Shown here one piece after another: positions 1 to 64,000 of a stretch of DNA of 64,000 nucleotides (within the stretch, counting starts at the first letter, position 1; each line of letters opens with the position of its first letter). Origin of the DNA: Zanthoxylum bungeanum (lineage: Eukaryota > Streptophyta > Magnoliopsida > Sapindales > Rutaceae); contig SKCR01015045.1 in assembly GCA_019454045.1 (NCBI GenBank), positions 1 through 64,000 of the forward strand, in the 5' to 3' direction. The notes under the pieces were generated by a model, which did no database searches, was not told where the DNA came from, and saw nothing but the letters and a program-made list of their open reading frames with translations. A program made the translations under genes and the position numbers.

Positions 1-234
1 ACATAGGTGATATGGGAAACTAATCCTTAGCTTGGAAGGATCAAACTCGACTTGGAGTCCCTCTTTTCTTCTTGGCCGAAAGCTTCACTGCACAAGGGAG
101 GAGTTTTCGCATCATCTAAGCATCCATTTTCAAGTATTGTGAGTATGATTCCGCCATACTTCAATTATTCATTCATGTATTTATATATTTTGCTTGTTCT
201 TGTTGATCTTGGGGCTTGGTTATTTTTTCCAACA
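1..234 (+). mobile_element. 3' end of a Ty1/copia LTR (fragment)
   Basis: The sequence follows the 3' end of the LTR seen complete at 39576-41539: GTGATA.GGGAAAC.AATCCTT, then TTGGCCGAAA, then a donor-like GTGAGTA, and a CCAACA terminus at about 229-234. The rest of this LTR lies outside the window. It abuts a reverse-strand copia leader, so it is probably an element inserted in that leader; the TSD cannot be tested because the other end is absent. The open frame at 52-249 is LTR sequence, not a gene. Confidence 0.7.
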
Positions 235-683
235 CTTTTCTCATTGTGACAGCTTTGGCACGTTCACAAGGAGACGTACCAAGGTTAAACTCGTCAATGA
301 TAAACTCAAGCTACTTGCGTAACCGTCACAGCTTTGGCACGTTCAGGATTCCGCTTTCGCTTGAATTTATCTAGTATCTAATATACATCCGGCATAAATA
401 AATTTCTATCGGCTACACCCTCACAGCAGTGGCACGGTCTCGGATGTAGTCACGGAAAAATATTCATAAACCGTATTGACAAGACGGACCATGTAATATG
501 CATCAAATACATAATTCACATAAACCTTATTATTATGGATTTTCCGCAAAAGATGTTTTTTATTTTATTTAATCAAATTAAATAAACACATGCATGCATC
601 AAGTAAAGATTAAATTAAACATTGAATTTAAAAGGGATAATCATATTAGGGTGTCCTGAATCAGACTCGCTCTGATACCATTT
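235..683 (-). mobile_element. Copia internal leader with PBS, reverse strand
   Basis: On the minus strand this reads as PBS (TGGTATCAGAGCGAG, complementary to initiator Met tRNA as is usual in copia; plus-strand 666-680) followed by a leader. It is the reverse complement of the leader at 53922-54600, including the repeated GTGCCAAAGC motif (plus-strand 247-265, 326-344 and a variant at 421-438). No gag reading frame is visible; the element is broken at 234. Confidence 0.75.
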
Positions 684-2461
684 TGTAGGGGTTTGATGGC
701 GAAAATCTGGAATCGCGGAAAATCAAAATTTTTCGATTTCAAAATTTTTCTTGGATCAATTAAAAAAATATTTATTTAATTATCCAATTATTAAATTCTG
801 AAAAATTACACAATAGATCAAATTTCTTAGTAATTACCGAATTACCCCACAAGTTTGCAAATTGATCATTTTAGTCCACAAATTGTCAAATAAAATTTTG
901 GATGATTCTAAATCATTTATAAAATGATTTCCAACAAGTCCAACTCATCAAAATCAGATTGCAACCAAATCCCCAAAATTTGTCTAATTGTCGTGAGCAC
1001 CCCCAATTTTCGGTTAATTGCAATTTACACCCTTTTTGTTCAAAACATGCCAAGATCAAATCCAATCAACCCAAAATTTTACATGCATCATATACACTCC
1101 ATAATACATAACATATATGAAAATCCCCAAATTTGGAAGGGCTTAAGAACCCTAATATTACAATTTCATCAAATTGACCAATATTACCAAATCTTTAAAA
1201 TCCAACACTTTAATTCATTCTTTACCACACCAAACAAGTCTTACCACTTTGAAATAATTCTAGAACAATTCTAGGTCACCAAGGAGTGGCTCAACAACTC
1301 TAGAATGGCAACTTGATTATCAAATAATCAAAAGTAAGCATTTGAAACCATTTCAAGCTTACTTACATGCATACATCTTTCATTCAAGTTAACAACCAAT
1401 TAAACACAAACTATAAGAGAAGAGACAACATCAAAGTAACACATATTGAAGCTAATCATGTTAGAAATATTTTTCATGTTGAAATCATTAAAGAAAAACT
1501 TAAAAAAACAAAAGCTTTCTAAGCATTTTCCTTTTGCCTTCAAACTTTTCTCTAAACTTCCTTTTAGTTTATTTTGTGTCTAATGAACTTATGAAACCCT
1601 AAAAATGAAACAAAATAATTTATACATCCACTTTAAGCCATGGCCGAATTTTGGAGTTAATAAATAAATATCTAGATATTTTATTTTGTTTCATTAAAGC
1701 TTTATCAACTTGTTAACTTGAATCATTACAACTTTAATGACTTTTCAACAAGTCAACAACAGCAACTCAAGTCATTTAATAAAATATCAAAACTTAAGAT
1801 ATTTATAAGTTTAATTAATTTAATCATTTAACAATTAAATAATTATTAAAATATAAATATTTTAAATATATGTATTATATTTACATTAATTATCAAATAC
1901 ATATATATTTATGATATTAGTCTAATATCTCAATTTGACAATTAATTAATGTGTATTTGATAAAATCTATCATTAAATACAAATACACAAAAATTAGGAA
2001 ATGATTATTAGGTCTCTTCGCATGTATTTTTCGTTTAACCTTTAAACGACTAATAATAATCAGTATTATTCATAAATATTGCCCTAGTGCTTTACAAGTA
2101 TATTTCACTATTGAGACTCTCTAGATTCAGGCATATCCGTCACGAAATCCAATTTCGTGTCCATAATTTACCCACCTGTATATTATGACAACCACGGATA
2201 AACTCGCTGAATCATACAGGTAGAGGTCATGGCAAATGTATAATTCCTCCGTCACAAGTATCCGGATATATCCCAGAGATATAGATGTAAACGTCAAATC
2301 TCTATAGGGACAATCCCGTCGACGTCTCTATTAGCAATCTCTAAAAGAACACTTAGAACTGACTTCTAAAGTGTACCACAGGCCCATGGTTTTTATCTGA
2401 TTGCTAATAATAAATGGACTACCTATTCTATGTACACAGAACTGACGGATCCTATCTAAAT
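684..2461 (-). mobile_element. Truncated copia LTR, reverse strand
   Basis: The LTR begins TGTAGGGG at 684, directly beside the PBS, and is collinear with the LTRs at 51100-53493 and 61248-62793. Shared blocks include the AAATTTTTC..GGAT region, the AT-rich block near 1800-1960, GACTCTCTAGATTCAGGCATATCC and the GACGGATCCTATCT block. Homology stops abruptly at about 2461, where the other copies continue for several hundred bases, so the LTR 5' portion is missing. The open frame at 924-1274 lies within the LTR and has no matching protein signature. Confidence 0.8.
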
Positions 2462-2585
2462 TCTATCATGGAGATATCCGACATATCTACAGGTTGAACA
2501 ATGAAATAACAAATTCATTAGTTAGATGGCTTATGGGTATTAGGAGTTGCAAAATCTCATGTAAGACGTAATATGTGAAAATGGA
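2462..2585. other. Unassigned junction sequence
   Basis: Short sequence between the truncated copia LTR and the gypsy integrase remnant. It does not continue the LTR and no protein motif is recognisable in six frames by eye; it may be decayed gypsy pol between RNase H and integrase. Confidence 0.4.
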
Positions 2586-3967
2586 CTAATTAAGCCTGCA
2601 TTGCAGAGCTGGAAAGAATCAAATAACGTCTCAAGTAGAGAAAGTAAGGACATAAGAAAGAGATTGAAGGATTCTTGAGAAGTCCCACTAGCCAAACAGA
2701 TCGAAGGCTAAAGATCTGCGCTTTGAACATTTTTTTAGGCAATGTCTTATACAAAATATGCCAAGATGGTGTATTATTAAAGTGTGTTGGACCAACAGAA
2801 GCCAGGACAATCATAACTGAAGTCCACGAAGGAATTTGTAGACCAACCAGGGTCAAAATGAGTGGTTAATTGTCAGAAGTGGTTATTACTGGCTGAAAAT
2901 GGGTGAAGCATGTTTCCTACGAGAGAGGATGTTTAGCATGCTAAAAACACGGGCCGATTCAAAGAGCCCCCGCAATTAAAATATCCCATATCATAAAGCC
3001 ATGTCCGTTTAAGAGTTGGGCGATCGCGTTGATTAGGAAAATTCACCCTTCATCTGTCAAGAGGCATATATTTATCATTGTAGCCACCAATTTCTTCACC
3101 AAGTGGGTGGAAGCTATTCTCTTCGTAGAAATTTCACAAGAGAAAGTCACTGGTTTTATTAGAGACTATATAATTTATAGATTTGGGATCCCCTAAATAT
3201 TAATGGCTAATTATGGGACTTCTTTAATAAGGATAAAGTTAAATAATTTTGAGGGAATTTTGGATTCAATTAGTAGACTCTACACCCAATTATGCTCAGT
3301 CAAATGGGCAATAAGAATCGTCTAACAAAATATTAAAGGACATAATCAGGAAAATGATTGTGGATAATGCAAAACATTAGACTGAGTGTTTAAGTCAAAC
3401 TTTATAGGCTCACATGATGTCGCCTCGATCAAGCAAAAAGGTTACCTCATTCCAGTTAGTTTATGGACAAGAGACAGTACCACCTATAGTAATCAATGTT
3501 CGGTTAATTAGGTAGCATTGCAAAAAAACTAAATCATGAGAACTATGGTGGGGCCCTAATGAAAAACCTATTGGAATTGGACGAACTCAAACTAATCGTC
3601 ATAAACTAATTAGAAGTGCAAAAGTCTAAGATTGCTAAATATTCTAGTAAAAAAGTTATGGCTAAGTCATTCGTGAAGGGTGAATTAGTATGGAAGGCGA
3701 TACTACCTTTCGATATGAATAGCCTAAAATATGGCAAATGGTCACCCAATTAGGAATGACTATATAAGATAGAGCTGTATTGCCCAATGAGGCTTATCAT
3801 TTAAAGGATTTAGATGGAAAGGTAGATGATAGAACGATTAATGGAAAATATATTAAGATGAACGTACCATCACTATGGGAACATGAAAGAATAGTTTTAT
3901 ATTAATGGGACAATAAAACATCCCGATGAGCAAAAGAATAAATAAATTCAAAATAGGACGATTATAT
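2586..3967 (+). pseudogene. Ty3/gypsy pol remnant (integrase), Tat/Ogre-like
   Basis: Broken pol C-terminus on the plus strand. One frame at 2675-2869 reads LYKICQDGVLLKC...TEARTIITEVHEGIC, the conserved region before the integrase zinc finger. Further frames give a KPW...WAID-like start of the catalytic core (about 3003-3040), ATNFFTKWVEAI (about 3083), a second-Asp region TADYGTSF-like (about 3205-3225), and YAQSNGQ followed by the Glu region (about 3290-3320). The tail reads LVWK.ILPF......KYGKWSPNWEG (about 3690-3760) and a typical pol end near 3890. Many stops and frameshifts make it non-functional. The motif order fits Tat/Ogre integrases. The element is split at 3968 by another insertion and resumes at 10585 with an antisense ORF and 3' LTR. 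Confidence 0.8.
3963..3967. repeat. Target-site duplication TATAT (left)
   Basis: Five bases TATAT directly before the left LTR, matched by TATAT at 10580-10584 directly after the right LTR; they define the insertion ends. Confidence 0.8.
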
Positions 3968-5796
3968 TGATCAGTGAAATCACACACGTTACGCAAGCGC
4001 ACATATCGCTTAAGTAGTATAAAAATATCGATCCCACGAGGACTTAATTTCTACTGTTGTTATTAATTATTGATACTATTTATTTACATGTATCTAATTA
4101 AAGGGAGAAGGGAATGATTGTTTGATTGGTTGGTTGAATGTGGATTTGCTAAGTAAATACACAAAAGAAAATACCAAGGAAAATAAACAAAAGACACAAA
4201 TATATAGGGTTGTGATTCCACACAGTATTATACTAAAGATGAATTAATTCTCTTATATATGTGTAATAAATTATTCTATTAACCTGGAGTACGAAGTTAT
4301 GCAAAAACCTCTTTCGATGGTGAGATACAAACACCCAGAATAACTCAATTAATCATATGTCTATGTTAACCAAGTTATCTGAATTCATTAAGTTCAAGTT
4401 CCAATTGTGGCTACCCCCGCCCGACAGTTATATGTCTATCCTGGAAGAAAATCTACCTAAGGGTCACCATGCCCTAAGGTGAGATCGTGCGCTATTGAAT
4501 TTAAGGCTGAAACCTAAAATCCTTTTCCAAGTTCATTTTAAGTTTACCCCATCAATCTTATTGGTGATCAGGCAACAAGAAGCATTAATCTTAAAATTCA
4601 GTAAACAAACTAAAGCATTAAACATAATATAATTAAATCAATTATTAAACACGTAAATATTGTGCTTCATCACTTCCTTAGAATAAAAATAAATTGTTGG
4701 GGGTTAGGGTATCCACCTTTAATATTTCAAATGTAGAAATCTCACTTTATTATAATATAGAAATTGCTAGTGTTACCCATTTAAGTCAAACCAGCCATAA
4801 GGCGGTGTTATTATTTGTCTATAACCAGCCATATAGGCGGTAATCATCTGTCACCTAACGACTGACCATATAGGCGGTGTCACATTATGTCAAATAAAAA
4901 AAACCAACCATTAAGGTGGTATCAAATTTAATCAATATTATTAAATTACAATTTTCATATTATAAATTAAGTGAGATTAATCTACCTTATCATATTAAAG
5001 GTTGCACCTTTCCTCCATCGGAAATTAACTACTAAACATAAAAGAAAGTAAAAACACACAAACTATTATTACTAAAAATAAAAATAAAAATAAAAATACA
5101 TTACAAAACCACTAAATAAAACACACAAGATACAATCTTTAATTATTTATCAAGAAACCAAGGAAAGTATGAAATTTACAAATGAAATGGAATGGTATTT
5201 ATAGGCAAAATTTTACCTCCACCAATTTCTTCATCAATTTCTCCACAAATTTCTCGACCAATTGCTCCACCAAACATGACACCAAACATGGTACAAAACA
5301 TAACACCAAATCCTCCACCAAACATGCAAGCAAGTTTGGTGGAAGTTTGACAATTTTAATTTATTTTAATTTATTTTATTTTATTTTTGTTTTGAAAATG
5401 ACTTTAATAATTACACATAACACACTTCCATATTTTTTATCAATTCATCAAAATTGTAGATCTTTTAGTCTTCTTTAATCAGGAACATGAATCACCTTAA
5501 TCCGATATCGGAGTAGAAATTTATGGCCAAAATACGACAATTGCGCAAAGTTGAAATTTTAAAAATTGTACTTCGTTAGAATGCCATTTCAAGTTTCCAA
5601 CCTCCAAAATCCAAATGTCAAGTCCAGTTTTTGCCCTTACTTGTTCCACATTTAGTCTTGATTGATTCCATTAAGTCCCAATTTTATTTATCTGTAAAAT
5701 AAACTAAAACACATCAAAACATTCATAAAATCCGAGAAACTATAAAAAATATTAAGTAAAATGGGCGGTAAATAGTGATATATTTTCCGCTCATCA
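3968..5796 (-). repeat. 3' LTR of the LOG-carrying element (full length)
   Basis: 1829 bp. In element orientation it starts TGATGAGCGG and ends CACTGATCA. It matches 9594-10579 at both ends but keeps about 840 bp (roughly 4578-5430) that the other copy lacks. That extra part holds a run of GCCATATAGGCGGT-like repeats (about 4793-4920). The open frame 5182-5478 is a low-complexity STKH-rich reading of the LTR. Confidence 0.85.
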
Positions 5797-6290
5797 CACC
5801 CCCAAACCTAACATTTTGCTAGTCCTCGAGCAAAACAATAAAATAAAATAAAACAAACAACTGAAACTAAATTAAACTAAGTCACTTTCGTAGGGATCAC
5901 GATTGCATTTAACATATGCAACAAGCCTTTAAACCCCTATGTGTCTCTAGTGGACGAATTGTAGTCTCGTGAGGGCTTACATCGATGATACCCACAAACG
6001 TCAAATGCAAACAAAAGCAAAATGATCAAACAAGTTAGTGACTAAACAAGTGAAACGATTATAGAAGTTAATAGTTTTCTTTCTTTCTAAATTACCAAAT
6101 AAGTAAATTCTCCGATTATTTTTATCATTCTCCATATACATAACCAACAAGGTATTAATCAAATCAGTGTGCCCACAATATTCATAAGTGTAGTTGAAAA
6201 GAGAGTAATATTTTTCTCCTAAAGTTATATCAGAATTCACACCTTTATTTGGCAATGGAACTTTTTCTGACTTTTATTTATTTAGAACAT
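5797..6290 (-). other. PPT and 3' untranslated region of the LOG-carrying element
   Basis: Next to the LTR is the purine tract TAGGTTTGGGGGTG (plus-strand 5797-5810, read on minus). The adjoining bases (AGCAAAATGTTAGG, and the CGTAGGGATCACGATTGCATTT block at 5890-5912) are the reverse complement of 21710-21815 in the 16115-23201 element, so the two share their 3' end. The frame at 6001-6255 has no recognisable domain. Confidence 0.65.
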
Positions 6291-6535
6291 CTTCAATCCA
6301 TGTAGCGAGTTTTGGGCCAGTGACTCCCAAGCCAGTTGGCTTTAGGGCACTAGGTGTTAAGACACCCTTACAGACTTAATTACTCGGATCTCAGATATCT
6401 TTTTTTAACATCTTTAATCAATGTAGCGAGCTTTGGGCCAGTGACTCCCAAACCAGTTGGCTTTAGGGCAGTAAGTGTTAAAACACCACTTCGGACTTAA
6501 TTACTCGAATTTCAGATATTTGTTTTTCACTTATT
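6285..6535. repeat. Tandem duplication of about 130 bp
   Basis: Two adjacent copies (about 6287-6410 and 6412-6535) share CAATC.ATGTAGCGAG, TTTGGGCCAGTGACTCCCAA, CCAGTTGGCTTTAGGGCA, GTGTTAA.ACACC and CTTAATTACTCG in the same order. They lie in the 3' untranslated part of the element, between the LOG ORF and the PPT. Confidence 0.85.
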
Positions 6536-7031
6536 ATTCCATTATTTTTTTAGATGCTTCCTCCAATTAAATTAGAGCACTGAATATTACAAACTTTTCA
6601 CTTACAACTCATGGCCGTATGTTACCATGCCTGTTGATAATATCTGTCAACTGAGCATATGAAGATCCAATTTAGTCAGTATTATGGAGAATTCACAAAT
6701 TTAAATAATTCAAAAGGAAACAAACAAAAATTAACTTGTTACGAAATAGATTGAGATACGTCTAATGAGTGGAAATTTCTTACACATCTATCTCACACCA
6801 ATTTCACATGGTTAGTCAAATTAAAAACATAAAAAAAAAATTTAAATTTTTTTTTTGAAAATTTGTGACTAAAAACCAAGCATAAAAAACAACAAAACGA
6901 AAAAAATAAGATACTAATCAACTATTCCCCTCCCCCAAATCTAATTGAGACATTATCCCCAATGTCTAAAAAGTTGAAGAAGAGTTTAAAAACAGTACCT
7001 GGTTAATTGGAATTCTACGTCTAAAATAAAA
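6536..7031 (-). other. 3' untranslated region downstream of LOG
   Basis: No coding signature. On the minus strand it contains ACATTGGGGATAATGT followed by ATTTGGGGGAGGGG (about 6935-6965), which resembles the conserved TTGAGGACAATG...GGGGGA signature before the 3' end of Athila-type elements. Confidence 0.5.
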
Positions 7032-7685
7032 TTAAATGTTAAGATCCAGATTTATCCGATGCTTCTTACCACGATCATTATCAGACCAGTTAATCTTGGA
7101 AAGGATAGGGTCAAATTGTGGTTTAAATGTTAAAAGTTGGTCAATTAAATCATTTATTGTTCTGGCAGTGAAGAGGAAATCTTTTACAGGTTTTAAAAGG
7201 AACCCATTTCTCCTGGCATTTTCAAGAACCATAAAAAGGAAGTCATAAAATCCATCAACATTAAACAGTCCAATTAGTTTTTGTTGTATGTTCAAGTTCG
7301 CCCAAGATAGAACTGTAAAAATTTCCTCTATCGTGCCCAAGCCACATGGCAAAGCAATAAAAGCATCAGCACGATTAATCATTTCAACTAGTCGTTCAGA
7401 CATACCTGGCACGATGCATTCCTCTTCGTTTGATGGTCCTATAAGATTCGCCTCTACCAAAGGTTTTGGGATGATTCCCAGAACTTGACTACCTCATTCA
7501 TATACAACCCTTGAAATGTATCCCATTAGTCTAAGATTGCCACCACCATATACTAAGTGCATAATCCTCTCAGTTATGACTCTACCTAATTCTTGTGCTG
7601 CCGCAATGAATTCTGGTTTAGAGCCAACAATAGTACCGCAAAACACATAGATTTTTACAACTCATCTTCTTGAAGTTGCTTCCAT
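7032..7685 (-). pseudogene. LOG-like: Retrotransposon-borne LOG (cytokinin phosphoribohydrolase), two stop codons
   Basis: Intact LOG enzymes cleave cytokinin riboside 5'-monophosphates to free bases, the last step of cytokinin activation. From the ATG at 7685 to the stop at 7032 there is one uninterrupted 218-codon phase, close to the length of plant LOG proteins, with TGA at codons 8 and 64 and no frameshift. Visible features: IYVFCG start of the Rossmann fold (about residue 12), HLVYGGGN (about 43-50), LGIIPKP (about 69-75), MSERLVEMINRADAFIALP (about 94-112), the signature PCGLGTIEE (Gly2 of PGGxGTxxE changed to Cys, at 7323-7352), GLFNVDGFYD, and a C-terminal FKPQFDPILSKINW block matching the plant LOG tail. 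It has no introns, unlike host LOG genes, and shares the orientation of the enclosing element. It is a sister of 26428-27080. Confidence 0.9.
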
Positions 7686-7740
7686 TTTTTTATGTATTTC
7701 TTTCTCAGATCTGGATGTCTTCAAGAGTACAATAACGAGC

Positions 7741-7760
7741 TAAATTTATAGATCCTGAAA
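7741..7760 (-). promoter_or_regulatory. TATA-like and splice-acceptor-like sequence before LOG
   Basis: On the minus strand TTTTCAGGATCTATAAATTTA lies 56-76 bases before the ATG. The same block (TTTTCAGGTTCTATAAATT) precedes the plus-strand LOG at 26352-26370. It could be a TATA box (CTATAAATT) or a 3' splice site (TTTTCAG|G); which one cannot be decided from sequence. Confidence 0.4.
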
Positions 7761-8160
7761 ATGGGTGAGTAATAATAGCACTAGTACTTGCCAAATGAAA
7801 ATTATTAGCTAAACAGTAAAATATATCGTGAAAGTCAAAAAGTGTTGATCCTATCGGTGAAATTTAAGGAACTCAAAACCGAAAAGCAAATGAAATCAAT
7901 TATTTAAGGTAACAGAATTATGTACGCAATACGTCACTCGATTGGTATATAAATCCATTAGGATGCGTCTCAAGAATCCATTCCTTACTCAACCATCATT
8001 AATGAATTAAATCTCATCATTGTGATTGCCAAACACCATTCCTCTTATCTTCTCTGCTTTAAATGCTCTGTTTGTGTCTTTCTCTGAAAATATCACACAA
8101 AATTACAAACTCTACAACATGTATACACAAAATAAAATATAAATTGCAATAATAAAAATT
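7761..8160 (-). other. Spacer between the GGGAGGCAACCC motif and LOG
   Basis: No reading frame of note. It is collinear with 25800-26350 read in reverse: shared blocks include GAGACGCATCCTAATG.ATTTATA, the CGAGTG.CGTATTG block and ACTTTTTGACTTTCACGA, showing that the LOG cassette is common to both elements. Confidence 0.7.
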
Positions 8161-8164
8161 GCAT

Positions 8165-8212
8165 GGGTTGCCTCCCTACTAGCGCTAAATTTTTCATCTT
8201 CAGTCAGACGTT
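8165..8212 (-). promoter_or_regulatory. Conserved GGGAGGCAACCC motif of the element family
   Basis: On the minus strand GTCTGACTGAAGATGA... TTTAGCGCTAGTAGGGAGGCAACCC. The same motif stands at 20461-20505 and 25754-25798 in the other gypsy elements, always after the gag/pol region and before the 3' block. The GGG..CCC part can pair as a short hairpin. A similar GGGAGGCAACCC sequence is known to me from Athila-type elements; its role is not established. Confidence 0.7.
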
Positions 8213-8472
8213 ACTGAAGATCATCTGTCAATGAGGTTTCAGCGTGGTTTTGGACGTCCGATTAAAGCCAATCTCATGAGCGTTGCTTTTGAAGGGTCCC
8301 TTGCAACGGTAAAATGGCAAAAAAAAATTTGTCTCATTCAGTGCTTGTGCCACCTTTTTAAAATTTATTACTCCAGTGGTTCCTGAAAAGAAATTCCTGA
8401 AAAGAAAGAAATAAAATCAGAAGGTATCGTATGGTGCTTGACTTTGAATGGGAGTTCCATTTTATCAAGCTT

Positions 8473-8640
8473 CTAGGCGATGTCTTTGATTTTTACTCCC
8501 CAATACATTGATTTTTCTCCTAAATGCATGAGATCTTTAATATGGTCAGACATTTGCTCCTCCATTTGTTTTGCTTCTTGCTCCACCTTTTCGTCACAGA
8601 TGTACTCCAAAATTTCATTGTTCAGCTCTTCATCTTTCAT
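8473..8640 (-). CDS. Small ORF of the gypsy element (56 codons)
   Basis: Starts MKDEELNNEILEYICDEKVE and continues as an acidic, Glu/Lys/Met-rich helix to the stop at 8473. It is preceded on the minus strand by an acceptor-like sequence (TTTACATCCTCAG|GTTGACACATATGG) with an open in-frame extension VDTYGAWISQ. It lies where pol would start. I do not recognise it; it could be a gag exon or the start of a degraded pol. Confidence 0.4.
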   Translation of the reverse strand: MKDEELNNEILEYICDEKVEQEAKQMEEQMSDHIKDLMHLGEKSMYWGVKIKDIA

Positions 8641-8746
8641 CTGTGAAATCCATGCTCCATATGTGTCAACCTGAGGATGTAAATATATGTTTAATTGTAG
8701 GTCTTTATCCTTTGTGGTTGGTATGAACGGCTCGAGTAGCTATTCT

Positions 8747-9456
8747 TCAAACATCTGTGAGAGTTTCATCTTCACTTGTTGATGGTATAGACAGCTCTAC
8801 TACTTGTTCCTCCTCAGAGTCTGATGAATAATAAAGATAAAATTGAGATTTTGTTGGTTCGGGCTCCTGAACTGATACCTTTGATTCTTGATACTGCTCA
8901 GCCTTTTCCTCTGTTAAAGTGTCATCATGAAATGCTTGGTATTTTAAGGCTTCATCGGTGTTATTTGAATTTGTTCTGTGAGGTATGTAGTTATGGTTGT
9001 AGATTATTTGTCTCAATTCATTTACCATCCTCTATAAGGTTTTGATTTGATCCAGAAATGTTGCATCATGTTCAGCTTCCCGTTTCTCGAGCCTGTTTAT
9101 CAATTGTCTTCCCACTGATGGTTCTGGTCCTTAAAGATCATAGGTTGATCGTAGATAAGATGGAAAATATAGTTCAGTGAATATGCTGGTTCATTATATG
9201 AAGGTCCCTGATAGTTCTTCCACCCTGAATTATAGTTGTATATGCATTGATCGCGTGGGTGGTTACCATCACATTTCTCACAGCTCCCCATTGCGTTATG
9301 AAATGGTTGGGAAAATGTTGTATTGAATGGTTCTGATATCCAATGATAATTGGGCTGGACATTAGGCCTCAGAAAACCGGACTGCTGCTCCCTAATTTGG
9401 GGTGTATCTTCACCTCGTAAAGCTCATAATTCTTCTATTTCCCAATAGTGATCCAT
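8747..9456 (-). pseudogene. Gypsy gag C-terminal part with zinc knuckle
   Basis: From the ATG at 9456 (MDHYWEIEEL, then an in-frame TGA) the frame continues to a zinc-knuckle-like CEKCDGNHPRDQC (about 9250-9288, spacing CX2CX3HX4C) and YQGPSYNEPAYS, typical of Athila-type gag C-termini. A frameshift near 9105 and a TAG near 9030 separate a second block (9028-8747) that begins MVNELRQIIYNHNYIPHRTN and ends in an acidic tail with SSDSEEEQVVEL. The N-terminal capsid region seen at 17799-18160 in the other element is missing, so this gag is both truncated and broken. Gag would form the particle and bind RNA. Confidence 0.75.
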
Positions 9457-9570
9457 TTTTCAACCACCTGAAAAATAAAAGAAGGAAATAAAAATTACAA
9501 ATAAAAATAAAGAAAATTAGATACAAGTAAAAGAGATAGCTTCAAAATTAATAACGCAAGAAAAATAAGT

Positions 9571-9587
9571 CCCCGGCAACGGCGCCA
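9571..9587 (-). promoter_or_regulatory. Primer-binding site of the LOG-carrying element
   Basis: Minus strand TGGCGCCGTTGCCGGGG, six bases inside the right LTR, the PBS used by Athila-like gypsy elements. Identical to the PBS at 17504-17520 on the plus strand. Confidence 0.9.
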
Positions 9588-9593
9588 AAAACT

Positions 9594-10579
9594 TGACCGG
9601 TGAAATCACACACGTTACGCAAGCGCACGTATCGCTCAAGTAGTATAAGAATATCGATCCCATGAGGACTTAATTTCTACTGTTGTTATTAATTATTGAT
9701 ATTATTTATTTACAGGTATCTAATTAAAGGGAGAAGGGAATGATTGCTTGATTGGTTGGTTGAATGTGGATTTGCTAAATAAATAAATATACAAAAGAAA
9801 ATAATAAGGAAAATAAACAAAAGACACAAATATCTGGCGTTGTGATTCAACACAGTATTATTCTAAAGATGAATTAATTCTCTTATATATGTGTAATAAA
9901 TTAGTCTGTTAACCTGGAACACAAAGATATGCAAAAGTCTATTTCGATGGTCAGATACAAACACCCAGAATAACCCAATTAATCATATGTCTATATTAAC
10001 CAAGTTATCTGAATTCATTAAGTTCAAGTTCCAATTATGGCTACCCCCGCCCGATAGGTATATGTCTATCCTGGAAGGAAATCTACCTAAGGGTCACCAT
10101 GTCCTAAGGTGAGATCGTGAGCTATTGAATCTAAGGCTGAAACCTAAAATCATTTTTCCAAGTTCATTTTAAGTTTACCCCATCAATCTTATTGGTGATC
10201 AGAATTCGAAATTCGAAATTCCTATGAACGTCAAAGTTGTAGATCTTTGAGTCTTCTTTAATCTGGAACCTGAATCACCTCAATCCGATATCGGAGTAGA
10301 AATTTATGGCCAAAATACGGCAATTGCGCCAAGTTGAAATTTTCGAAATTGTACTTCGTTAGAACGCCATATCAAGTTTCCAACCTCCAAAATCAAAATG
10401 TCAAGTCCAGTTTTTGCCCTTATTTGTTCCACATTTAGTCTTCATTGATTCCATTAAGTCCCGATTTTATTTTATCTTTAAAATAAACTAAAACATATAA
10501 AACGTTTGTAAACCCCGAGAAACTATACAAAATATTAAATAAAATGGGCGATAAATAGTGATATATTTTCCGCTCATCA
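9594..10579 (-). repeat. 5' LTR of the LOG-carrying element (internally deleted)
   Basis: 986 bp. Matches the first ~610 bp and last ~370 bp of 3968-5796; the middle ~840 bp is missing. At the deletion point (about 10201-10225) there is a short AATTCGAAATTCGAAATTC repeat. The deleted part would include much of U3/R, so this copy is unlikely to be an active promoter. Confidence 0.85.
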
Positions 10580-10584
10580 TATAT
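10580..10584. repeat. Target-site duplication TATAT (right)
   Basis: Matches 3963-3967 and closes the insertion. Confidence 0.8.
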
Positions 10585-10599
10585 ATCCTAATGTACATA

Positions 10600-12160
10600 A
10601 AGAATATAAAAAAAGGCTAAGGGACATCTTTATACTCCTCTGTTTGAACCTTATCCTTTATTATTCTAAGAGATTCCCTCATCTGATGCCACCCCTTCTC
10701 TACATCATCAGTAATAGTAGTGACATCGGCCAGACCCTTCTCTAAATCAGCCTCTGCTAGGCCTAGATATTCAGTCATGAAGTGGTTCAACTCTTCCAAA
10801 TCTTTGGCCGCATTAATGTGTTTGGTTCTCCTTACGCATCCGATGCTCGTCCAACTGTCGCTCAATCTCCCTCAGCTTCTATTCATGTTCAATAATGATG
10901 GAGTCCTTAGTCACAATCTCGTTCATAAGCTATCTCAAAGAGGCATACACCCTTTCAACAAATTGGACTAGATAGTCTCTCCTCATAAATGAAGACCGAA
11001 GACTCATCTTTTGGCTATTGAGTTGTTGGTAGCGCGTAAAGAGAGACTGGAATTCATCATTGATTTCTTGAAGGAAGTCTCAGATGGACACTGAAATTCG
11101 CAAGGTAAGTGAAGAATGAAGATGAGTAAATTCGGCCAGCATGGGCTCCAGTCGTGTGAGATTGGCTGGCAGAACGACCTGACCGTTCTCCAAGTTAGTA
11201 AAGGCCAAATACTGACTGAGGACTTCCTTCAAACCCTCCAGATCAGAACAAGAGCTGGTCGAATGTCTTGGTCGAGAAGGTGGGGTAGACGTGAGGCGGT
11301 CCCAGTTAACGAAGATATCCTGAATGAACTGAAGGATGACGTCGGGACCTTGTAAAAAAATAGTGAGAACTGGAAGTAAAATAATTAAAATAAAAATAAA
11401 GAAGCAATACTTACAGCCTCATGAGCAGAAGTTGACAACGATGGCTCATTAGCTGAGGGAGTCACTGGAACAGTGGCGGCGAATGTTGGAGATGCCGGCT
11501 GACTGCCCCATAGAGAAGGTGGAGGGATGTTTACCTATGGGGGAATAAAAATTGGAGGGCATCGAATTGGCATTGAAGAGGAAGATGAGTCGCATCGGGT
11601 AGGCCAAAAAGAATTGATGGGCAGAGAAAGGTCAGGATCGCGCCCTGGAAGGTGGGGTTCATCAGTCCCTGAAGAATCAGTTGAAAAATCAGAGGAGTCA
11701 GATGAGTCAAAAATTTCAACCACCTCGAACTCTATAAGAATCTACCTAGCCATCTTAGAGTTAATAAATGACCTAGCCCTCTCCAAAATCTTAAGCTCGG
11801 CCTAGATAAAAATGCCGGTCGTATCCCTAAAAGAGCCACTAGTCCTAGCAACCATTCATCTATATACTAGAAAGGGAACCACTTGCTTAAGGTAAATCCA
11901 CTTAGGGTCTCCATCGGGGTCTTGGATGATAGGGATCAGAGACTGCAAGGGGTGGTTGTAAAAAAAAGTCCATCTAGGTGAATCTATTTGATGAGATGGT
12001 CACGACTCCCTACAAATAAGTCGAGTGAAATTCCTTGGAGGGTTGCCCCAACAATAGGAATTGTAGCCTTTTTGGCCTCAGGCGGATGTTCGACGATGGC
12101 AATTGGAGGATTGAGAGAAGATTTGGAGTTTTTATGCTTTAGCAAAGATGTTGTAGGTAA
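10600..12160 (-). pseudogene. Antisense extra ORF of the Tat-like element (remnant)
   Basis: Reading the minus strand, coding-like blocks follow one another with stops and frameshifts. They are an AKKATIPIVGATLQGISLDLFVG block (about 12080-12015), AELKILERARSFINSKMARWIL then an acidic Ser/Asp stretch FDSSDSSDFSTDSSGTDEP (about 11800-11640), a Pro/Ser-rich linker, and a long helical region ending MSDSWTSIG..KDLEELNHFMTEYL (10865-10617). A candidate intron lies at about 11414-11349 (GGCT|GTAAGT ... TTTTTACAAG|GT). Extra ORFs in antisense between pol and the 3' LTR are known in the Tat lineage, and position and strand fit. I cannot assign a function. Confidence 0.5.
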
Positions 12161-12508
12161 AAGTGGAATAAGGAATGAAAGAGGCCTTTTATAATCAAAA
12201 GTGATAGAAAGCGCTTCGTTGCCCTAGACAGATGGCACGTCCCAAGTGGAGTCAATAAGAAAGGGTGAGAGTCATGAAAAGATAGGGTGCAATATTTCAA
12301 ACTGAGAAAAACGTGGATCGGGAAAAGCGTAGGCATTTAATAAAGAAATGATGGGCAGTGAAAGCATCTTGCTTTAAATAGGGGGTTCTCAAGGCCGTAT
12401 TAAATGAAGCCATATTTAATGAAAAACATTCTAGCGTCACCACAAGTGCTGCATTTAATGAGGAAAATACGACTCCAATTTAATTGATGAAATCAATTGA
12501 GTCATATT
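12161..12508. other. Non-coding region before the Tat-like 3' LTR
   Basis: No gene seen. Two minus-strand TATA-like sites (about 12185-12194, TTATAAAAGG; about 12367-12376, CTATTTAAAG) lie upstream of the antisense ORF. GCATTTAATGA-like units recur at about 12331, 12401 and 12451. Confidence 0.4.
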
Positions 12509-13117
12509 TGAGGGGAAATTGTTGACAACCAAAAATGGAAATACTTGCCCAATCGGCCTAACAGCCAAATCACCTAATCGGCCAACAAACCAAATCACCA
12601 AATCGGCATAGCAACCAAAGCGCTTAATTTTCCAAGTGGAAAAATCACCCCAACCAGCCAAAGCAACACTAGAACCAACAGACAGTTGCAAAAACATGGC
12701 CAGACAGTTGAAGGATGCAATGCACATCCATAGCGGTTGCTATAAGTAGCACACCCCAACATGAGCATAATATGGCAGTTACCATAACCTGAAGGCACAA
12801 CAGAAGCAGTGCCACAGTTGGCAGAAGAGGAAGTAAGGAGTTGTAAGATAATGGAATTCAATCGCTCAAGCAGTTATCAGGGAGTTATTTATGCCACTAT
12901 ATAAGCCAATGGTTAAATCTAGAGAAGGGAGAACCAAAAAAAAAAAAAAAAAAAAAAAAACCTCTTATGAGCCATGTAATTTTGTTTTCTAGCTTAAGTA
13001 ATTAGGATCGTGTGCTTACGCCATTTGGAAGCGTTCCTCAATAAAATCAGTGATCCCATTTTAGGACTTTGTTTCAAGAGGTTTAAACCTTACACGCTCT
13101 CTTTTCATTGTTCAACA
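12509..13117 (+). mobile_element. PPT and 3' LTR of the Tat-like element
   Basis: A polypurine tract TGAGGGGAAAT (12509-12519) directly precedes TGTTGACAACC at 12520. The LTR ends TTGTTCAACA at 13117, giving inverted termini TGTTGA/TCAACA and 598 bp. It contains short CAAATCACC/AATCGGC repeats (12551-12620), a TATA box CTATATAAGCC (12897-12907) and an A run (12937-12960). The matching 5' LTR is outside the window or lost, so no TSD can be checked. Plus-strand polarity agrees with the integrase remnant at 2586-3967. Confidence 0.7.
12937..12960 (+). repeat. Poly(A) run
   Basis: About 24 consecutive A residues roughly 30-60 bases after the TATA box inside the LTR. Replication slippage is the simplest explanation. 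Confidence 0.9.
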
Positions 13118-13189
13118 AGATATCAAACCATTCCATATGGAAAGTATTTTCCGTATAGACTGTTATTCAATCACCCAGGAAAGCATGCG

Positions 13190-14633
13190 ATGTATGAGAC
13201 AACAAATTCAAGTTTTCACTAGAGCAGGCTGGAACCAAATGGGCATCTCAATATTTATCAACTTAGAAGTTGGCTTTCTTAAAATTTTGATCTATTAAGA
13301 GATGAATATTATGGGGATTGTATTTACCCCATGAAATGTGGCGATTATGGGGTCTGCTCTAATGATCAGTGCATTTGTCCTGGAAATTCAAGATATTTCA
13401 AGCATTCAAATGATAACGAGATCGCTTTTCATGTGAAGAAGTTACTCAGTTATCATGCCAACATAAACATCTTCAAAGATTTTTAAAGCTTGAAAATATT
13501 ACTTACTTTGATTTTGTCCCTGATCTCAATAATACTGATGTAGAGAGGCGCAAAAGGGCATGCATGAGAAATTATTCGTGCAAAGCTTCCTTGTCGGTAC
13601 GGAGGAAGCCTCTCAACTGGTAATTATTTTTTACCAACTGAAAGTTTTACTCTGAGGAATCGGACCAAAGTGATTTCTGGTTATGAAGACATAATATTTA
13701 TCAAAGTACAAATGGCATCAGATAAATTCTCTCTTCTTTTCATGTTGCTATTGTCTGTTTCTGCCTTTCTACCCTTTGATTATTGGAGCAAGTATTTATT
13801 TTTATAAGAGATGGCGAAAGGGAAAAAGAATAGACCAGTCCACGGATGAATCTTCAGTTCATGTAGCCAACCATTTGGTGCAGTTCTCATCAGAAGTTAT
13901 GAAATCTGCCACGCAGGACTTTCATGTTAGGCTTGCTCGAGGAGGATCTGGGTCTACCATTGAAGGAATTCTTGACGATGGCACTCAAGTTGCGGTGAAA
14001 CACTTACATCCTGGTGAGAATAGAGGCAATAAAGAATTTATGTCTGAGGTTGAGAGAACATAGGCAACATTCACCACTTTAATCATGTAAGAATTATTGT
14101 CTATTGTGCTGAAAAATCAAAGAGACTTTTAGTTTATAAGTACATGTGCAATGGGTTAATGGATTAATGGATTTATCAAAAAAATCAAAACTCAGACTCT
14201 TACTTCGGAAACAATAAAGAAAATCATTATTCAAATAGCCTGGGGACTAGTGTACTTGCATGACTACTACAATCCAAAAATCATTCACTTTGACATCAAA
14301 CCTCAATATATCCTCATGGATGGAGATTTGAATGTAAAGATTTCTGATTTCGGATTAGCCATATTGATGGACAAGGATCAACCTCACGTGTCGGCAATGC
14401 CAAAAGGAACTCAAGGATATATGGCTCCTGAGTTGACTAGAGGGAATATTATAACATCAAATGTTGATATTTATAGCTTTGGAGTGATCTTAGAAATCAT
14501 TTCTGGGAGGAGAAGTTCTAGTCCCAAGTCTGGTGATTATTTGATTGATACACTCAATATCAAGGCAGAAGCAGACCAACTTTCCAATCTAGTTGATCCA
14601 AATGCTTATCGTGCTACCAGATTAATTCAGTAG
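13190..14633 (+). pseudogene. G-type lectin receptor-like kinase pseudogene (SD2-5-like)
   Basis: Remnant of a plasma-membrane receptor Ser/Thr kinase. In order: end of the lectin/S-domain (RLEPNGHLNIYQL, about 13228), an EGF/S-locus block YYGDCIYPMKCGDYGVCSND..CICP (about 13308-13382), a PAN-like domain with ENITYFDFVPDLNNTDVERC spread over frames (about 13490-13590), and a membrane segment IIGASIYFYKRW (about 13777). The kinase follows: glycine loop GGSGSTIEG, VAVKHL lysine (13776-14063 frame), then in 14250-14633 IIHFDIKPQYILMD, SDFGLA, MAPEL and DIYSFGVILLEI-like. The HFD catalytic loop is the non-RD form; the invariant Asn after KP is Tyr. Several stops and frameshifts, a missing lectin N-terminus and a lost C-lobe end show it is dead. 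Introns are not evident. Confidence 0.88.
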
Positions 14634-14798
14634 CTATGTCCATCAAATCTTGAAAGATAAGAGAATAAAAATTATATTTAAATTTCGCCAGCCTCTTGCC
14701 TTAAATAATATATATAGTTCCATCTTATCTCCTATATCTTCATAATACTTATTATACTAATATATATATATATATATGTCTCATATCTTCTTTGGTGT
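14634..14798. other. AT-rich flank with (TA)n
   Basis: No gene. A TA dinucleotide run at about 14758-14777 precedes the start of an LTR-like sequence at 14799. Confidence 0.7.
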
Positions 14799-14811
14799 TG
14801 TAACACCCTAG
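14799..14811 (+). mobile_element. First bases of an older LTR, split by the next element
   Basis: TGTAACACCCTAG, a typical start for Del/Tekay-type gypsy LTRs, is interrupted at 14812 and seems to resume at 33373 with TTAGACATGCC. The last five bases, CCTAG, also serve as TSD of the 14812-33367 element. Confidence 0.45.
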
Positions 14812-16114
14812 TGTAGGCACTACATTTTTGCATGTAAGTCCCAATGATAAGTCTCGAATGGAGACACTACCTTTTTAGTTGCGGAAGTCGCGGAAAGCGG
14901 TCGTCGGAAGGGAAGGGTCAAGAATTGGCATTTTTGTGGATTCGGTTCGCTCGTTCAAGCTTCGGATTCGCTCGTTCGATCTCAATTTTAAAATCACCCT
15001 CGGCCCATTCCTCACAATCCCCTACACACGCGAAACCAATTCCTTCACACACCATTCCTTCACAAACCAAACAAATACTAAACAACAAATAGCCAAACAC
15101 AACAGACAAAAACCATGCAACCACCCTTCAATAACCCTAAAAAACCAATAAACCTCACGACAATTCACAACCACTCATTCACTACCCATAAACAAAGCAT
15201 CTCACCCAAACACTAACCACCAAATCAACAAACCAATGTCACCCATTCCTACACCCATACACATCCAATTGCCAAGCATTATTCCCCTCACCCATGCACC
15301 TTCATGCAAATCCATACCACCCATGACCACCCTCCAGACAACCCAGACCACCCATGCTTCACGTGAATAAAGAAAACCCATGCAACACCCAATAATAAAC
15401 AAACACCCATACCACCCATAACCACTCATACAAACACCCATGCCATACCCATAAAACCACCCATGCCGCCCCTCTTTCCCTCTCTGACTTCAAAAAAACA
15501 ACACCATATAAGCCTTCCATCTACACTCACAGGGGGGGATCTCAGACAGCATCCATGCACCCTAGCAAATAAACCCTTCTGAACATCTCTCAACTCTCGG
15601 CCATTACTCCTCCTTCACTGCCCAGAACCAGCACCATTCAGCCCTCAACCAGGCCTCAATCTCACGCCAACAACCCCTGAAATCCAGCACCACTTCACGC
15701 AAAAAAAACAAGACGGCACCACTCACCTTGCCTCTTCACACTTAGCCTATCACAAAGCCATCACACTTCCATTTGACAGCCCCTAACTTCTTTGCATCTC
15801 ACGCCTACTGCCCTCCTCACTGCAATCCCTTCCCTCGTTCACAGCCAAGACTCACGCAAGCAACAAAGAACCATCATCATCAAGACGATAACAACCCCTG
15901 CAACCTTGCATCTCACGGCCACTCTCTCATAAACTCTATTCAACGTACAGCCCTGCAATCACCTTCAAGAGCCACCTAAACACTCATTCAAAACCTAAGC
16001 CTCTGCGCCACCTGCACCTTAAAATGCCCTCGCAGCCCACTGCCACTGAAACCCTAAGCTACAAAGGTCACAGCTCGCCACTGCCCCCTTCACACCGTGA
16101 ACCCTAATGCCTTG
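14812..16114 (+). repeat. Left LTR of the chimeric element, part 1
   Basis: Collinear with 30983-32281 of the right LTR. Strikingly C- and A-rich, G-poor on this strand from about 14990 (runs such as CCACCCATAACCA), which produces several spurious frames. Ends with CCTTG (16110-16114), the TSD of the nested element. Confidence 0.9.
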
Positions 16115-17498
16115 TGATAAGTGTATAAAAATGTATTTTGAAACATCACTTATCTAGGTTTATTGTTAAGTATTTAGTTATATATTTTATATTTTATTAC
16201 ATACTTTCTATCATTATATTAATTTAGAAATATTTATTACTTAAACTAATTTAGTGATTTTTATTTGTAGAAATATTAATACATGGATCATGGGATAATT
16301 ACAAGTGTTTAGGGATGTATAGGACGCACACAAAAGCCGAGAGGGCGAAGAGCAAAGATTGAGCTGGCGCCGTGGCGCCACAATCCCATACAAAATCCAA
16401 GGAGTATGGCGCCACAGCGCCATTTGTTAATCAAGAAGTTGGCGTGTGTATTGAATAAAGAAGAAAGCAATCGTGGGGCCAAGTTGCAATTGTTGACCAA
16501 AATAAAAGACTTCACGTGGACATTGCTTTAATAAAAGAAGACAATTGAGAAGAGAATTAAATGAAGCAAAACACGTGGGCCCAGCTGTGGACTTTAGGGT
16601 TCATTGCTTATTATAAAACCATGCAAGAAGTTGACAAACCGGGGGGGCTGACTTCGTGAAGTTAGCTGCTCTTGCTGCACAAAAACAGAAAAAAAACGCA
16701 CAGAGCAGTGCGTGCCGAGAGAGCAGAGCCGAGGGAAAAAGAGAAAACAGAGCCGTGCAGATTCCCGGGATCAGAACCAATGATTTATCCAATGATTTTC
16801 CTATCCATCTCTGTTGTTTCTTCATCTAGCATGCGGAACTAATCTCCTAGGGAAAGCTAAGGCGAACTCTTGTACCCAACTCTTGTATTCTTGTTATTTG
16901 ATTCATGGATGATCTTATTTGATTAATATAATTGTTATTCTATTCATCTCTTTATTCTTTGATTATTTGAGAACTATATTTTATTAGTTTACATATAGAT
17001 TCAGTCATGCTTTTTCTATGTGTTGTTGGTAAAATTGGTTTGATAGATTAAGGTTGTTTTGCGAGTTGATCTTCTGCTGCAGTATTGTCCGAATGTATAT
17101 TGTCGTCGTTAGATAGGTCGTAACGATAACCTTGTGAGTTGTGAACGTAGAGAAGGTTGAATGACAATTACCCTAGAATTTAAATTGGTGTAGAATTGAA
17201 TATCTTCCAATTGTGGATTTGGGACGTGAAATCCTCAATTGCGTAATTAAATGAATCAATAACGAAATATAAGTAATAGGTACAAGAGAGGACCCTGACG
17301 CTTTGCTTTTTCTCATTATTGTTAAAATCTTTTAAGCTTTTTGAAATCTTTAATTTTCCATCGCAATTTAATCTTTCCTTAAAATCAATTATTGCTAAAC
17401 GTTTTTGTTTAAGTAAATCAGTTTTTGTAACCATCTCTCTGTGGAATCGACACCCCAACTGTATTGCGATAACCACAAGACATATTTGGGCGTAATCA
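16115..17498 (+). repeat. 5' LTR of the Athila-like element
   Basis: 1384 bp, collinear throughout with 21823-23201. It contains repeated GGCGCCNCAGCGCC-like G+C patches (16366-16425) in otherwise AT-rich DNA. Minus-strand frames here (16309-16515, 16601-16825, 17180-17476) recur in the partner LTR and are not genes. Confidence 0.93.
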
Positions 17499-17503
17499 AA
17501 ATT

Positions 17504-17520
17504 TGGCGCCGTTGCCGGGG
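17504..17520 (+). promoter_or_regulatory. Primer-binding site
   Basis: TGGCGCCGTTGCCGGGG five bases after the 5' LTR end; same PBS as at 9571-9587. Confidence 0.92.
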
Positions 17521-17798
17521 AGACGGTTTACAAGCCGAAGGACCAGGTTTGCTTAGTCAATAACGAAGCGGTAACTTCGTTCCTTTTATTTATTTATTTT
17601 TCGTTTATTTATTTTCTTTTAGTAATTTAGTTTTTATTTTTAATTAGTTATTTTTATTTTATTTTTTTTCTAGTCTTTTATTTTAGTATTTATTTTAGTT
17701 ATTTTATTTCTGTTTTAGCTTTAGTTAGATTTTGAGTTTTAGTTTATTCTATTATTTATTTATTTGTTTTATTTCTCGTATTATTTGAGCTTCAATTA

Positions 17799-18954
17799 CA
17801 TGTCTAGACGTAGGGATAGATTTGGTAGATTTGTTAGGACTGAAGAAGAAAGCTCAGACTTGAGAACATATTTGAAAATCCTTTTTCTATACCATCCGCG
17901 TCTAGCGCACATAACATGAGTGAATACGAGAGACCACCTAGGAGGATTCGTAAAGAGTACCGCCACCCAACTCGTACATCTACACCTTCGTGCATCATGT
18001 TTCCTCCTAATGCACCACACATAGACTTTAGGCCTGGGATGATACAGTATCTCCCAACCTTCCATGGTTTGGAGAACGAAAATCCCTATGTGCATATTAG
18101 AGAATTTGAAGAGGTAGTAGCGACTTTCCATGACCGATTTGGAACCACGGACACAAGTTGAAGCTTACAACATTTTAGGGAAAGAGGAGGTCTTAAGGCA
18201 CAAGTTGAGTTATTGACCAAACAGATAGAAGCCTTAAAAGCCAGAGATAGATAGACTACATATATTCAGTAGCCCAGCTAGAATCCCAGAGCCGCCATGT
18301 GTATGATGAGATTAGGGGACCATGTGAGGAACAATGCCATAACGTAGGGATGTACCAAAGTCTTATACCCCATACCCAGACACATATAATCCTAGTTGGA
18401 GGAACCATCCCAACCTTATTTGGAAGCAGGAGTCCCATCACCGAGTCAACATCGCCACCCAGAGGATATATAACCCCTCAGTATCACACACCTATGGTTC
18501 CTAGAAATTCTTTAGAGGATACAGTGCAGGCATTTGTGGAAGCCCAGAAGGTGATTGTGGAAGCCCAGAATAAAACAAATCAAAGGTTTGAGTCATTGAT
18601 AGCTCAAGTAGTTGAAGATAATAGGGAGATTAAGAGTCAGATCTCTAGGTTAACTAATGTCTTGAGTGTGCACGAACAAGAAAATTCCCATCTCAGGCTC
18701 AACCAAATCCACAAAGCCAACAAATAGCACAGGCTAATCATAAAACAACTAATGTGAAAGTGTTTAATGCTATATTCACTAGAAGTGGTAAAGAGGTAGG
18801 GACACAGGATACTCCCAAAACTGTAGGAGACCCTAAAGATATTGATACCAACACCCCACAGGAAGATCCAGAGCCACCTTACCAGGTCAGAGTACCATTT
18901 CCTCAAGCCCTTAGGCCCACTACCAGAGCTGGCGACCCAACGGTGAGATCCTAG
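17799..18954 (+). pseudogene. Gypsy gag, broken and internally deleted
   Basis: Begins near 17799 (MSRRRDRFGRFVRTEEESS). After a shift the frame 17916-18161 gives MIQYLPTFHGLENENPYVHIREFEEV, the conserved start of the gag capsid domain in Athila-like elements. The following capsid helices are absent: after about 18165 the sequence jumps to a linker (LKAQVELLTKQIEALKARDR). The frame 18299-18727 carries a Pro-rich segment and a helical part (VQAFVEAQKVIVEAQNKTNQ...RFESLIAQVVEDNREIKSQI). A last piece (18754-18954) is the region before protease. It is non-functional as it stands. A reversed copy of the last ~480 bp lies at 19717-20201. Confidence 0.8.
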
Positions 18955-19019
18955 AACATCTTAAGCAAGTAAAGATCACCTGCCCTATTACATGTAATCA
19001 AACAGGTTCCCATACGCTA
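18540..19019 (+). repeat. Inverted duplication, arm A
   Basis: The gag C-terminal segment from GAAGCCCAGAAGGTGATTG to CAGGTTCCCATACGCTA is repeated in reverse complement at 19717-20201 with few differences. Confidence 0.9.
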
Positions 19020-19121
19020 AACTTTCCAGGTATCATCTTCAATTGAACACGAGCTCTTCTTTTTTCTCCTTTACAATTCTTTGGGATCACTTTCACTGCA
19101 GGAGGATTTGATTCAGGTTGT
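19020..19121 (-). repeat. Inverted duplication, arm Q' (post-protease)
   Basis: Reverse complement of 20203-20303: blocks CTTCAATTGAACACGAGCTC and GGAGGATTTGATTCAGGTTG are matched in the same positions. It abuts arm A without spacer. Confidence 0.88.
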
Positions 19122-19720
19122 AGAAGAGCTGTTTCTGGTCGGAATGCTTCGAGCATGTATGTACCTTGACACTCATCATCATCCCGTGGTTGTTTTTCAA
19201 CATGAAAAATATTCACCTCTAGAGTCATATTTCCAAATGATAGCTTCATTAACCGTTCCTACAATTGATAAGAGCATTAGCTGTGGCAAGAAAAGGTCTA
19301 CCTAAGATAAGTGGAATTTTGGACTCAGCGTTAACCACAAATGGGTGTCTAAAATTAGGATGTCAACGGGGTAGTAGAATTTATCAATTTGAACTAAGAC
19401 ATCCTCGACTACTCTCCGTGGTGTTCTAATGGATCGGTCAGCTAACTGTAAGGCTACTGATGAAGGTTTAATCTCGCCAAGCCCTAACTGCACATAAATC
19501 GAATATGGCATGAGATTAACACTAGCACCTAAATCTAATAATGCTTGACCAAACTCATGGGTGCCAATGTGGCAAGTTATGGTAGGACATCCTGGATCTT
19601 TATACTTTGGCGGAGTCCTATGTGCAATTACTGCACTTGTCTGCTCTGTCAAGAATGCAGTCTTTTTCACATTATGCTTCTTCTTCATAGTGCATAGATC
19701 CTTTAAAACCTTAGCGTACG
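19020..19720 (-). pseudogene. Gypsy aspartic protease, inverted within its element
   Basis: Two minus-strand frames (19688-19302 and 19249-18998) encode a retroviral-type aspartic protease domain although the element is plus-strand. Visible: CHIGTHEFGQALLDLGASVNLMP with the DLGAS active-site variant usual in Athila-like proteases (about 19590-19510), VALQLADRSIRTPRRVVEDVLVQIDKFYYPVDILILD (about 19460-19355), then a break where the second glycine-rich flap/ILGRPFL region should be, and the MKLSFGNMTLEVNIFHVE tail. Because of the inversion it cannot be made from the element's own transcript. Confidence 0.85.
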
Positions 19721-20201
19721 TGGGAACCTGTTTGATTACATGTAATAAGGGCAGGTTGATCTTTACTTGCTTAAGATGTTCTAGGATCTCACCGTTGGGT
19801 CCGCAGCTCTGGTAGTGGGCCTAAGGGCTTGAGGAAATGTACTCTGACTTAGTAAGGTGGCTCTGGATCTTCCTGTGGGGGTGTTGTTATCAATATCTTT
19901 AGGGTCGTCCTACAGTTTTGGGAGTATCATGTGTCCCTACCTCTTTACCACTTCTAGTGAATATAGCATTAACACCTTTCACATTAGTTGTTTCGTGATT
20001 AGCCTGTGCTATGTGTTGGCTTTGTGGATTTGGTTGAGCCTGAGATGGGAATTTTTCTTGTTCGTACACACTCAAGACATAGTTAACCTAGAGATCTGAC
20101 TCTTAATCTCCCTATTATCTTCAACTACTTGAGCTATCAATGACTCAAACCTTTGATTTGTTTTATTCTGGGCTTCCACAATCACCTTCTGGGCTTCCCA
20201 A
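19717..20201 (-). repeat. Inverted duplication, arm A'
   Basis: Reverse complement of 18540-19019. Minus-strand frames include ALRPTTRA and FESLIAQVVEDNREI, identical in sense to gag arm A. The 19857-20099 frame is the antisense shadow. Confidence 0.9.
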
Positions 20202-20460
20202 CCTGAATCAAATCCTCCTGCAGTGAAAGTGATCCCAAAGAATCGTAAAAGGAGGAAAAGAAGAGCTCGTGTTCAATTGAAGATGATATCTGGAAAGTTA
20301 AAAATGGGGTTGAATCAACTTTTTAATATGTGCAGTCAAGACTTTCAGCCACCTGACCCTGGAGGATCCATGGATATACTGCCACAGCCAGATAGAAATT
20401 CCCTCTTGTGCCTTCATCAGTACGCTCGATGGAAACCACCATGACAACTTGAGTGTTTGC
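20202..20460 (+). pseudogene. Post-protease fragment in normal orientation
   Basis: Frame 20223-20444 begins MKVIPKNRKRRKRRARVQLKMIS, the same tail as on the minus strand at 19016-19110, then runs on to KMGLNQLFNMCSQDF. In autonomous relatives reverse transcriptase follows here; it is absent. The segment ends at the conserved motif at 20461. Confidence 0.6.
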
Positions 20461-20505
20461 GTCTGGCTGAAGACGTTAAACTTAGCGCTAGCGGGGAGAC
20501 AACCC
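20461..20505 (+). promoter_or_regulatory. GGGAGGCAACCC-type motif
   Basis: GTCTGGCTGAAGACGTTAAA then CTTAGCGCTAGC and GGGGAGACAACCC (one base differs from the other two copies). Same place as at 8165-8212 and 25754-25798. Confidence 0.7.
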
Positions 20506-21822
20506 TTGCATCTGCATTTACTTATTTCATTTTATTTCATTATTTAATTTAGTTTTATTTTTATTGTGTGCTAATTGCATGTTTTATTTTTATTGTTTGC
20601 ATAAGTGTTTTTGCAGGTTTTAGCATAACCTACACAACCACACAACTAAGACTCACCAGCAGGAACCTGATCAACTCCGCGTCTGGTAGTGTTGTTCCTT
20701 AATCCTTTTTCTTTACATTTATCTTACATTGAGGACAATGCAAGTTTTAAGTGTGGGGATGTATGCATGCGCATGAAAACCTGTCTTAAATACATTTATA
20801 TTAAAAAAAAAAAATTGTTTGTTTTTAGTATTTGATAGTTAAACATAGGTCCTATGATGATATTGTTTGTGTTAGGATGAAATCTTAGAAACGATAAGTC
20901 CTTTAATGTACTGTTATCTGATGAATTGAGTAGTTTATCTATGTTAGACTCGTAAGCACTTAATTATGGGTTTCTAACAGTGGAAGCCTGAGTAGTTAGC
21001 AAGATGACTAGTTGAAGAAATTGCATGTCGATGAATGACCGTTTGCTTAGATGTCTATCCTGATTTGCTTGTGTTATGACGTATGGTATGATTGAAAATA
21101 AAAAGAAAAAGTCTCTGAAGAAAGAAAATAAACCACCTATAACCGATAAGCGTGAAGCTACCCATGGGCGAGTATTAGGACCACCATGAGGAGAATGCTA
21201 CCTTAAAGGGTAGGTGTGGTTGAAGAAAAAAATTGGCAAAAGAGAAAAAAAGAAAAAAAATTCAAAAGAAAAGCAACCGGAGACAAGAAAGAAAAAAAAA
21301 GAGAAATCATACCATACTGAGCACGGAGAAGCAACTACAGAGCTTAATTAAGATATCTAGGTTGGTTTGACCCATCGATCCCAATTTTTAAAACAAAATC
21401 ATTGAGTTGGCTTACCTGGGAATAAAGCTGTGAACGAACCTTAGCACACACACACTGTGAGTCTAGCTTAGATGATTTATTCAAAGATTTAAATTTGAGT
21501 TACATTGAGTACTTTGAAGGTTCTTTGGTTTCATTACTATGCATTCTCTGAGGACAAAAATATGTGAAACTATTGGGACTATTTAATTTTTTTTTTTTTG
21601 CATGGTTGCATGTGTTAAATGACATTTGTGGGTGTCGTCGCTGTAAGCCCTCACGAGACTATAACTCGTCCCCTAGGGATACCTAGGGGTTTAAAGGCTT
21701 GTTGCATACGCTAAATGCAATCGTGATCCCTACGAAAGTGGCTTAGATAGTTTATTTATTTAATTTTCATTTTATTTTACGCTTGAATTGCTAGGGACTA
21801 GCAATAAATTGGTTGGGGGTTG
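20506..21822 (+). other. 3' untranslated region and PPT of the Athila-like element
   Basis: No ORF. Contains an acceptor-like TTTTTGCAG|GTTTTAG (about 20611-20627), the Athila signature ACATTGAGGACAATGCAAG...AAGTGTGGGGATG (about 20728-20762), a block collinear with 27180-27905 (AACGATAAGTCC, ACCGATAAGCGTGAAGCTACCCAT, TTAGGACCACCATGAGGAGAA), A/G-rich low complexity (21090-21310) and the PPT TTGGTTGGGGGTTG before the LTR. Confidence 0.75.
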
Positions 21823-23201
21823 TGATAAGTGTATGAAAATGTACTTTGAAACATCACTTATCTAGATTTATTGTTAAGTATTTAGTTATATATTTTATAT
21901 TTTATTACATAATTTCTATCGTTATATTAATTTTGAAATATTTATTACTTAAACTAATTTAGTGATTTTATTTGTAGAAATATTAATACATGGATCCTGG
22001 AACAATTACAAGTGTTTAGGGATGTATAGGACGCACACAAAAGCCGAGAAGGCGAAGAGCAAAGATTGAACTGGCGCCGCGGCGCCACAATCCCATACAA
22101 AATCCCGGGAGTATGGCGCCACAGCGCCATTTGTTAATCAAGAAGTTGGTGTGTGTATTGAATAAAGAAGAAAGCAATCTGGGGGCCAAGTTGCAATTGT
22201 TGACCAAAATAAAAGACTTCACGTGGACATTGCTTAATAAAAGAAGACAATGAGAAGAGAATTAAATGAAGCAAAACACGTGGGCCCAGCTGGTGGACTT
22301 TAGGGTTTCATTGCTTATTATAAAACCATGCAAGAAGTTGACAAACGGGGGGGCTGACTTCGTGAAGTAGCGCTCTTGCTGCAAAAAAACAAAAGAAAAA
22401 ACGCACAGAGCAGTGCGTGGCCGAGAGAGCAGAGCCGAGGGAAAAAGAGAAAACAGAGCCGTGCAGATTCCCGGGATCAGAACCAATGATTTATCCAATG
22501 ATTTCTCTATCTATCTCTGTTGTTTCTTCATCTCTAGCATGCGGAACTAATCTCCTAGGCAAAGCTAAGGGCGAACTCTTGTACCCAACTCTTGTATTCT
22601 TGTTATTTGATTCATGGATGATCTTTTTGATTAATATAATTGTTATTCTATTAATCTCTTTATTCTTTGATTATTTGAAAACTATATTTTATTATTTTTT
22701 ACATATAGATTCTGTCATGCTTTTTCTATGTGTTGTTGGTAAAATTGGTTTGATAGATTAAGGTTGTTTTGCGAGTTGATCTTCTGCTACGGTATTGCCC
22801 GAGGGTATATTGTCGTCGTTAGATAGGTTGTAACGATAACCTTGTGAGTTCTGAACGTAGAGAAGGTTGAATGACAATTACCCTAGAATTTAAACTGGTG
22901 TAGAATTGAATATCTTCCAATTGTGGATTTCGGACGTGAAATCCTCATTGCGTAATTAAATGAATCAATAACGAAATATAAGTAATAGGTACAAGAGGGG
23001 ACCCTGACGCTTTGCTCTTTCTCATTATTGTTAAAATCTTTTAAGCTTTTGAAATCTTTAATTTTCCATCGCAATTTAATCTTCCTTAAATCAGTATTGC
23101 TAATCGTTTTTGTTTAGTAAATCAGTTTTTGTAACAATCTCTCTGTGGAATCGACACCCAACTGTACTGCGATAACCGCAAGACATATTTGGGCGTAATA
23201 A
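21823..23201 (+). repeat. 3' LTR of the Athila-like element
   Basis: 1379 bp, collinear with 16115-17498 with scattered substitutions and short indels; last base pair changed (AATCA to AATAA). Confidence 0.93.
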
Positions 23202-23206
23202 CCTTG

Positions 23207-24300
23207 CACGTTCAACATACCTTAAACTGTTCCTTACACAGCCACACACGCCCTTCATCAACAACCCACCTTCATGTGACACCCTGAACTGCAACAGACT
23301 TCACGCACATAGCACTCCATCCAGCAACCCTACTTCACGTATAGCCTTCACGCCAAAAAGCCCAGAAATAACCCAAAATCGGCCCTCGAATCAACCTTAA
23401 ATAGTAGCCAAAACTGAGATAAAAAATCCCCAAAAACAGCGGAAACAGCGAAAATAGTGAACCTGAGAAAACAGCGAAACAGCGGACCCGTGAAAACAGT
23501 GGGAACGATAACCCTTCCGACACCGTGGAACGCACACTCCCGAAAGCGACTTAAAAGGTAAGACCTGAGGGCACCATTTTATTTATTATCCTTTATTTTT
23601 AGTTATTTTATTATTTTATTCGCATGAGTATTATGAATTGGTGCATGATGTGATTTCCGGGTGAACGAGAATGTGTTCTCTCTTGTGGTATATATGGATG
23701 GAAACCCGGACGTAAATTCCGTAGCCGAATCTGAATGGATGGTATTGCGGTTTGCACTCAGGATACAATGCCACGTATCACTTGAGAGACACACGTATTT
23801 CGTTTCGTCCAAACTTGTATTTGAGCATGATTAGGTTGCTAGTATGTTATTATTTCTTAAGCATGATTAGGTCGTTAGTACGTTATTTCCCTACGTATGT
23901 TATAGTTATTACTTCGCAATAGGAGTTTTATCTACGTTTGCTTAGGTTGTTATTTAGTTTTCATGTTTGATAATTTAACATGTTCGTTGTGTGATATTGT
24001 ATGTTTGCCTTTATGAACGTGAACTAGATCTAGGTTAATCTCGGGCATGTATGTTGTGTAGACTTGGTTAAATTATTACACGAATCCGTTCATTACAAGT
24101 GGCATAAGTAAGGGACCATTCCGAACCCAACGATTTGAGGTATTCCCTTGCGAGGGGTGAGTGCGGCCTTAAATTATTTTCCCGGTTCACACCGGGTGGC
24201 GACTCCATTTTATTTCTCCGGTTTAGTCCCCCGCGGGCTACTCCGTACTCCCAACCGGGCCGCGAGCCCGGAACATCGTCGTCCATTTCTGTGTCCTACA
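23207..24300 (+). repeat. Left LTR of the chimeric element, part 2
   Basis: Collinear with 32282-33367. Contains GGTTCACACCGGGTGGCGACTC and the terminal CATTTCTGTGTCCTACA. The PBS follows at 24302. Confidence 0.9.
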
Positions 24301-24301
24301 G

Positions 24302-24320
24302 TCTAGCGACTCCACTGGGG
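24302..24320 (+). promoter_or_regulatory. Primer-binding site of the chimeric element
   Basis: TCTAGCGACTCCACTGGGG immediately after the LTR, a PBS type used by Tat-group gypsy elements (GCGACTCCACTGGGG). Confidence 0.8.
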
Positions 24321-25190
24321 ATAGAGAATCGGCCCCGAAATAATATCTGTAATGTTTGTGATTTGTGTTTTAAATTAACCATGTCTACTGTGGGTTTAGG
24401 AGTTTAATCAAAGGTATTTTTAAGGGTGGGTAAGTTTGGTGTCTTCCCTCATTCACTACCTTTCTATAAGGAAAAGCTGTGAAGGCACCTAGATAATCAT
24501 TTACTCGTAACCTGTTGTGATGGACTAATTTGGAGGACTCGTTGTTTATTCCTGTCACCAATCGATAAGAGCCTAAGAGGCTAAGGTACTTAAGAGAGCC
24601 TGCTCCACCCTCCATCCGTGGAATCTACAACGGGAAATCCATTTGACAGTCAGTCACACACCATAACTCGTTGGCACGTACCGTAAGGTATAAAAAGGGT
24701 GCGCTCATTTGGTCGCTCGAACCCTTGAGTGGGGAGTCCTAGTTGTGAGCAAACCTTCGTCAGTAGGAGCCTTTGTTTACATTCTTTTAAACATGCATGT
24801 GAACCCTAGTTGTATGACCCATAGAAATCATTTCTCTTATGCTTGTGTTTGGGACCATCGTTATTTGGATTCAATTGGACATTTTGTCAAGAGATATGAA
24901 CTAGTTGGGCCATTTAAACTGGAACGAGTTCGTGTCCTTTGATAATTGGGCCAAAAGCTTCTAAAATGTCGATGGGCCATTTTGTGTTCAGGCCTCTAAT
25001 TATTTGAAGTCGTTTAGCCATGTTATCGTAAAAGTATAAACTTGTTGGGCCTTTTCAACTGGGACAAGTTTGCACCGCGCAATGATGTGATTGAATGCTT
25101 TAAAATGATGATAGGCCAACTTATATATGTATTTTCCGCATCACACGCATCTCAAGCATTTCATGCATACACGCATCATGTTAACCCTTT
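24321..25190 (+). other. Leader of the chimeric element, no gene seen
   Basis: About 0.9 kb after the PBS with no gag motif in any frame. Two loosely repeated stretches centred on TATGAACTAGTTGGGCCATTTAAACTGG (about 24893) and TATAAACTTGTTGGGCCTTTTCAACTGG (about 25035) are about 140 bp apart. The frame at 24709-24942 has no recognisable domain. Confidence 0.6.
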
Positions 25191-25197
25191 TGTGTCT

Positions 25198-25330
25198 TAA
25201 AAGCCATCATAGATATCCGTTGGGTTAAGAAAAAGAAGTTAGAGTATTGCTTGGGAAGATTCAATTCATCAGTAGGTTCATCGCCAAATTGGGAAACAAG
25301 TCAGTGAGACTACCAGATTTAGGAGAGAAT
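25198..25330 (+). pseudogene. Vestige of gypsy reverse transcriptase C-terminus
   Basis: Short reading KAIIDIRW.KKKKLEY followed, after a shift, by GKIQFISRFIAKLGNKSVRL. This resembles the end of the reverse transcriptase palm/thumb in gypsy elements, where a K..AI.DMP...L..L.G.L.YISRFIA.L pattern is usual. Everything upstream of it in pol is missing. The match is short, so the call is tentative. Confidence 0.45.
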
Positions 25331-25489
25331 GAGTTCACCGAGTCGATCGATGTAAGCAGATTGAAGCTGCACTTTACTTGAAGGAAAGAAGACTGAGCAG
25401 TCACCAAGGAAATTGGCGGAAGGCCTAACCCAACGGGATAGGAAACATATATATGCATACACGTAACGCACTTGCAATTCTTGTGTTTG

Positions 25490-25753
25490 TCCTATGTTTG
25501 CAGGTTTTAAACAGATGGGAAGAACTAGCAGGAGGAAACACATGGCGCCAAGGAGCACAATGAGAGTCTCACCCATCAAGAACAGGGAGTATCTCCACAC
25601 ATGTATACGTATACATTACATGCACACGTCTTAATTCTATTGTTTTGTATTCGCAGGTTTTAAAGAATAAAAAGGGAAAGCGGCAAAGATCAAAAGGTGG
25701 CACAAGCACTGAGGACGACATTGAAACCACATTGACAGATGGATTTCGGTCAT
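25490..25753 (+). other. Region with repeated acceptor-like GCAGGTTTTAAA
   Basis: TTTGCAGGTTTTAAACAGATGGG (about 25497) and TATTCGCAGGTTTTAAAGAAT (about 25650) both look like 3' splice sites; the first is followed by an Arg/Lys-rich frame MGRTSRRKHMAPRST. The same GCAGGTTTTA occurs at 20617 in the Athila-like element. It may be a spliced, basic 3' ORF start, or non-coding. Confidence 0.4.
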
Positions 25754-25798
25754 GTCTGGCTGAAGACGATGGATTTAGCGCTAGCAGGGAGGCAACCC
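25754..25798 (+). promoter_or_regulatory. GGGAGGCAACCC motif before LOG
   Basis: GTCTGGCTGAAGACGATGGA, TTTAGCGCTAGCA, GGGAGGCAACCC. Third copy of the motif; LOG follows 630 bases downstream, as it does (about 480 bases) in the minus-strand element. Confidence 0.75.
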
Positions 25799-26087
25799 AT
25801 GCACTTTGTTGCAATTTCTATTTTCATGTTTTGTGTATACATGTTGTAGAATTTTTAATTTTGTGTGTTATTTTTGTAGGTAAAAGCACAGACGGAGCAT
25901 TTTAAGACGGAAGGAATGGTGTTTGGGCAATCACAAAGATGGGAGCTAATTCATTAGTGGTGGCTGAGTAAAGAAAGAATTCTTGAGACGCATCCTAATG
26001 AATTTATACCAAGCGAGTGGCGTATTGAGTACACAATTCTGTTGCCTTAATTATTGCTTTTCCTTTGTTGTTTTTTTTATTATTTTC

Positions 26088-26300
26088 GTAGACAGGATCT
26101 CAGACTTTTTGACCTTTCATGACTTGTTGTGGTGGACAGGATCCATAATTTTTTGACCTTTTAGGACTTCTTTTGGTATTCTTTTATTTTCGTGGATAGA
26201 ATCCACGACTTTTTGATCGCTCACGATTTCTTTTGTTGTTTTCTCTTATTATCGTAGACAGGATCCAGAGACTCTTTGACTTCTCACGACTTCATGTGGT
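26088..26300 (+). repeat. Four tandem units of about 50-60 bp upstream of LOG
   Basis: Four units of GACAGGATC(C).....ACTTTTTGACC.. TCA.GACTT (starting about 26092, 26136, 26193 and 26255), separated by T-rich spacers ending in ATTTTCGTA or ATTATCGTA. The minus-strand LOG copy has a single equivalent unit (GATAGGATCAACACTTTTTGAC), so the amplification is specific to this copy. Confidence 0.8.
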
Positions 26301-26345
26301 TTAGCTAACCGTCGTTCTGTGAAAGATATTAGTGCAATTATTACT

Positions 26346-26372
26346 CACCCCTTTTCAGGTTCTATAAATTCA
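26346..26372 (+). promoter_or_regulatory. TATA-like / splice-acceptor-like sequence before LOG
   Basis: TTTTCAGGTTCTATAAATTC; CTATAAATT is 58-66 bases before the LOG ATG, followed by a pyrimidine-rich CATTCTCTCCTCAACA that could be a transcription start region. The equivalent in the other copy is at 7741-7760. Confidence 0.4.
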
Positions 26373-26427
26373 GCTCAACATTCTCTCCTCAACATATTCA
26401 AATATACATCCAAGTAAAAGAGAGAAA

Positions 26428-27080
26428 ATGGAAGCAACTTCACAGCAGCGATTCAAGAGAATTTGTGTTTTCTGTGGATCCAACACTGGCAATAAATCGG
26501 AATTCATGGAAGCTGCTAAGGAATTGGGGCGAGTCATGGCTGAGAAAAATATACACTTAGTATATGGCGGTGGCAATCTTGGGATAATGGGAAGCATTTC
26601 AAAAGCCGTTCAGGAAAGTGGCGGTCATGTTTAGGGAATCATTCCAAAACCTTTGGCGGACGAACAATTAATTGGACCAACAAATGGAGATGAACGCATC
26701 GTATCAGGTATGTCTGAACGACTCCATGAAATGATCAATACTGCTGATGCGTTTATTGTGTTACCAGGTGGACTTGGTACCCCTGAAGAAATATTCACCG
26801 TAGCATCATGGGCGCATTTAAACATTCATCGGAATCCCATTGGGATACTCAATGTTGAGCATTTCTTCGATTTTCTGTTTGTATTTCTCGCGGAAGCCAA
26901 GAGACATGAGTTCGTCACCAAATATGTGAAGATATTTTTCTTGACTGCGACAAGGCTGAAGAGTTGATTGACCAGATCATAGCCTTTGAACCGAAGCTCG
27001 ACCCCATTCTCTCCAAATTGGACTGGACAGATAGCGATCGTGGCAAGAAGTGTAGATTGGACATTGATCTTAATCGGTGA
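26428..27080 (+). pseudogene. LOG-like: Second retrotransposon-borne LOG, one stop and one 1-base deletion
   Basis: Intronless copy of a cytokinin riboside 5'-monophosphate phosphoribohydrolase. From ATG at 26428: RFKRICVFCGSNTGNKSEF (residues about 8-26, typical plant LOG start), HLVYGGGNLGIMG (about 44-56), a TAG at codon 69 (26632-26634), then GIIPKPLADEQLIGPTNGDE. Further on are MSERLHEMINTADAFIVLPGGLGTPEE with the full PGGxGTxxE signature (26761-26790), FTVASWAHLNIHRNPIGILNVE, and after a one-base deletion near 26950 a tail EELIDQIIAFEPKLDPILSKLDW ending at TGA 27078-27080. Length 653 bp against 654 bp for the sister copy at 7032-7685. The host gene would have introns, so capture went through RNA. 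It cannot make a full protein as it stands; a truncated 104-residue frame (26653-26967) remains. Confidence 0.92.
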
Positions 27081-27960
27081 TGTTTCCTGCTGACCAGGTA
27101 TTATAGACATGAGACATATTTGAAAGTTTGTGCTCTAGTTTAATTGTAAAAATAAAAAAAAAATATGAGTGAGAGAAGTCTTTGACATATGTCCGGTGAT
27201 GACATTGTTTGCTGAAAGGAGAAACCTTAGAAACGATAAGTGCGAGACGTGCTCTCGTCCGATATTCTGAATGGATTGATCTTAGCTAGACTTGTGAGCA
27301 CTTGATTACGGGATCCTAGCAGTAGAAGCCTGAGTGCTTGGCAAGGTGACTAGTTGAAGAGATTGGATTGGTGAATGACCGTTTACCTGGAAGTCCACCC
27401 TGGTTTACTGATGCTATGATATATGATATGGTTGAAAAAAAAAAGTCTCTGAAATAAAAAAGAAAAGAAAAAAAAATAGACCACCTATAACCGATAAGCG
27501 TGAAGCTACCCATCGGCGAGTATTAGGACCACCATGAGGAGAAATGCTACCTTAAAGGGTAGGTGTGTCAGAAAAAGAAAAGAAAAAAAGAAAATTCAAA
27601 ATGAAAAGAAAGAGACAAAAGAAAAAAGACGAAGACAATATCATGTTGAGTACGCTGAAGTAATCACAAAACGTGATTAAGACATCCAGGTTGGTTAGAC
27701 CCACTGGTTCGATTCTCCAAAGCAAAATCATCGAGTTGGCCCACTTAAGGAACAAGCTGCGAAAGAGCCTTAGCACACACACACACTAGGAGTCTAGTTC
27801 AGATCACTTATTCAGACGATCGAAGTTGAGTGTATCAAGTACTTTGAAGGTTCTCTGGTTTTGACACAAAGCATTCGTTGAGGACGAAAATATGTTTAGC
27901 TATTAAGATTGTCTCGCGGGAGCAATATAGTATGTTGAAATAAATCATTTGCATCATTAT
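27081..27960 (+). other. Athila-like 3' untranslated block after LOG
   Basis: No gene. From about 27190 to 27905 it is collinear with 20850-21590 of the Athila-like element (AACGATAAG, ACCGATAAGCGTGAAGCTACCCAT, GAGGACCACC-like, CACACACTAGGAGTCTAG, TTGAGGACGAAAATATGT). The match stops at about 27905, just before the tandem array, marking a recombination point. Confidence 0.75.
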
Positions 27961-28029
27961 CAATCTTTGCCGGGTACGGCACTCTGCGGGTTGAGGCCCA
28001 CATCACTATCAGTCTTTGCCGGGTATGGC

Positions 28030-28420
28030 ACTCCAGGGACGAGGCCCATACCAGTATCAGTCTGGGGGCGAGGCCCATATCACTATCAGTCTGGGGGCGA
28101 GGCCCATATCAGTATCAGTTTGGGGTGATGCCCATATCAGTATCAGTTTGGGGCGAGGCCCATATCAGTATCCGTCTGAGGGCGAGGCCCATATATCAGT
28201 CTGGGGGCGATGCCCATATCAGTATCAGTCTGGGGGCGAGGCCCATATCAGTATCAGTCTGGGGGCGAGGCCCATATCAGTATAAGTTTGGGGCGAGGCC
28301 CATATCAGTATCAGTTTGGGGTCGAGGCCCATATCAGTATTAGTTTGGGGCGAGGCCCATATCAGTATCAGTTTGGGCCGAGGTCCACATCAGTATCGTT
28401 TGGGGATGAGTCTCGAAGGT
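28030..28420 (+). repeat. Tandem family TR-A, block 1 (28-29 bp, about 12 units)
   Basis: Unit GGGGCGAGGCCCATATCAGT followed by ATCAGTYT. Each unit contains GGGC-GAG-GCCC, a 4-bp stem with a 3-base loop. The first units grade into GCCGGGTAYGGCACTC monomers at 27970-28030. Confidence 0.92.
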
Positions 28421-28429
28421 CGAAGCCCA

Positions 28430-28575
28430 TAGCAGTACAGTTCGGGAATAAAGCCCACATTCAGCACAGTTCGGGAATAAAACCCACATTCAGCACAGTT
28501 CGGGAACAAAGCCCACAGTTAGCTCAGATCGGGGATAAAGCCCACCTTCAGTAAAATTCAGAAACAAAGCCCATC
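28430..28575 (+). repeat. Tandem family TR-F (about 30 bp, 5 units)
   Basis: Unit CAGTTCGGGAATAAAGCCCA plus CATTCAGCA, with the last units diverged. Confidence 0.85.
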
Positions 28576-28699
28576 GGTATCGGTTTGGGGGCGAGGCCCA
28601 CATCAGCATCATGCATCCATGCATACATGCATACATATCACATACATACAATTTTTATTTTGTTCGCAGGATTGTAGCGGTAAAGACCATCTCATCAAG

Positions 28700-29150
28700 T
28701 AACAGATGCCGAAAATGGTGCTCCAAAATGGAGCACACACAACAGATGCCGAAAACGGCGCTCCAAAATGGAGCACACACACAACAGATGCCGAAAATGG
28801 CGCTCCAAAATGGAGCACACGCACAACATATGCCAAAAATGGCGCTCCAAAATGGAGCACACACAACAGATGCCGAAAATAGAGCTCCAAAATGGAGCAC
28901 ACACACAACAGATGCCGAAAATGGCGCTCCAAAATAGAGCACACACAGAATAGATGCCGAAAATGGCGCTCCAAAATTGAGCAAACGCACAACAGATGCC
29001 GGAAATGGCGCTCCAAAATGGAGCACACACAACAGATGCCGAAAATGGCGCTCCAAAATGGAGCACACGCACAACAGATGTCGGAAATGGCACTCCAAAA
29101 TGGAGCACACACACAACAGATGCCGAAAATAGCGCTCCAAAATGGAGTAC
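28700..29150 (+). repeat. Tandem family TR-B (40-42 bp, 11 units)
   Basis: Unit AACAGATGCCGAAAATGGC, then GCTCCAAAATGGAGC and CACACAC. GCTCCA-AAA-TGGAGC is a perfect 6-bp stem with a 3-base loop, kept in most units; variation is mainly in the CA spacer and single bases. Confidence 0.93.
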
Positions 29151-29177
29151 AGTTCGAAAATAGACCATTGTCTCATC

Positions 29178-29395
29178 ACTCACCGAAAATGGCACTCCGG
29201 GTATGGAGACACATTATCGATTTTGCCAAGTACGGCACTCCGGGTATGGAAACATCAGATCAGTTTTGCCGGGTACGGCACTCCGGGTATGGAGACACAG
29301 TATCGGTTTTGCCAGGTACGGCACTCCGGGTATGGAGACACAGTATCAGTTTTGCCGGGTATGACACTCAGGGTTGAGGCCCACATCATTATCAG
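29178..29395 (+). repeat. Tandem family TR-C (43 bp, about 5 units)
   Basis: Unit CCGGGTACGGCACTCCGGGT then ATGGAGACACAGTATCGGTTTTG. Contains GCC-GGGTAC-GGC and CTCC-GGGTAT-GGAG pairings. The last unit is a hybrid with the GAGGCCCACATCA part of TR-A/TR-D. Confidence 0.9.
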
Positions 29396-29715
29396 CAGTT
29401 TGGGGATGCTTCCCAGGTTGAAGCCCACATCATTATCAGCAGTTTGGGGATGCGTCCCAGGGCCGAGGCCTACATCACATCAGCATCAGTTGCGGGGATG
29501 AGTCCCAGGGTCGAGGCCCACATCGCATCAGCATCAGAGTCAGGGATGAGTCATAGGGCCGAGGCCCACATCGCATCAGCATCAGTGTCAGGGATGAGTC
29601 CCAGGGCCGAGGCCTACATCACATCAGTATCATTCCCAGGGCTGAGACCCATATCATCATCAGTATCAGTTGCAGGGATGAGTCCCAGGGCCGAGGCCTA
29701 CATCACATCAGTATC
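29395..29715 (+). repeat. Tandem family TR-D (43-48 bp, about 7 units)
   Basis: Unit GGGATGAGTCCCAGGGCCGA then GGCCCACATCGCATCAGCATCAGT. GGGATGAGTCCC and GGGCCGAGGCCC can both form short hairpins. Confidence 0.88.
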
Positions 29716-30170
29716 AGTTTGGGGCGAGGCCCATATCAGTATCAGCATGGGGGCGAGGCCCATATCAGTATCAGTGTGGGGGCGAGGCCCATATCAGTAT
29801 CAGTCTGGGGGCGAGGCCCATACCAGTATCAGTTTGGGCGAGGCCCATATCAGTATCAGTTTGGGGCGAGGCCCATATCAGTATCAGTTTGGGGTGATGC
29901 CCATATCAGTATCAGTTTGGGGCGAGGCCCATATCAGTATCCGTCTGAGGGCGAGGCCCATATATCAGTCTGGGGGCGAGGCCCATATCAGTATCAGTTT
30001 GGGGCGAGGCCCATATCAGTATCAGTCTGGGGGCGAGGCCCACATCAGTATCAGTTTGGGGCGAGACCCATTTCAGTCTGGGGGCGAGGCCCACATCAGT
30101 GTCAGTCTGGGGGCGAGGCCGACATCAGTGTCAGTCTGGGGGCGAGGCCCACATCAGTACCAGTTTAGGG
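29715..30170 (+). repeat. Tandem family TR-A, block 2 (28-29 bp, about 16 units)
   Basis: Same unit as block 1. A run of four variant units, including the shortened GGCCCATATATCAGTCTG and the GGTGATGCCC variant, occurs here (29885-29985) in the same order as in block 1 (28120-28205). Confidence 0.92.
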
Positions 30171-30860
30171 TCGAAGACCCACTACATCATCAGTTCGAGG
30201 GCGAGGTCCCTATTGTCAGCGGTGTTAGGTCGAGTTGTCCAGGGTCGAGGTGCCCCCGTTGTCGGTTGTAGTTCCGGGTCGAGGTGCCCACTACATCATC
30301 AGTTCGAGGGTGAGGTCCCTATTCTCAGCGGTGTTGGGTCGGGGTGCCCAGGGTCGAGGTGCCCCCGTTGTCGGTTGTAGTTCCGGGTCGAGGTGCCTAG
30401 GGTCGAGGTGCCCACTACATCATCAGTTCGAGGACGAGGTCCCTATTGTCAGCGGTGTTGGGTCGAGGTGCCCCCGTTGTCGGTTGTAGTTCCGGGTCGA
30501 GGTGCCCACTACATCATCAGCTCGAGGGCGAGGTCCCTATTGTCAGCGGTGTTGGGTCGAGGTACCCCCGTTGTCGGTTGTAGTTCCGGGTCGAGGTGCC
30601 CAGGGTCGAGGTGCCCACTACATCATCAGTTCGAGGGTGAGGTCCCTATTGTCAGCGGTGTTGGGTCGAGGTGCCCCCGTTGTCGGTTGTAGTTCTGGGT
30701 CGAGGTGCCCAGGGTCGAGTTGCCCACTACATCATCAGTTCCAGGGTCGAGGCCCACCTTTTGTCAGCGGTATTGGGATGTGTCCCAGGGTCGAGGCCCC
30801 CGTTGTCGGTTGCAGTTATTGGGATGCGTCCCAGGATCGAGGTCCACTGCATCATCAGCT
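30170..30860 (+). repeat. Tandem family TR-E (about 90-115 bp, about 6 units)
   Basis: Unit built from CACTACATCATCAGTTCGAG, GGCGAGGTCCCTATTGTCAG, CGGTGTTGGGTCGAGGTGCC, CCCGTTGTCGGTTGTAGTTC and CGGGTCGAGGTGCCCAGGGT. The last units become irregular near 30720-30860. Confidence 0.9.
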
Positions 30861-30982
30861 CAGCGGAGCAGCAGGCAAGTCAGGTGGAAGCTGGTGAGCC
30901 AGGTAAGTAAAAATGCGTTGCATAACTTTGATAGGATTGTCACAGTTACACATTACACAAGTCCCATCAAAGTGGGGGCGAC
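30861..30982 (+). other. End of internal region and PPT of the chimeric element
   Basis: Unique sequence after the array; AAAGTGGGGGCGAC at 30969-30982 is the polypurine tract next to the right LTR. Confidence 0.8.
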
Positions 30983-33367
30983 TGTAGGCTCTGCAATTTT
31001 GCATGTAAGTCCCAATGATGAGTCTCGAATGGAGACACTACCTTTTTAGTTACGGAAGACGCGGAAAGCGGTCGTCGGAAGGGAAGGGCCAAGAATTGGC
31101 ATTTTTGTTGGATTCGATTCGCTCGTTCAAGCTTCGGGTTCGCTCGTTCGGTCTCAATTTTAAAATCACCCTCGGCCCATTCCTCACAATCCCCTACACA
31201 CGCGAAACCAATTCCTTCACAAACCATTCCTTCACAAACCAAACAAATACTAAACAACAAATAGCCAAACACAACAGACAAAAACCATGCAACCACCCTC
31301 CAATAACCCTAAAAAACCAATAAACCTCACGACAATTCACAAACCACTCATTCACTACCCATAAACAAAACATCTCATGCAAACACTAACCACCAAATCA
31401 ACAAACCAATGTCACCCATTCCTACACCCATACACATCCAATTGCCAAGCATTATTCCCCTCACCCATGCACCCTTCATGCAAATCCATACCACCCATGA
31501 CCACCCTCCAGACCACCCATGCTTCACGTGAATAAAGAAAACCAATGCAACACCCAATAATAAACAAACACCCATACCACCCATAACCACTCATACAAAC
31601 ACCCATGCCATACCCATAAAACCACCCATGCCGCCCCTCTTTCCCTCTCTGACTTCAAAAAAACAACAACCATATAAGCCTACCATCTACACGCACAGGG
31701 GGGATCTCAGACAGCATCCATGCACCCTAACAAATAAACCCTTCTGAACATCTCTCAACTCTCGGCCATTACTCCTCCTTCACTGCCCAGAACCAGCACC
31801 ATTCAGCCCTCAACCAGGCCTCAATCTCACGCCAACAACCCCTGAAATCCAGCACCACTTCACGTAAAAAAAATAAGACGGCACACACTCACCTTGCCTC
31901 TTCACACTTAGCCTATCACAAAGCCATCACACATCCATTTGACAGCCCCTAACTTCTTTGCATCTCACGCCTACTGCCCCTCCTCACTGCAATCCCTTCC
32001 CTCGTTCACAGCCAAGACTCACGCAAGCAACAAAGAACCATCATCATCAAGACGATAACAACCCCTGCAACCTTGCATCTCACGGCCACTCTCTCATAAA
32101 CTCTATTCAACGTACAGCCCTGCACTCACCTTCAAGAGCCACCTAAACACTCATTCAAAACCTAAGCCTCTGCGCCACCTGCACCTTAAAATGCCCTCGC
32201 AGCCCACTGCTACTGAAACCATAAGCTACAAAGGTCACAGCTCGCCACTACCCCCTTCACACCGTGAACCCTAATGCCTTGCACGTTTAACACACCTTAA
32301 ACTATTCCTTACACTGCCACACACGTCCTTCATCAACAACCCACCTTCATGTGACACCCTGCACTGCAACAGACTTCACGCACATAGCACTCCATCCAGT
32401 AACCCTACTTCACGTATAGCCTTCACGCCAAACAGCCCAGAAATAACCCAAAATTGGCCCCCAAATCAACCTTAAATAGTAGCCAAAACCGAGATAAAAA
32501 GTCCCCAAAAACAGCGAAAATAGTGAACCTGAGAAAACAGCAAAACAGCGGACCCATGAAAATAGTGGGAACGATAACCCTTCTGACACTGTGGAACGCA
32601 CTCCCGGAAAGCGACTTAAAAGGTAAGACCTGAGGGCACCCTTTTATTTATTATCCTTTATTTTTAGTTATTTTATTATTTTATTTCGCATTAGTATTAT
32701 GAATTGGTGCATGATTTGATTTCCGGGTGAACGGAGCATGTGTTCTCTCTTGTGGTATATCGGATGGAAACCCGGACGTAAATTCTGTAGCCAAATCCGA
32801 ATGGACGGTATTGCGGTTTGCACTCAGGATACAATGCCACGTATCACTTGAGAGACACACGTATTTCGTTTCGTCCAAACTTGTATTTGCGCATGATTAG
32901 GTTGCTAGTATGTTATTTATTTCTTAAGCATGATTAGGTCGTTATTACGTTATTTCCCTACATATGTTATAGTTATTTACTTCGCAATAGGAGTTTTATC
33001 TACGTTTGCTTAGGTTGTTATTTAGTTTTCATGTTTGATAATTATCATGTTCGTTGTGTGATATTGTATGTTTGCCTTTATGAACGTGAACTAGATCTAG
33101 GTTAATCTCGGGCATGTATGTTGTGTAGACTTGGTTAAATTATTACACGAATCCGTTCATTACAAGTGGCATAAGTAAGGGACCATTCCGAACCCAACGG
33201 TTTGAGGTCTTCCCTTGCGAGGGGTGAGTGCGGCCTTAAATCATTTTCCCGGTTCACACCGGGTGGCGACTCCATTTTATTTCTCTAGTTTAGTCCCCCG
33301 CGGGCTACTCCATACTCCCAATCGGGCCGCGAGCCCGGAACAGCGTCGTCCATTTCTGTGTCCTACA
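30983..33367 (+). repeat. Right (3') LTR of the chimeric element
   Basis: 2385 bp uninterrupted copy, TGTAGGCTCTGC to GTGTCCTACA. It preserves the empty target site (CCTTG, 32277-32281) of the element nested in the left LTR. Followed by CCTGG. Confidence 0.93.
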
Positions 33368-33372
33368 CCTGG

Positions 33373-35890
33373 TTAGACATGCCATATCCAATATAGTTAA
33401 TTCATCATGCATGATATGTCATTATGCATATTATCATGTGTTAGTAGGTTAGAAACCTTAGAAATCCCGCCTGTAGATTCGGGATACACTTTTTATTTCA
33501 ACACTTTCTTTGTAAGATTAACTGAGTCACATGCAAATTTTGGTATTTTGACCCTAACCTTTGATCCCGATGTCCGATTTTAGTGATCGTTTTATGGTCA
33601 GAAAACATAGACCGAGACCTACAACTTTCATGTTGATTATATTTCCAAATTTAGATCAGACCTAGGTCAAATATACATGTTTTGGTAAGAAGAATAGTAA
33701 ATTTCAAGACTGGTTTAAATTTTGACATGTGGAATTATTTTAATCACACTTTATTACACAAAAAGCAGCCCCTTTTTGCTATAAATATAGTCACTATTCA
33801 TCATCCATCTCCATAAAAAAGCGAATTTGGGAGCCTCTCACTCCATTTCCACTTCATTTCTTGCTTCCATTTTTCTCATGCAAGTTTGATGTTTCCTCAA
33901 GCTCTTTCCAAGACAAGTAAGCTTCTATCATTATTTTCTTTAATTTCTTGGTATCAAGCAAGCATTTCTTCCATTCTCCATTTTTGAATTATATGAACTT
34001 TAGAATTTTATTTGTGCATTTTAGCCATGATTGAGTTGCTAGCATGTATTTTTATGTATTTCAAGAAGATGTGAGCATGGAATAAGCATTAATTATTGAA
34101 ATGCCCAATTTTTCCCCAAAAAGGTGGTCTTGGCCGAATCTATATGTTGTTAGGGGTTGAGTTTTTGATGATGATTGATGATTTTTCATGCTTAGAATTA
34201 TGTTTAGACATGATTTTGTCTTGATTGGAGTTGAAATTTAAAATGTTGTTAAATCCTCACCTTCGCCGAATGTATGGTGTGGATTGGGAATGTTTGATTT
34301 CCTTATTTTGGTTATGGAAATCATGTTCATGCATGTGTTATGATAGAACTATGCTTAATGTGGTATGGAATTCATGAATCCTTATTAGATAAGCCTTGGC
34401 CGATTCTTTAGGTTAAGTGTAAGTTTGATGTTGGCTTCTGTTGTATGTGTGGCATGATGATAAACATGAAAAATGTGTTATGCGTTGATGATACACTTGT
34501 GTATGGTGTGCCTTAGTCTTGTACGAATGGTTGGTTAGAGTGATATGGTCGATGGGCATTTGGTTTGATAAATAAATTTGGGCATTAGAGTAGTTGAATC
34601 AGCTACTTTGAAATATCCCATTAGCATGTCACGAGCATATCACGTCACGAGCACATTATGTTACATCACGAGCATGCCACTTCATGTGCATTAATAACTT
34701 AGTCAAGTTAAGCAGCAAGTCCATATAACTTAGGACGTTAAGTAAACAACTTAAGTTATCATGTTAGCTATATCAGCATCTATACAGCATGTTCATGCAT
34801 TCATGAAATTCATGAACACGTTCAGGATCAGTAGTTCAAGTATGCTAACCATACTTGAGCACACGTTACATTAGATACTTCACATGAGTCCTTCCAACAA
34901 TATTCATGCATGCTGGCAGCGAACGTCATTCTTTGAGTGGATGTTCTACCTCTCTTTTTCATATTTTTCAGTTACTTATGTTTTATTGATTCTATTTTCA
35001 ATTTACGTTTTCAATTCTTGTGATCAGTTAATATTCTTAGTTTATGCTTCCTTTTGTAATCAGTTTGTAATTCCATTATGTCTTCATTTGGAAATTTCAG
35101 TTCATGTTAATTGATTAATATATGTTTTCATTCCAAGCTCTCAATTTGTAACCCCATTTTACATATTTATTTCATGTATTTAGCTCACGTACTCATGTAT
35201 ATCTTCACTTTATATGTTAGCTCTCATATATAGTTTAGACATTCAGTTATAATTCTAGTTCATGCCAGTAATTCATGAATTAAGTTTCTAGTTTAATTTC
35301 ATTTGATGTTATGTATTATATGTTTAGGATTTATATTTCAGCATGTGAAAGTTCATGTTTCCTCATGCTCTCAATTTATGTAGTTCAATTGTTTAGCCAT
35401 GTATTCCGAAATTAGGATAGTCACGTTTTCATGTTCTTCATGTCATGTTCTACATGTAGTTTATGCCCTAGATTTCTAGTTAATGTTCTCAGGTTAGCCA
35501 CGTTATTTTCAAGTACAGTGGTGTTTCTCATATTTTTCATGTTATGTTATAGATTCTCAGTTTATGTTCTCATGGTAATCATGTAATTTTCAAGTCTTTC
35601 GCGTATCATGCATGCTAGATTTCATGTTATGTTTTTCAGTCTGCATGTTTATGTTTTATGATCTCAAAAATGATTTTTATGAAATTTAGATCATGATTTA
35701 GAAAATGATTTTATAAGTATTGTCTATGTTTTCACATCTCCAGTTTAGTGTCGTCCCCTCAAGTTTAGCATCTCGGGTTTGCTTGCCTTATGACACTGAT
35801 CACCCCTACAAGCTCATGTTCATGTGCACATTCCCCTGCTTATGCGATACTAGGCCCCCATAGGTAGATTTCATGCCCTCGGGTTACTAT
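33373..35890 (+). mobile_element. Older LTR-like sequence, part 2 (Del/Tekay-like by inference)
   Basis: Non-coding. If joined to 14799-14811 the start reads TGTAACACCCTAG|TTAGACATGCC. A core promoter is visible: GCTATAAATATAG (33778-33790), CATCATCCATCTCCAT about 25-30 bases on, and a donor-like CAAGACAAGTAAGC (33910-33923). From about 34600 come loosely repeated TCACGAGCA (34626-34680) and TTCATGTT/AGTTCATG motifs. The frame 34884-35114 is accidental. Lineage is uncertain because PBS and coding parts are not in view. Confidence 0.5.
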
Positions 35891-38391
35891 TGTAGACACA
35901 GAAATCCGGTGAGGCATGCTGTTCCGGGCTCGCGGCCCGATCGGGAGTACATAATAGCCCACGAGGGACTAAACAGGAGAATAATGGAGTCACCACCCGG
36001 TGTGAACCGGGAAATTATTTAAGGCCGCACTCACCCCTCGCACGGGAAGACCTCAAACCGTTGGGTTCGGAATGGTCCCTTACTTATGTCACTTGTAATG
36101 AACGGATTTGTGCAATTTTAACCAAGTCTACTCAACATACATTTGCAAAGGTGATCTAAACTCCTATAAGGCCTAAATCTAAGTTCGCATGCTTTAAAAG
36201 CTAGTTATCATAACGGCAAACCCATGATATCACACAATAAACATGTTGAATAGATAACGATCTAAACATGATGTAACTTAAATTCCTATTGTGAAAGGTA
36301 AATAACTAAGTCATGCTTAAAGGAAAACGTACTAGGCCAAATCATATTCCAAAGATAAATAATTTTCTAAACTATTAAATCATGCGACATAAAATAAATT
36401 ACATGCTTTCTAAGTCAGTAATTCATGCGAGGAAAATAAATTACATGTCTTTTAATTCATTAATTCATGCGAGGAAAATAAATTACATGTCTTTTAATTC
36501 ATTAATTCATAGGAAAAATAAATATCATGTGCCCTCAGGTCTAACCTTTTGTGTCGTCTGTCAGAAGTGCGTTACACGGCCGTTGGAACGGTTGATGCTC
36601 CGCAACTCCTCCGGTTCACTGGTTCAACATTTTCCTTCGCTGTTTCGCTGTTCGGGTCACTGTTTTCACTCTGTTTCACAGTGTTTCAGGGTGTTTTCTA
36701 GGCTATTTTAAGGGTCAGTTTTGTGGAAATCCTGGGCAGTAAAATAAGGCTGTTTCAGGCGTGATTTGGAGGGCAGTGCAGTGGCTATTTTGGGCGTGCA
36801 GTGGGGGATCTTGTGCGGCAGTTTGCGTGGCTGGCAGTGGGCTGTGACGAGGGTAGGTCAGGCTTGGCAGTGGGTGAGCTGCGTGTGAGTGTATTATGTG
36901 GCTATGCGTGAAGGGGCTTTTGACGTTAATTTGTTATGGCGTGAATGGGCTTTTGGCGTTGATTGTATTGAAGGGTAGGCTGATGCGTTGATTGTGTGGA
37001 GAGGCAGATCGGTGCATTGATTGCGTGGAGAGGCAGGTCAGTGCGCTGAGTGAGGGACGTGTTGGTCTGTGAGGGGGCTGGCGTAAGGCAAATTTTACTG
37101 CGTTGAAGGGTATGAGATGAGGTTGGCAGGTGGCATTGTGGAGGGTGATTAGCATGAAGGGAAGGGAGGCTTGTGGCTAGGCGATGTGGGACTGGGGTTT
37201 GGGCGTTGAAGTGATGGGGAACGTGAGGTTGGTTCAGGTCAGTGGGCGTGTTGGTGGGGGAAAATGAGGGCTTGGTTGAAGCGGCAACGTGAGGGATGTG
37301 AGTGTGTTGAGGCTGAGGCTGTTAGTGAAGGTAGTCTATGCGTGTATGGGCTTTAGTGTTTCTTGAGCTAGTGGTGAAGGGGCGTGAGAGAGTGGCAGTG
37401 AGTGGCGAGAAAGAGGGAAGTACGTGGGCTGATGCTTGAAGATGGGGTGATTATGGGCTAACGTGGCTGTGAGAAGGGTTTATGTGTTACAGCTTCAGGT
37501 TTGTGAGTGAAGAAGGTGGCTTGTGTTGCTTGGGGGATGAAGCCGTGTCTTATGGCTTTTTGAGTGGAGGATTTACGTATGTTCTAGGGAGAAAATGGGG
37601 GTAGTTTCACGTGGGTTAAGCCTAGCTAAGGGAAGAAGGGTTCATTTGGTTTCTCCTATTATAATGGTGGGTGGGGAATGGCTATTAAATTATGGTTTGG
37701 TGTTTGGTGAAATATGGGTGATGTGTTATTTATTAGGGAGGCCACCGATTAATAATGGAGAGATAGAGGTTATGATTGACTTTTGAAAAGGGAGGTGAGC
37801 TTTGTTGAATTTGGACGTGGAGGGCTAGGGTTCTTTAATTGGTTTTTGTCTTGTTGTTATTGTTTTGTTGAAAATAAAGGTATGTAGCATGTGCATGAAT
37901 GGTGGGTTATTAAATTGGTTTTGTTTCTTGGTGTTGGGTGTGAGGTGGCTTGAAGAGAGAGAATAGGTGGCTAGTTTTTTGTTTAATAGATGAGATGCAT
38001 GTGGGGTAAAGGTTTTGGATTATTTAATGGGTTTTGGATTGTAGTGTTTTGGAAAGTGGGGGAATGATAAGGCTTTGTTGAAATGGGTTCACGTGAGGCT
38101 TAGGGTTTGTGCATGGCTGGAAGTTGAAGGGGCACATGCATGAAAAGCTAGGGAGGGAGGATAGGCATGAGAAAGAGCGAGGATAGGGTTTTGGGCGGAG
38201 GATGATTTTAAAACGGAGGTCCAACGAGCAAACCTGAAGCTAAACAAGTGAATTAAATTCAACAAGATATCAATTCTTGACTATTCCTTTCTGACGACCG
38301 TTTTCCGTGACTTCCACGACTTAAAAGGTAGTGCCTCCGCACGAGGCTCATCATTAGGACTTACATGCAAAAATGCAATGCCTACAACTAT
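35886..38391 (-). mobile_element. Solo LTR related to the chimeric element, reverse strand
   Basis: LTR 35891-38386 (TGTAGACACAG ... ATGCCTACA), flanked by TSD ACTAT (35886-35890 and 38387-38391). Read on the minus strand it begins like 30983 (TGTAGGCATTGCATTTTTGC) and ends like 33367, including AACCCAACGGTTTGAGGTCTTCC and GGTTCACACCGGGTGGTGACTC. No internal region: product of LTR-LTR recombination. The G/T-rich centre is the reverse complement of the C-rich LTR centre. A motif ATTAATTCATGCGAGGAAAA is tandemly repeated at about 36415-36500. Confidence 0.92.
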
Positions 38392-39038
38392 ACTGGTGTG
38401 GTTTTTTATATTTTCAAAACATGTGCGAGCGTACGCGGAGGCAAATGCCCAATCTCAGTACGTCTTAGTACGTATGACGATGTGGGGGAGACGTCACAAT
38501 CTCGATCGTTGCATATATATATTTTAGCTCACGAATATAATATTATGAAATTCAGTCTTTTATACAAATCTATATATTCAGATTTAGTACATGATTATAT
38601 TTCAAGTTATATGTTTACAATATGTGACACAGCTTTTAGATCATGTACATGCATTGTAGATTTTCAATTATAATTTTCATATTTACATGTTTATCTATGT
38701 TTTAAAATTTATGCATCCATGTCATGTCAATTATAGCTTTATCCACGCATGTCATGTTTCTAGATATTCATGTCCAGCTAATGTAGTTGCAGAATCAGGC
38801 CAAGGTTATGCATGTTATGGTCATATAGATCCATTTTCATGTCAAGATTCTGAGTGTAGTTCATGTTATTATTTCAATCTATGTCATAGGATTTTAACTT
38901 ATGATGTCATATCATTCAAGTCGTATCTACGCCTTTCATATGTCAAATTTTTTTTTTTGAAATCGTTGGAAATCCCACCGCCAAACCACTCATTTCGGGT
39001 TTAAACGGAGCAGGTAAATTCCCTGACTGTCCTAGGCT
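38392..39038 (+). mobile_element. Older LTR-like sequence, part 3
   Basis: Continuation after the solo LTR; AT-rich with many TCATGT words and a T run at 38948-38958. The two frames at 38365-38673 and 38687-39004 have no domain and share composition with the surrounding non-coding DNA. Confidence 0.4.
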
Positions 39039-39043
39039 TTTAC

Positions 39044-39575
39044 TGTTAGGGTTGGTGCTCAGAGTGCCAATCCGGATTATATTTATGTCTGATTCATAAA
39101 TACGAGCAATTCTATTTTCCATAATATTACTAATTTAAGTGGTAGCACCATTGTCTTTTATAGACTTATTCGATCAAATTACGATTAGATATCTGATTAT
39201 GATTATATCGAAACTAAATCTAGTTTCGTGATACGTGTATATTAGACAAAGACCCAAGGATTTACAATATAGTGTGCAGTTACAACGTAGTTTGTAATTG
39301 ACATTGGGAAGCACACTATTAGATGTATATCCTTAAATAAAGTTCCTGGTCAAGATTTACTAACATGGATCGGTTAGTAAAATCCACTGAGACCAGGATA
39401 TGTCGTATATCGTGACTTGGTCCGATGGTTTATCCCAATGAACCATGAGTCTCGGGAGACTCATATAGACATGTACGTGTTTATTTGATAAGACACTGAA
39501 TGACTCACGGAAGATTTCCTAACAAATGGTACACCAACGTCAATAGGAATCTTCACGAGTTGAGCGAGCATAGTG
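39044..39575 (+). repeat. Left LTR of the LARD-like element, part 1
   Basis: Collinear with 58167-58695. Its last five bases, TAGTG, are the TSD of the next element. Confidence 0.9.
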
Positions 39576-41539
39576 TGTTGGACAATTATGACCCATAGCA
39601 TCACTATTTTTACAGAACATAGTGTTGTTGTACAAATTAACTATGTGACAAAGGAAATTACTCTTTTATCATTTGTAATTGGATTACCGGGATATATAAA
39701 TGATAAAAGTCCATATGATTAGTTCCAGATTAATAAGATATGAGACAGTATTAATCCACTAAGGTTTAATCATTAAAACATCCCTAGTCGTAGTATTATC
39801 GAGATTGGTCATCGATAATGCAGAATAGACTAGTATTGCACTTGTGCTCGTTGTGGGAGCATAACGACATAGTTCTCATATATTTAAGTATTGGATACTT
39901 ATGCAAGTGTGATAGGAGGTTGTGTTTACCGATGGTACGGAAATAGCTTCGCTCTGGATAGACCCCTCGGAATTCCATTGGTATTATGACTATGTGTCTA
40001 TGGAAGTCTGAATCAGGGTAGGTGTATTTGGTCTTAACCTGAGACTTGCATCGTTAATACTTGCGACAATCAATATACTTTGGTTTTGGTCGTCCAGGGC
40101 TTTAACAGCATCTGTGTACGCCTCTTCTGGGTATATTGAGAATCATAGTGTATTGGGTGTGATGCCAAGATGGAAGTATCACTCCAGTCATATGGAGATG
40201 ATGATCACGCAAGATACGGAACTAGTACTCTTTAGTACTGCAGTCATCAGGATAATATAACTAGGTAATGATTATCCGATTATAGAGACTAGTTACCAGA
40301 TATCTTATATATGCTTCGTACGGGGAAGACACAATTCCATCCTCAGGCCTTGCATGTGACATCCGATCCTGGATCGTAATACGCAATACTATGTATCCTT
40401 CGCCTGATACAGATTATATATATTCCTTTATGAATATTTCTAGAGAATTGGGTAGGCACGGTGATTTGCTAGAAGCCAACCATGTCTTGTAAATCGGTAA
40501 AAACATAGTACTATGTACGTACGTGTTCGGATAGTCCGACGATCGGATTTACTACCAACATATCCAGGGATCTCATGGGTCGCTTCCCGAAGATTCACCG
40601 ATGACGTATGACTCGGACATAATTAATCTGGGATTAATTATAAGAGAGAGAAAATTAATTTAGGATTAATTACGGAGATATTTTATCTGGGATAAAATAC
40701 TATTTGGAGAGAGAGAACAATTAATTTGGAATTAATCGATAAAATAATATATTCGATATATTAAACAAATGTAGATTTCGACGCGGAATTAAAATTAGAT
40801 TTTAATTCGGGCGAACGAGTTAATTTAGAATTAATTCACTAGCGACATGAATAGTAATTTTACAAGACATAATTATTTAATTAAATTTGATTTAATTACG
40901 TCGCAAGGGAAAATTCGTTAACTCAGAATTAGCGAACCCGAGCCCGAGATGTGTTGCGGGCCCACTCAAATTTTGAATCAAGTGGGGCCCACATGTCACA
41001 TCACCTAGTCAACTTTATCAACTTTATGTTGATAGAAGTATATGGGATTTTATAGTTGCTTGTTTCTTACACAAGCATTATTAAAGTTTGATGTGATAAT
41101 GACTTGTACCAATTTTTGAAAATTGGAAAATGGTATTTGGTTTTGGAAATCAAATTACACAACACACTTTTCTCTTCTCTTTCTTTTTCTCACCATGGCC
41201 GAATGGTCTTCTTCATTTTCTCTCAATTTTGGGAGTGAACCTAGGGTTCATTCTCTTTGATTTTAGATTCAAAAATCATGAATGCTAGCACATCCAAGGA
41301 TTCATTCAAAGGTGATAGGGAAACCAATCCTTGAGCTTGGAATCAACACTCAAAACTTGGAGCTTGAAGATCAACACAATGAGCACAACAAAGGGCTTGG
41401 CCGAAACTCAAGGAGGAAGATTTTTGTGTTCAACGTATCCAAAATCCGATCAAAGTGAGTATTTTCCGCATTCTTGCTTTGGTGTATTCACATGTTTCAT
41501 TGCTTAATTTGATCTTGGTTTGACCTAGAAAACCCAACA
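39576..41539 (+). repeat. 5' LTR of the full-length copia element
   Basis: 1964 bp; very similar to 47528-49488 by eye, so insertion is fairly recent relative to pol decay. Includes direct AT-rich TTAATTTRGGATTAAT-like short repeats at 40620-40880 and a donor-like AAAGTGAGTATTTT near the 3' end. Confidence 0.94.
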
Positions 41540-41540
41540 A

Positions 41541-44440
41541 TGGTATCAGAGTGGTTATTAAACATGAAATTGAAATTAAGGGTTCTTAACTTTAATTTGG
41601 GTATTTTTTATTTGAGCATGATTTAGGCAAATTGTTTGTTTGAGCATGCTATAATATGTTAACTTTGAGTTGTGCATGATCAATTTAAAGAAAAAAATTA
41701 ATTGGATTAATTTTCCCCAAATTTGAGGCTTGGCCGAATATGGATGGAACCCTAGGTCATGGTGATTTTTGAATTTTAGACAATTGGATATGTTTAAAAT
41801 GCATGGGATATATTAGTTTGTGATTTAATTTGATTAAAATCAAAATTGATATAAAAAGTCCCTAATTGCCGTGAGCCTTGTAAGCATGTTGGGATTGATT
41901 TTGCTTCAATTTGTGTTGGACATAAGTTGATTAATTAAAGCATGATTAATTGTGTAAATTGGTATTTATTTAGAAATGTTGATTTAAATAATTAATTATG
42001 GCTAATACACTTTAATTGATTAAATTATGATATTTAGAGTATTGGAATTTAATTAGTTGGGCTTAATTTGGAATTGGGCTAAAAATGTGTATTTGGGCTT
42101 AATGGGCTTGGTTGGGCCAAGTTGGTTTAGGTTAATTGGTTGGATCCAATTGGGCCTAAAACCATTTCCATAAAGTCCAAATATAATATATTGGGCCTTT
42201 ATAATTTAATTGGGCCTAATTGGCCTAAATTGATTTTTGTCAAAGGGTGATTCCTTATTGGGCTTTGGTTGCCAAAGTCCATGCCTTATAAATTAATTGA
42301 AAGCCCATTGGACTTTAATTAAATTGACATTGGATGTTAATTGGGATTTGAGACCCGTTAAGATTAGATTTAGAATCTAAGTCGCAAAGGCTCATTAATA
42401 AAGTGTAATTATTTAATTTGGAATTAAATAAAGAATTAGTATTGAATACAAATTAAATTGGATTTAATATTGTAGTTTGATATAATTCAAGAATTCATAC
42501 TTTGAGTACTTATTCTTAAACAAGTTGGACTCGCGCAAATCAAATCATTGTTTGAACATTGGATGATCATTAATCAAAGATTAATTAATTGGATTAGATT
42601 GATTGATAACATGCTTTATGTGAATACATGGATGTGATGTATGAATAATGTATATCGGATGGCTATTAGATGGGTGAGGGCAATTTTGGAAATTGTTGTA
42701 ATAAATTTAGAATTTATTAAATTGGACCTGCGTGTCCAGCCTCTTACCTCTTGATTCTTTGTATTTCTCTTCTCACCTATTCCCTCAATGTAAATGAGGT
42801 TTCTTTAGAAGTGTTATGTAATTCGGTAGAAGTAAGATTTGTGCTAGCAGCGGAGAGAGAGAGAAGAGGGAGAAATTTGTTCTAGGAACAAAATGTTTTA
42901 TATATCCATCCACATATCATTATTAATTTATTTACCGAGCCTTATTATGCTTTTAGAATGCATGTTTAAGGGTGTATGATGAGACCTAATCAAAGATAAT
43001 TAATTGGTTGCAAATTACGCGAAAAACCCTCAACAAATATTAAACGTTTTCCTTCCATTGCGTGATTCTCTCTCAAGATCCAAGATTGGCACTGGTTTGT
43101 TGGCCAAAGTCGAGACCTTTGTCCATCGCGGATGTGTTTGAATCATGAAGGCTTTGTTCCATATCGCATGTCTTGTCCAAGTTGTATTTTTTGGCCAAAG
43201 TCAAGATCACTTCTTGTCCATCGACATCGATTACGAAGCTTTCCAAAGTCAATGGGTCCCGCTTAACTGGAATCATTAAGCTTGTTGTGCCAAAGCCAAA
43301 GCTTAGTTGATTCAGAGGAAAAAAGTTAGGGAATATATCGGATATATTGGCATATATTAGATATATGTTTCGGACTTGGATGTCCACCTACTGGATCTAG
43401 GAATTGGATGAGATCCAATGATCTTAGAGATCTACCTAGTTAAATATCATACAACTTGTGGCCAAAGTCAAGGTTGTGTGTTATTTAACGGCATCCTAGC
43501 CCACTAGGAAACTAGGTTTCCCGAGTACTCAACAGAGGGTTAGAGGCTCGCCGAAAAATAGTGGGAGGCAAGTATTAATTTGTAATTTCGTTTAGATAGT
43601 TGCCAATACGAGCTCATTTCATTTTTCGTCATATTTAAATATAAATATATTAGTTGGACTAATATTTAATTGTGTTTTAAAATTAAACAGTTAGACTGTA
43701 TTCAAACTACTTCAATTTATAGTTGATTGTATAATTAGATTATAGTAATCAATATATTTGAATTTAACCAATCAATTATAGTTGATTATATAGTTAGACT
43801 ATAGTAATCATTATAATCAATAGTACCCGAAATCGTTGATTGGATAGTTGGACTATTGAAATCAAGATAACTGAAAGATTAGCGTTTAGAACATAATCCT
43901 GGGTGAAGATGTTTTTAAACGGCTTTAATTTTCAGATTGGGAATAAAACCTCAGGATAGTCCTGGGAACTGAGAAGTTATTCTATTTGATAGAGTGACAT
44001 CTTGTGCCTAAGCCCGGAGTTGAGCAAATAGTGGAGCATGAGTTTTGGATGACTCATGGTGATGATAACTTTAGTGCTCAATCCTTTAAGCTTACCGCAA
44101 TAACACTTTAATTTTGTCATCAAATTAAGGATTAGATCCTTGTACCATGATGATAAAATTAAAGATCTTCATAGATTTATTCTTAGATCTTAGAAGTACA
44201 AATTGAAAAAGAAGCTCTTTCGCTCGCGTTAGTCAGAGGGTACATGTCGTGCACTAGGTGTCGCAGATGATTGCTGACATCGATCAGCTAGGTTAGTTGG
44301 GCATTACCTACGTGGCCGAGACTACCAAAGATTTGATCTTATAGTCTCTACCCGAAAGCTGGGCAGGTTCATTTTGAACCGAGAGTAAACTCTTCGAGAG
44401 TTGATGGCTATGCTCTAAGAGGCAGAGCCAGAGCTTCTAA
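41541..44440 (+). other. Long leader of the copia element
   Basis: PBS then about 2.9 kb without convincing gag. The word GCCAAAG recurs in context at 42271, 43103, 43194, 43287 and 43461, with TCCAAAG at 43242; it resembles the GTGCCAAAGC repeats in the leader of the host element. The minus-strand frame 43073-43387 covers these repeats and has no domain. Part of 43900-44440 is probably degraded gag (QLG..LGIT-like phrases cannot be read reliably). Confidence 0.6.
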
Positions 44441-44640
44441 AAGGGGCAAAGGCAAAATCATCACAGTCTTCTGGGAAGACAAAGGACATATCCCAAGATG
44501 TCTGCCTAAAATGTGGCAAACGGGGTCACTGGATGCGTGACTGCCGTATGGACAAGGCATACATAAAGGAAGTGAAGGTGGGGCGAGGCTCCGGCTTCAA
44601 GTATGTTTGTCATAAGCATGTTCACTATTAGTTTCAAAAT
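44440..44640 (+). pseudogene. Copia gag zinc knuckle and start of protease region
   Basis: Reads QDVCLKCGKRGHWMRDCRMD with a CX2CX4HX4C zinc knuckle at 44503-44544, preceded by a Lys/Ser-rich stretch and followed by KYVCHKH. The nucleocapsid motif binds the element RNA. The protease that follows is not legible past a few residues. Confidence 0.85.
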
Positions 44641-45039
44641 TGGATTTTGATACTAGATGTGGTATATAGATATGTACTGATGTGCGGAATCTGCTGATTA
44701 GCAGGATACTGACTTCAGTTGAGATCAACCTACGAGTCGAAAACGGGACGAGAGTCAATGTTTTAACCGTAGAATCCTAAGTTTAGGAACTACCCTTTGG
44801 GAATGTACTTAAATTAGGAAATTGTTATAATGTACCTAGTTTGACTAGAAACATTATCTCTATATCTAAGTTTAAACCGTTGCGGGTATACCTTTATATT
44901 CTAGAACATTAAGTGCTTTATTTTATAAAGATGATATTGAGATAAACACATTAGATGTGAATAACAGTATTATATTTTGAATATAAATAAATCTCAAACG
45001 TATGACATGACAAATAAATAGCTCAAACTGATTTAATCA

Positions 45040-45560
45040 GATGAGACTGATTTGTGGCATTGTTGTCTGGGACACAATAACAAGACTCCTATATCCACAC
45101 TTTCGAAGAGTGGGTACTAGGACATATTTTATTCTAATCAAATGAATGTCTACGAATCTAGTTTATTGGGCAAAGTGCCTAAAATACCTTTTACTTGGTA
45201 AAAGTGCAAGTGCCATCGATCTGTTAGCCCTCGTTCATAGTGACATAAGTGGGCCCATGTTTAGCTAGGCTAGAGGTGGATATGAACGCTTCGTAACCTT
45301 TATGGATGTGGCATCGCGTTATGGTTATGTGTTTCTTGTGAAACATAAATCGGAAACTTTTGATAAATTCAAAGAGTTTCGACACGAAATAGACAGACAG
45401 ATCGGCTAAAGTATTAAAACCGTCACGGTTAGACCATGGTGGAAAATACTTAAGCAATAAGTTTCTCGACTATCTGAAAGATTATGGTATTCTTTCACAA
45501 TTTACTCCTCTCGGAAACACCTCAATTTGATGATGTGTCCGAACAGAGAGAAGACACCAA
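45040..45560 (+). pseudogene. Copia GAG-pre-integrase and integrase remnant
   Basis: DLWHC.LGH.NKT.ISTLSKSGY (about 45049-45118) is the GAG-pre-integrase zinc-binding motif. YESSLLGKVPKIPFT follows. LALVHSDISGPM (about 45222-45260) carries the first catalytic Asp of the integrase core, then GGYERFVTFMDVASRYGYVFLVKHKSETFDKF (about 45272-45370). The second Asp/Glu region is broken, with stops and shifts. A reverse-strand frame at 45224-45457 is a shadow. Confidence 0.85.
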
Positions 45561-46139
45561 ATTTTGTTGGACATGATAAGGTTATTTATGAGTCGTTCGG
45601 AGCTACCATTTTCCTTCTAGGGATACGCATTAATCAGTGCAAAACTTATTTTGAATAAGGTTCCATAAAAATCTATTTGACAGACTTCATATTAGATATG
45701 AACAGGAAAGAAACTGGGTTTCTCATTCCTGAAGATTTGGGAATCCTGGGCATATGTTTGGATGATACCAAACTAGAACTTAAATCGGATAAGTGCCTAA
45801 TTTGTAGGTTATCCTAGGGAAACCAAAGTATAGTACTTATACAACTCACAAGAGAATAATGTAATTGTTTCTCGCCATGCGGTTTTCCTAAGAGGAATAC
45901 CTATATACAGTGGTAAGTGGGAGGAAAGTAAAACTCGATGAAAATCATAGTACTACTGTTCCAGGCACCGATTCCTTAACGGAACACAAACAGTTCATAG
46001 GGATGAAACTGTACCACAATCTTCGAATACACAAAAACCGCGTAAGTCATAGATAATCAGAAAACAACCTGGGAGGTATGAGTTTCTGATCTCACTTCAT
46101 TATAAAGATGTCAATTCTATTGAGGAAGACAAACTGGCT

Positions 46140-46800
46140 ACGAATGAGGAAGTGATACAAGGTATCGACTCCCTATTATGGCAAAGTGCCATGAAGTCCG
46201 AAATGGATTCCATGTATACCAACCAAGTTTGGACACTGGTTGTTGTACCGGAAGGCATTGTGCCTATTGGTACAATATGAGTCTTCAAGGAAGACAAACA
46301 TGGATGGCAACATACAAACGTACAAAGCTAGGCTTGTAGCGAAAAATGTATCGTTATCAACATTGTGTCGATTACGATAAAACCTTTTATCTGTTGCCAT
46401 GGTTAAATCCATTTGGATAATGATTGCTAATGCTGCATGTTTCATTTATGAAATATGGCAGCTGAATGTCAAAACCGCTTTCCTTAAACGAAAACCTTTT
46501 GGAGGATGTTTACAACATCCTGACGGTTTTGTCGTACCAAAACAAGCAAACAAGGTTTGCAAGTTAATTCGATCCATTTATGGATTGAAGCAAGCATTAC
46601 GTTCTTGGAATCAGCGTTTTGATGTAATCATAATGGTATATGATTTGATTCAAAATGAAGATAATTCTTGTATATAAGAAGGTTAGTGGGAGCGCACTGA
46701 CAATGATTGTCTTATATATAATGATGATATATCATTTCTTGGAAATGACATTCCCATAATACAATCGGTGAAAGCTTAGCTTTCATGAAAATTCTCTGTA
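46140..46800 (+). pseudogene. Copia reverse transcriptase remnant
   Basis: Starts near WQSAMKSEMDSMYTNQVWTLV (about 46180), then the 46399-46677 frame reads QLNVKTAFLKRKPFGGCLQHPDGFV (NVKTAFL for the conserved DVKTAFL Asp) and KVCKLIRSIYGLKQALRSWNQRFD, followed by NEDNSC. The YVDD box is not recognisable at about 46720 (LYIMMIY-like). Stops and frameshifts show it is dead. Confidence 0.88.
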
Positions 46801-46979
46801 GAATACTTGGGAGAGACAACCTTTATTCTAGGAATAAGGATCTACTGGGATAGATCTAAATATTTTTGGCACTCTCCGAGAACTCGTACATTGAAAGATA
46901 TGTACGCGACCTGGTGTCTCATATGCTTTGAGCATATGGAGTCACAAACAGGCCAATCCTAGTGATAGTCACTGGATTG

Positions 46980-47515
46980 ATGTTAAGAACATCCTTAAGT
47001 ATCTTAGATGAATTAAGGATGCTTTCTTAAGCTATGGAGAATGAGAACTTGAAGTGACTGGGTTCACTGTTGCAAGTTTCCTAACCGATAAAAACGACTA
47101 TAAGTCGCAATAAGGATAATATATAGTTTGAATTACAGAATAGTGAGCTGGAAATCTTCCAAGCAAGAACTGTTACCGAATAAACAACAAAAGCGGAATA
47201 TTGCTGCAGCTGAGGCAGCAATAGAAGCGTTTTAGATCTGTAGAATTTCTAATTAGATTAGGAGTAGTTATGTTAGCAACTGAGCTAGGCTACAACACAG
47301 GCTAAAGAATTAATGGTCTCATCAATGATCCAAGCATATACTTAAACTATTCATCTCTGATTCGTTCGGATCATACATCGTGGCGATGTGATGATCGTAT
47401 AAATCGCATCAGATGATAACCTTACAAATCCGCTGACGAAAGCTGTTTCTCAGCAGAAATTTGAGCGACCCTTACATAGTTCAGGTGTAGGACACTTGAG
47501 TGATTGGCTATAGGC
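46980..47515 (+). pseudogene. Copia RNase H remnant and pol end
   Basis: VKNILKYLR.IKDAFLSYGE (about 46987), GFTVASFLTDKNDYKSQ (about 47062), AEYCCS/AAAEAAIEAF overlapping frames (about 47190-47232), and the usual copia C-terminus SDDNLTNPLTKAVSQQKFER..LHSSGVGHLSDWL (about 47410-47505). Stop codons interrupt it throughout. Confidence 0.85.
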
Positions 47516-47527
47516 GAAGTGGGAGAT

Positions 47528-49488
47528 TGTTGGACAATTATGACCCATAGAATCACTATTTGTACAGAACATGGTGTTGTTGTACAAATTAACTATGTGA
47601 TAAAGGAAATTGCTCTTTTATCATTTGTAATTGGATTACTGGGATATATAAATGATAAAAGTCCATATGATTAGTTCAGGATTAATAAGATATGAGACAA
47701 TATTAATCCACTAAGGTTTAATCATTAAAACATCCCTAGTCGTAGTATTATCGAGATTGGACATCGATAATGTGGAATACATAGTATTGCACTTGTGCGC
47801 GTTGTGGGAGCATAACGGCATAGTTCTCATATATTTAAATTGGATACTTATGCAAGTGTGATAGGAGGTTGTGTTTACCGATGGTACGGAAACAGCTTCG
47901 CTCTGGATAGACCCCTCGGATTCCATTGGTAGTATGACTATGTGTCTATGGAAGTCCGAATCAGTGTAGGTGTATTTGGTCTTAACCTGAGACTTGCATC
48001 GTTAATACTTGCGACAATCAATATACTTTGGTTTTGTCGTCCAGGGCTTTAACAGGTTCTGTGTACGCCTCTTCTGGGTTTATTGAGAATCGTAGTGTAT
48101 TGGGTGTGATGTCAAGATGGAAGTATCACTCCAGTCATATGGAGATGATGATCACGTAGGATACGAAACTAGTAATCTTAGGGGTTGCAGTCATCGGGAT
48201 AATATGACTAGGTCATGATTATCCGATTATAGAGACTAGTTACCAGAGATCCGATATATGCTTCGTACAGGGCAGACACAATTCCAGCCTCAGGCCTTGC
48301 ATGTGACATCCGATACTAGATCGCAATACGCAATACTATGTATACTACGCCTGATACAGATTATATATATTCCTTTAAGAATATTTCTGGAGAATTGGGT
48401 AGGCACGGTGCTTTGCTAGAAGCCAACCATGTCTTGTAAATCGGTAAAAACGTAGTACTAGGTACGTACGTGTTCGGATAGTCCGACGACCGGATTTACT
48501 GCCAACATGTCCAGGGATCTCATGGGTCGCTTCCTGAAGATTCACCGATGACGTATGACTCTGACATAATTAATTTGGGATTAATTATAAGAGAGAGAAA
48601 ATTAATCTAGGATTAATTACAGAGATATTTTGTCTGGGATAAAATACTATTTGGAGAGAGAGAACGATTAATTTGGAATTAATCGATAAAATAATATATT
48701 CGATATATTAAACAAATGTAGATTTCGACGCGGAATTAAAATTATATTTTAATTCGGGCGAACAAGTTAATTTCGAATTAATTACTAGCGACATGAATAG
48801 TAATTTTGCTAGGCATAATTATTTAATTAAATTTGATTTAATTACGTCGCAACGAAAAATTCATTAATTCGGAATTAGCGAACCCGAGCCCGGGATGTGT
48901 TGTGGGCCCACTCAGATTTTTTAAATCAAGTGGGGCCCACAGTCACATCACCTAGTCAACTTTATCAACTTTATGTTGATAGACAGTAGATGGGATTTGA
49001 TGGTTGCTTGTTCTTACACAAGCATTATTAAAGTTTGATGTGATAATGACTTGTACAATTTTTGAAAATTGGGGGAAAATGGTATTTGGTTTTGGAAATC
49101 AAATTACACAACACACTTTTCTCTTCTCTTTCTTTTTCTCACCATGGCCGAATGGCCTTCTTTATTTTCTCTCAATTTTGGGCGTGAACCTAGGGTTCAT
49201 TCTCTTTGATTTTTGATTCAAAAATCATGAATGCTAGCACATCCAAGGAGTCATTCAAATGTGATAGGGAAACCAATCCTTGAGCTTGGAATCAACACTC
49301 AAAGCTTGGAGCTTGAAGATCAACACAAGGAGCAACAAAAAGGGCTTGGCCGAAACTCAAGGAGGAAAATTTTTGTGTTCATTGCATCCAAAATCCGATC
49401 AAAGTGAGTATTTTCCACATTCTTACTTTGGTGTATTCACATGTTTCATTGCTTAATTTGATCTTGGTTTGACCTAGAAAACCCAACA
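47528..49488 (+). repeat. 3' LTR of the full-length copia element
   Basis: 1961 bp, TGTTGGACAATT to AACCCAACA, followed by TSD TAGTG and then the interrupted host LTR. Confidence 0.94.
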
Positions 49489-49493
49489 TAGTG

Positions 49494-51099
49494 GTCCTCC
49501 GACTTGAGATACCACAGTGGGATATATGAGTTATCCTCCACACTTTGATGGCAGTCATGTCAACTATCTATTCATGATCAGACCTCCGCCTGTTCGTTGG
49601 GTGTGGATTGATGCTCATGATATCCAGTGCGTATCAAGATAAGATCCCTCAGTCATGTGTACAAGGCATATGCATCCTCACGTGTTTACGATCTAGTAAA
49701 TCCATGGCCGTGGTATAACTTTGGAAATCAGTTCCGAGTGTTATTTAGAGATCGTAAATGAAATGTCGACCATATTATACCGAACGGATTTGACGTTTTT
49801 ATCTATACCCCAAGTATAATATGGATAGCCTGTGATGGAGGGATTATACGTATGCAGTGACCTCGGCTTGCATTATTTAGCGAGATTATCTGTGGTCGTC
49901 ATAATCCATGAGTGGGTGGATTATGGACAAGAAAATTGGATTTCGTGACGGATAAACCTAAACTTAGAGAGTCCCACAATATGAAGTGTACTCGTTGAGC
50001 ACTTGGGCAACTCGATATGAATAATATGGATTATTCATAATACTTCATCGGATTAAGTGAGTTAATTCGGATCGTTTAATTGGTTAAACGATAACACATG
50101 CATAAGGGGATTTTGTCTGATAATAATTATTATGTATTTGTATTTGATATATAATACGATTAGATACACATTAATTATTCGTCAATAAGATTTTGACACA
50201 TGCCATTAAATATATGTATTTGTTATTTAATGTAAATAAAATACATATATGTATAATAATAATTAATTGATAAATTTTTCATAATTGTTATGAAAAATAT
50301 TTAATTATTATTGGTTACACTTGGCAATAAATTTAAGGTTAAAGTGTTAAATTTGGATTTTGACTACTTTGACTTTATATTTAATTTATTAAATATTTCA
50401 TTTGTGATGAGTGTTATCACACATGTTAATTATTTAATGGTAACATGTGGCATGAATTATTAATGTGATTTTGAATCAAATTAATTAAAATTCAAATTGA
50501 CCATTTTGCCCCTTTGTTAGTCGGTCATGTATATTAAATGAGGGAAATTGTTTTCTTCATCTTCTAAGCTCCATTCATGAACGTCCAAGCTCTAAAAACA
50601 TGGCTCTCCAAATTTTTTTGAAGAATCCATGAAGAATCAAAGGAAAATTCAAGAAAAAGGCTAAGGAATTGGAGGATTAAAGGTAATCTACCATAACCCT
50701 AAGTTTGGAAATTTAGTTTCTTGTTTCTTGAGTTGTTAGAAGAGTTCTAGGGTTTCTTTGAATCTGAATTTTCGGGGCTTTTGTTTGTGGTTGATGGAGA
50801 TGGAAGATTATGCATGTGTGAAGTTGGTTTAGGAAGTCATTAATGTAATTATTGTCCAATTTGAGTTGCTATTCTAGAGTGTTATGACCACTCTTGTGGC
50901 ACCTATATTTTTTTCTTGGGTTGTTCATATGTGGTGACTTTGGTTGGTGTTATGATTAATTAGATTAATCTTGAAAATTTGGATTTAAAGCATGAAAATT
51001 AGAATTTTTTGTTTCTGGATAAGATCCTGTAAAATTAGAAATTATGTGATCAATTTGATGTCATATGAATGTAATGGGTGTGTTTTGGGAGTTGGAACA
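49494..51099 (+). repeat. Left LTR of the LARD-like element, part 2
   Basis: Resumes with GTCCTCCGACTTGAGATACC and is collinear with 58696-60294. Ends with GAACA (51095-51099), TSD of the solo LTR. Confidence 0.92.
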
Positions 51100-53498
51100 T
51101 GTAAGGGTTTTTAGGGCGGATATCCGGTAACGCAGCGGAAACAGTGGAAAATCAAATTTTCCGATTTCAAAAATTTTTCTCGGATTAATAAAATAAACTT
51201 ATTTATTTTATTATCCAATAATCAAATTATGAAATAAAACACTATAAATCAAATTTATGTGAATTTACCGAATTACCCCTAAACAAGCATTTGTTTATTT
51301 TTAATCCGAAATTGTTCAAAAAATTTTTGAATGATTCTAAATCATTTCTAGGATGAGTTTAACATGTCCCAAATGTCAAAATACAATTTGCAACAAAAAA
51401 AAACCCAAAAAATTTATCCTTGGCCGAGAGCTCCCTAAGGGGAAATAATTGTGCATTTTGCACTTCCAATGTTCAAAACACATCAAGGAAAAATCCAATC
51501 AACCAATATTTTACATGCATTATATACACATCCAAATACACCACATAAATGAAAAGCCCCAAATTTGGAAGTGGTTACAAACCCTAATTTTTTAATTTCT
51601 TCAAATTGGACAAATTAGACCAAAATTAATAAATCCAATACTTCAATCATGTTTCTTCCATTCAAATCAAGTATCAACACAATGAAATAACTATAGATCA
51701 AATATAGGTCATTTAAGAGTGGGTCAACAACTCTAGATTAGCAACAAGTTTCTTAAACTATCAAAAGTATGCTTATTAACTCATTAAAAGCATCCTTTGA
51801 ATCTTATACATGCTCAACACTTATCAAATCCTTGATCCATCAAAAATAAAAAGAACAAAGAATAGAAAAATATAATAAACTCATAGCATAAAGCCTAGAA
51901 CTAAAGGAACATTTTTCCTTCTAATAGTAAGTTGGAAAAACTTACTAAAATTCAAGCCTTTTCTTGTTTTTCTTTTCTTTTCTTCAAGCTTCTTTGTTTT
52001 CTTTTTAATGGAGTATTGATGATTGTTTTAAAGTTATGAAACCCTAAAAGAAAACAAAATAATTTATACCAAAACCCTATGCCTTGGCCGAATTTTGTGT
52101 GTAACAAAATATCAAGATATTTGTTTTATTTCTTTTAAATTACAACTTGTCCACTTGCTTAAATTGATCATTACACTTAATGAATAATTCAAACAAGTCA
52201 ACAATTGCAACCAAGTCATTAAATAAAATATCACAACTTTAAAATATCTATACTTAATTAATTTAATCATTTAACAATTAAATAATTAATTAATTAAATA
52301 CAAATATATTAAATATATGTATAATATTTACATCAAATATTAAATACATATATTCATTTATGATATTAGTCAAATATCTCAATTTGACAATTAATTAATG
52401 TGTATTTGAATTAATAAAGTTTAAATGCAAATACACAAAAATTAAGGAAATGACTATCGGGTCCCTTTACATGTATTTTGCGTTTAACCTTTAAACGACT
52501 TTATAAATAATCAATATTATTTATAAATGTTGCCCTAGTGCTCTACGAGTATATTTCATTAGTGAGACTCTCTAGATTCAGGCATATCCGTCACGAAATC
52601 TAATTTCGTGTTCATAATTTATCCACCTGTAAATTATGATGATCACGGATAAACTCACTGAATCATACATGTCGAGGTCATGGCAAATGTATAATTCCTC
52701 CATCACAGGTATCCGGACAAATTCCAGAGATATAGATGTAAACTTCAAATCTCTATTGGGATTATCCAGTCGACTATTCTATTAGCAATCTCAAAAAGAA
52801 CATTTAGAACTTACTTCTAAATTGTACCACAGGCCCATGGTTTTTATCTGATTGCTAACCATATGGACTACCTATGCTCTAATACACAGAAGTGACGGAT
52901 CCTATCTTGATACACACAGGACACCCTGAGGATCTATATACACCCAACGAACAGGCGGAGGTCTTATCTTAATAGATCAGTGACGTGACTGCCATCTTAG
53001 TGTAGAAGATGTCTCATGTACCCACAGTGGCATCTCAAGTCTAAGAATCACAAGTGCTACTCAACCCGATAATATTCTTATTGACATTGGTGTACCATCC
53101 ATTAAGAATCTTCGGTGAGTCGTTCAGTGTTTATCCATTATAAACACCTACACGTCTATACTAGTCTCCAAGACTAATGGTTCATTGAGAAACAATTGGA
53201 ATCTCTTATTCTTGTATACGACATGTATTGGTCTCAACGGGTTTACTATACTGACCAAGTAGTGTAAACCTTGATCAAGAACTGTCTGAGAATGACAACG
53301 TCATGATACATCTCAATGTTAGTTGCAACGCTTTTGCAACAGTACCATGACTAGTCATTCTAAGGTCTTTACCATATTAAAAGATACATTATATTATAGA
53401 AACGGCATATATTATTCAAAATAATAACGTTTTACAGAAGTCTTCATAAATAAATACAACCGGGAAGTGGCACTCTTAGCACCAACCCCAACAGAACA
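51095..53498 (-). mobile_element. Solo copia LTR, reverse strand
   Basis: LTR 51100-53493; minus strand TGTTGGGGTTGGTGCTAAGAG ... ACCCTTACA. TSD GAACA at 51095-51099 and 53494-53498; empty site visible at 60291-60300 (ATTGGAACAATTTCC). Its sequence is a diverged relative of the LTR it sits in, in opposite orientation, and of 684-2461 and 61248-62793. Minus-strand frame 53444-53626 is a shadow. Confidence 0.95.
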
Positions 53499-53921
53499 AT
53501 TACCGGAAAGTGTTTCCGAGTTGAAATAAGTGAAAAACGGTTAAAAACGACATTACCTGATGACTTTTGAGTCAACCGGGTGACGGCTACCCAAACAGTG
53601 AATCTATCACTGTTCGGGCAGCCCATGAACTACCATGACACTATTGGGGCTTACCTGGGCAGTCCCCATAAGTGTCGGGTGGTCGGTTCGATTAAAAATG
53701 CATTTTGTGTCATTTTACGGAAAAACGGTTTTCGTAAAAGCTTCACGATATTTCAACCTTATTTATGTTGATATTTGATATTGAATAGATAGGTTTATAT
53801 GAAATATGAATAAATTATTCATATCAGATATTGAATAATTTATTCGGTAATTTGAAAAGTTTTAAATTACAATTTCGCCCGAACCGCACTTCCGCTGCGC
53901 CCATCGCCCAAAACCCCAACA
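53499..53921 (+). repeat. Left LTR of the LARD-like element, part 3
   Basis: Collinear with 60295-60712, ends AAAACCCCAACA. The frame 53580-53771 recurs in the partner (60370-60561) because both are LTR copies. Confidence 0.92.
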
Positions 53922-53925
53922 AAAA

Positions 53926-54640
53926 TGGTATCATAGTGGGTCTGATGCTTCATCCATTACATTATTCATGCTTGATATTTGATAATTAATCCAATTTTAA
54001 TGTTCACACATGCATATAATCTAGATATGTTTCTTTACTTTTTGGTTTTACGTTAACCGAAAATATAACGGAAATTTAATGGTTAAATTATGTTATGTTT
54101 TCTAAGGTAGAATTGAATTGTTTAGAAAATGTTTTAGATTAAAATTCTGCATTTGATGTAGAGTATAACTTCCTAAGGAAAATACCCGCTTAGTAATATG
54201 GCTGTAAAGTAATGGTATTGGATACATGTTTCTTGGTCCGTCTTGTCAGTACGGTTTATGGGTATTTTTCTATAACTGCATCCGATATCGTGCCAAAGCT
54301 ATGAGGGTGTAGGTTATAGAATTGTCATCCATACCGGTTGTATATTGATACTGGACAAATTAAAGTGAAAGTGGAAATCCTGAACGTGCCAAAGCTGTCA
54401 GGACTACACCGGTAGCTTGAGTTTGTGATTGACAAGTGAAGCCTTGATACGCCTCCTTGTGAACGTGCCAAAGCTGTCATAACGAGAAACGGTCAGGACC
54501 AAAACCAGAAGTCATTGGTGAGTGATTGACAATGAGTTGTCTACCTAATGAATATATGTAGGCGAGATCGTGTCAAAGCAGTGAGTCGAAATATATTCAT
54601 GGGATCCTACTCTCACTATGGAATTCGATTTAATTATTGA
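53926..54640 (+). other. PBS and leader of the LARD-like element with four CAAAGC repeats
   Basis: PBS TGGTATCATAGTGGG then a leader with GAACGTGCCAAAGCTGTCA twice (54382-54400, 54461-54479) and related GATATCGTGCCAAAGCTATGA (about 54284) and GATCGTGTCAAAGCAGTGA (about 54565). The spacing is about 80-105 bp. The same units occur in reverse at 247-438. Confidence 0.85.
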
Positions 54641-57600
54641 ATTCCCGTTGTCCGTTGGGGATTACGGTATTACATAAAGTAGTGGGAGATATTGCTGAGT
54701 TTAAAATCCATAACTTAAGCAGTGTGTAATATTTTGGAAAATTATGCTTTGTTTTCCTTTCATTCTATATTGTTTATAGATTTATACTTATAATCCACTG
54801 CATTTATATTTCTTGAATATATTTTCTGACTTTACTTATGGTTGCGTTGTTCTAGAATAGGTTCTATAAAGATAGTAGACTTATATATTGTTAGATTAGT
54901 TGAAACCATCGGGAACTGTTGTTCCGATTTCCTTGTAAATCAAGATGGTTAGTGACTTAGTTACTAAGTCACGATTAGGTGATATCTGTTTAAGGATATA
55001 GTTATCTGGTAAGAATTGTTTCTTATGCAGTAAGAATTGACACGAATTAGTTCATGTCTCGAGATTCTTAACTGGCATTAAGAAAACCCCATTAGTATTT
55101 GTTTATCTTATAATGACGTTTCTTGGCTTTAGTTACTTTTAGAAGTCACGTGTCTGACACAGTTTGCTAATCAATCATTTGCAATTGTTGCGAATAATTG
55201 AATGCAAATTATAAAGCTTAAGAAAGGAGATGTGTATAGTTCTATATAAAGAATATCGATTCTCACAATACGACAACTGTAGGTATTGGATACTAGATCT
55301 CCCGTCTAGTTAATTAAAATAATATTTAATAATTGTTTTGATATTTGATATCAGAACTTGTGACTATTGGATAGTTACTTCTTCTGTATAAACAGTTGTT
55401 ACATATTTTAAGATGACTAGTAGTGTCATTAATGAAAGATAAACATTAAGAAAATTATTCGGTAAAATAAATAACTTAAAATTGTGCTTTATGAGATTTT
55501 ATCATAAAAGCATTAGATGTTTATTCTGTATGGTAAAGGATGGTCTCATACAAGTTCACACTATATATCCTTAACCATTTAATGAATATTGTATTCAGGT
55601 TGTGATTAAATCTCATTTAACCGATGATTGTCATTGGACCACCGATTTATTAAACTAATACATTGGATGTGTGTAGTTTAATGAATTAGAAATTATATTG
55701 TATAGTTTTCTTTGCTCCGTAACTTTATTGATGAATTGTCATGACTTAGTTGCGAGTTTCTAAAAGAAAATATATTGAACGTCTTGAATGGTTTGAGAAC
55801 TTTCAATATGTTTCTGATAAAACTCGAATAGAATATTTTGAATGGTTCAAAGATATTCTATTTGAAATGTTGAAAACTATATCTTTGAAATTCGTTGTGA
55901 GTCTTTGAATTGTTCGAAGATGTTTGATATGATCAAACACATGAATTTAAGGCAATTAGTTCTGAAGTTATTTAATGAATGTGATTCTTACTCAATATTA
56001 AACTTTCGCCATTCCATTTTGATGTAATTGGTCAGTGGGAGTAATTGAATGTTTTATGATTTGATTCGTTGATATTGAGTGTTACCGAATTAGTTTTTCA
56101 ATACTCTTAGGGTTATGATCCAGTAACACTAATTCATCTCTTTAATTAAGGTTCCATTTGTCCATACAGTTACATATATGATATGTATAATGGAAAATTC
56201 AAATCTTGAAAAGTTTGAGATTTGAAACTTTCTTTTGTATAATTGTTATATAATTGAAAGTACTTGCGCCTCTGAGGTACATATAAAGTTTATCGTTTAT
56301 TCTATTTAATAGAATATTGTATTCTATTTGATAGAATATCTTTTCTACAATCCCCAGTAATAAAATTATTTTGTTACTTGGTGGTTAACATTGGATGTTG
56401 ACGATTGTAGAAAAGACTTGACTTATTGAAGTCAAATGTGAGAATGATAAACTATAAGTGGAATTGCGTAATTAATAAGACGAATAGACCCTTTGACATC
56501 TTCTGTATAAGTTCAATAGAATGTCAGAATCATTTACAAAGTATTTGATACTTAATGATTCTGTTGTTTTCTTATCGAAGAAAATTATCCTATAACTTAC
56601 AGTGGGAGCGATATTTGATATCGATTCCGGAACTTAGCATTGAACCATAGATCTAAGATTGTTCATAGGTTACTACGATCAAATTTTGAACTTGATTAGG
56701 CTTTTTTATGAATCGTTCATAGATGTGCAAATTATTTGCGCAGCAAAAACAAAGTGAGCTTGATAAAGGTTTGACCTTTATAGTATGACAATGAGAAAGG
56801 TTTTCCTCAGTAGTCTATTGTACATTATGAGAATATCTCTCTCTGGTCACACTAATTGAATAGTTAAAGATCTGTTGGTTAATGTTGATATTAAACTATG
56901 TATTTTGGCTAAAGAATGCAAATTGGCGTTCTTGAGTGATTTCTTCAAATGAGAGATCCGTCGTGATTTCTTTATTTGAAGAGTTCATTCTAGAATGGCC
57001 CTAGAGTTTGTATTCTGCTAAGATCAAAGTTTAATATACTGGCTTATAGAGCCTATTGTAGACTCAGATAAGCTTTCCAAAAATCCGTGTTCACTGATTT
57101 TCATATAGTCAGATTTTCTGATTTTATCAAAGCATAGAGAATCCGTATTTGTCAGTAGGGTCAGTGGGAGCGTACAAATTTCTTTCTAGTATTATATATC
57201 CTAAGTCTTCTTTTCTCCATGGAAGCAGTGGGAGTAGTCTCTGTTATATTTGATATAAATTTTCATATATGATATAAAACTAAGAGACTTGTACGATACT
57301 CCCATTAGTCGCATATTAGATATGATCTAATAAATGACACAGTAAGACTATCTGTATGACAGTTAGTATAACTGTTTGACAGTTAACATGTCTTTTATAT
57401 AAATATAGTATTCATCTTTCGTAAATGATGATTCCTTTGTCGAAAGATAGATTGATTGGAACGTCTAGTCAATCTTATGCATCATAGGATGATGACATAA
57501 TGAATACTATATTATGTGCGATTAAAGATATCAATTTAATCATAATTGTTATGAGTTATTTTGATATGTTGTAGACCATAAGATGGATCTTGAAACATGT

Positions 57601-58153
57601 TCTTTGTGATCTTTGAGATATTAAGAACTCAAAGATTTTTCTTATTCATAGAGAATTTAGTCTGTAATCATAAGATTAGATTAGTTTTGATCTTAATTAT
57701 GACATTAGATGGTCTATGTCATGTAAAGTCAGAAAAGATGCAGTGGGAGTGTCATTATTGATTCTACTAAACTAGTGGAATCAGTTGCAACTTATGAAAT
57801 ATTGACTTATGAAGTTGCAAAGTGACCTCATAGATTATAAGTTTTTCATATTAGTGTAGTGTTTGCGGTTGTCTCATAGTATTTGGATTTGATCTCTAAA
57901 TACATAGAAAACTCAGTAGCTATAGCACAATACTGATATATCGTCTGAGTCATATTGATGTAGAATTTGGATTCTACAAAATATGAATGATGTTGGCTAA
58001 GGAATACAGTTGGGTTTGTTGGACAGACTCGATTTATTAAAAGCAGACTTACTTATTGTTGCCTACCTCTTGAGTGTTGGTGAGCTCTTAAGAGCAAATA
58101 GTATGTGATACACATTGAGATGTGTATATGATACTGTGGATTAGCACTAGAGC
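54641..58153 (+). other. AT-rich interior of the LARD-like element, no ORF
   Basis: About 3.5 kb with no frame of 60 codons and no gag/pol motif legible. The octamer AGTGGGAG, identical to the core of the terminal PPT, occurs at 54681, 56034, 56601, 57163, 57227, 57742 and (the PPT itself) 58155, all on the plus strand. Confidence 0.7.
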
Positions 58154-58166
58154 AAGTGGGAGAAAT

Positions 58167-60712
58167 TGTTAGGGTTGGTGCTCGAAGTGCCAATCCGGAT
58201 CGTATTTATGTTCGATTCATAAATACGAGCAATTCTATTTTCCATAATATTAGTAATTTAAGTGGTAGCACCCTTGTCTTTTATACACTTTTTCAATCTA
58301 ATTACGAGTAGATATCTGACTATGATTAGATCAAAACTAAATCTAGTTTAGTGATACGAGTATATTAGACAAGGACCCTAGGATTTACAATATAGTGTGC
58401 AGTTACAACGTAGTTTGTAATTGACATTGGGAAGCATACCATTAGATGTATATCCTTAAAAAAAGTTCATGGTCAAGATTTACTAACATGGGTCGGTAAG
58501 TAAAATCTGCTGAGACCAGTACATGTCGTATATCGTGACTTAGTCTGATGGTTTATCCCAATGAACCATGAGTCTCGGGAGACTCGTATAGACATGTAGG
58601 TGTTTATTTGATAAGACACTGAACAACTCATGAAAGATTTCATAATAGATGGTTACCAACGTCAATAGGAATCTTTACGAGTTGAGCAAGCATAGTGGTC
58701 CTCCGACTTGAGATACCACAGTGAGATCTATGAGTTATCCTCCACACTTTGATGGAAGTCACGTTAACGATTTATTCATGATCAGACCTCCACATGTTCG
58801 TTGGGTGTGGACTGATGCTCATGATATCCAGTGCGTATCAAGATAGGATCTGCCAGTCCTGTGTACAGGGCATATGCATCCTCATGTGTTTACGATCTAG
58901 TAAATCCATGGCCATGGTATAACTTCAGAAATCATTTCCGAGTGTTATTAAGAGATCGTAAATGGAATGTCAAGTATATTATACCAAACAGGTTTTATGT
59001 TTTTATCTATACCCCATGTATAATATGGATAGCCTGTGACAGAGGGATTATACGTATGTAGTGACCTCGACTTGCATAGTTTTAGCGAGATTATCCGTGG
59101 TCGTCATAATCCATGAGATGGTGGATTATGGACACGAAAATTGGATTTCGTGACGGATAAACCTAAACTTATAGAGTCCCACAATATGAAGTGTACTCGT
59201 TGAGCACTTAGGCAACTCGATATGAATAATACGGATTATTCATAATACTTCATCGGATTAAGTGAGTTAATTCGGATCGTTTAATCTGTTAAACGATAAC
59301 ACATGCATTAGGGGATTTTTTCCGATAATAATTAGCGTGTATTTATATTTGATACATAATATGATTAGATACACATTAATTATTCGTCAAATGAGATTTT
59401 GACACATGCCATTAAATATATGTATTTGTTATTTAATGTAAATGAAATAAATATATATATAATAATAATTATTTGATAAATATTTCATAATTGTTATGAA
59501 AAATATTTAATTATTATTGGTTACACTTGGCATTAAATTTGGATTTTGACTACTTTGACTTTATATTTAATTTATTAAATATTTTTCATTTGTGATAAGT
59601 GTTATCACACATGTTAATTATTTAATGGTAACATGTGGCATGAATTATTAATGTGATTTTGAATCAAATTAATTAAAATTCAAATTGACCATTTTGCCCC
59701 ATTGTTAGTCGGTCATGTATATTAAATGAGGGAAATTGTTTTCTTCATCTTCTAAGCTCCATTCATGAACGTCTAAGCTCTAAAAACATGGGTCTCCAAA
59801 TTTGTTTGAAGAATCCATGAAGAATCAATGGAAAATTCAAGAAAAAGCTAAGGAATTGGAGGATTAAAGGTAATCTACCATAACCATAAGCTTGGAAATT
59901 TAGTTTCTTATTTCTTGAGTTGTTAGATGGGTTCTAGGGTTTCTTTGAATCTGAATTTTTGGGGCTTTTGTTTGTGGTTGATGGAGATGGAAGATTATGC
60001 ATGTGTGAAGTTGGTTTTGGAAGTAATTAGTGTAATTATTATCCAATTTGATCAATTATTGATGAGTTGCTATTCTAGAGTGTTATGACCACTCTTGTGG
60101 CACCTAGAATTGTTCTTGGGTTGTTCATATGTGGTGACTTTGGTTGATGTTATGATTAATTAGATTAATCTTGAAAATTTGGATTTAAAGCATGAAAATT
60201 AGAATTTTTGGTTTCTGGATCAGATCCTGCAAAACTGGAAATTATATGAAGAATTTGATGTCATATGAATGTAATGGATGTGTTTTGGGAATTGGAACAA
60301 TTTCCGGAAAGTGTTTCCGAGTTGAAATAAGCAAAAACGGCGTTACCAGGTGACTTTTTAGTCAACTGGATGACGGCTGCCCAAACAGTGAATCTGTCAT
60401 TGTTCAAGCAGCCCATGAACTGCCCTGACACTATTGGGGCTGACCTAGGCAGTCCCCATAAGTGTCGGGTTGTCGGTTCGGTCAAAAATACGTTTTGCGT
60501 CATTTTGCGGAAAAATGATTTTCGTAAAAGTTTCGCGATATTTCAACCTTATTTATGTTGATATTTGATATTGAATAAATAGGTTTAGGTGAAATATGAA
60601 TAAATTATTCATATTAAATATTGAATAATTTATTCAGTAATTTGAAAAAGTTTTAAATTACGATTTCGCCCGAACCGCGCATATGTTGCGCCCATCGCCC
60701 AAAACCCCAACA
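58167..60712 (+). repeat. Right (3') LTR of the LARD-like element
   Basis: 2546 bp uninterrupted; preserves the empty target sites of both insertions in the left LTR. Frame 58831-59061 lies at the same place as LTR sequence near 49650 and is not a gene. Confidence 0.93.
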
Positions 60713-60717
60713 CTTAC

Positions 60718-60795
60718 AAAAAATGCACTCACTGGATTCGAACCCATGACCTCAAGGTGAGATCATGAGCCACACACCATCAAGCCACGCCCATT
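60718..60795 (-). mobile_element. tRNA-derived SINE-like sequence
   Basis: On the minus strand a perfect pol III B box GGTTCGAATCC (60734-60744) is preceded 33 bases upstream by an A-box-like TGGCTTGATGG (60777-60787). It starts near GGGCGTGGC and continues CTCACCTTGAGGTCATGG before the B box. The cloverleaf is not complete, so it is not a functional tRNA. The 3' end is AT-rich. It may be a SINE head or a chance tRNA-like piece. Confidence 0.45.
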
Positions 60796-61247
60796 GGGGA
60801 CTTTATATGTCAAACATGTTAGTTTTCAAAATATGTTTTTGATTCCTTATGTTATCTTTTCATGATTCTTGCACAAGTTTGGGATGGTTTTGCCACGGGT
60901 TTGGGTGGTTAGGTATTAGCATGCATCAATTTCAGGTTACAGACATCCTTTAATATGCAGTTTAATTATGTTTCCATGTTCTTACAAGCTTTTTTATGCA
61001 TTTCAACTTATGTCATCAGTTTCGGGTCATGTACAGTTTTACGTTTCTAATTATTCTTGGTTAGGCTAGTTATGTAGCTTCCAGTCATGTATGTTAAGTT
61101 TAGCATTCAGGTTCAACCTATGCATATTCAGTTCAGGTATTCAGGTGCAACTCATGCATGTACAATTCAGACATTCAGGTTCAGTTCATGTAGTTTCAGG
61201 ATAAGGTATCCAGGTTCAGTTAATGATAGCATGTGATTAAGCAGTAA
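60796..61247 (+). mobile_element. Older LTR-like sequence, part 4
   Basis: Non-coding continuation with TCAGGTTCAGTTCATG-type words at 61090-61230, like 34900-35700. It ends at the start of the next copia LTR piece. Confidence 0.4.
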
Positions 61248-62793
61248 TGAAGGAGTTTCAAGGCGGAAATCCGGTGACACACAGCGGAACAGTGGAAAAT
61301 CAAAATTTTCCGATTTCAAAAATTTTTTTCGGATCAATTAAATAAACTTATTTATTTAATTATCCAATTATTAAATTATGAAATATTACACAAGAAATCA
61401 AATTTTTATGTAATTACCAAATTGTCTCAAAACTTTGCATTTTGTTCATTTTAGTCCTAAATTGTTCAAAATAATTTTGGATGATTCTAAATCATTACTA
61501 AGATGAATTTAACATGTCATACACATCAAAAATCAAATAGCAACATGAACCCCAAATTTTTGACAAAACCCATGACCCCCCCTGGCCAAATTGTGCATTT
61601 TGCACTTTTAATGTTCAAAACACATCAAGATGATATCCAATCAACATAAGATTTTATATGCATCATATACACATCCAACTACACAACATAAATGAAAAGC
61701 CTCAAATTTGGAAGTGGTCTTAAACCCTAATTTTTCAATTTCATCAAATTGGACAAATTAGACCAAATTAGTAAAATCCAACATTTCAATCATGTTCTTT
61801 CACACCAATCAAGCCTCACCACAATGAAATAACTATAGAACAAATCTAGGTCATTTAAGAGTGGGTCAATAACTCTAGAATGGCAACAAGTTTCTCAAAC
61901 CATCAAAAGAATGCTTATTAACTCATTAGTAACATTCTATGATCTTTATACATGCATAACCCTATCATCAAACTTCCATCCAACAAAAACACAAAGAATA
62001 AAGAATATAAAACATGAGAACATCATAGTATGTAGCCTAGAACACAAGAAACATATTCCTCTCATAATCTTTGATATTTATATTTTTAATTAATTTAATT
62101 ATTTAACAATTAAATAATTATTTAAATACAAATATATTAAATATATGTATTATATTTACATTAAATATCAAATACATTTATATATTTATGATATTAGTCA
62201 AATATCTCAATTTGACAATTAATTAATGTGTATTTGATAAAATCTAACATTAAATGCAAATACACAAAAATTAAGAAATGACTATTGGGTCCCTACACAT
62301 GTACTTTTGCGTTTAACCTTTAAACAACTTATAAATAATCAATATTATTTATAAATATTGCCCTAGGGCTCTACGAGTATATTTCATTAGTGAGACTCTA
62401 GATTCAGGCATATCCGTCACGAAATCCAATTTCGTGTCCATTATTTACCCACCCGTAAATTATGACGACCAAGGATAAACTCGCTGAATCATACAGGTCG
62501 AGGTCATAGCAAATGTATAATTCCTCCATCACAGGTATCCGCATATATCCCAGAGATATAAATGTAATGTCAAATCTCTATAGGGACAATCTTGTCGACG
62601 TCTCTATTAGCAATCTCTAAAAGAACACTTAGAACTGACTTCTAAACTGTACCACGGGTCCATGGTTTTTATCTGATTGCAAATCATATAGACTACATAT
62701 GCTCTGTACAAAGAACTGACAGATCCTATCTCGATACACACATGACACCCCCGAGGATCTATCCACACACAACGAACAGGCGGAGGTCTGATC
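61248..62793 (-). mobile_element. Truncated copia LTR, reverse strand
   Basis: Collinear with 51100-52965 of the solo LTR, with an internal gap near 62075. It starts TGAAGGAGTTTCAAGGCGG (equivalent to TGTAAGGGTTT..AGGGCGG) and stops at about 62793, inside CGGAGGTCTGATC. The LTR 5' part is missing. The frame 61911-62093 is accidental. Confidence 0.85.
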
Positions 62794-62968
62794 TAAATTT
62801 TGATCCAATCAATATTTCTCAAATCTAATCATGCACACTCTAAGTTAACATAATCTAAGCATGCTCAAATCATCAATTTGAAGAAATCATGTTCAAAACA
62901 CAAAAGCCCCAAATTTTAGTCTCATGAACCCAAAACTTTTCATGCTTAAAATTGGCTCTTGATACCAT
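62794..62968 (-). mobile_element. Copia leader and PBS, reverse strand
   Basis: On the minus strand: PBS TGGTATCAAGAGCC (plus 62954-62967), then a leader matching 41580-41700 (AGCATGATTTGAGAAATA-like; GTTAACTTAGAGTGTGCATGA). Truncated at 62794 against the preceding LTR. Confidence 0.8.
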
Positions 62969-64000
62969 TGTTAGTGTTCCTAGAACATGCCAAGGATCTA
63001 ATAAGCAAGAAAAAGTGTTCATAAATTCATTATAAGTTGCGAAATTACTTCCATTGAATGGATTTGAGCTTTTAAAATTTTGAGAAGAAGATCTCCAAGA
63101 TCCTTCCTTTGTTGATTCCAAGCTTTGAGTTGATTTCCAGATCATTCCTTTGTTGATTCCAAGCTTTGAGTTGGTTTCATGAAGATCTCCAAGATCCAAC
63201 CTTTGTGTTGATTCCAAGCTTTGAGTTGGTTTCCCTATCACCTTAGAAGACTTCTACAAGTGCTAGCTTTGTTGATTTTGCAACAAAATCAAAGAGAAAT
63301 AAGCTTCAAGTTCACGCCCATTTGCTTAGTCTATTAGGGTTTACATTGTGTCAAGTGTTGTGTAATGAGAGAGAGAGATGCCTTTTGGTAAAACCAATTT
63401 ACCCTTTTCACCTAAACAAGGTGGTTGGGTCAATGGTTTCACCAAAACCATTCCAAGGTAGTTGGAAAGTTGGTGGCTTGGCATAAATGCCAACTACCCT
63501 CCCAACTACCACATGTTAAGTGGGCCCCACATTTGAATTCAAAATTCAAATGGATTCTACGAATGTTTGCTGCGGCTTGAATCCGTTTAATCTGATTAAA
63601 CGAATTTTCCGTCGCTAAATAATTAAATCTAATTTAATTAAATGACGACGCCTCGTAAATATATTACGAATGTCGTTTACGAATTAATTCTAAATTAATC
63701 CGTTCGCTCGTATTAAAGTCCAACTTTAATTTCGTAATGAAATCTAATTCCGATTAATACATCCGATATATTAATTTTAGCCCATGCAAATAAATTAAAT
63801 AGAAAAATCAAATTTAACTATTAAATTTATTTCACCGATTAATTCCAAATTAATCGCGTTCTCTCTCTCTTCCGAACACATTTAATCCCAGATTAAATAA
63901 AGCCTCAATTAATCCCATATTAATTTTCTCTTCTCTAAATTAATCCCAGATTAATTCTAGTTTAAGTCAACTGTCATCGGTGAATCTTTGGGAAGCGACC
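62969..64000 (-). mobile_element. Copia LTR (3' part), reverse strand, running off the window
   Basis: Begins TGTTAGTGTTCCTAG (terminus CACTAACA on minus) beside the PBS. It is the reverse complement of the 40590-41539 LTR family (CTTCCCAAAGATTCACCGATGACAG, CTCTCTCTCT, TTAATCCCAGATTAAT blocks). Contains a tandem of AGATCTCCAAGATCC/CCTTTGTTGATTCCAAGCTTTGAGTTG units at 63090-63240, which gives the periodic frame 62873-63241. Confidence 0.88.
63085..63240 (-). repeat. Short tandem repeat inside the LTR (about 48-55 bp, 3 units)
   Basis: Three units of GTTGATTCCAAGCTTTGAGT, preceded by GATC(C/A).TCCTTTG or GATCCAACCTTTG, at about 63112, 63154 and 63210. The LTR at 39576-41539 has one equivalent (CTTGGAATCAACACTCAAAAC). 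Confidence 0.8.

What the first reader, a model, noticed from the sequence alone, without database searches (positions are those of the whole stretch)
7032..7685. LOG cytokinin-activation gene captured by a non-autonomous LTR retrotransposon
Inside a fully bounded gypsy element (LTRs, PBS, PPT, TSD TATAT) that has gag but no polymerase lies an intronless, near full-length LOG reading frame in element orientation. It keeps one phase over 218 codons with only two TGA stops and no frameshift, and retains most LOG motifs. The element could move a cytokinin-activating enzyme gene around the genome under LTR control. I do not know of a described LOG-transducing plant retrotransposon; that novelty is inference.
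Basis: partly seen in the sequence, partly recalled or inferred. Interest (0 to 1): 0.9.

Follow-up and report, generated by a model that had tools for sequence, protein, structure and literature searches.

The report
Retrotransposons carrying a hormone-enzyme gene
A family of plant jumping genes carries its own reshaped copy of LOG, the gene whose enzyme switches on the growth hormone cytokinin, often beside a gene that resembles one of plant RNA viruses, so the jumping genes may use both to steer the host cell.

Summary
Confirmed: 7032-7685 (minus) is an intronless LOG frame (ATG to TAA, two internal TGA, no frameshift) in a bounded LTR element, 3968-10579, TSD TATAT, no pol found. This copy is dead, but its family is large: two capped searches put near-full-length LOG frames on 286 contigs of this genome, mostly without stops. 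Of 20 loci read, 4 also hold RT and integrase, and 15 hold all or part of an ORF related to carlavirus nucleic-acid-binding proteins. A second LOG (26428-27081) lies in a different element. Copies chosen without regard to LOG show omega near 1 in the two closest pairs and 0.12-0.18 in saturated deep pairs: decay after insertion, purifying selection between insertions. Homologues in other eudicots form one clade apart from cellular LOGs. They keep the catalytic Arg/Glu, mostly lose two substrate-pocket residues, and mostly end in a basic patch plus LxLxL (EAR-like), strictly absent from 120 cellular LOGs. A LOG (YgdH) domain in Citrus and Populus gypsy elements is already in print, so LOG carriage itself is not new; the tail, pocket change, viral-type partner and selection signal appeared in no paper I searched. 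Function is inferred.

The parts
3968..5796 (-). 3' LTR of element 1 (1829 bp)
   Evidence: repeat with 9594-10579, TG..CA ends
9594..10579 (-). 5' LTR of element 1 (986 bp, lacks about 845 inner bases)
3963..3967 (.). target-site duplication TATAT, left
10580..10584 (.). target-site duplication TATAT, right
9570..9587 (-). primer-binding-site-like TGGCGCCGTTGCCGGGGA (tRNA-Asp type; the tRNA name is recalled)
   Evidence: same site after the 5' LTR of several other copies
5797..5808 (-). purine tract next to the 3' LTR
8234..9267 (-). degenerate gag-ORF-like remains
   Evidence: tblastn with the 374-aa ORF of L009; no Pfam gag hit
7032..7685 (-). LOG frame of element 1, two internal TGA, ends in RINLDLNI
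7745..7761 (-). TTTTCAGG..TATAAA block about 60 bases upstream of the LOG ATG (candidate core promoter or splice acceptor)
6275..6516 (-). 121-bp tandem duplication (86% identical) between LOG and the 3' LTR
14812..16114 (+). 5' LTR of element 2, first half (split by a nested insertion)
   Evidence: 96.8% to 30983-32281; TSD CCTAG/CCTGG, 4 of 5 bases
16112..23199 (.). nested LTR element that splits the LTR of element 2
   Evidence: terminal repeats 16112-17496 and 21820-23199, 95.3%
23202..24300 (+). 5' LTR of element 2, second half
   Evidence: 94.8% to 32277-33367
24304..24321 (+). PBS-like TAGCGACTCCACTGGGGA of element 2, unlike that of element 1 (Ogre/Tat-like; recalled)
26352..26368 (+). 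TTTTCAGG..TATAAA block upstream of LOG copy 2
26428..27081 (+). LOG copy 2 (64% identical to the query over residues 1-174; one stop, one frameshift), ends in DIDLNR
30983..33367 (+). 3' LTR of element 2

Best explanation
LOG is a long-kept accessory gene of an old lineage of plant Ty3/gypsy-type retrotransposons, not a hitchhiking relic. Shown: it lies downstream of pol in the sense direction in full-length copies, often with a carlavirus-CRP-like ORF between pol and LOG; it is retained in pol-deleted derivatives and in a second element type; between insertions it evolved under purifying selection; its relatives form one clade apart from cellular LOGs. Inferred mechanism: the LOG unit is expressed as its own mRNA (from the conserved TATAAA block, or spliced at TTTTCAG). 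The protein is a Rossmann-fold phosphoribohydrolase that keeps the catalytic Arg and Glu but has a rebuilt N6 pocket, so it frees cytokinin or another N6-modified base. Its disordered basic plus LxLxL tail takes it to the nucleus and binds TOPLESS-type co-repressors. Together with the CRP-like protein (viral relatives suppress silencing or act as transcription factors) it makes the host cell more permissive or more proliferative while the element copies itself.
For: Copies: LOG in 150 of 150 scored matches, 147 without stops in the matched stretch, and 150 of 150 with a cellular LOG as query, 143 without stops; 286 different contigs. Architecture of 20 loci: RT plus INT in 4, a shortened pol piece plus the CRP-like ORF in 5, gag-like ORF plus LOG without it in 5, other or tandem in 6; CRP-like ORF whole or partial in 15 of 20. 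Domains RT, RNase H, INT in that order in L027. Selection in copies not chosen for LOG: omega 0.98 and 0.85 at dS 0.05 and 0.10, 0.29-0.48 at dS 0.23-0.33, 0.12-0.18 at dS 1.5-2.1; WIN1-WIN2 p=2.5e-20. Clade 99/95. Tail: strict LxLxL in 77 of 96 full-length relatives against 0 of 120 cellular; 80.4% against 12.9% in shuffled tails. Pocket: K99 and E124 kept in the same 10 of 120 relatives, 120 of 120 cellular; Arg98 in 107 and Glu121 in 117 of 120; roles of these residues from PMC4979012 passages. Fold: pLDDT 85, best PDB 2a33, tail disordered. CRP-like: Carla_C4 in 28 and Viral_NABP in 27 of 30. Upstream block: TATAAA in 13 of 13, TTTTCAG in 12 of 13.
Against: No expression, enzyme or binding data. 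The searches lists are the best-scoring copies, so their intactness is selected; in the LTR-anchored sample all 7 LOG-bearing flanks of 30 are broken. L048 has high omega with its relatives (0.51-1.00). dS above 1 is saturated. 19 of 96 relatives lack the strict LxLxL, among them six Sapindales-type ones that stop just before it; 7 of 120 cellular LOGs match a relaxed form. LxLxL is a short motif. Pocket residues also vary in mycobacterial LOG, so a changed substrate is not proven. In other species I saw proteins, not element context; linkage of LOG and CRP-like ORF there rests on two equal contig lengths. 11 of 120 relatives have Gln at the catalytic Arg position.
Confidence: 0.62

Rival explanations
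1. Accessory gene under selection, but with plain cytokinin activation: the protein still makes ordinary cytokinin, and the pocket changes and the tail are neutral or tune stability only.
For: Catalytic Arg/Glu and PGGxGTxxE kept in nearly all relatives; Trp128 and Met95 of the pocket largely kept; LOG fold.
Against: K99 and E124 are lost together in 110 of 120 relatives but kept in 120 of 120 cellular LOGs; strict LxLxL in 77 of 96 against 0 of 120.
Confidence: 0.2
2. The protein is kept for a non-catalytic use, for example a nucleotide-binding or co-repressor-binding scaffold.
For: Pocket residues changed; 11 of 120 relatives have Gln at the catalytic Arg position; tail motif.
Against: Glu121 kept in 117 of 120 and the Gly/Thr of the motif almost invariant.
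Confidence: 0.1
3. Hitchhiking: a host LOG mRNA was picked up and copied passively, without function for the element.
For: The window copy, copy 2 and the 7 LTR-anchored copies are all broken.
Against: Falling omega with depth, p=2.5e-20 for the window's two copies, one deep clade spanning several eudicot families.
Confidence: 0.04
4. These are ordinary intronless cellular LOG genes (the annotated LOGL10 type) spread by duplication, with LTRs as mere neighbours.
For: NCBI names some Populus homologues LOGL10.
Against: LOG sits between paired LTRs, downstream of PBS, pol or CRP-like ORF in the loci read, on 286 contigs.
Confidence: 0.04

Closest known systems
YgdH (LOG-type) domain in Citrus and Populus Ty3/gypsy elements (PMC9289625, section 12 read; cites Steinbauerova et al. 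2011, not held)
   Same: A LOG-family domain inside plant gypsy elements; the Populus proteins found here probably belong to the same set.
   Different: Reported there as a domain hit in consensus sequences. The passages I read say nothing of a tail, pocket change, CRP-like partner, selection or deletion derivatives.
Orchid Ty3/gypsy elements with a 2-ODD (AlkB-type m6A demethylase) ORF (PMC9289625, abstract, section 12 and passages)
   Same: A cellular enzyme kept as an extra ORF by a plant gypsy lineage.
   Different: Different enzyme; activity shown there in vitro, none shown here.
Cellular plant LOG (LONELY GUY) enzymes, e.g. At2g37210 (2a33)
   Same: Fold, Arg98/Glu121 and PGGxGTxxE in intact copies.
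   Different: 44-53% identity or so, no LxLxL tail in the cellular set, K99 and E124 mostly replaced in the element set.
Carlavirus cysteine-rich / nucleic-acid-binding proteins (Pfam Carla_C4, Viral_NABP)
   Same: The ORF upstream of LOG matches both profiles above their cut-offs; basic stretch and Cys cluster.
   Different: About 182 aa, strongly conserved in plants, encoded by retrotransposons; direction of transfer unknown.

Membership tests
LTR retrotransposon, Ty3/gypsy order | paired LTRs with TG..CA ends and TSD | tested here: met
   (element 1: TATAT; element 2: CCTAG/CCTGG)
LTR retrotransposon, Ty3/gypsy order | PBS and purine tract | tested here: met
   the tRNA identity is recalled, not tested
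LTR retrotransposon, Ty3/gypsy order | pol with RT before integrase | tested here: not met
   not found in the window element; met in relative L027 and RT plus INT hits in 4 of 20 loci
Athila or Tat/Ogre lineage | RT phylogeny | not tested
   lineage names rest on recalled PBS types only
LOG phosphoribohydrolase | PF03641 / LOG fold | tested here: met
LOG phosphoribohydrolase | PGGxGTxxE with catalytic Arg and Glu | tested here: met
   relatives: Arg 107 and Glu 117 of 120; 52 own copies: Arg 50, Glu 52; the window copy reads PCG
LOG phosphoribohydrolase | N6/prenyl pocket Lys and Glu (CgLOG K100, E125) | tested here: not met
   kept in 10 of 120 relatives, 120 of 120 cellular
LOG phosphoribohydrolase | hydrolysis of cytokinin nucleotides | not testable with these tools
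   needs enzyme assay
EAR-motif protein | LxLxL | tested here: met
   77 of 96 full-length relatives strict; 0 of 120 cellular
EAR-motif protein | TOPLESS binding, repression | not testable with these tools
   needs binding assay
Carlavirus-type CRP/NABP | Carla_C4 / Viral_NABP profile | tested here: met
   28 and 27 of 30; first member 22.7 and 26.8 bits against cut-offs 20.9 and 23
Carlavirus-type CRP/NABP | fold | tested here: inconclusive
   model pLDDT 58.7, no fold search made

The most novel reading that the evidence does not exclude
A retrotransposon lineage spread over many eudicots carries a two-gene host-steering set: a carlavirus-type nuclear/silencing protein and a LOG-derived enzyme with a rebuilt substrate pocket, a nuclear EAR tail and its own promoter, passed between unrelated LTR elements and kept by selection for tens of millions of years.
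Probability: 0.4. Interest if true: 0.92.

Novelty: new variant of a known kind. Interest (0 to 1): 0.76.

Why it matters
If true, mobile DNA encodes hormone-type and co-repressor-binding functions of its own, and hundreds of intact copies of a LOG-like enzyme sit in one plant genome. That bears on how retrotransposons reach meristem or germ cells and on how LOG genes are counted in plant genomes (some annotated LOGL10 genes may be element genes). It is directly testable: one enzyme assay and one TOPLESS binding assay decide the main points. The CRP-like ORF also links plant retrotransposons with RNA-virus proteins.

Tried and rejected
Rejected: cellular intron-containing LOG at this place (one open frame between paired LTRs). 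Rejected: LTRs of different insertions (matching TSD and PBS). Rejected: passive hitchhiking.

Led nowhere: viral contigs gave no element-type LOG (10 pattern matches, 0 relatives; 18 distant loci, 25-55% identity in part of the query, not studied). The host's own LOG exons could not be separated, because a cellular LOG query returned 150 element-type frames and a shorter query did not complete. Host species not identified (MatK search not answered). Copy count by exact pattern not answered. CRP-like fold too poor to search. TSD finder returned no candidate for any pair; TSDs were read by eye.

Paper searches (PMC open-licence library only). In none of the listings or passages did I see the tail, the pocket change or the CRP-like ORF in a retrotransposon. 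Most subscription papers are not held, so this is not proof of absence.

Full report
Observation. The minus-strand frame 7685-7032 runs from ATG to TAA, 218 codons, with TGA at codons 8 and 64 and no frameshift. It is a LOG by Pfam (PF03641, 2.9e-26) and by solved relatives (2a33, 5.9e-27). It lies between LTRs 3968-5796 and 9594-10579 (93.0% and 92.3% in two blocks) with TSD TATAT and a PBS-like site. RT, RNase H, integrase and CRP-like queries give no hit in this element; gag-ORF-like remains do. The label gag is weak: a knuckle-like motif by eye and no Pfam hit. The copy also carries PCG for PGG. LTR divergence is 0.070 (K2P).

A second copy. The window holds another LOG, 26428-27081 on the plus strand, 64% identical over its first 174 residues, with a stop and a frameshift. 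Its element spans 14812-33367; the 5' LTR is split by a nested element 16112-23199; TSD CCTAG/CCTGG, and the PBS-like site differs from that of element 1. The two elements share the LOG unit with its upstream part: 424 aligned bases at 77% and 731 at 71%. I assign Athila- and Tat/Ogre-like types from recalled PBS sequences only; no RT tree was made.

The family in this genome. The own genome is 3.96 Gb in 51,709 contigs, unnamed. A PF03641 search scored 150 of 47,331 first-look candidates; 150 of 150 matched and 147 have no stop in the matched stretch. A cellular LOG as query scored 150 of 57,929; 150 of 150 matched at 47-52% identity, 143 without stops. Together these are 286 contigs. Some are duplicate contigs of one place: L005 and L006 give the same hits, L020 and L021 are nearly the same. 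Both lists are the best-scoring copies, so intactness there is selected. An LTR piece of element 1 scored 40 of 8,500 candidates.

Architecture. I read about 9.9 kb (two shorter) around 20 LOGs taken from the top of the list. RT plus integrase: 4 (L016, L019, L022, L027). A shortened pol piece plus the CRP-like ORF: 5 (L010, L012, L014, L017, L018). Gag-ORF-like plus LOG, no CRP-like ORF: 5 (L009, L011, L023, L025, L028), the class of the window copy. Other, tandem or cut: 6. The CRP-like ORF is whole or partial in 15 of 20. In L027 the order is RT, RNase H, integrase, with LOG downstream. LTR K2P of six of these copies is 0.012-0.037, so they are younger than element 1.

Selection. To avoid choosing by LOG I fetched flanks of 30 of the 40 LTR hits (10 of up to 3.4 kb, 20 of 1 kb). 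LOG was found in 7 of 30, and all 7 have one to four stops; many hits may be 5' or solo LTRs or LOG may lie outside the short stretch. Six of the seven (L076 is a near copy of the window locus and was left out) plus the two window copies give 28 pairs. The two closest pairs have omega 0.98 (dS 0.05) and 0.85 (dS 0.10). Pairs without L048 and WIN2 at dS 0.23-0.33 have 0.29-0.48. WIN2 pairs have 0.12-0.18 at dS 1.5-2.1, which is saturated. L048 is an exception with 0.51-1.00. WIN1 against WIN2: 22.5% of nonsynonymous and 64.4% of synonymous sites differ, p=2.5e-20. The 41 copies from the top list give 0.82 at dS under 0.05 (10 pairs) and 0.21-0.31 above, but they are a selected set. The pattern fits neutral decay after insertion and purifying selection along the lines that transpose.

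Relatives. A search with an intact element LOG found 7,852 proteins among 7,999 scored; of the 120 listed, the named ones are from Xanthoceras, Populus, Reevesia, Diplodiscus and Paulownia. A search with cellular LOG3 gave a comparison set of 120; it is rich in LOG1/LOG3 types, so LOG5, LOG7 and LOG8 types are hardly sampled. A tree of 53 rows puts 31 element-type rows in one group (99/95) apart from 20 cellular rows plus a LOG8 stretch (97/87), with one distant bacterial row.

Tail. Strict LxLxL in the last 14 residues: 77 of 96 full-length element-type proteins, 0 of 120 cellular; a relaxed form 85 of 96 and 7 of 120. Shuffled tails give 12.9% against 80.4% observed (78 of 97). The exceptions include Xanthoceras-type proteins that end in KRRRLD or KKRRLA. 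In 52 own copies, 42 keep the motif, 5 are not aligned there and 5 are changed. A basic patch precedes it. That LxLxL is the EAR motif that binds TOPLESS is established knowledge, recalled here.

Pocket. PMC4979012 (passages) names Arg99 and Glu122 as catalytic in CgLOG and Met96, His97, Lys100, Glu125, Trp129 as the prenyl pocket. By alignment these are R98, E121, M95, H96, K99, E124, W128 here. In 120 element-type proteins Arg98 is kept in 107 (Gln in 11), Glu121 in 117, Trp128 in 118, but Lys99 and Glu124 in the same 10 only; in 120 cellular proteins Arg98, Glu121, Lys99 and Glu124 are invariant. Nine of the ten lack the LxLxL tail; P0040 has both. In 52 own copies position 99 is Leu in 51. 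The same paper notes pocket differences in a mycobacterial LOG, so a new substrate is likely but not shown. The AlphaFold model (pLDDT 85) matches 2a33 best and has a disordered tail.

CRP-like partner. The ORF upstream of LOG matches Viral_NABP and Carla_C4 above cut-off, as do 27 and 28 of 30 relatives. In the own genome 150 of 150 scored match, of 19,137 candidates; the control genomes give 0 of 14. Relatives occur in Xanthoceras, Populus, Acer, Rhamnella and Orobanche. Two pairs of LOG and CRP-like clusters list contigs of equal length (8,723 and 4,511; chance about 0.009 in a rough test on hand-picked lists), which hints at linkage elsewhere. Passages of PMC12172455 say that carlavirus CRPs share silencing suppression and that one acts as a transcription factor causing hyperplasia. 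Whether viruses or elements had it first is open.

Upstream block. In 13 aligned upstream regions (11 of the 20 loci, chosen by me, plus both window copies) TATAAA is present in 13 and TTTTCAG in 12, 60-75 bases before the ATG. A 50-base part is 90% identical between the window copies while 64% of synonymous sites differ. The joint motif occurs in the 64-kb window only at these two places. It may be a core promoter, a splice acceptor, or both.

Prior work. PMC9289625 (abstract, section 12 and passages read) reports the YgdH domain in gypsy consensus sequences of two Citrus species and, without its filter, Populus, in line with Steinbauerova et al. 2011. So a LOG domain in plant gypsy elements is known; what I add is its scale here, selection, tail, pocket, partner ORF and module exchange.

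Verdict. A real and strong finding, old rather than new in its bare form, with an untested but testable function.

Noticed in passing
26428-27081 (+): Second LOG copy in the window, in a different LTR element (14812-33367) with another PBS type.
   Followed up: yes
L010:3790-4389, L012, L014, L016-L022, L024, L027 and others: ORF related to carlavirus nucleic-acid-binding proteins between pol and LOG.
   Followed up: partly
27988-30861: Array of degenerate direct repeats inside element 2 between LOG and the 3' LTR.
   Followed up: no
L015, L020, L021: Tandem copies of the LOG-bearing segment in one contig.
   Followed up: no
39576-41539 with 47528-49488, and 49487-51099 with 58691-60299: Further long direct repeats (94% and 92%), probably other nested LTR elements.
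   Followed up: no
G000:C22116:9908-15040: Near copy of the window element (one LTR piece 99%, same LTR spacing), possibly a duplicate contig of the same place.
   Followed up: partly
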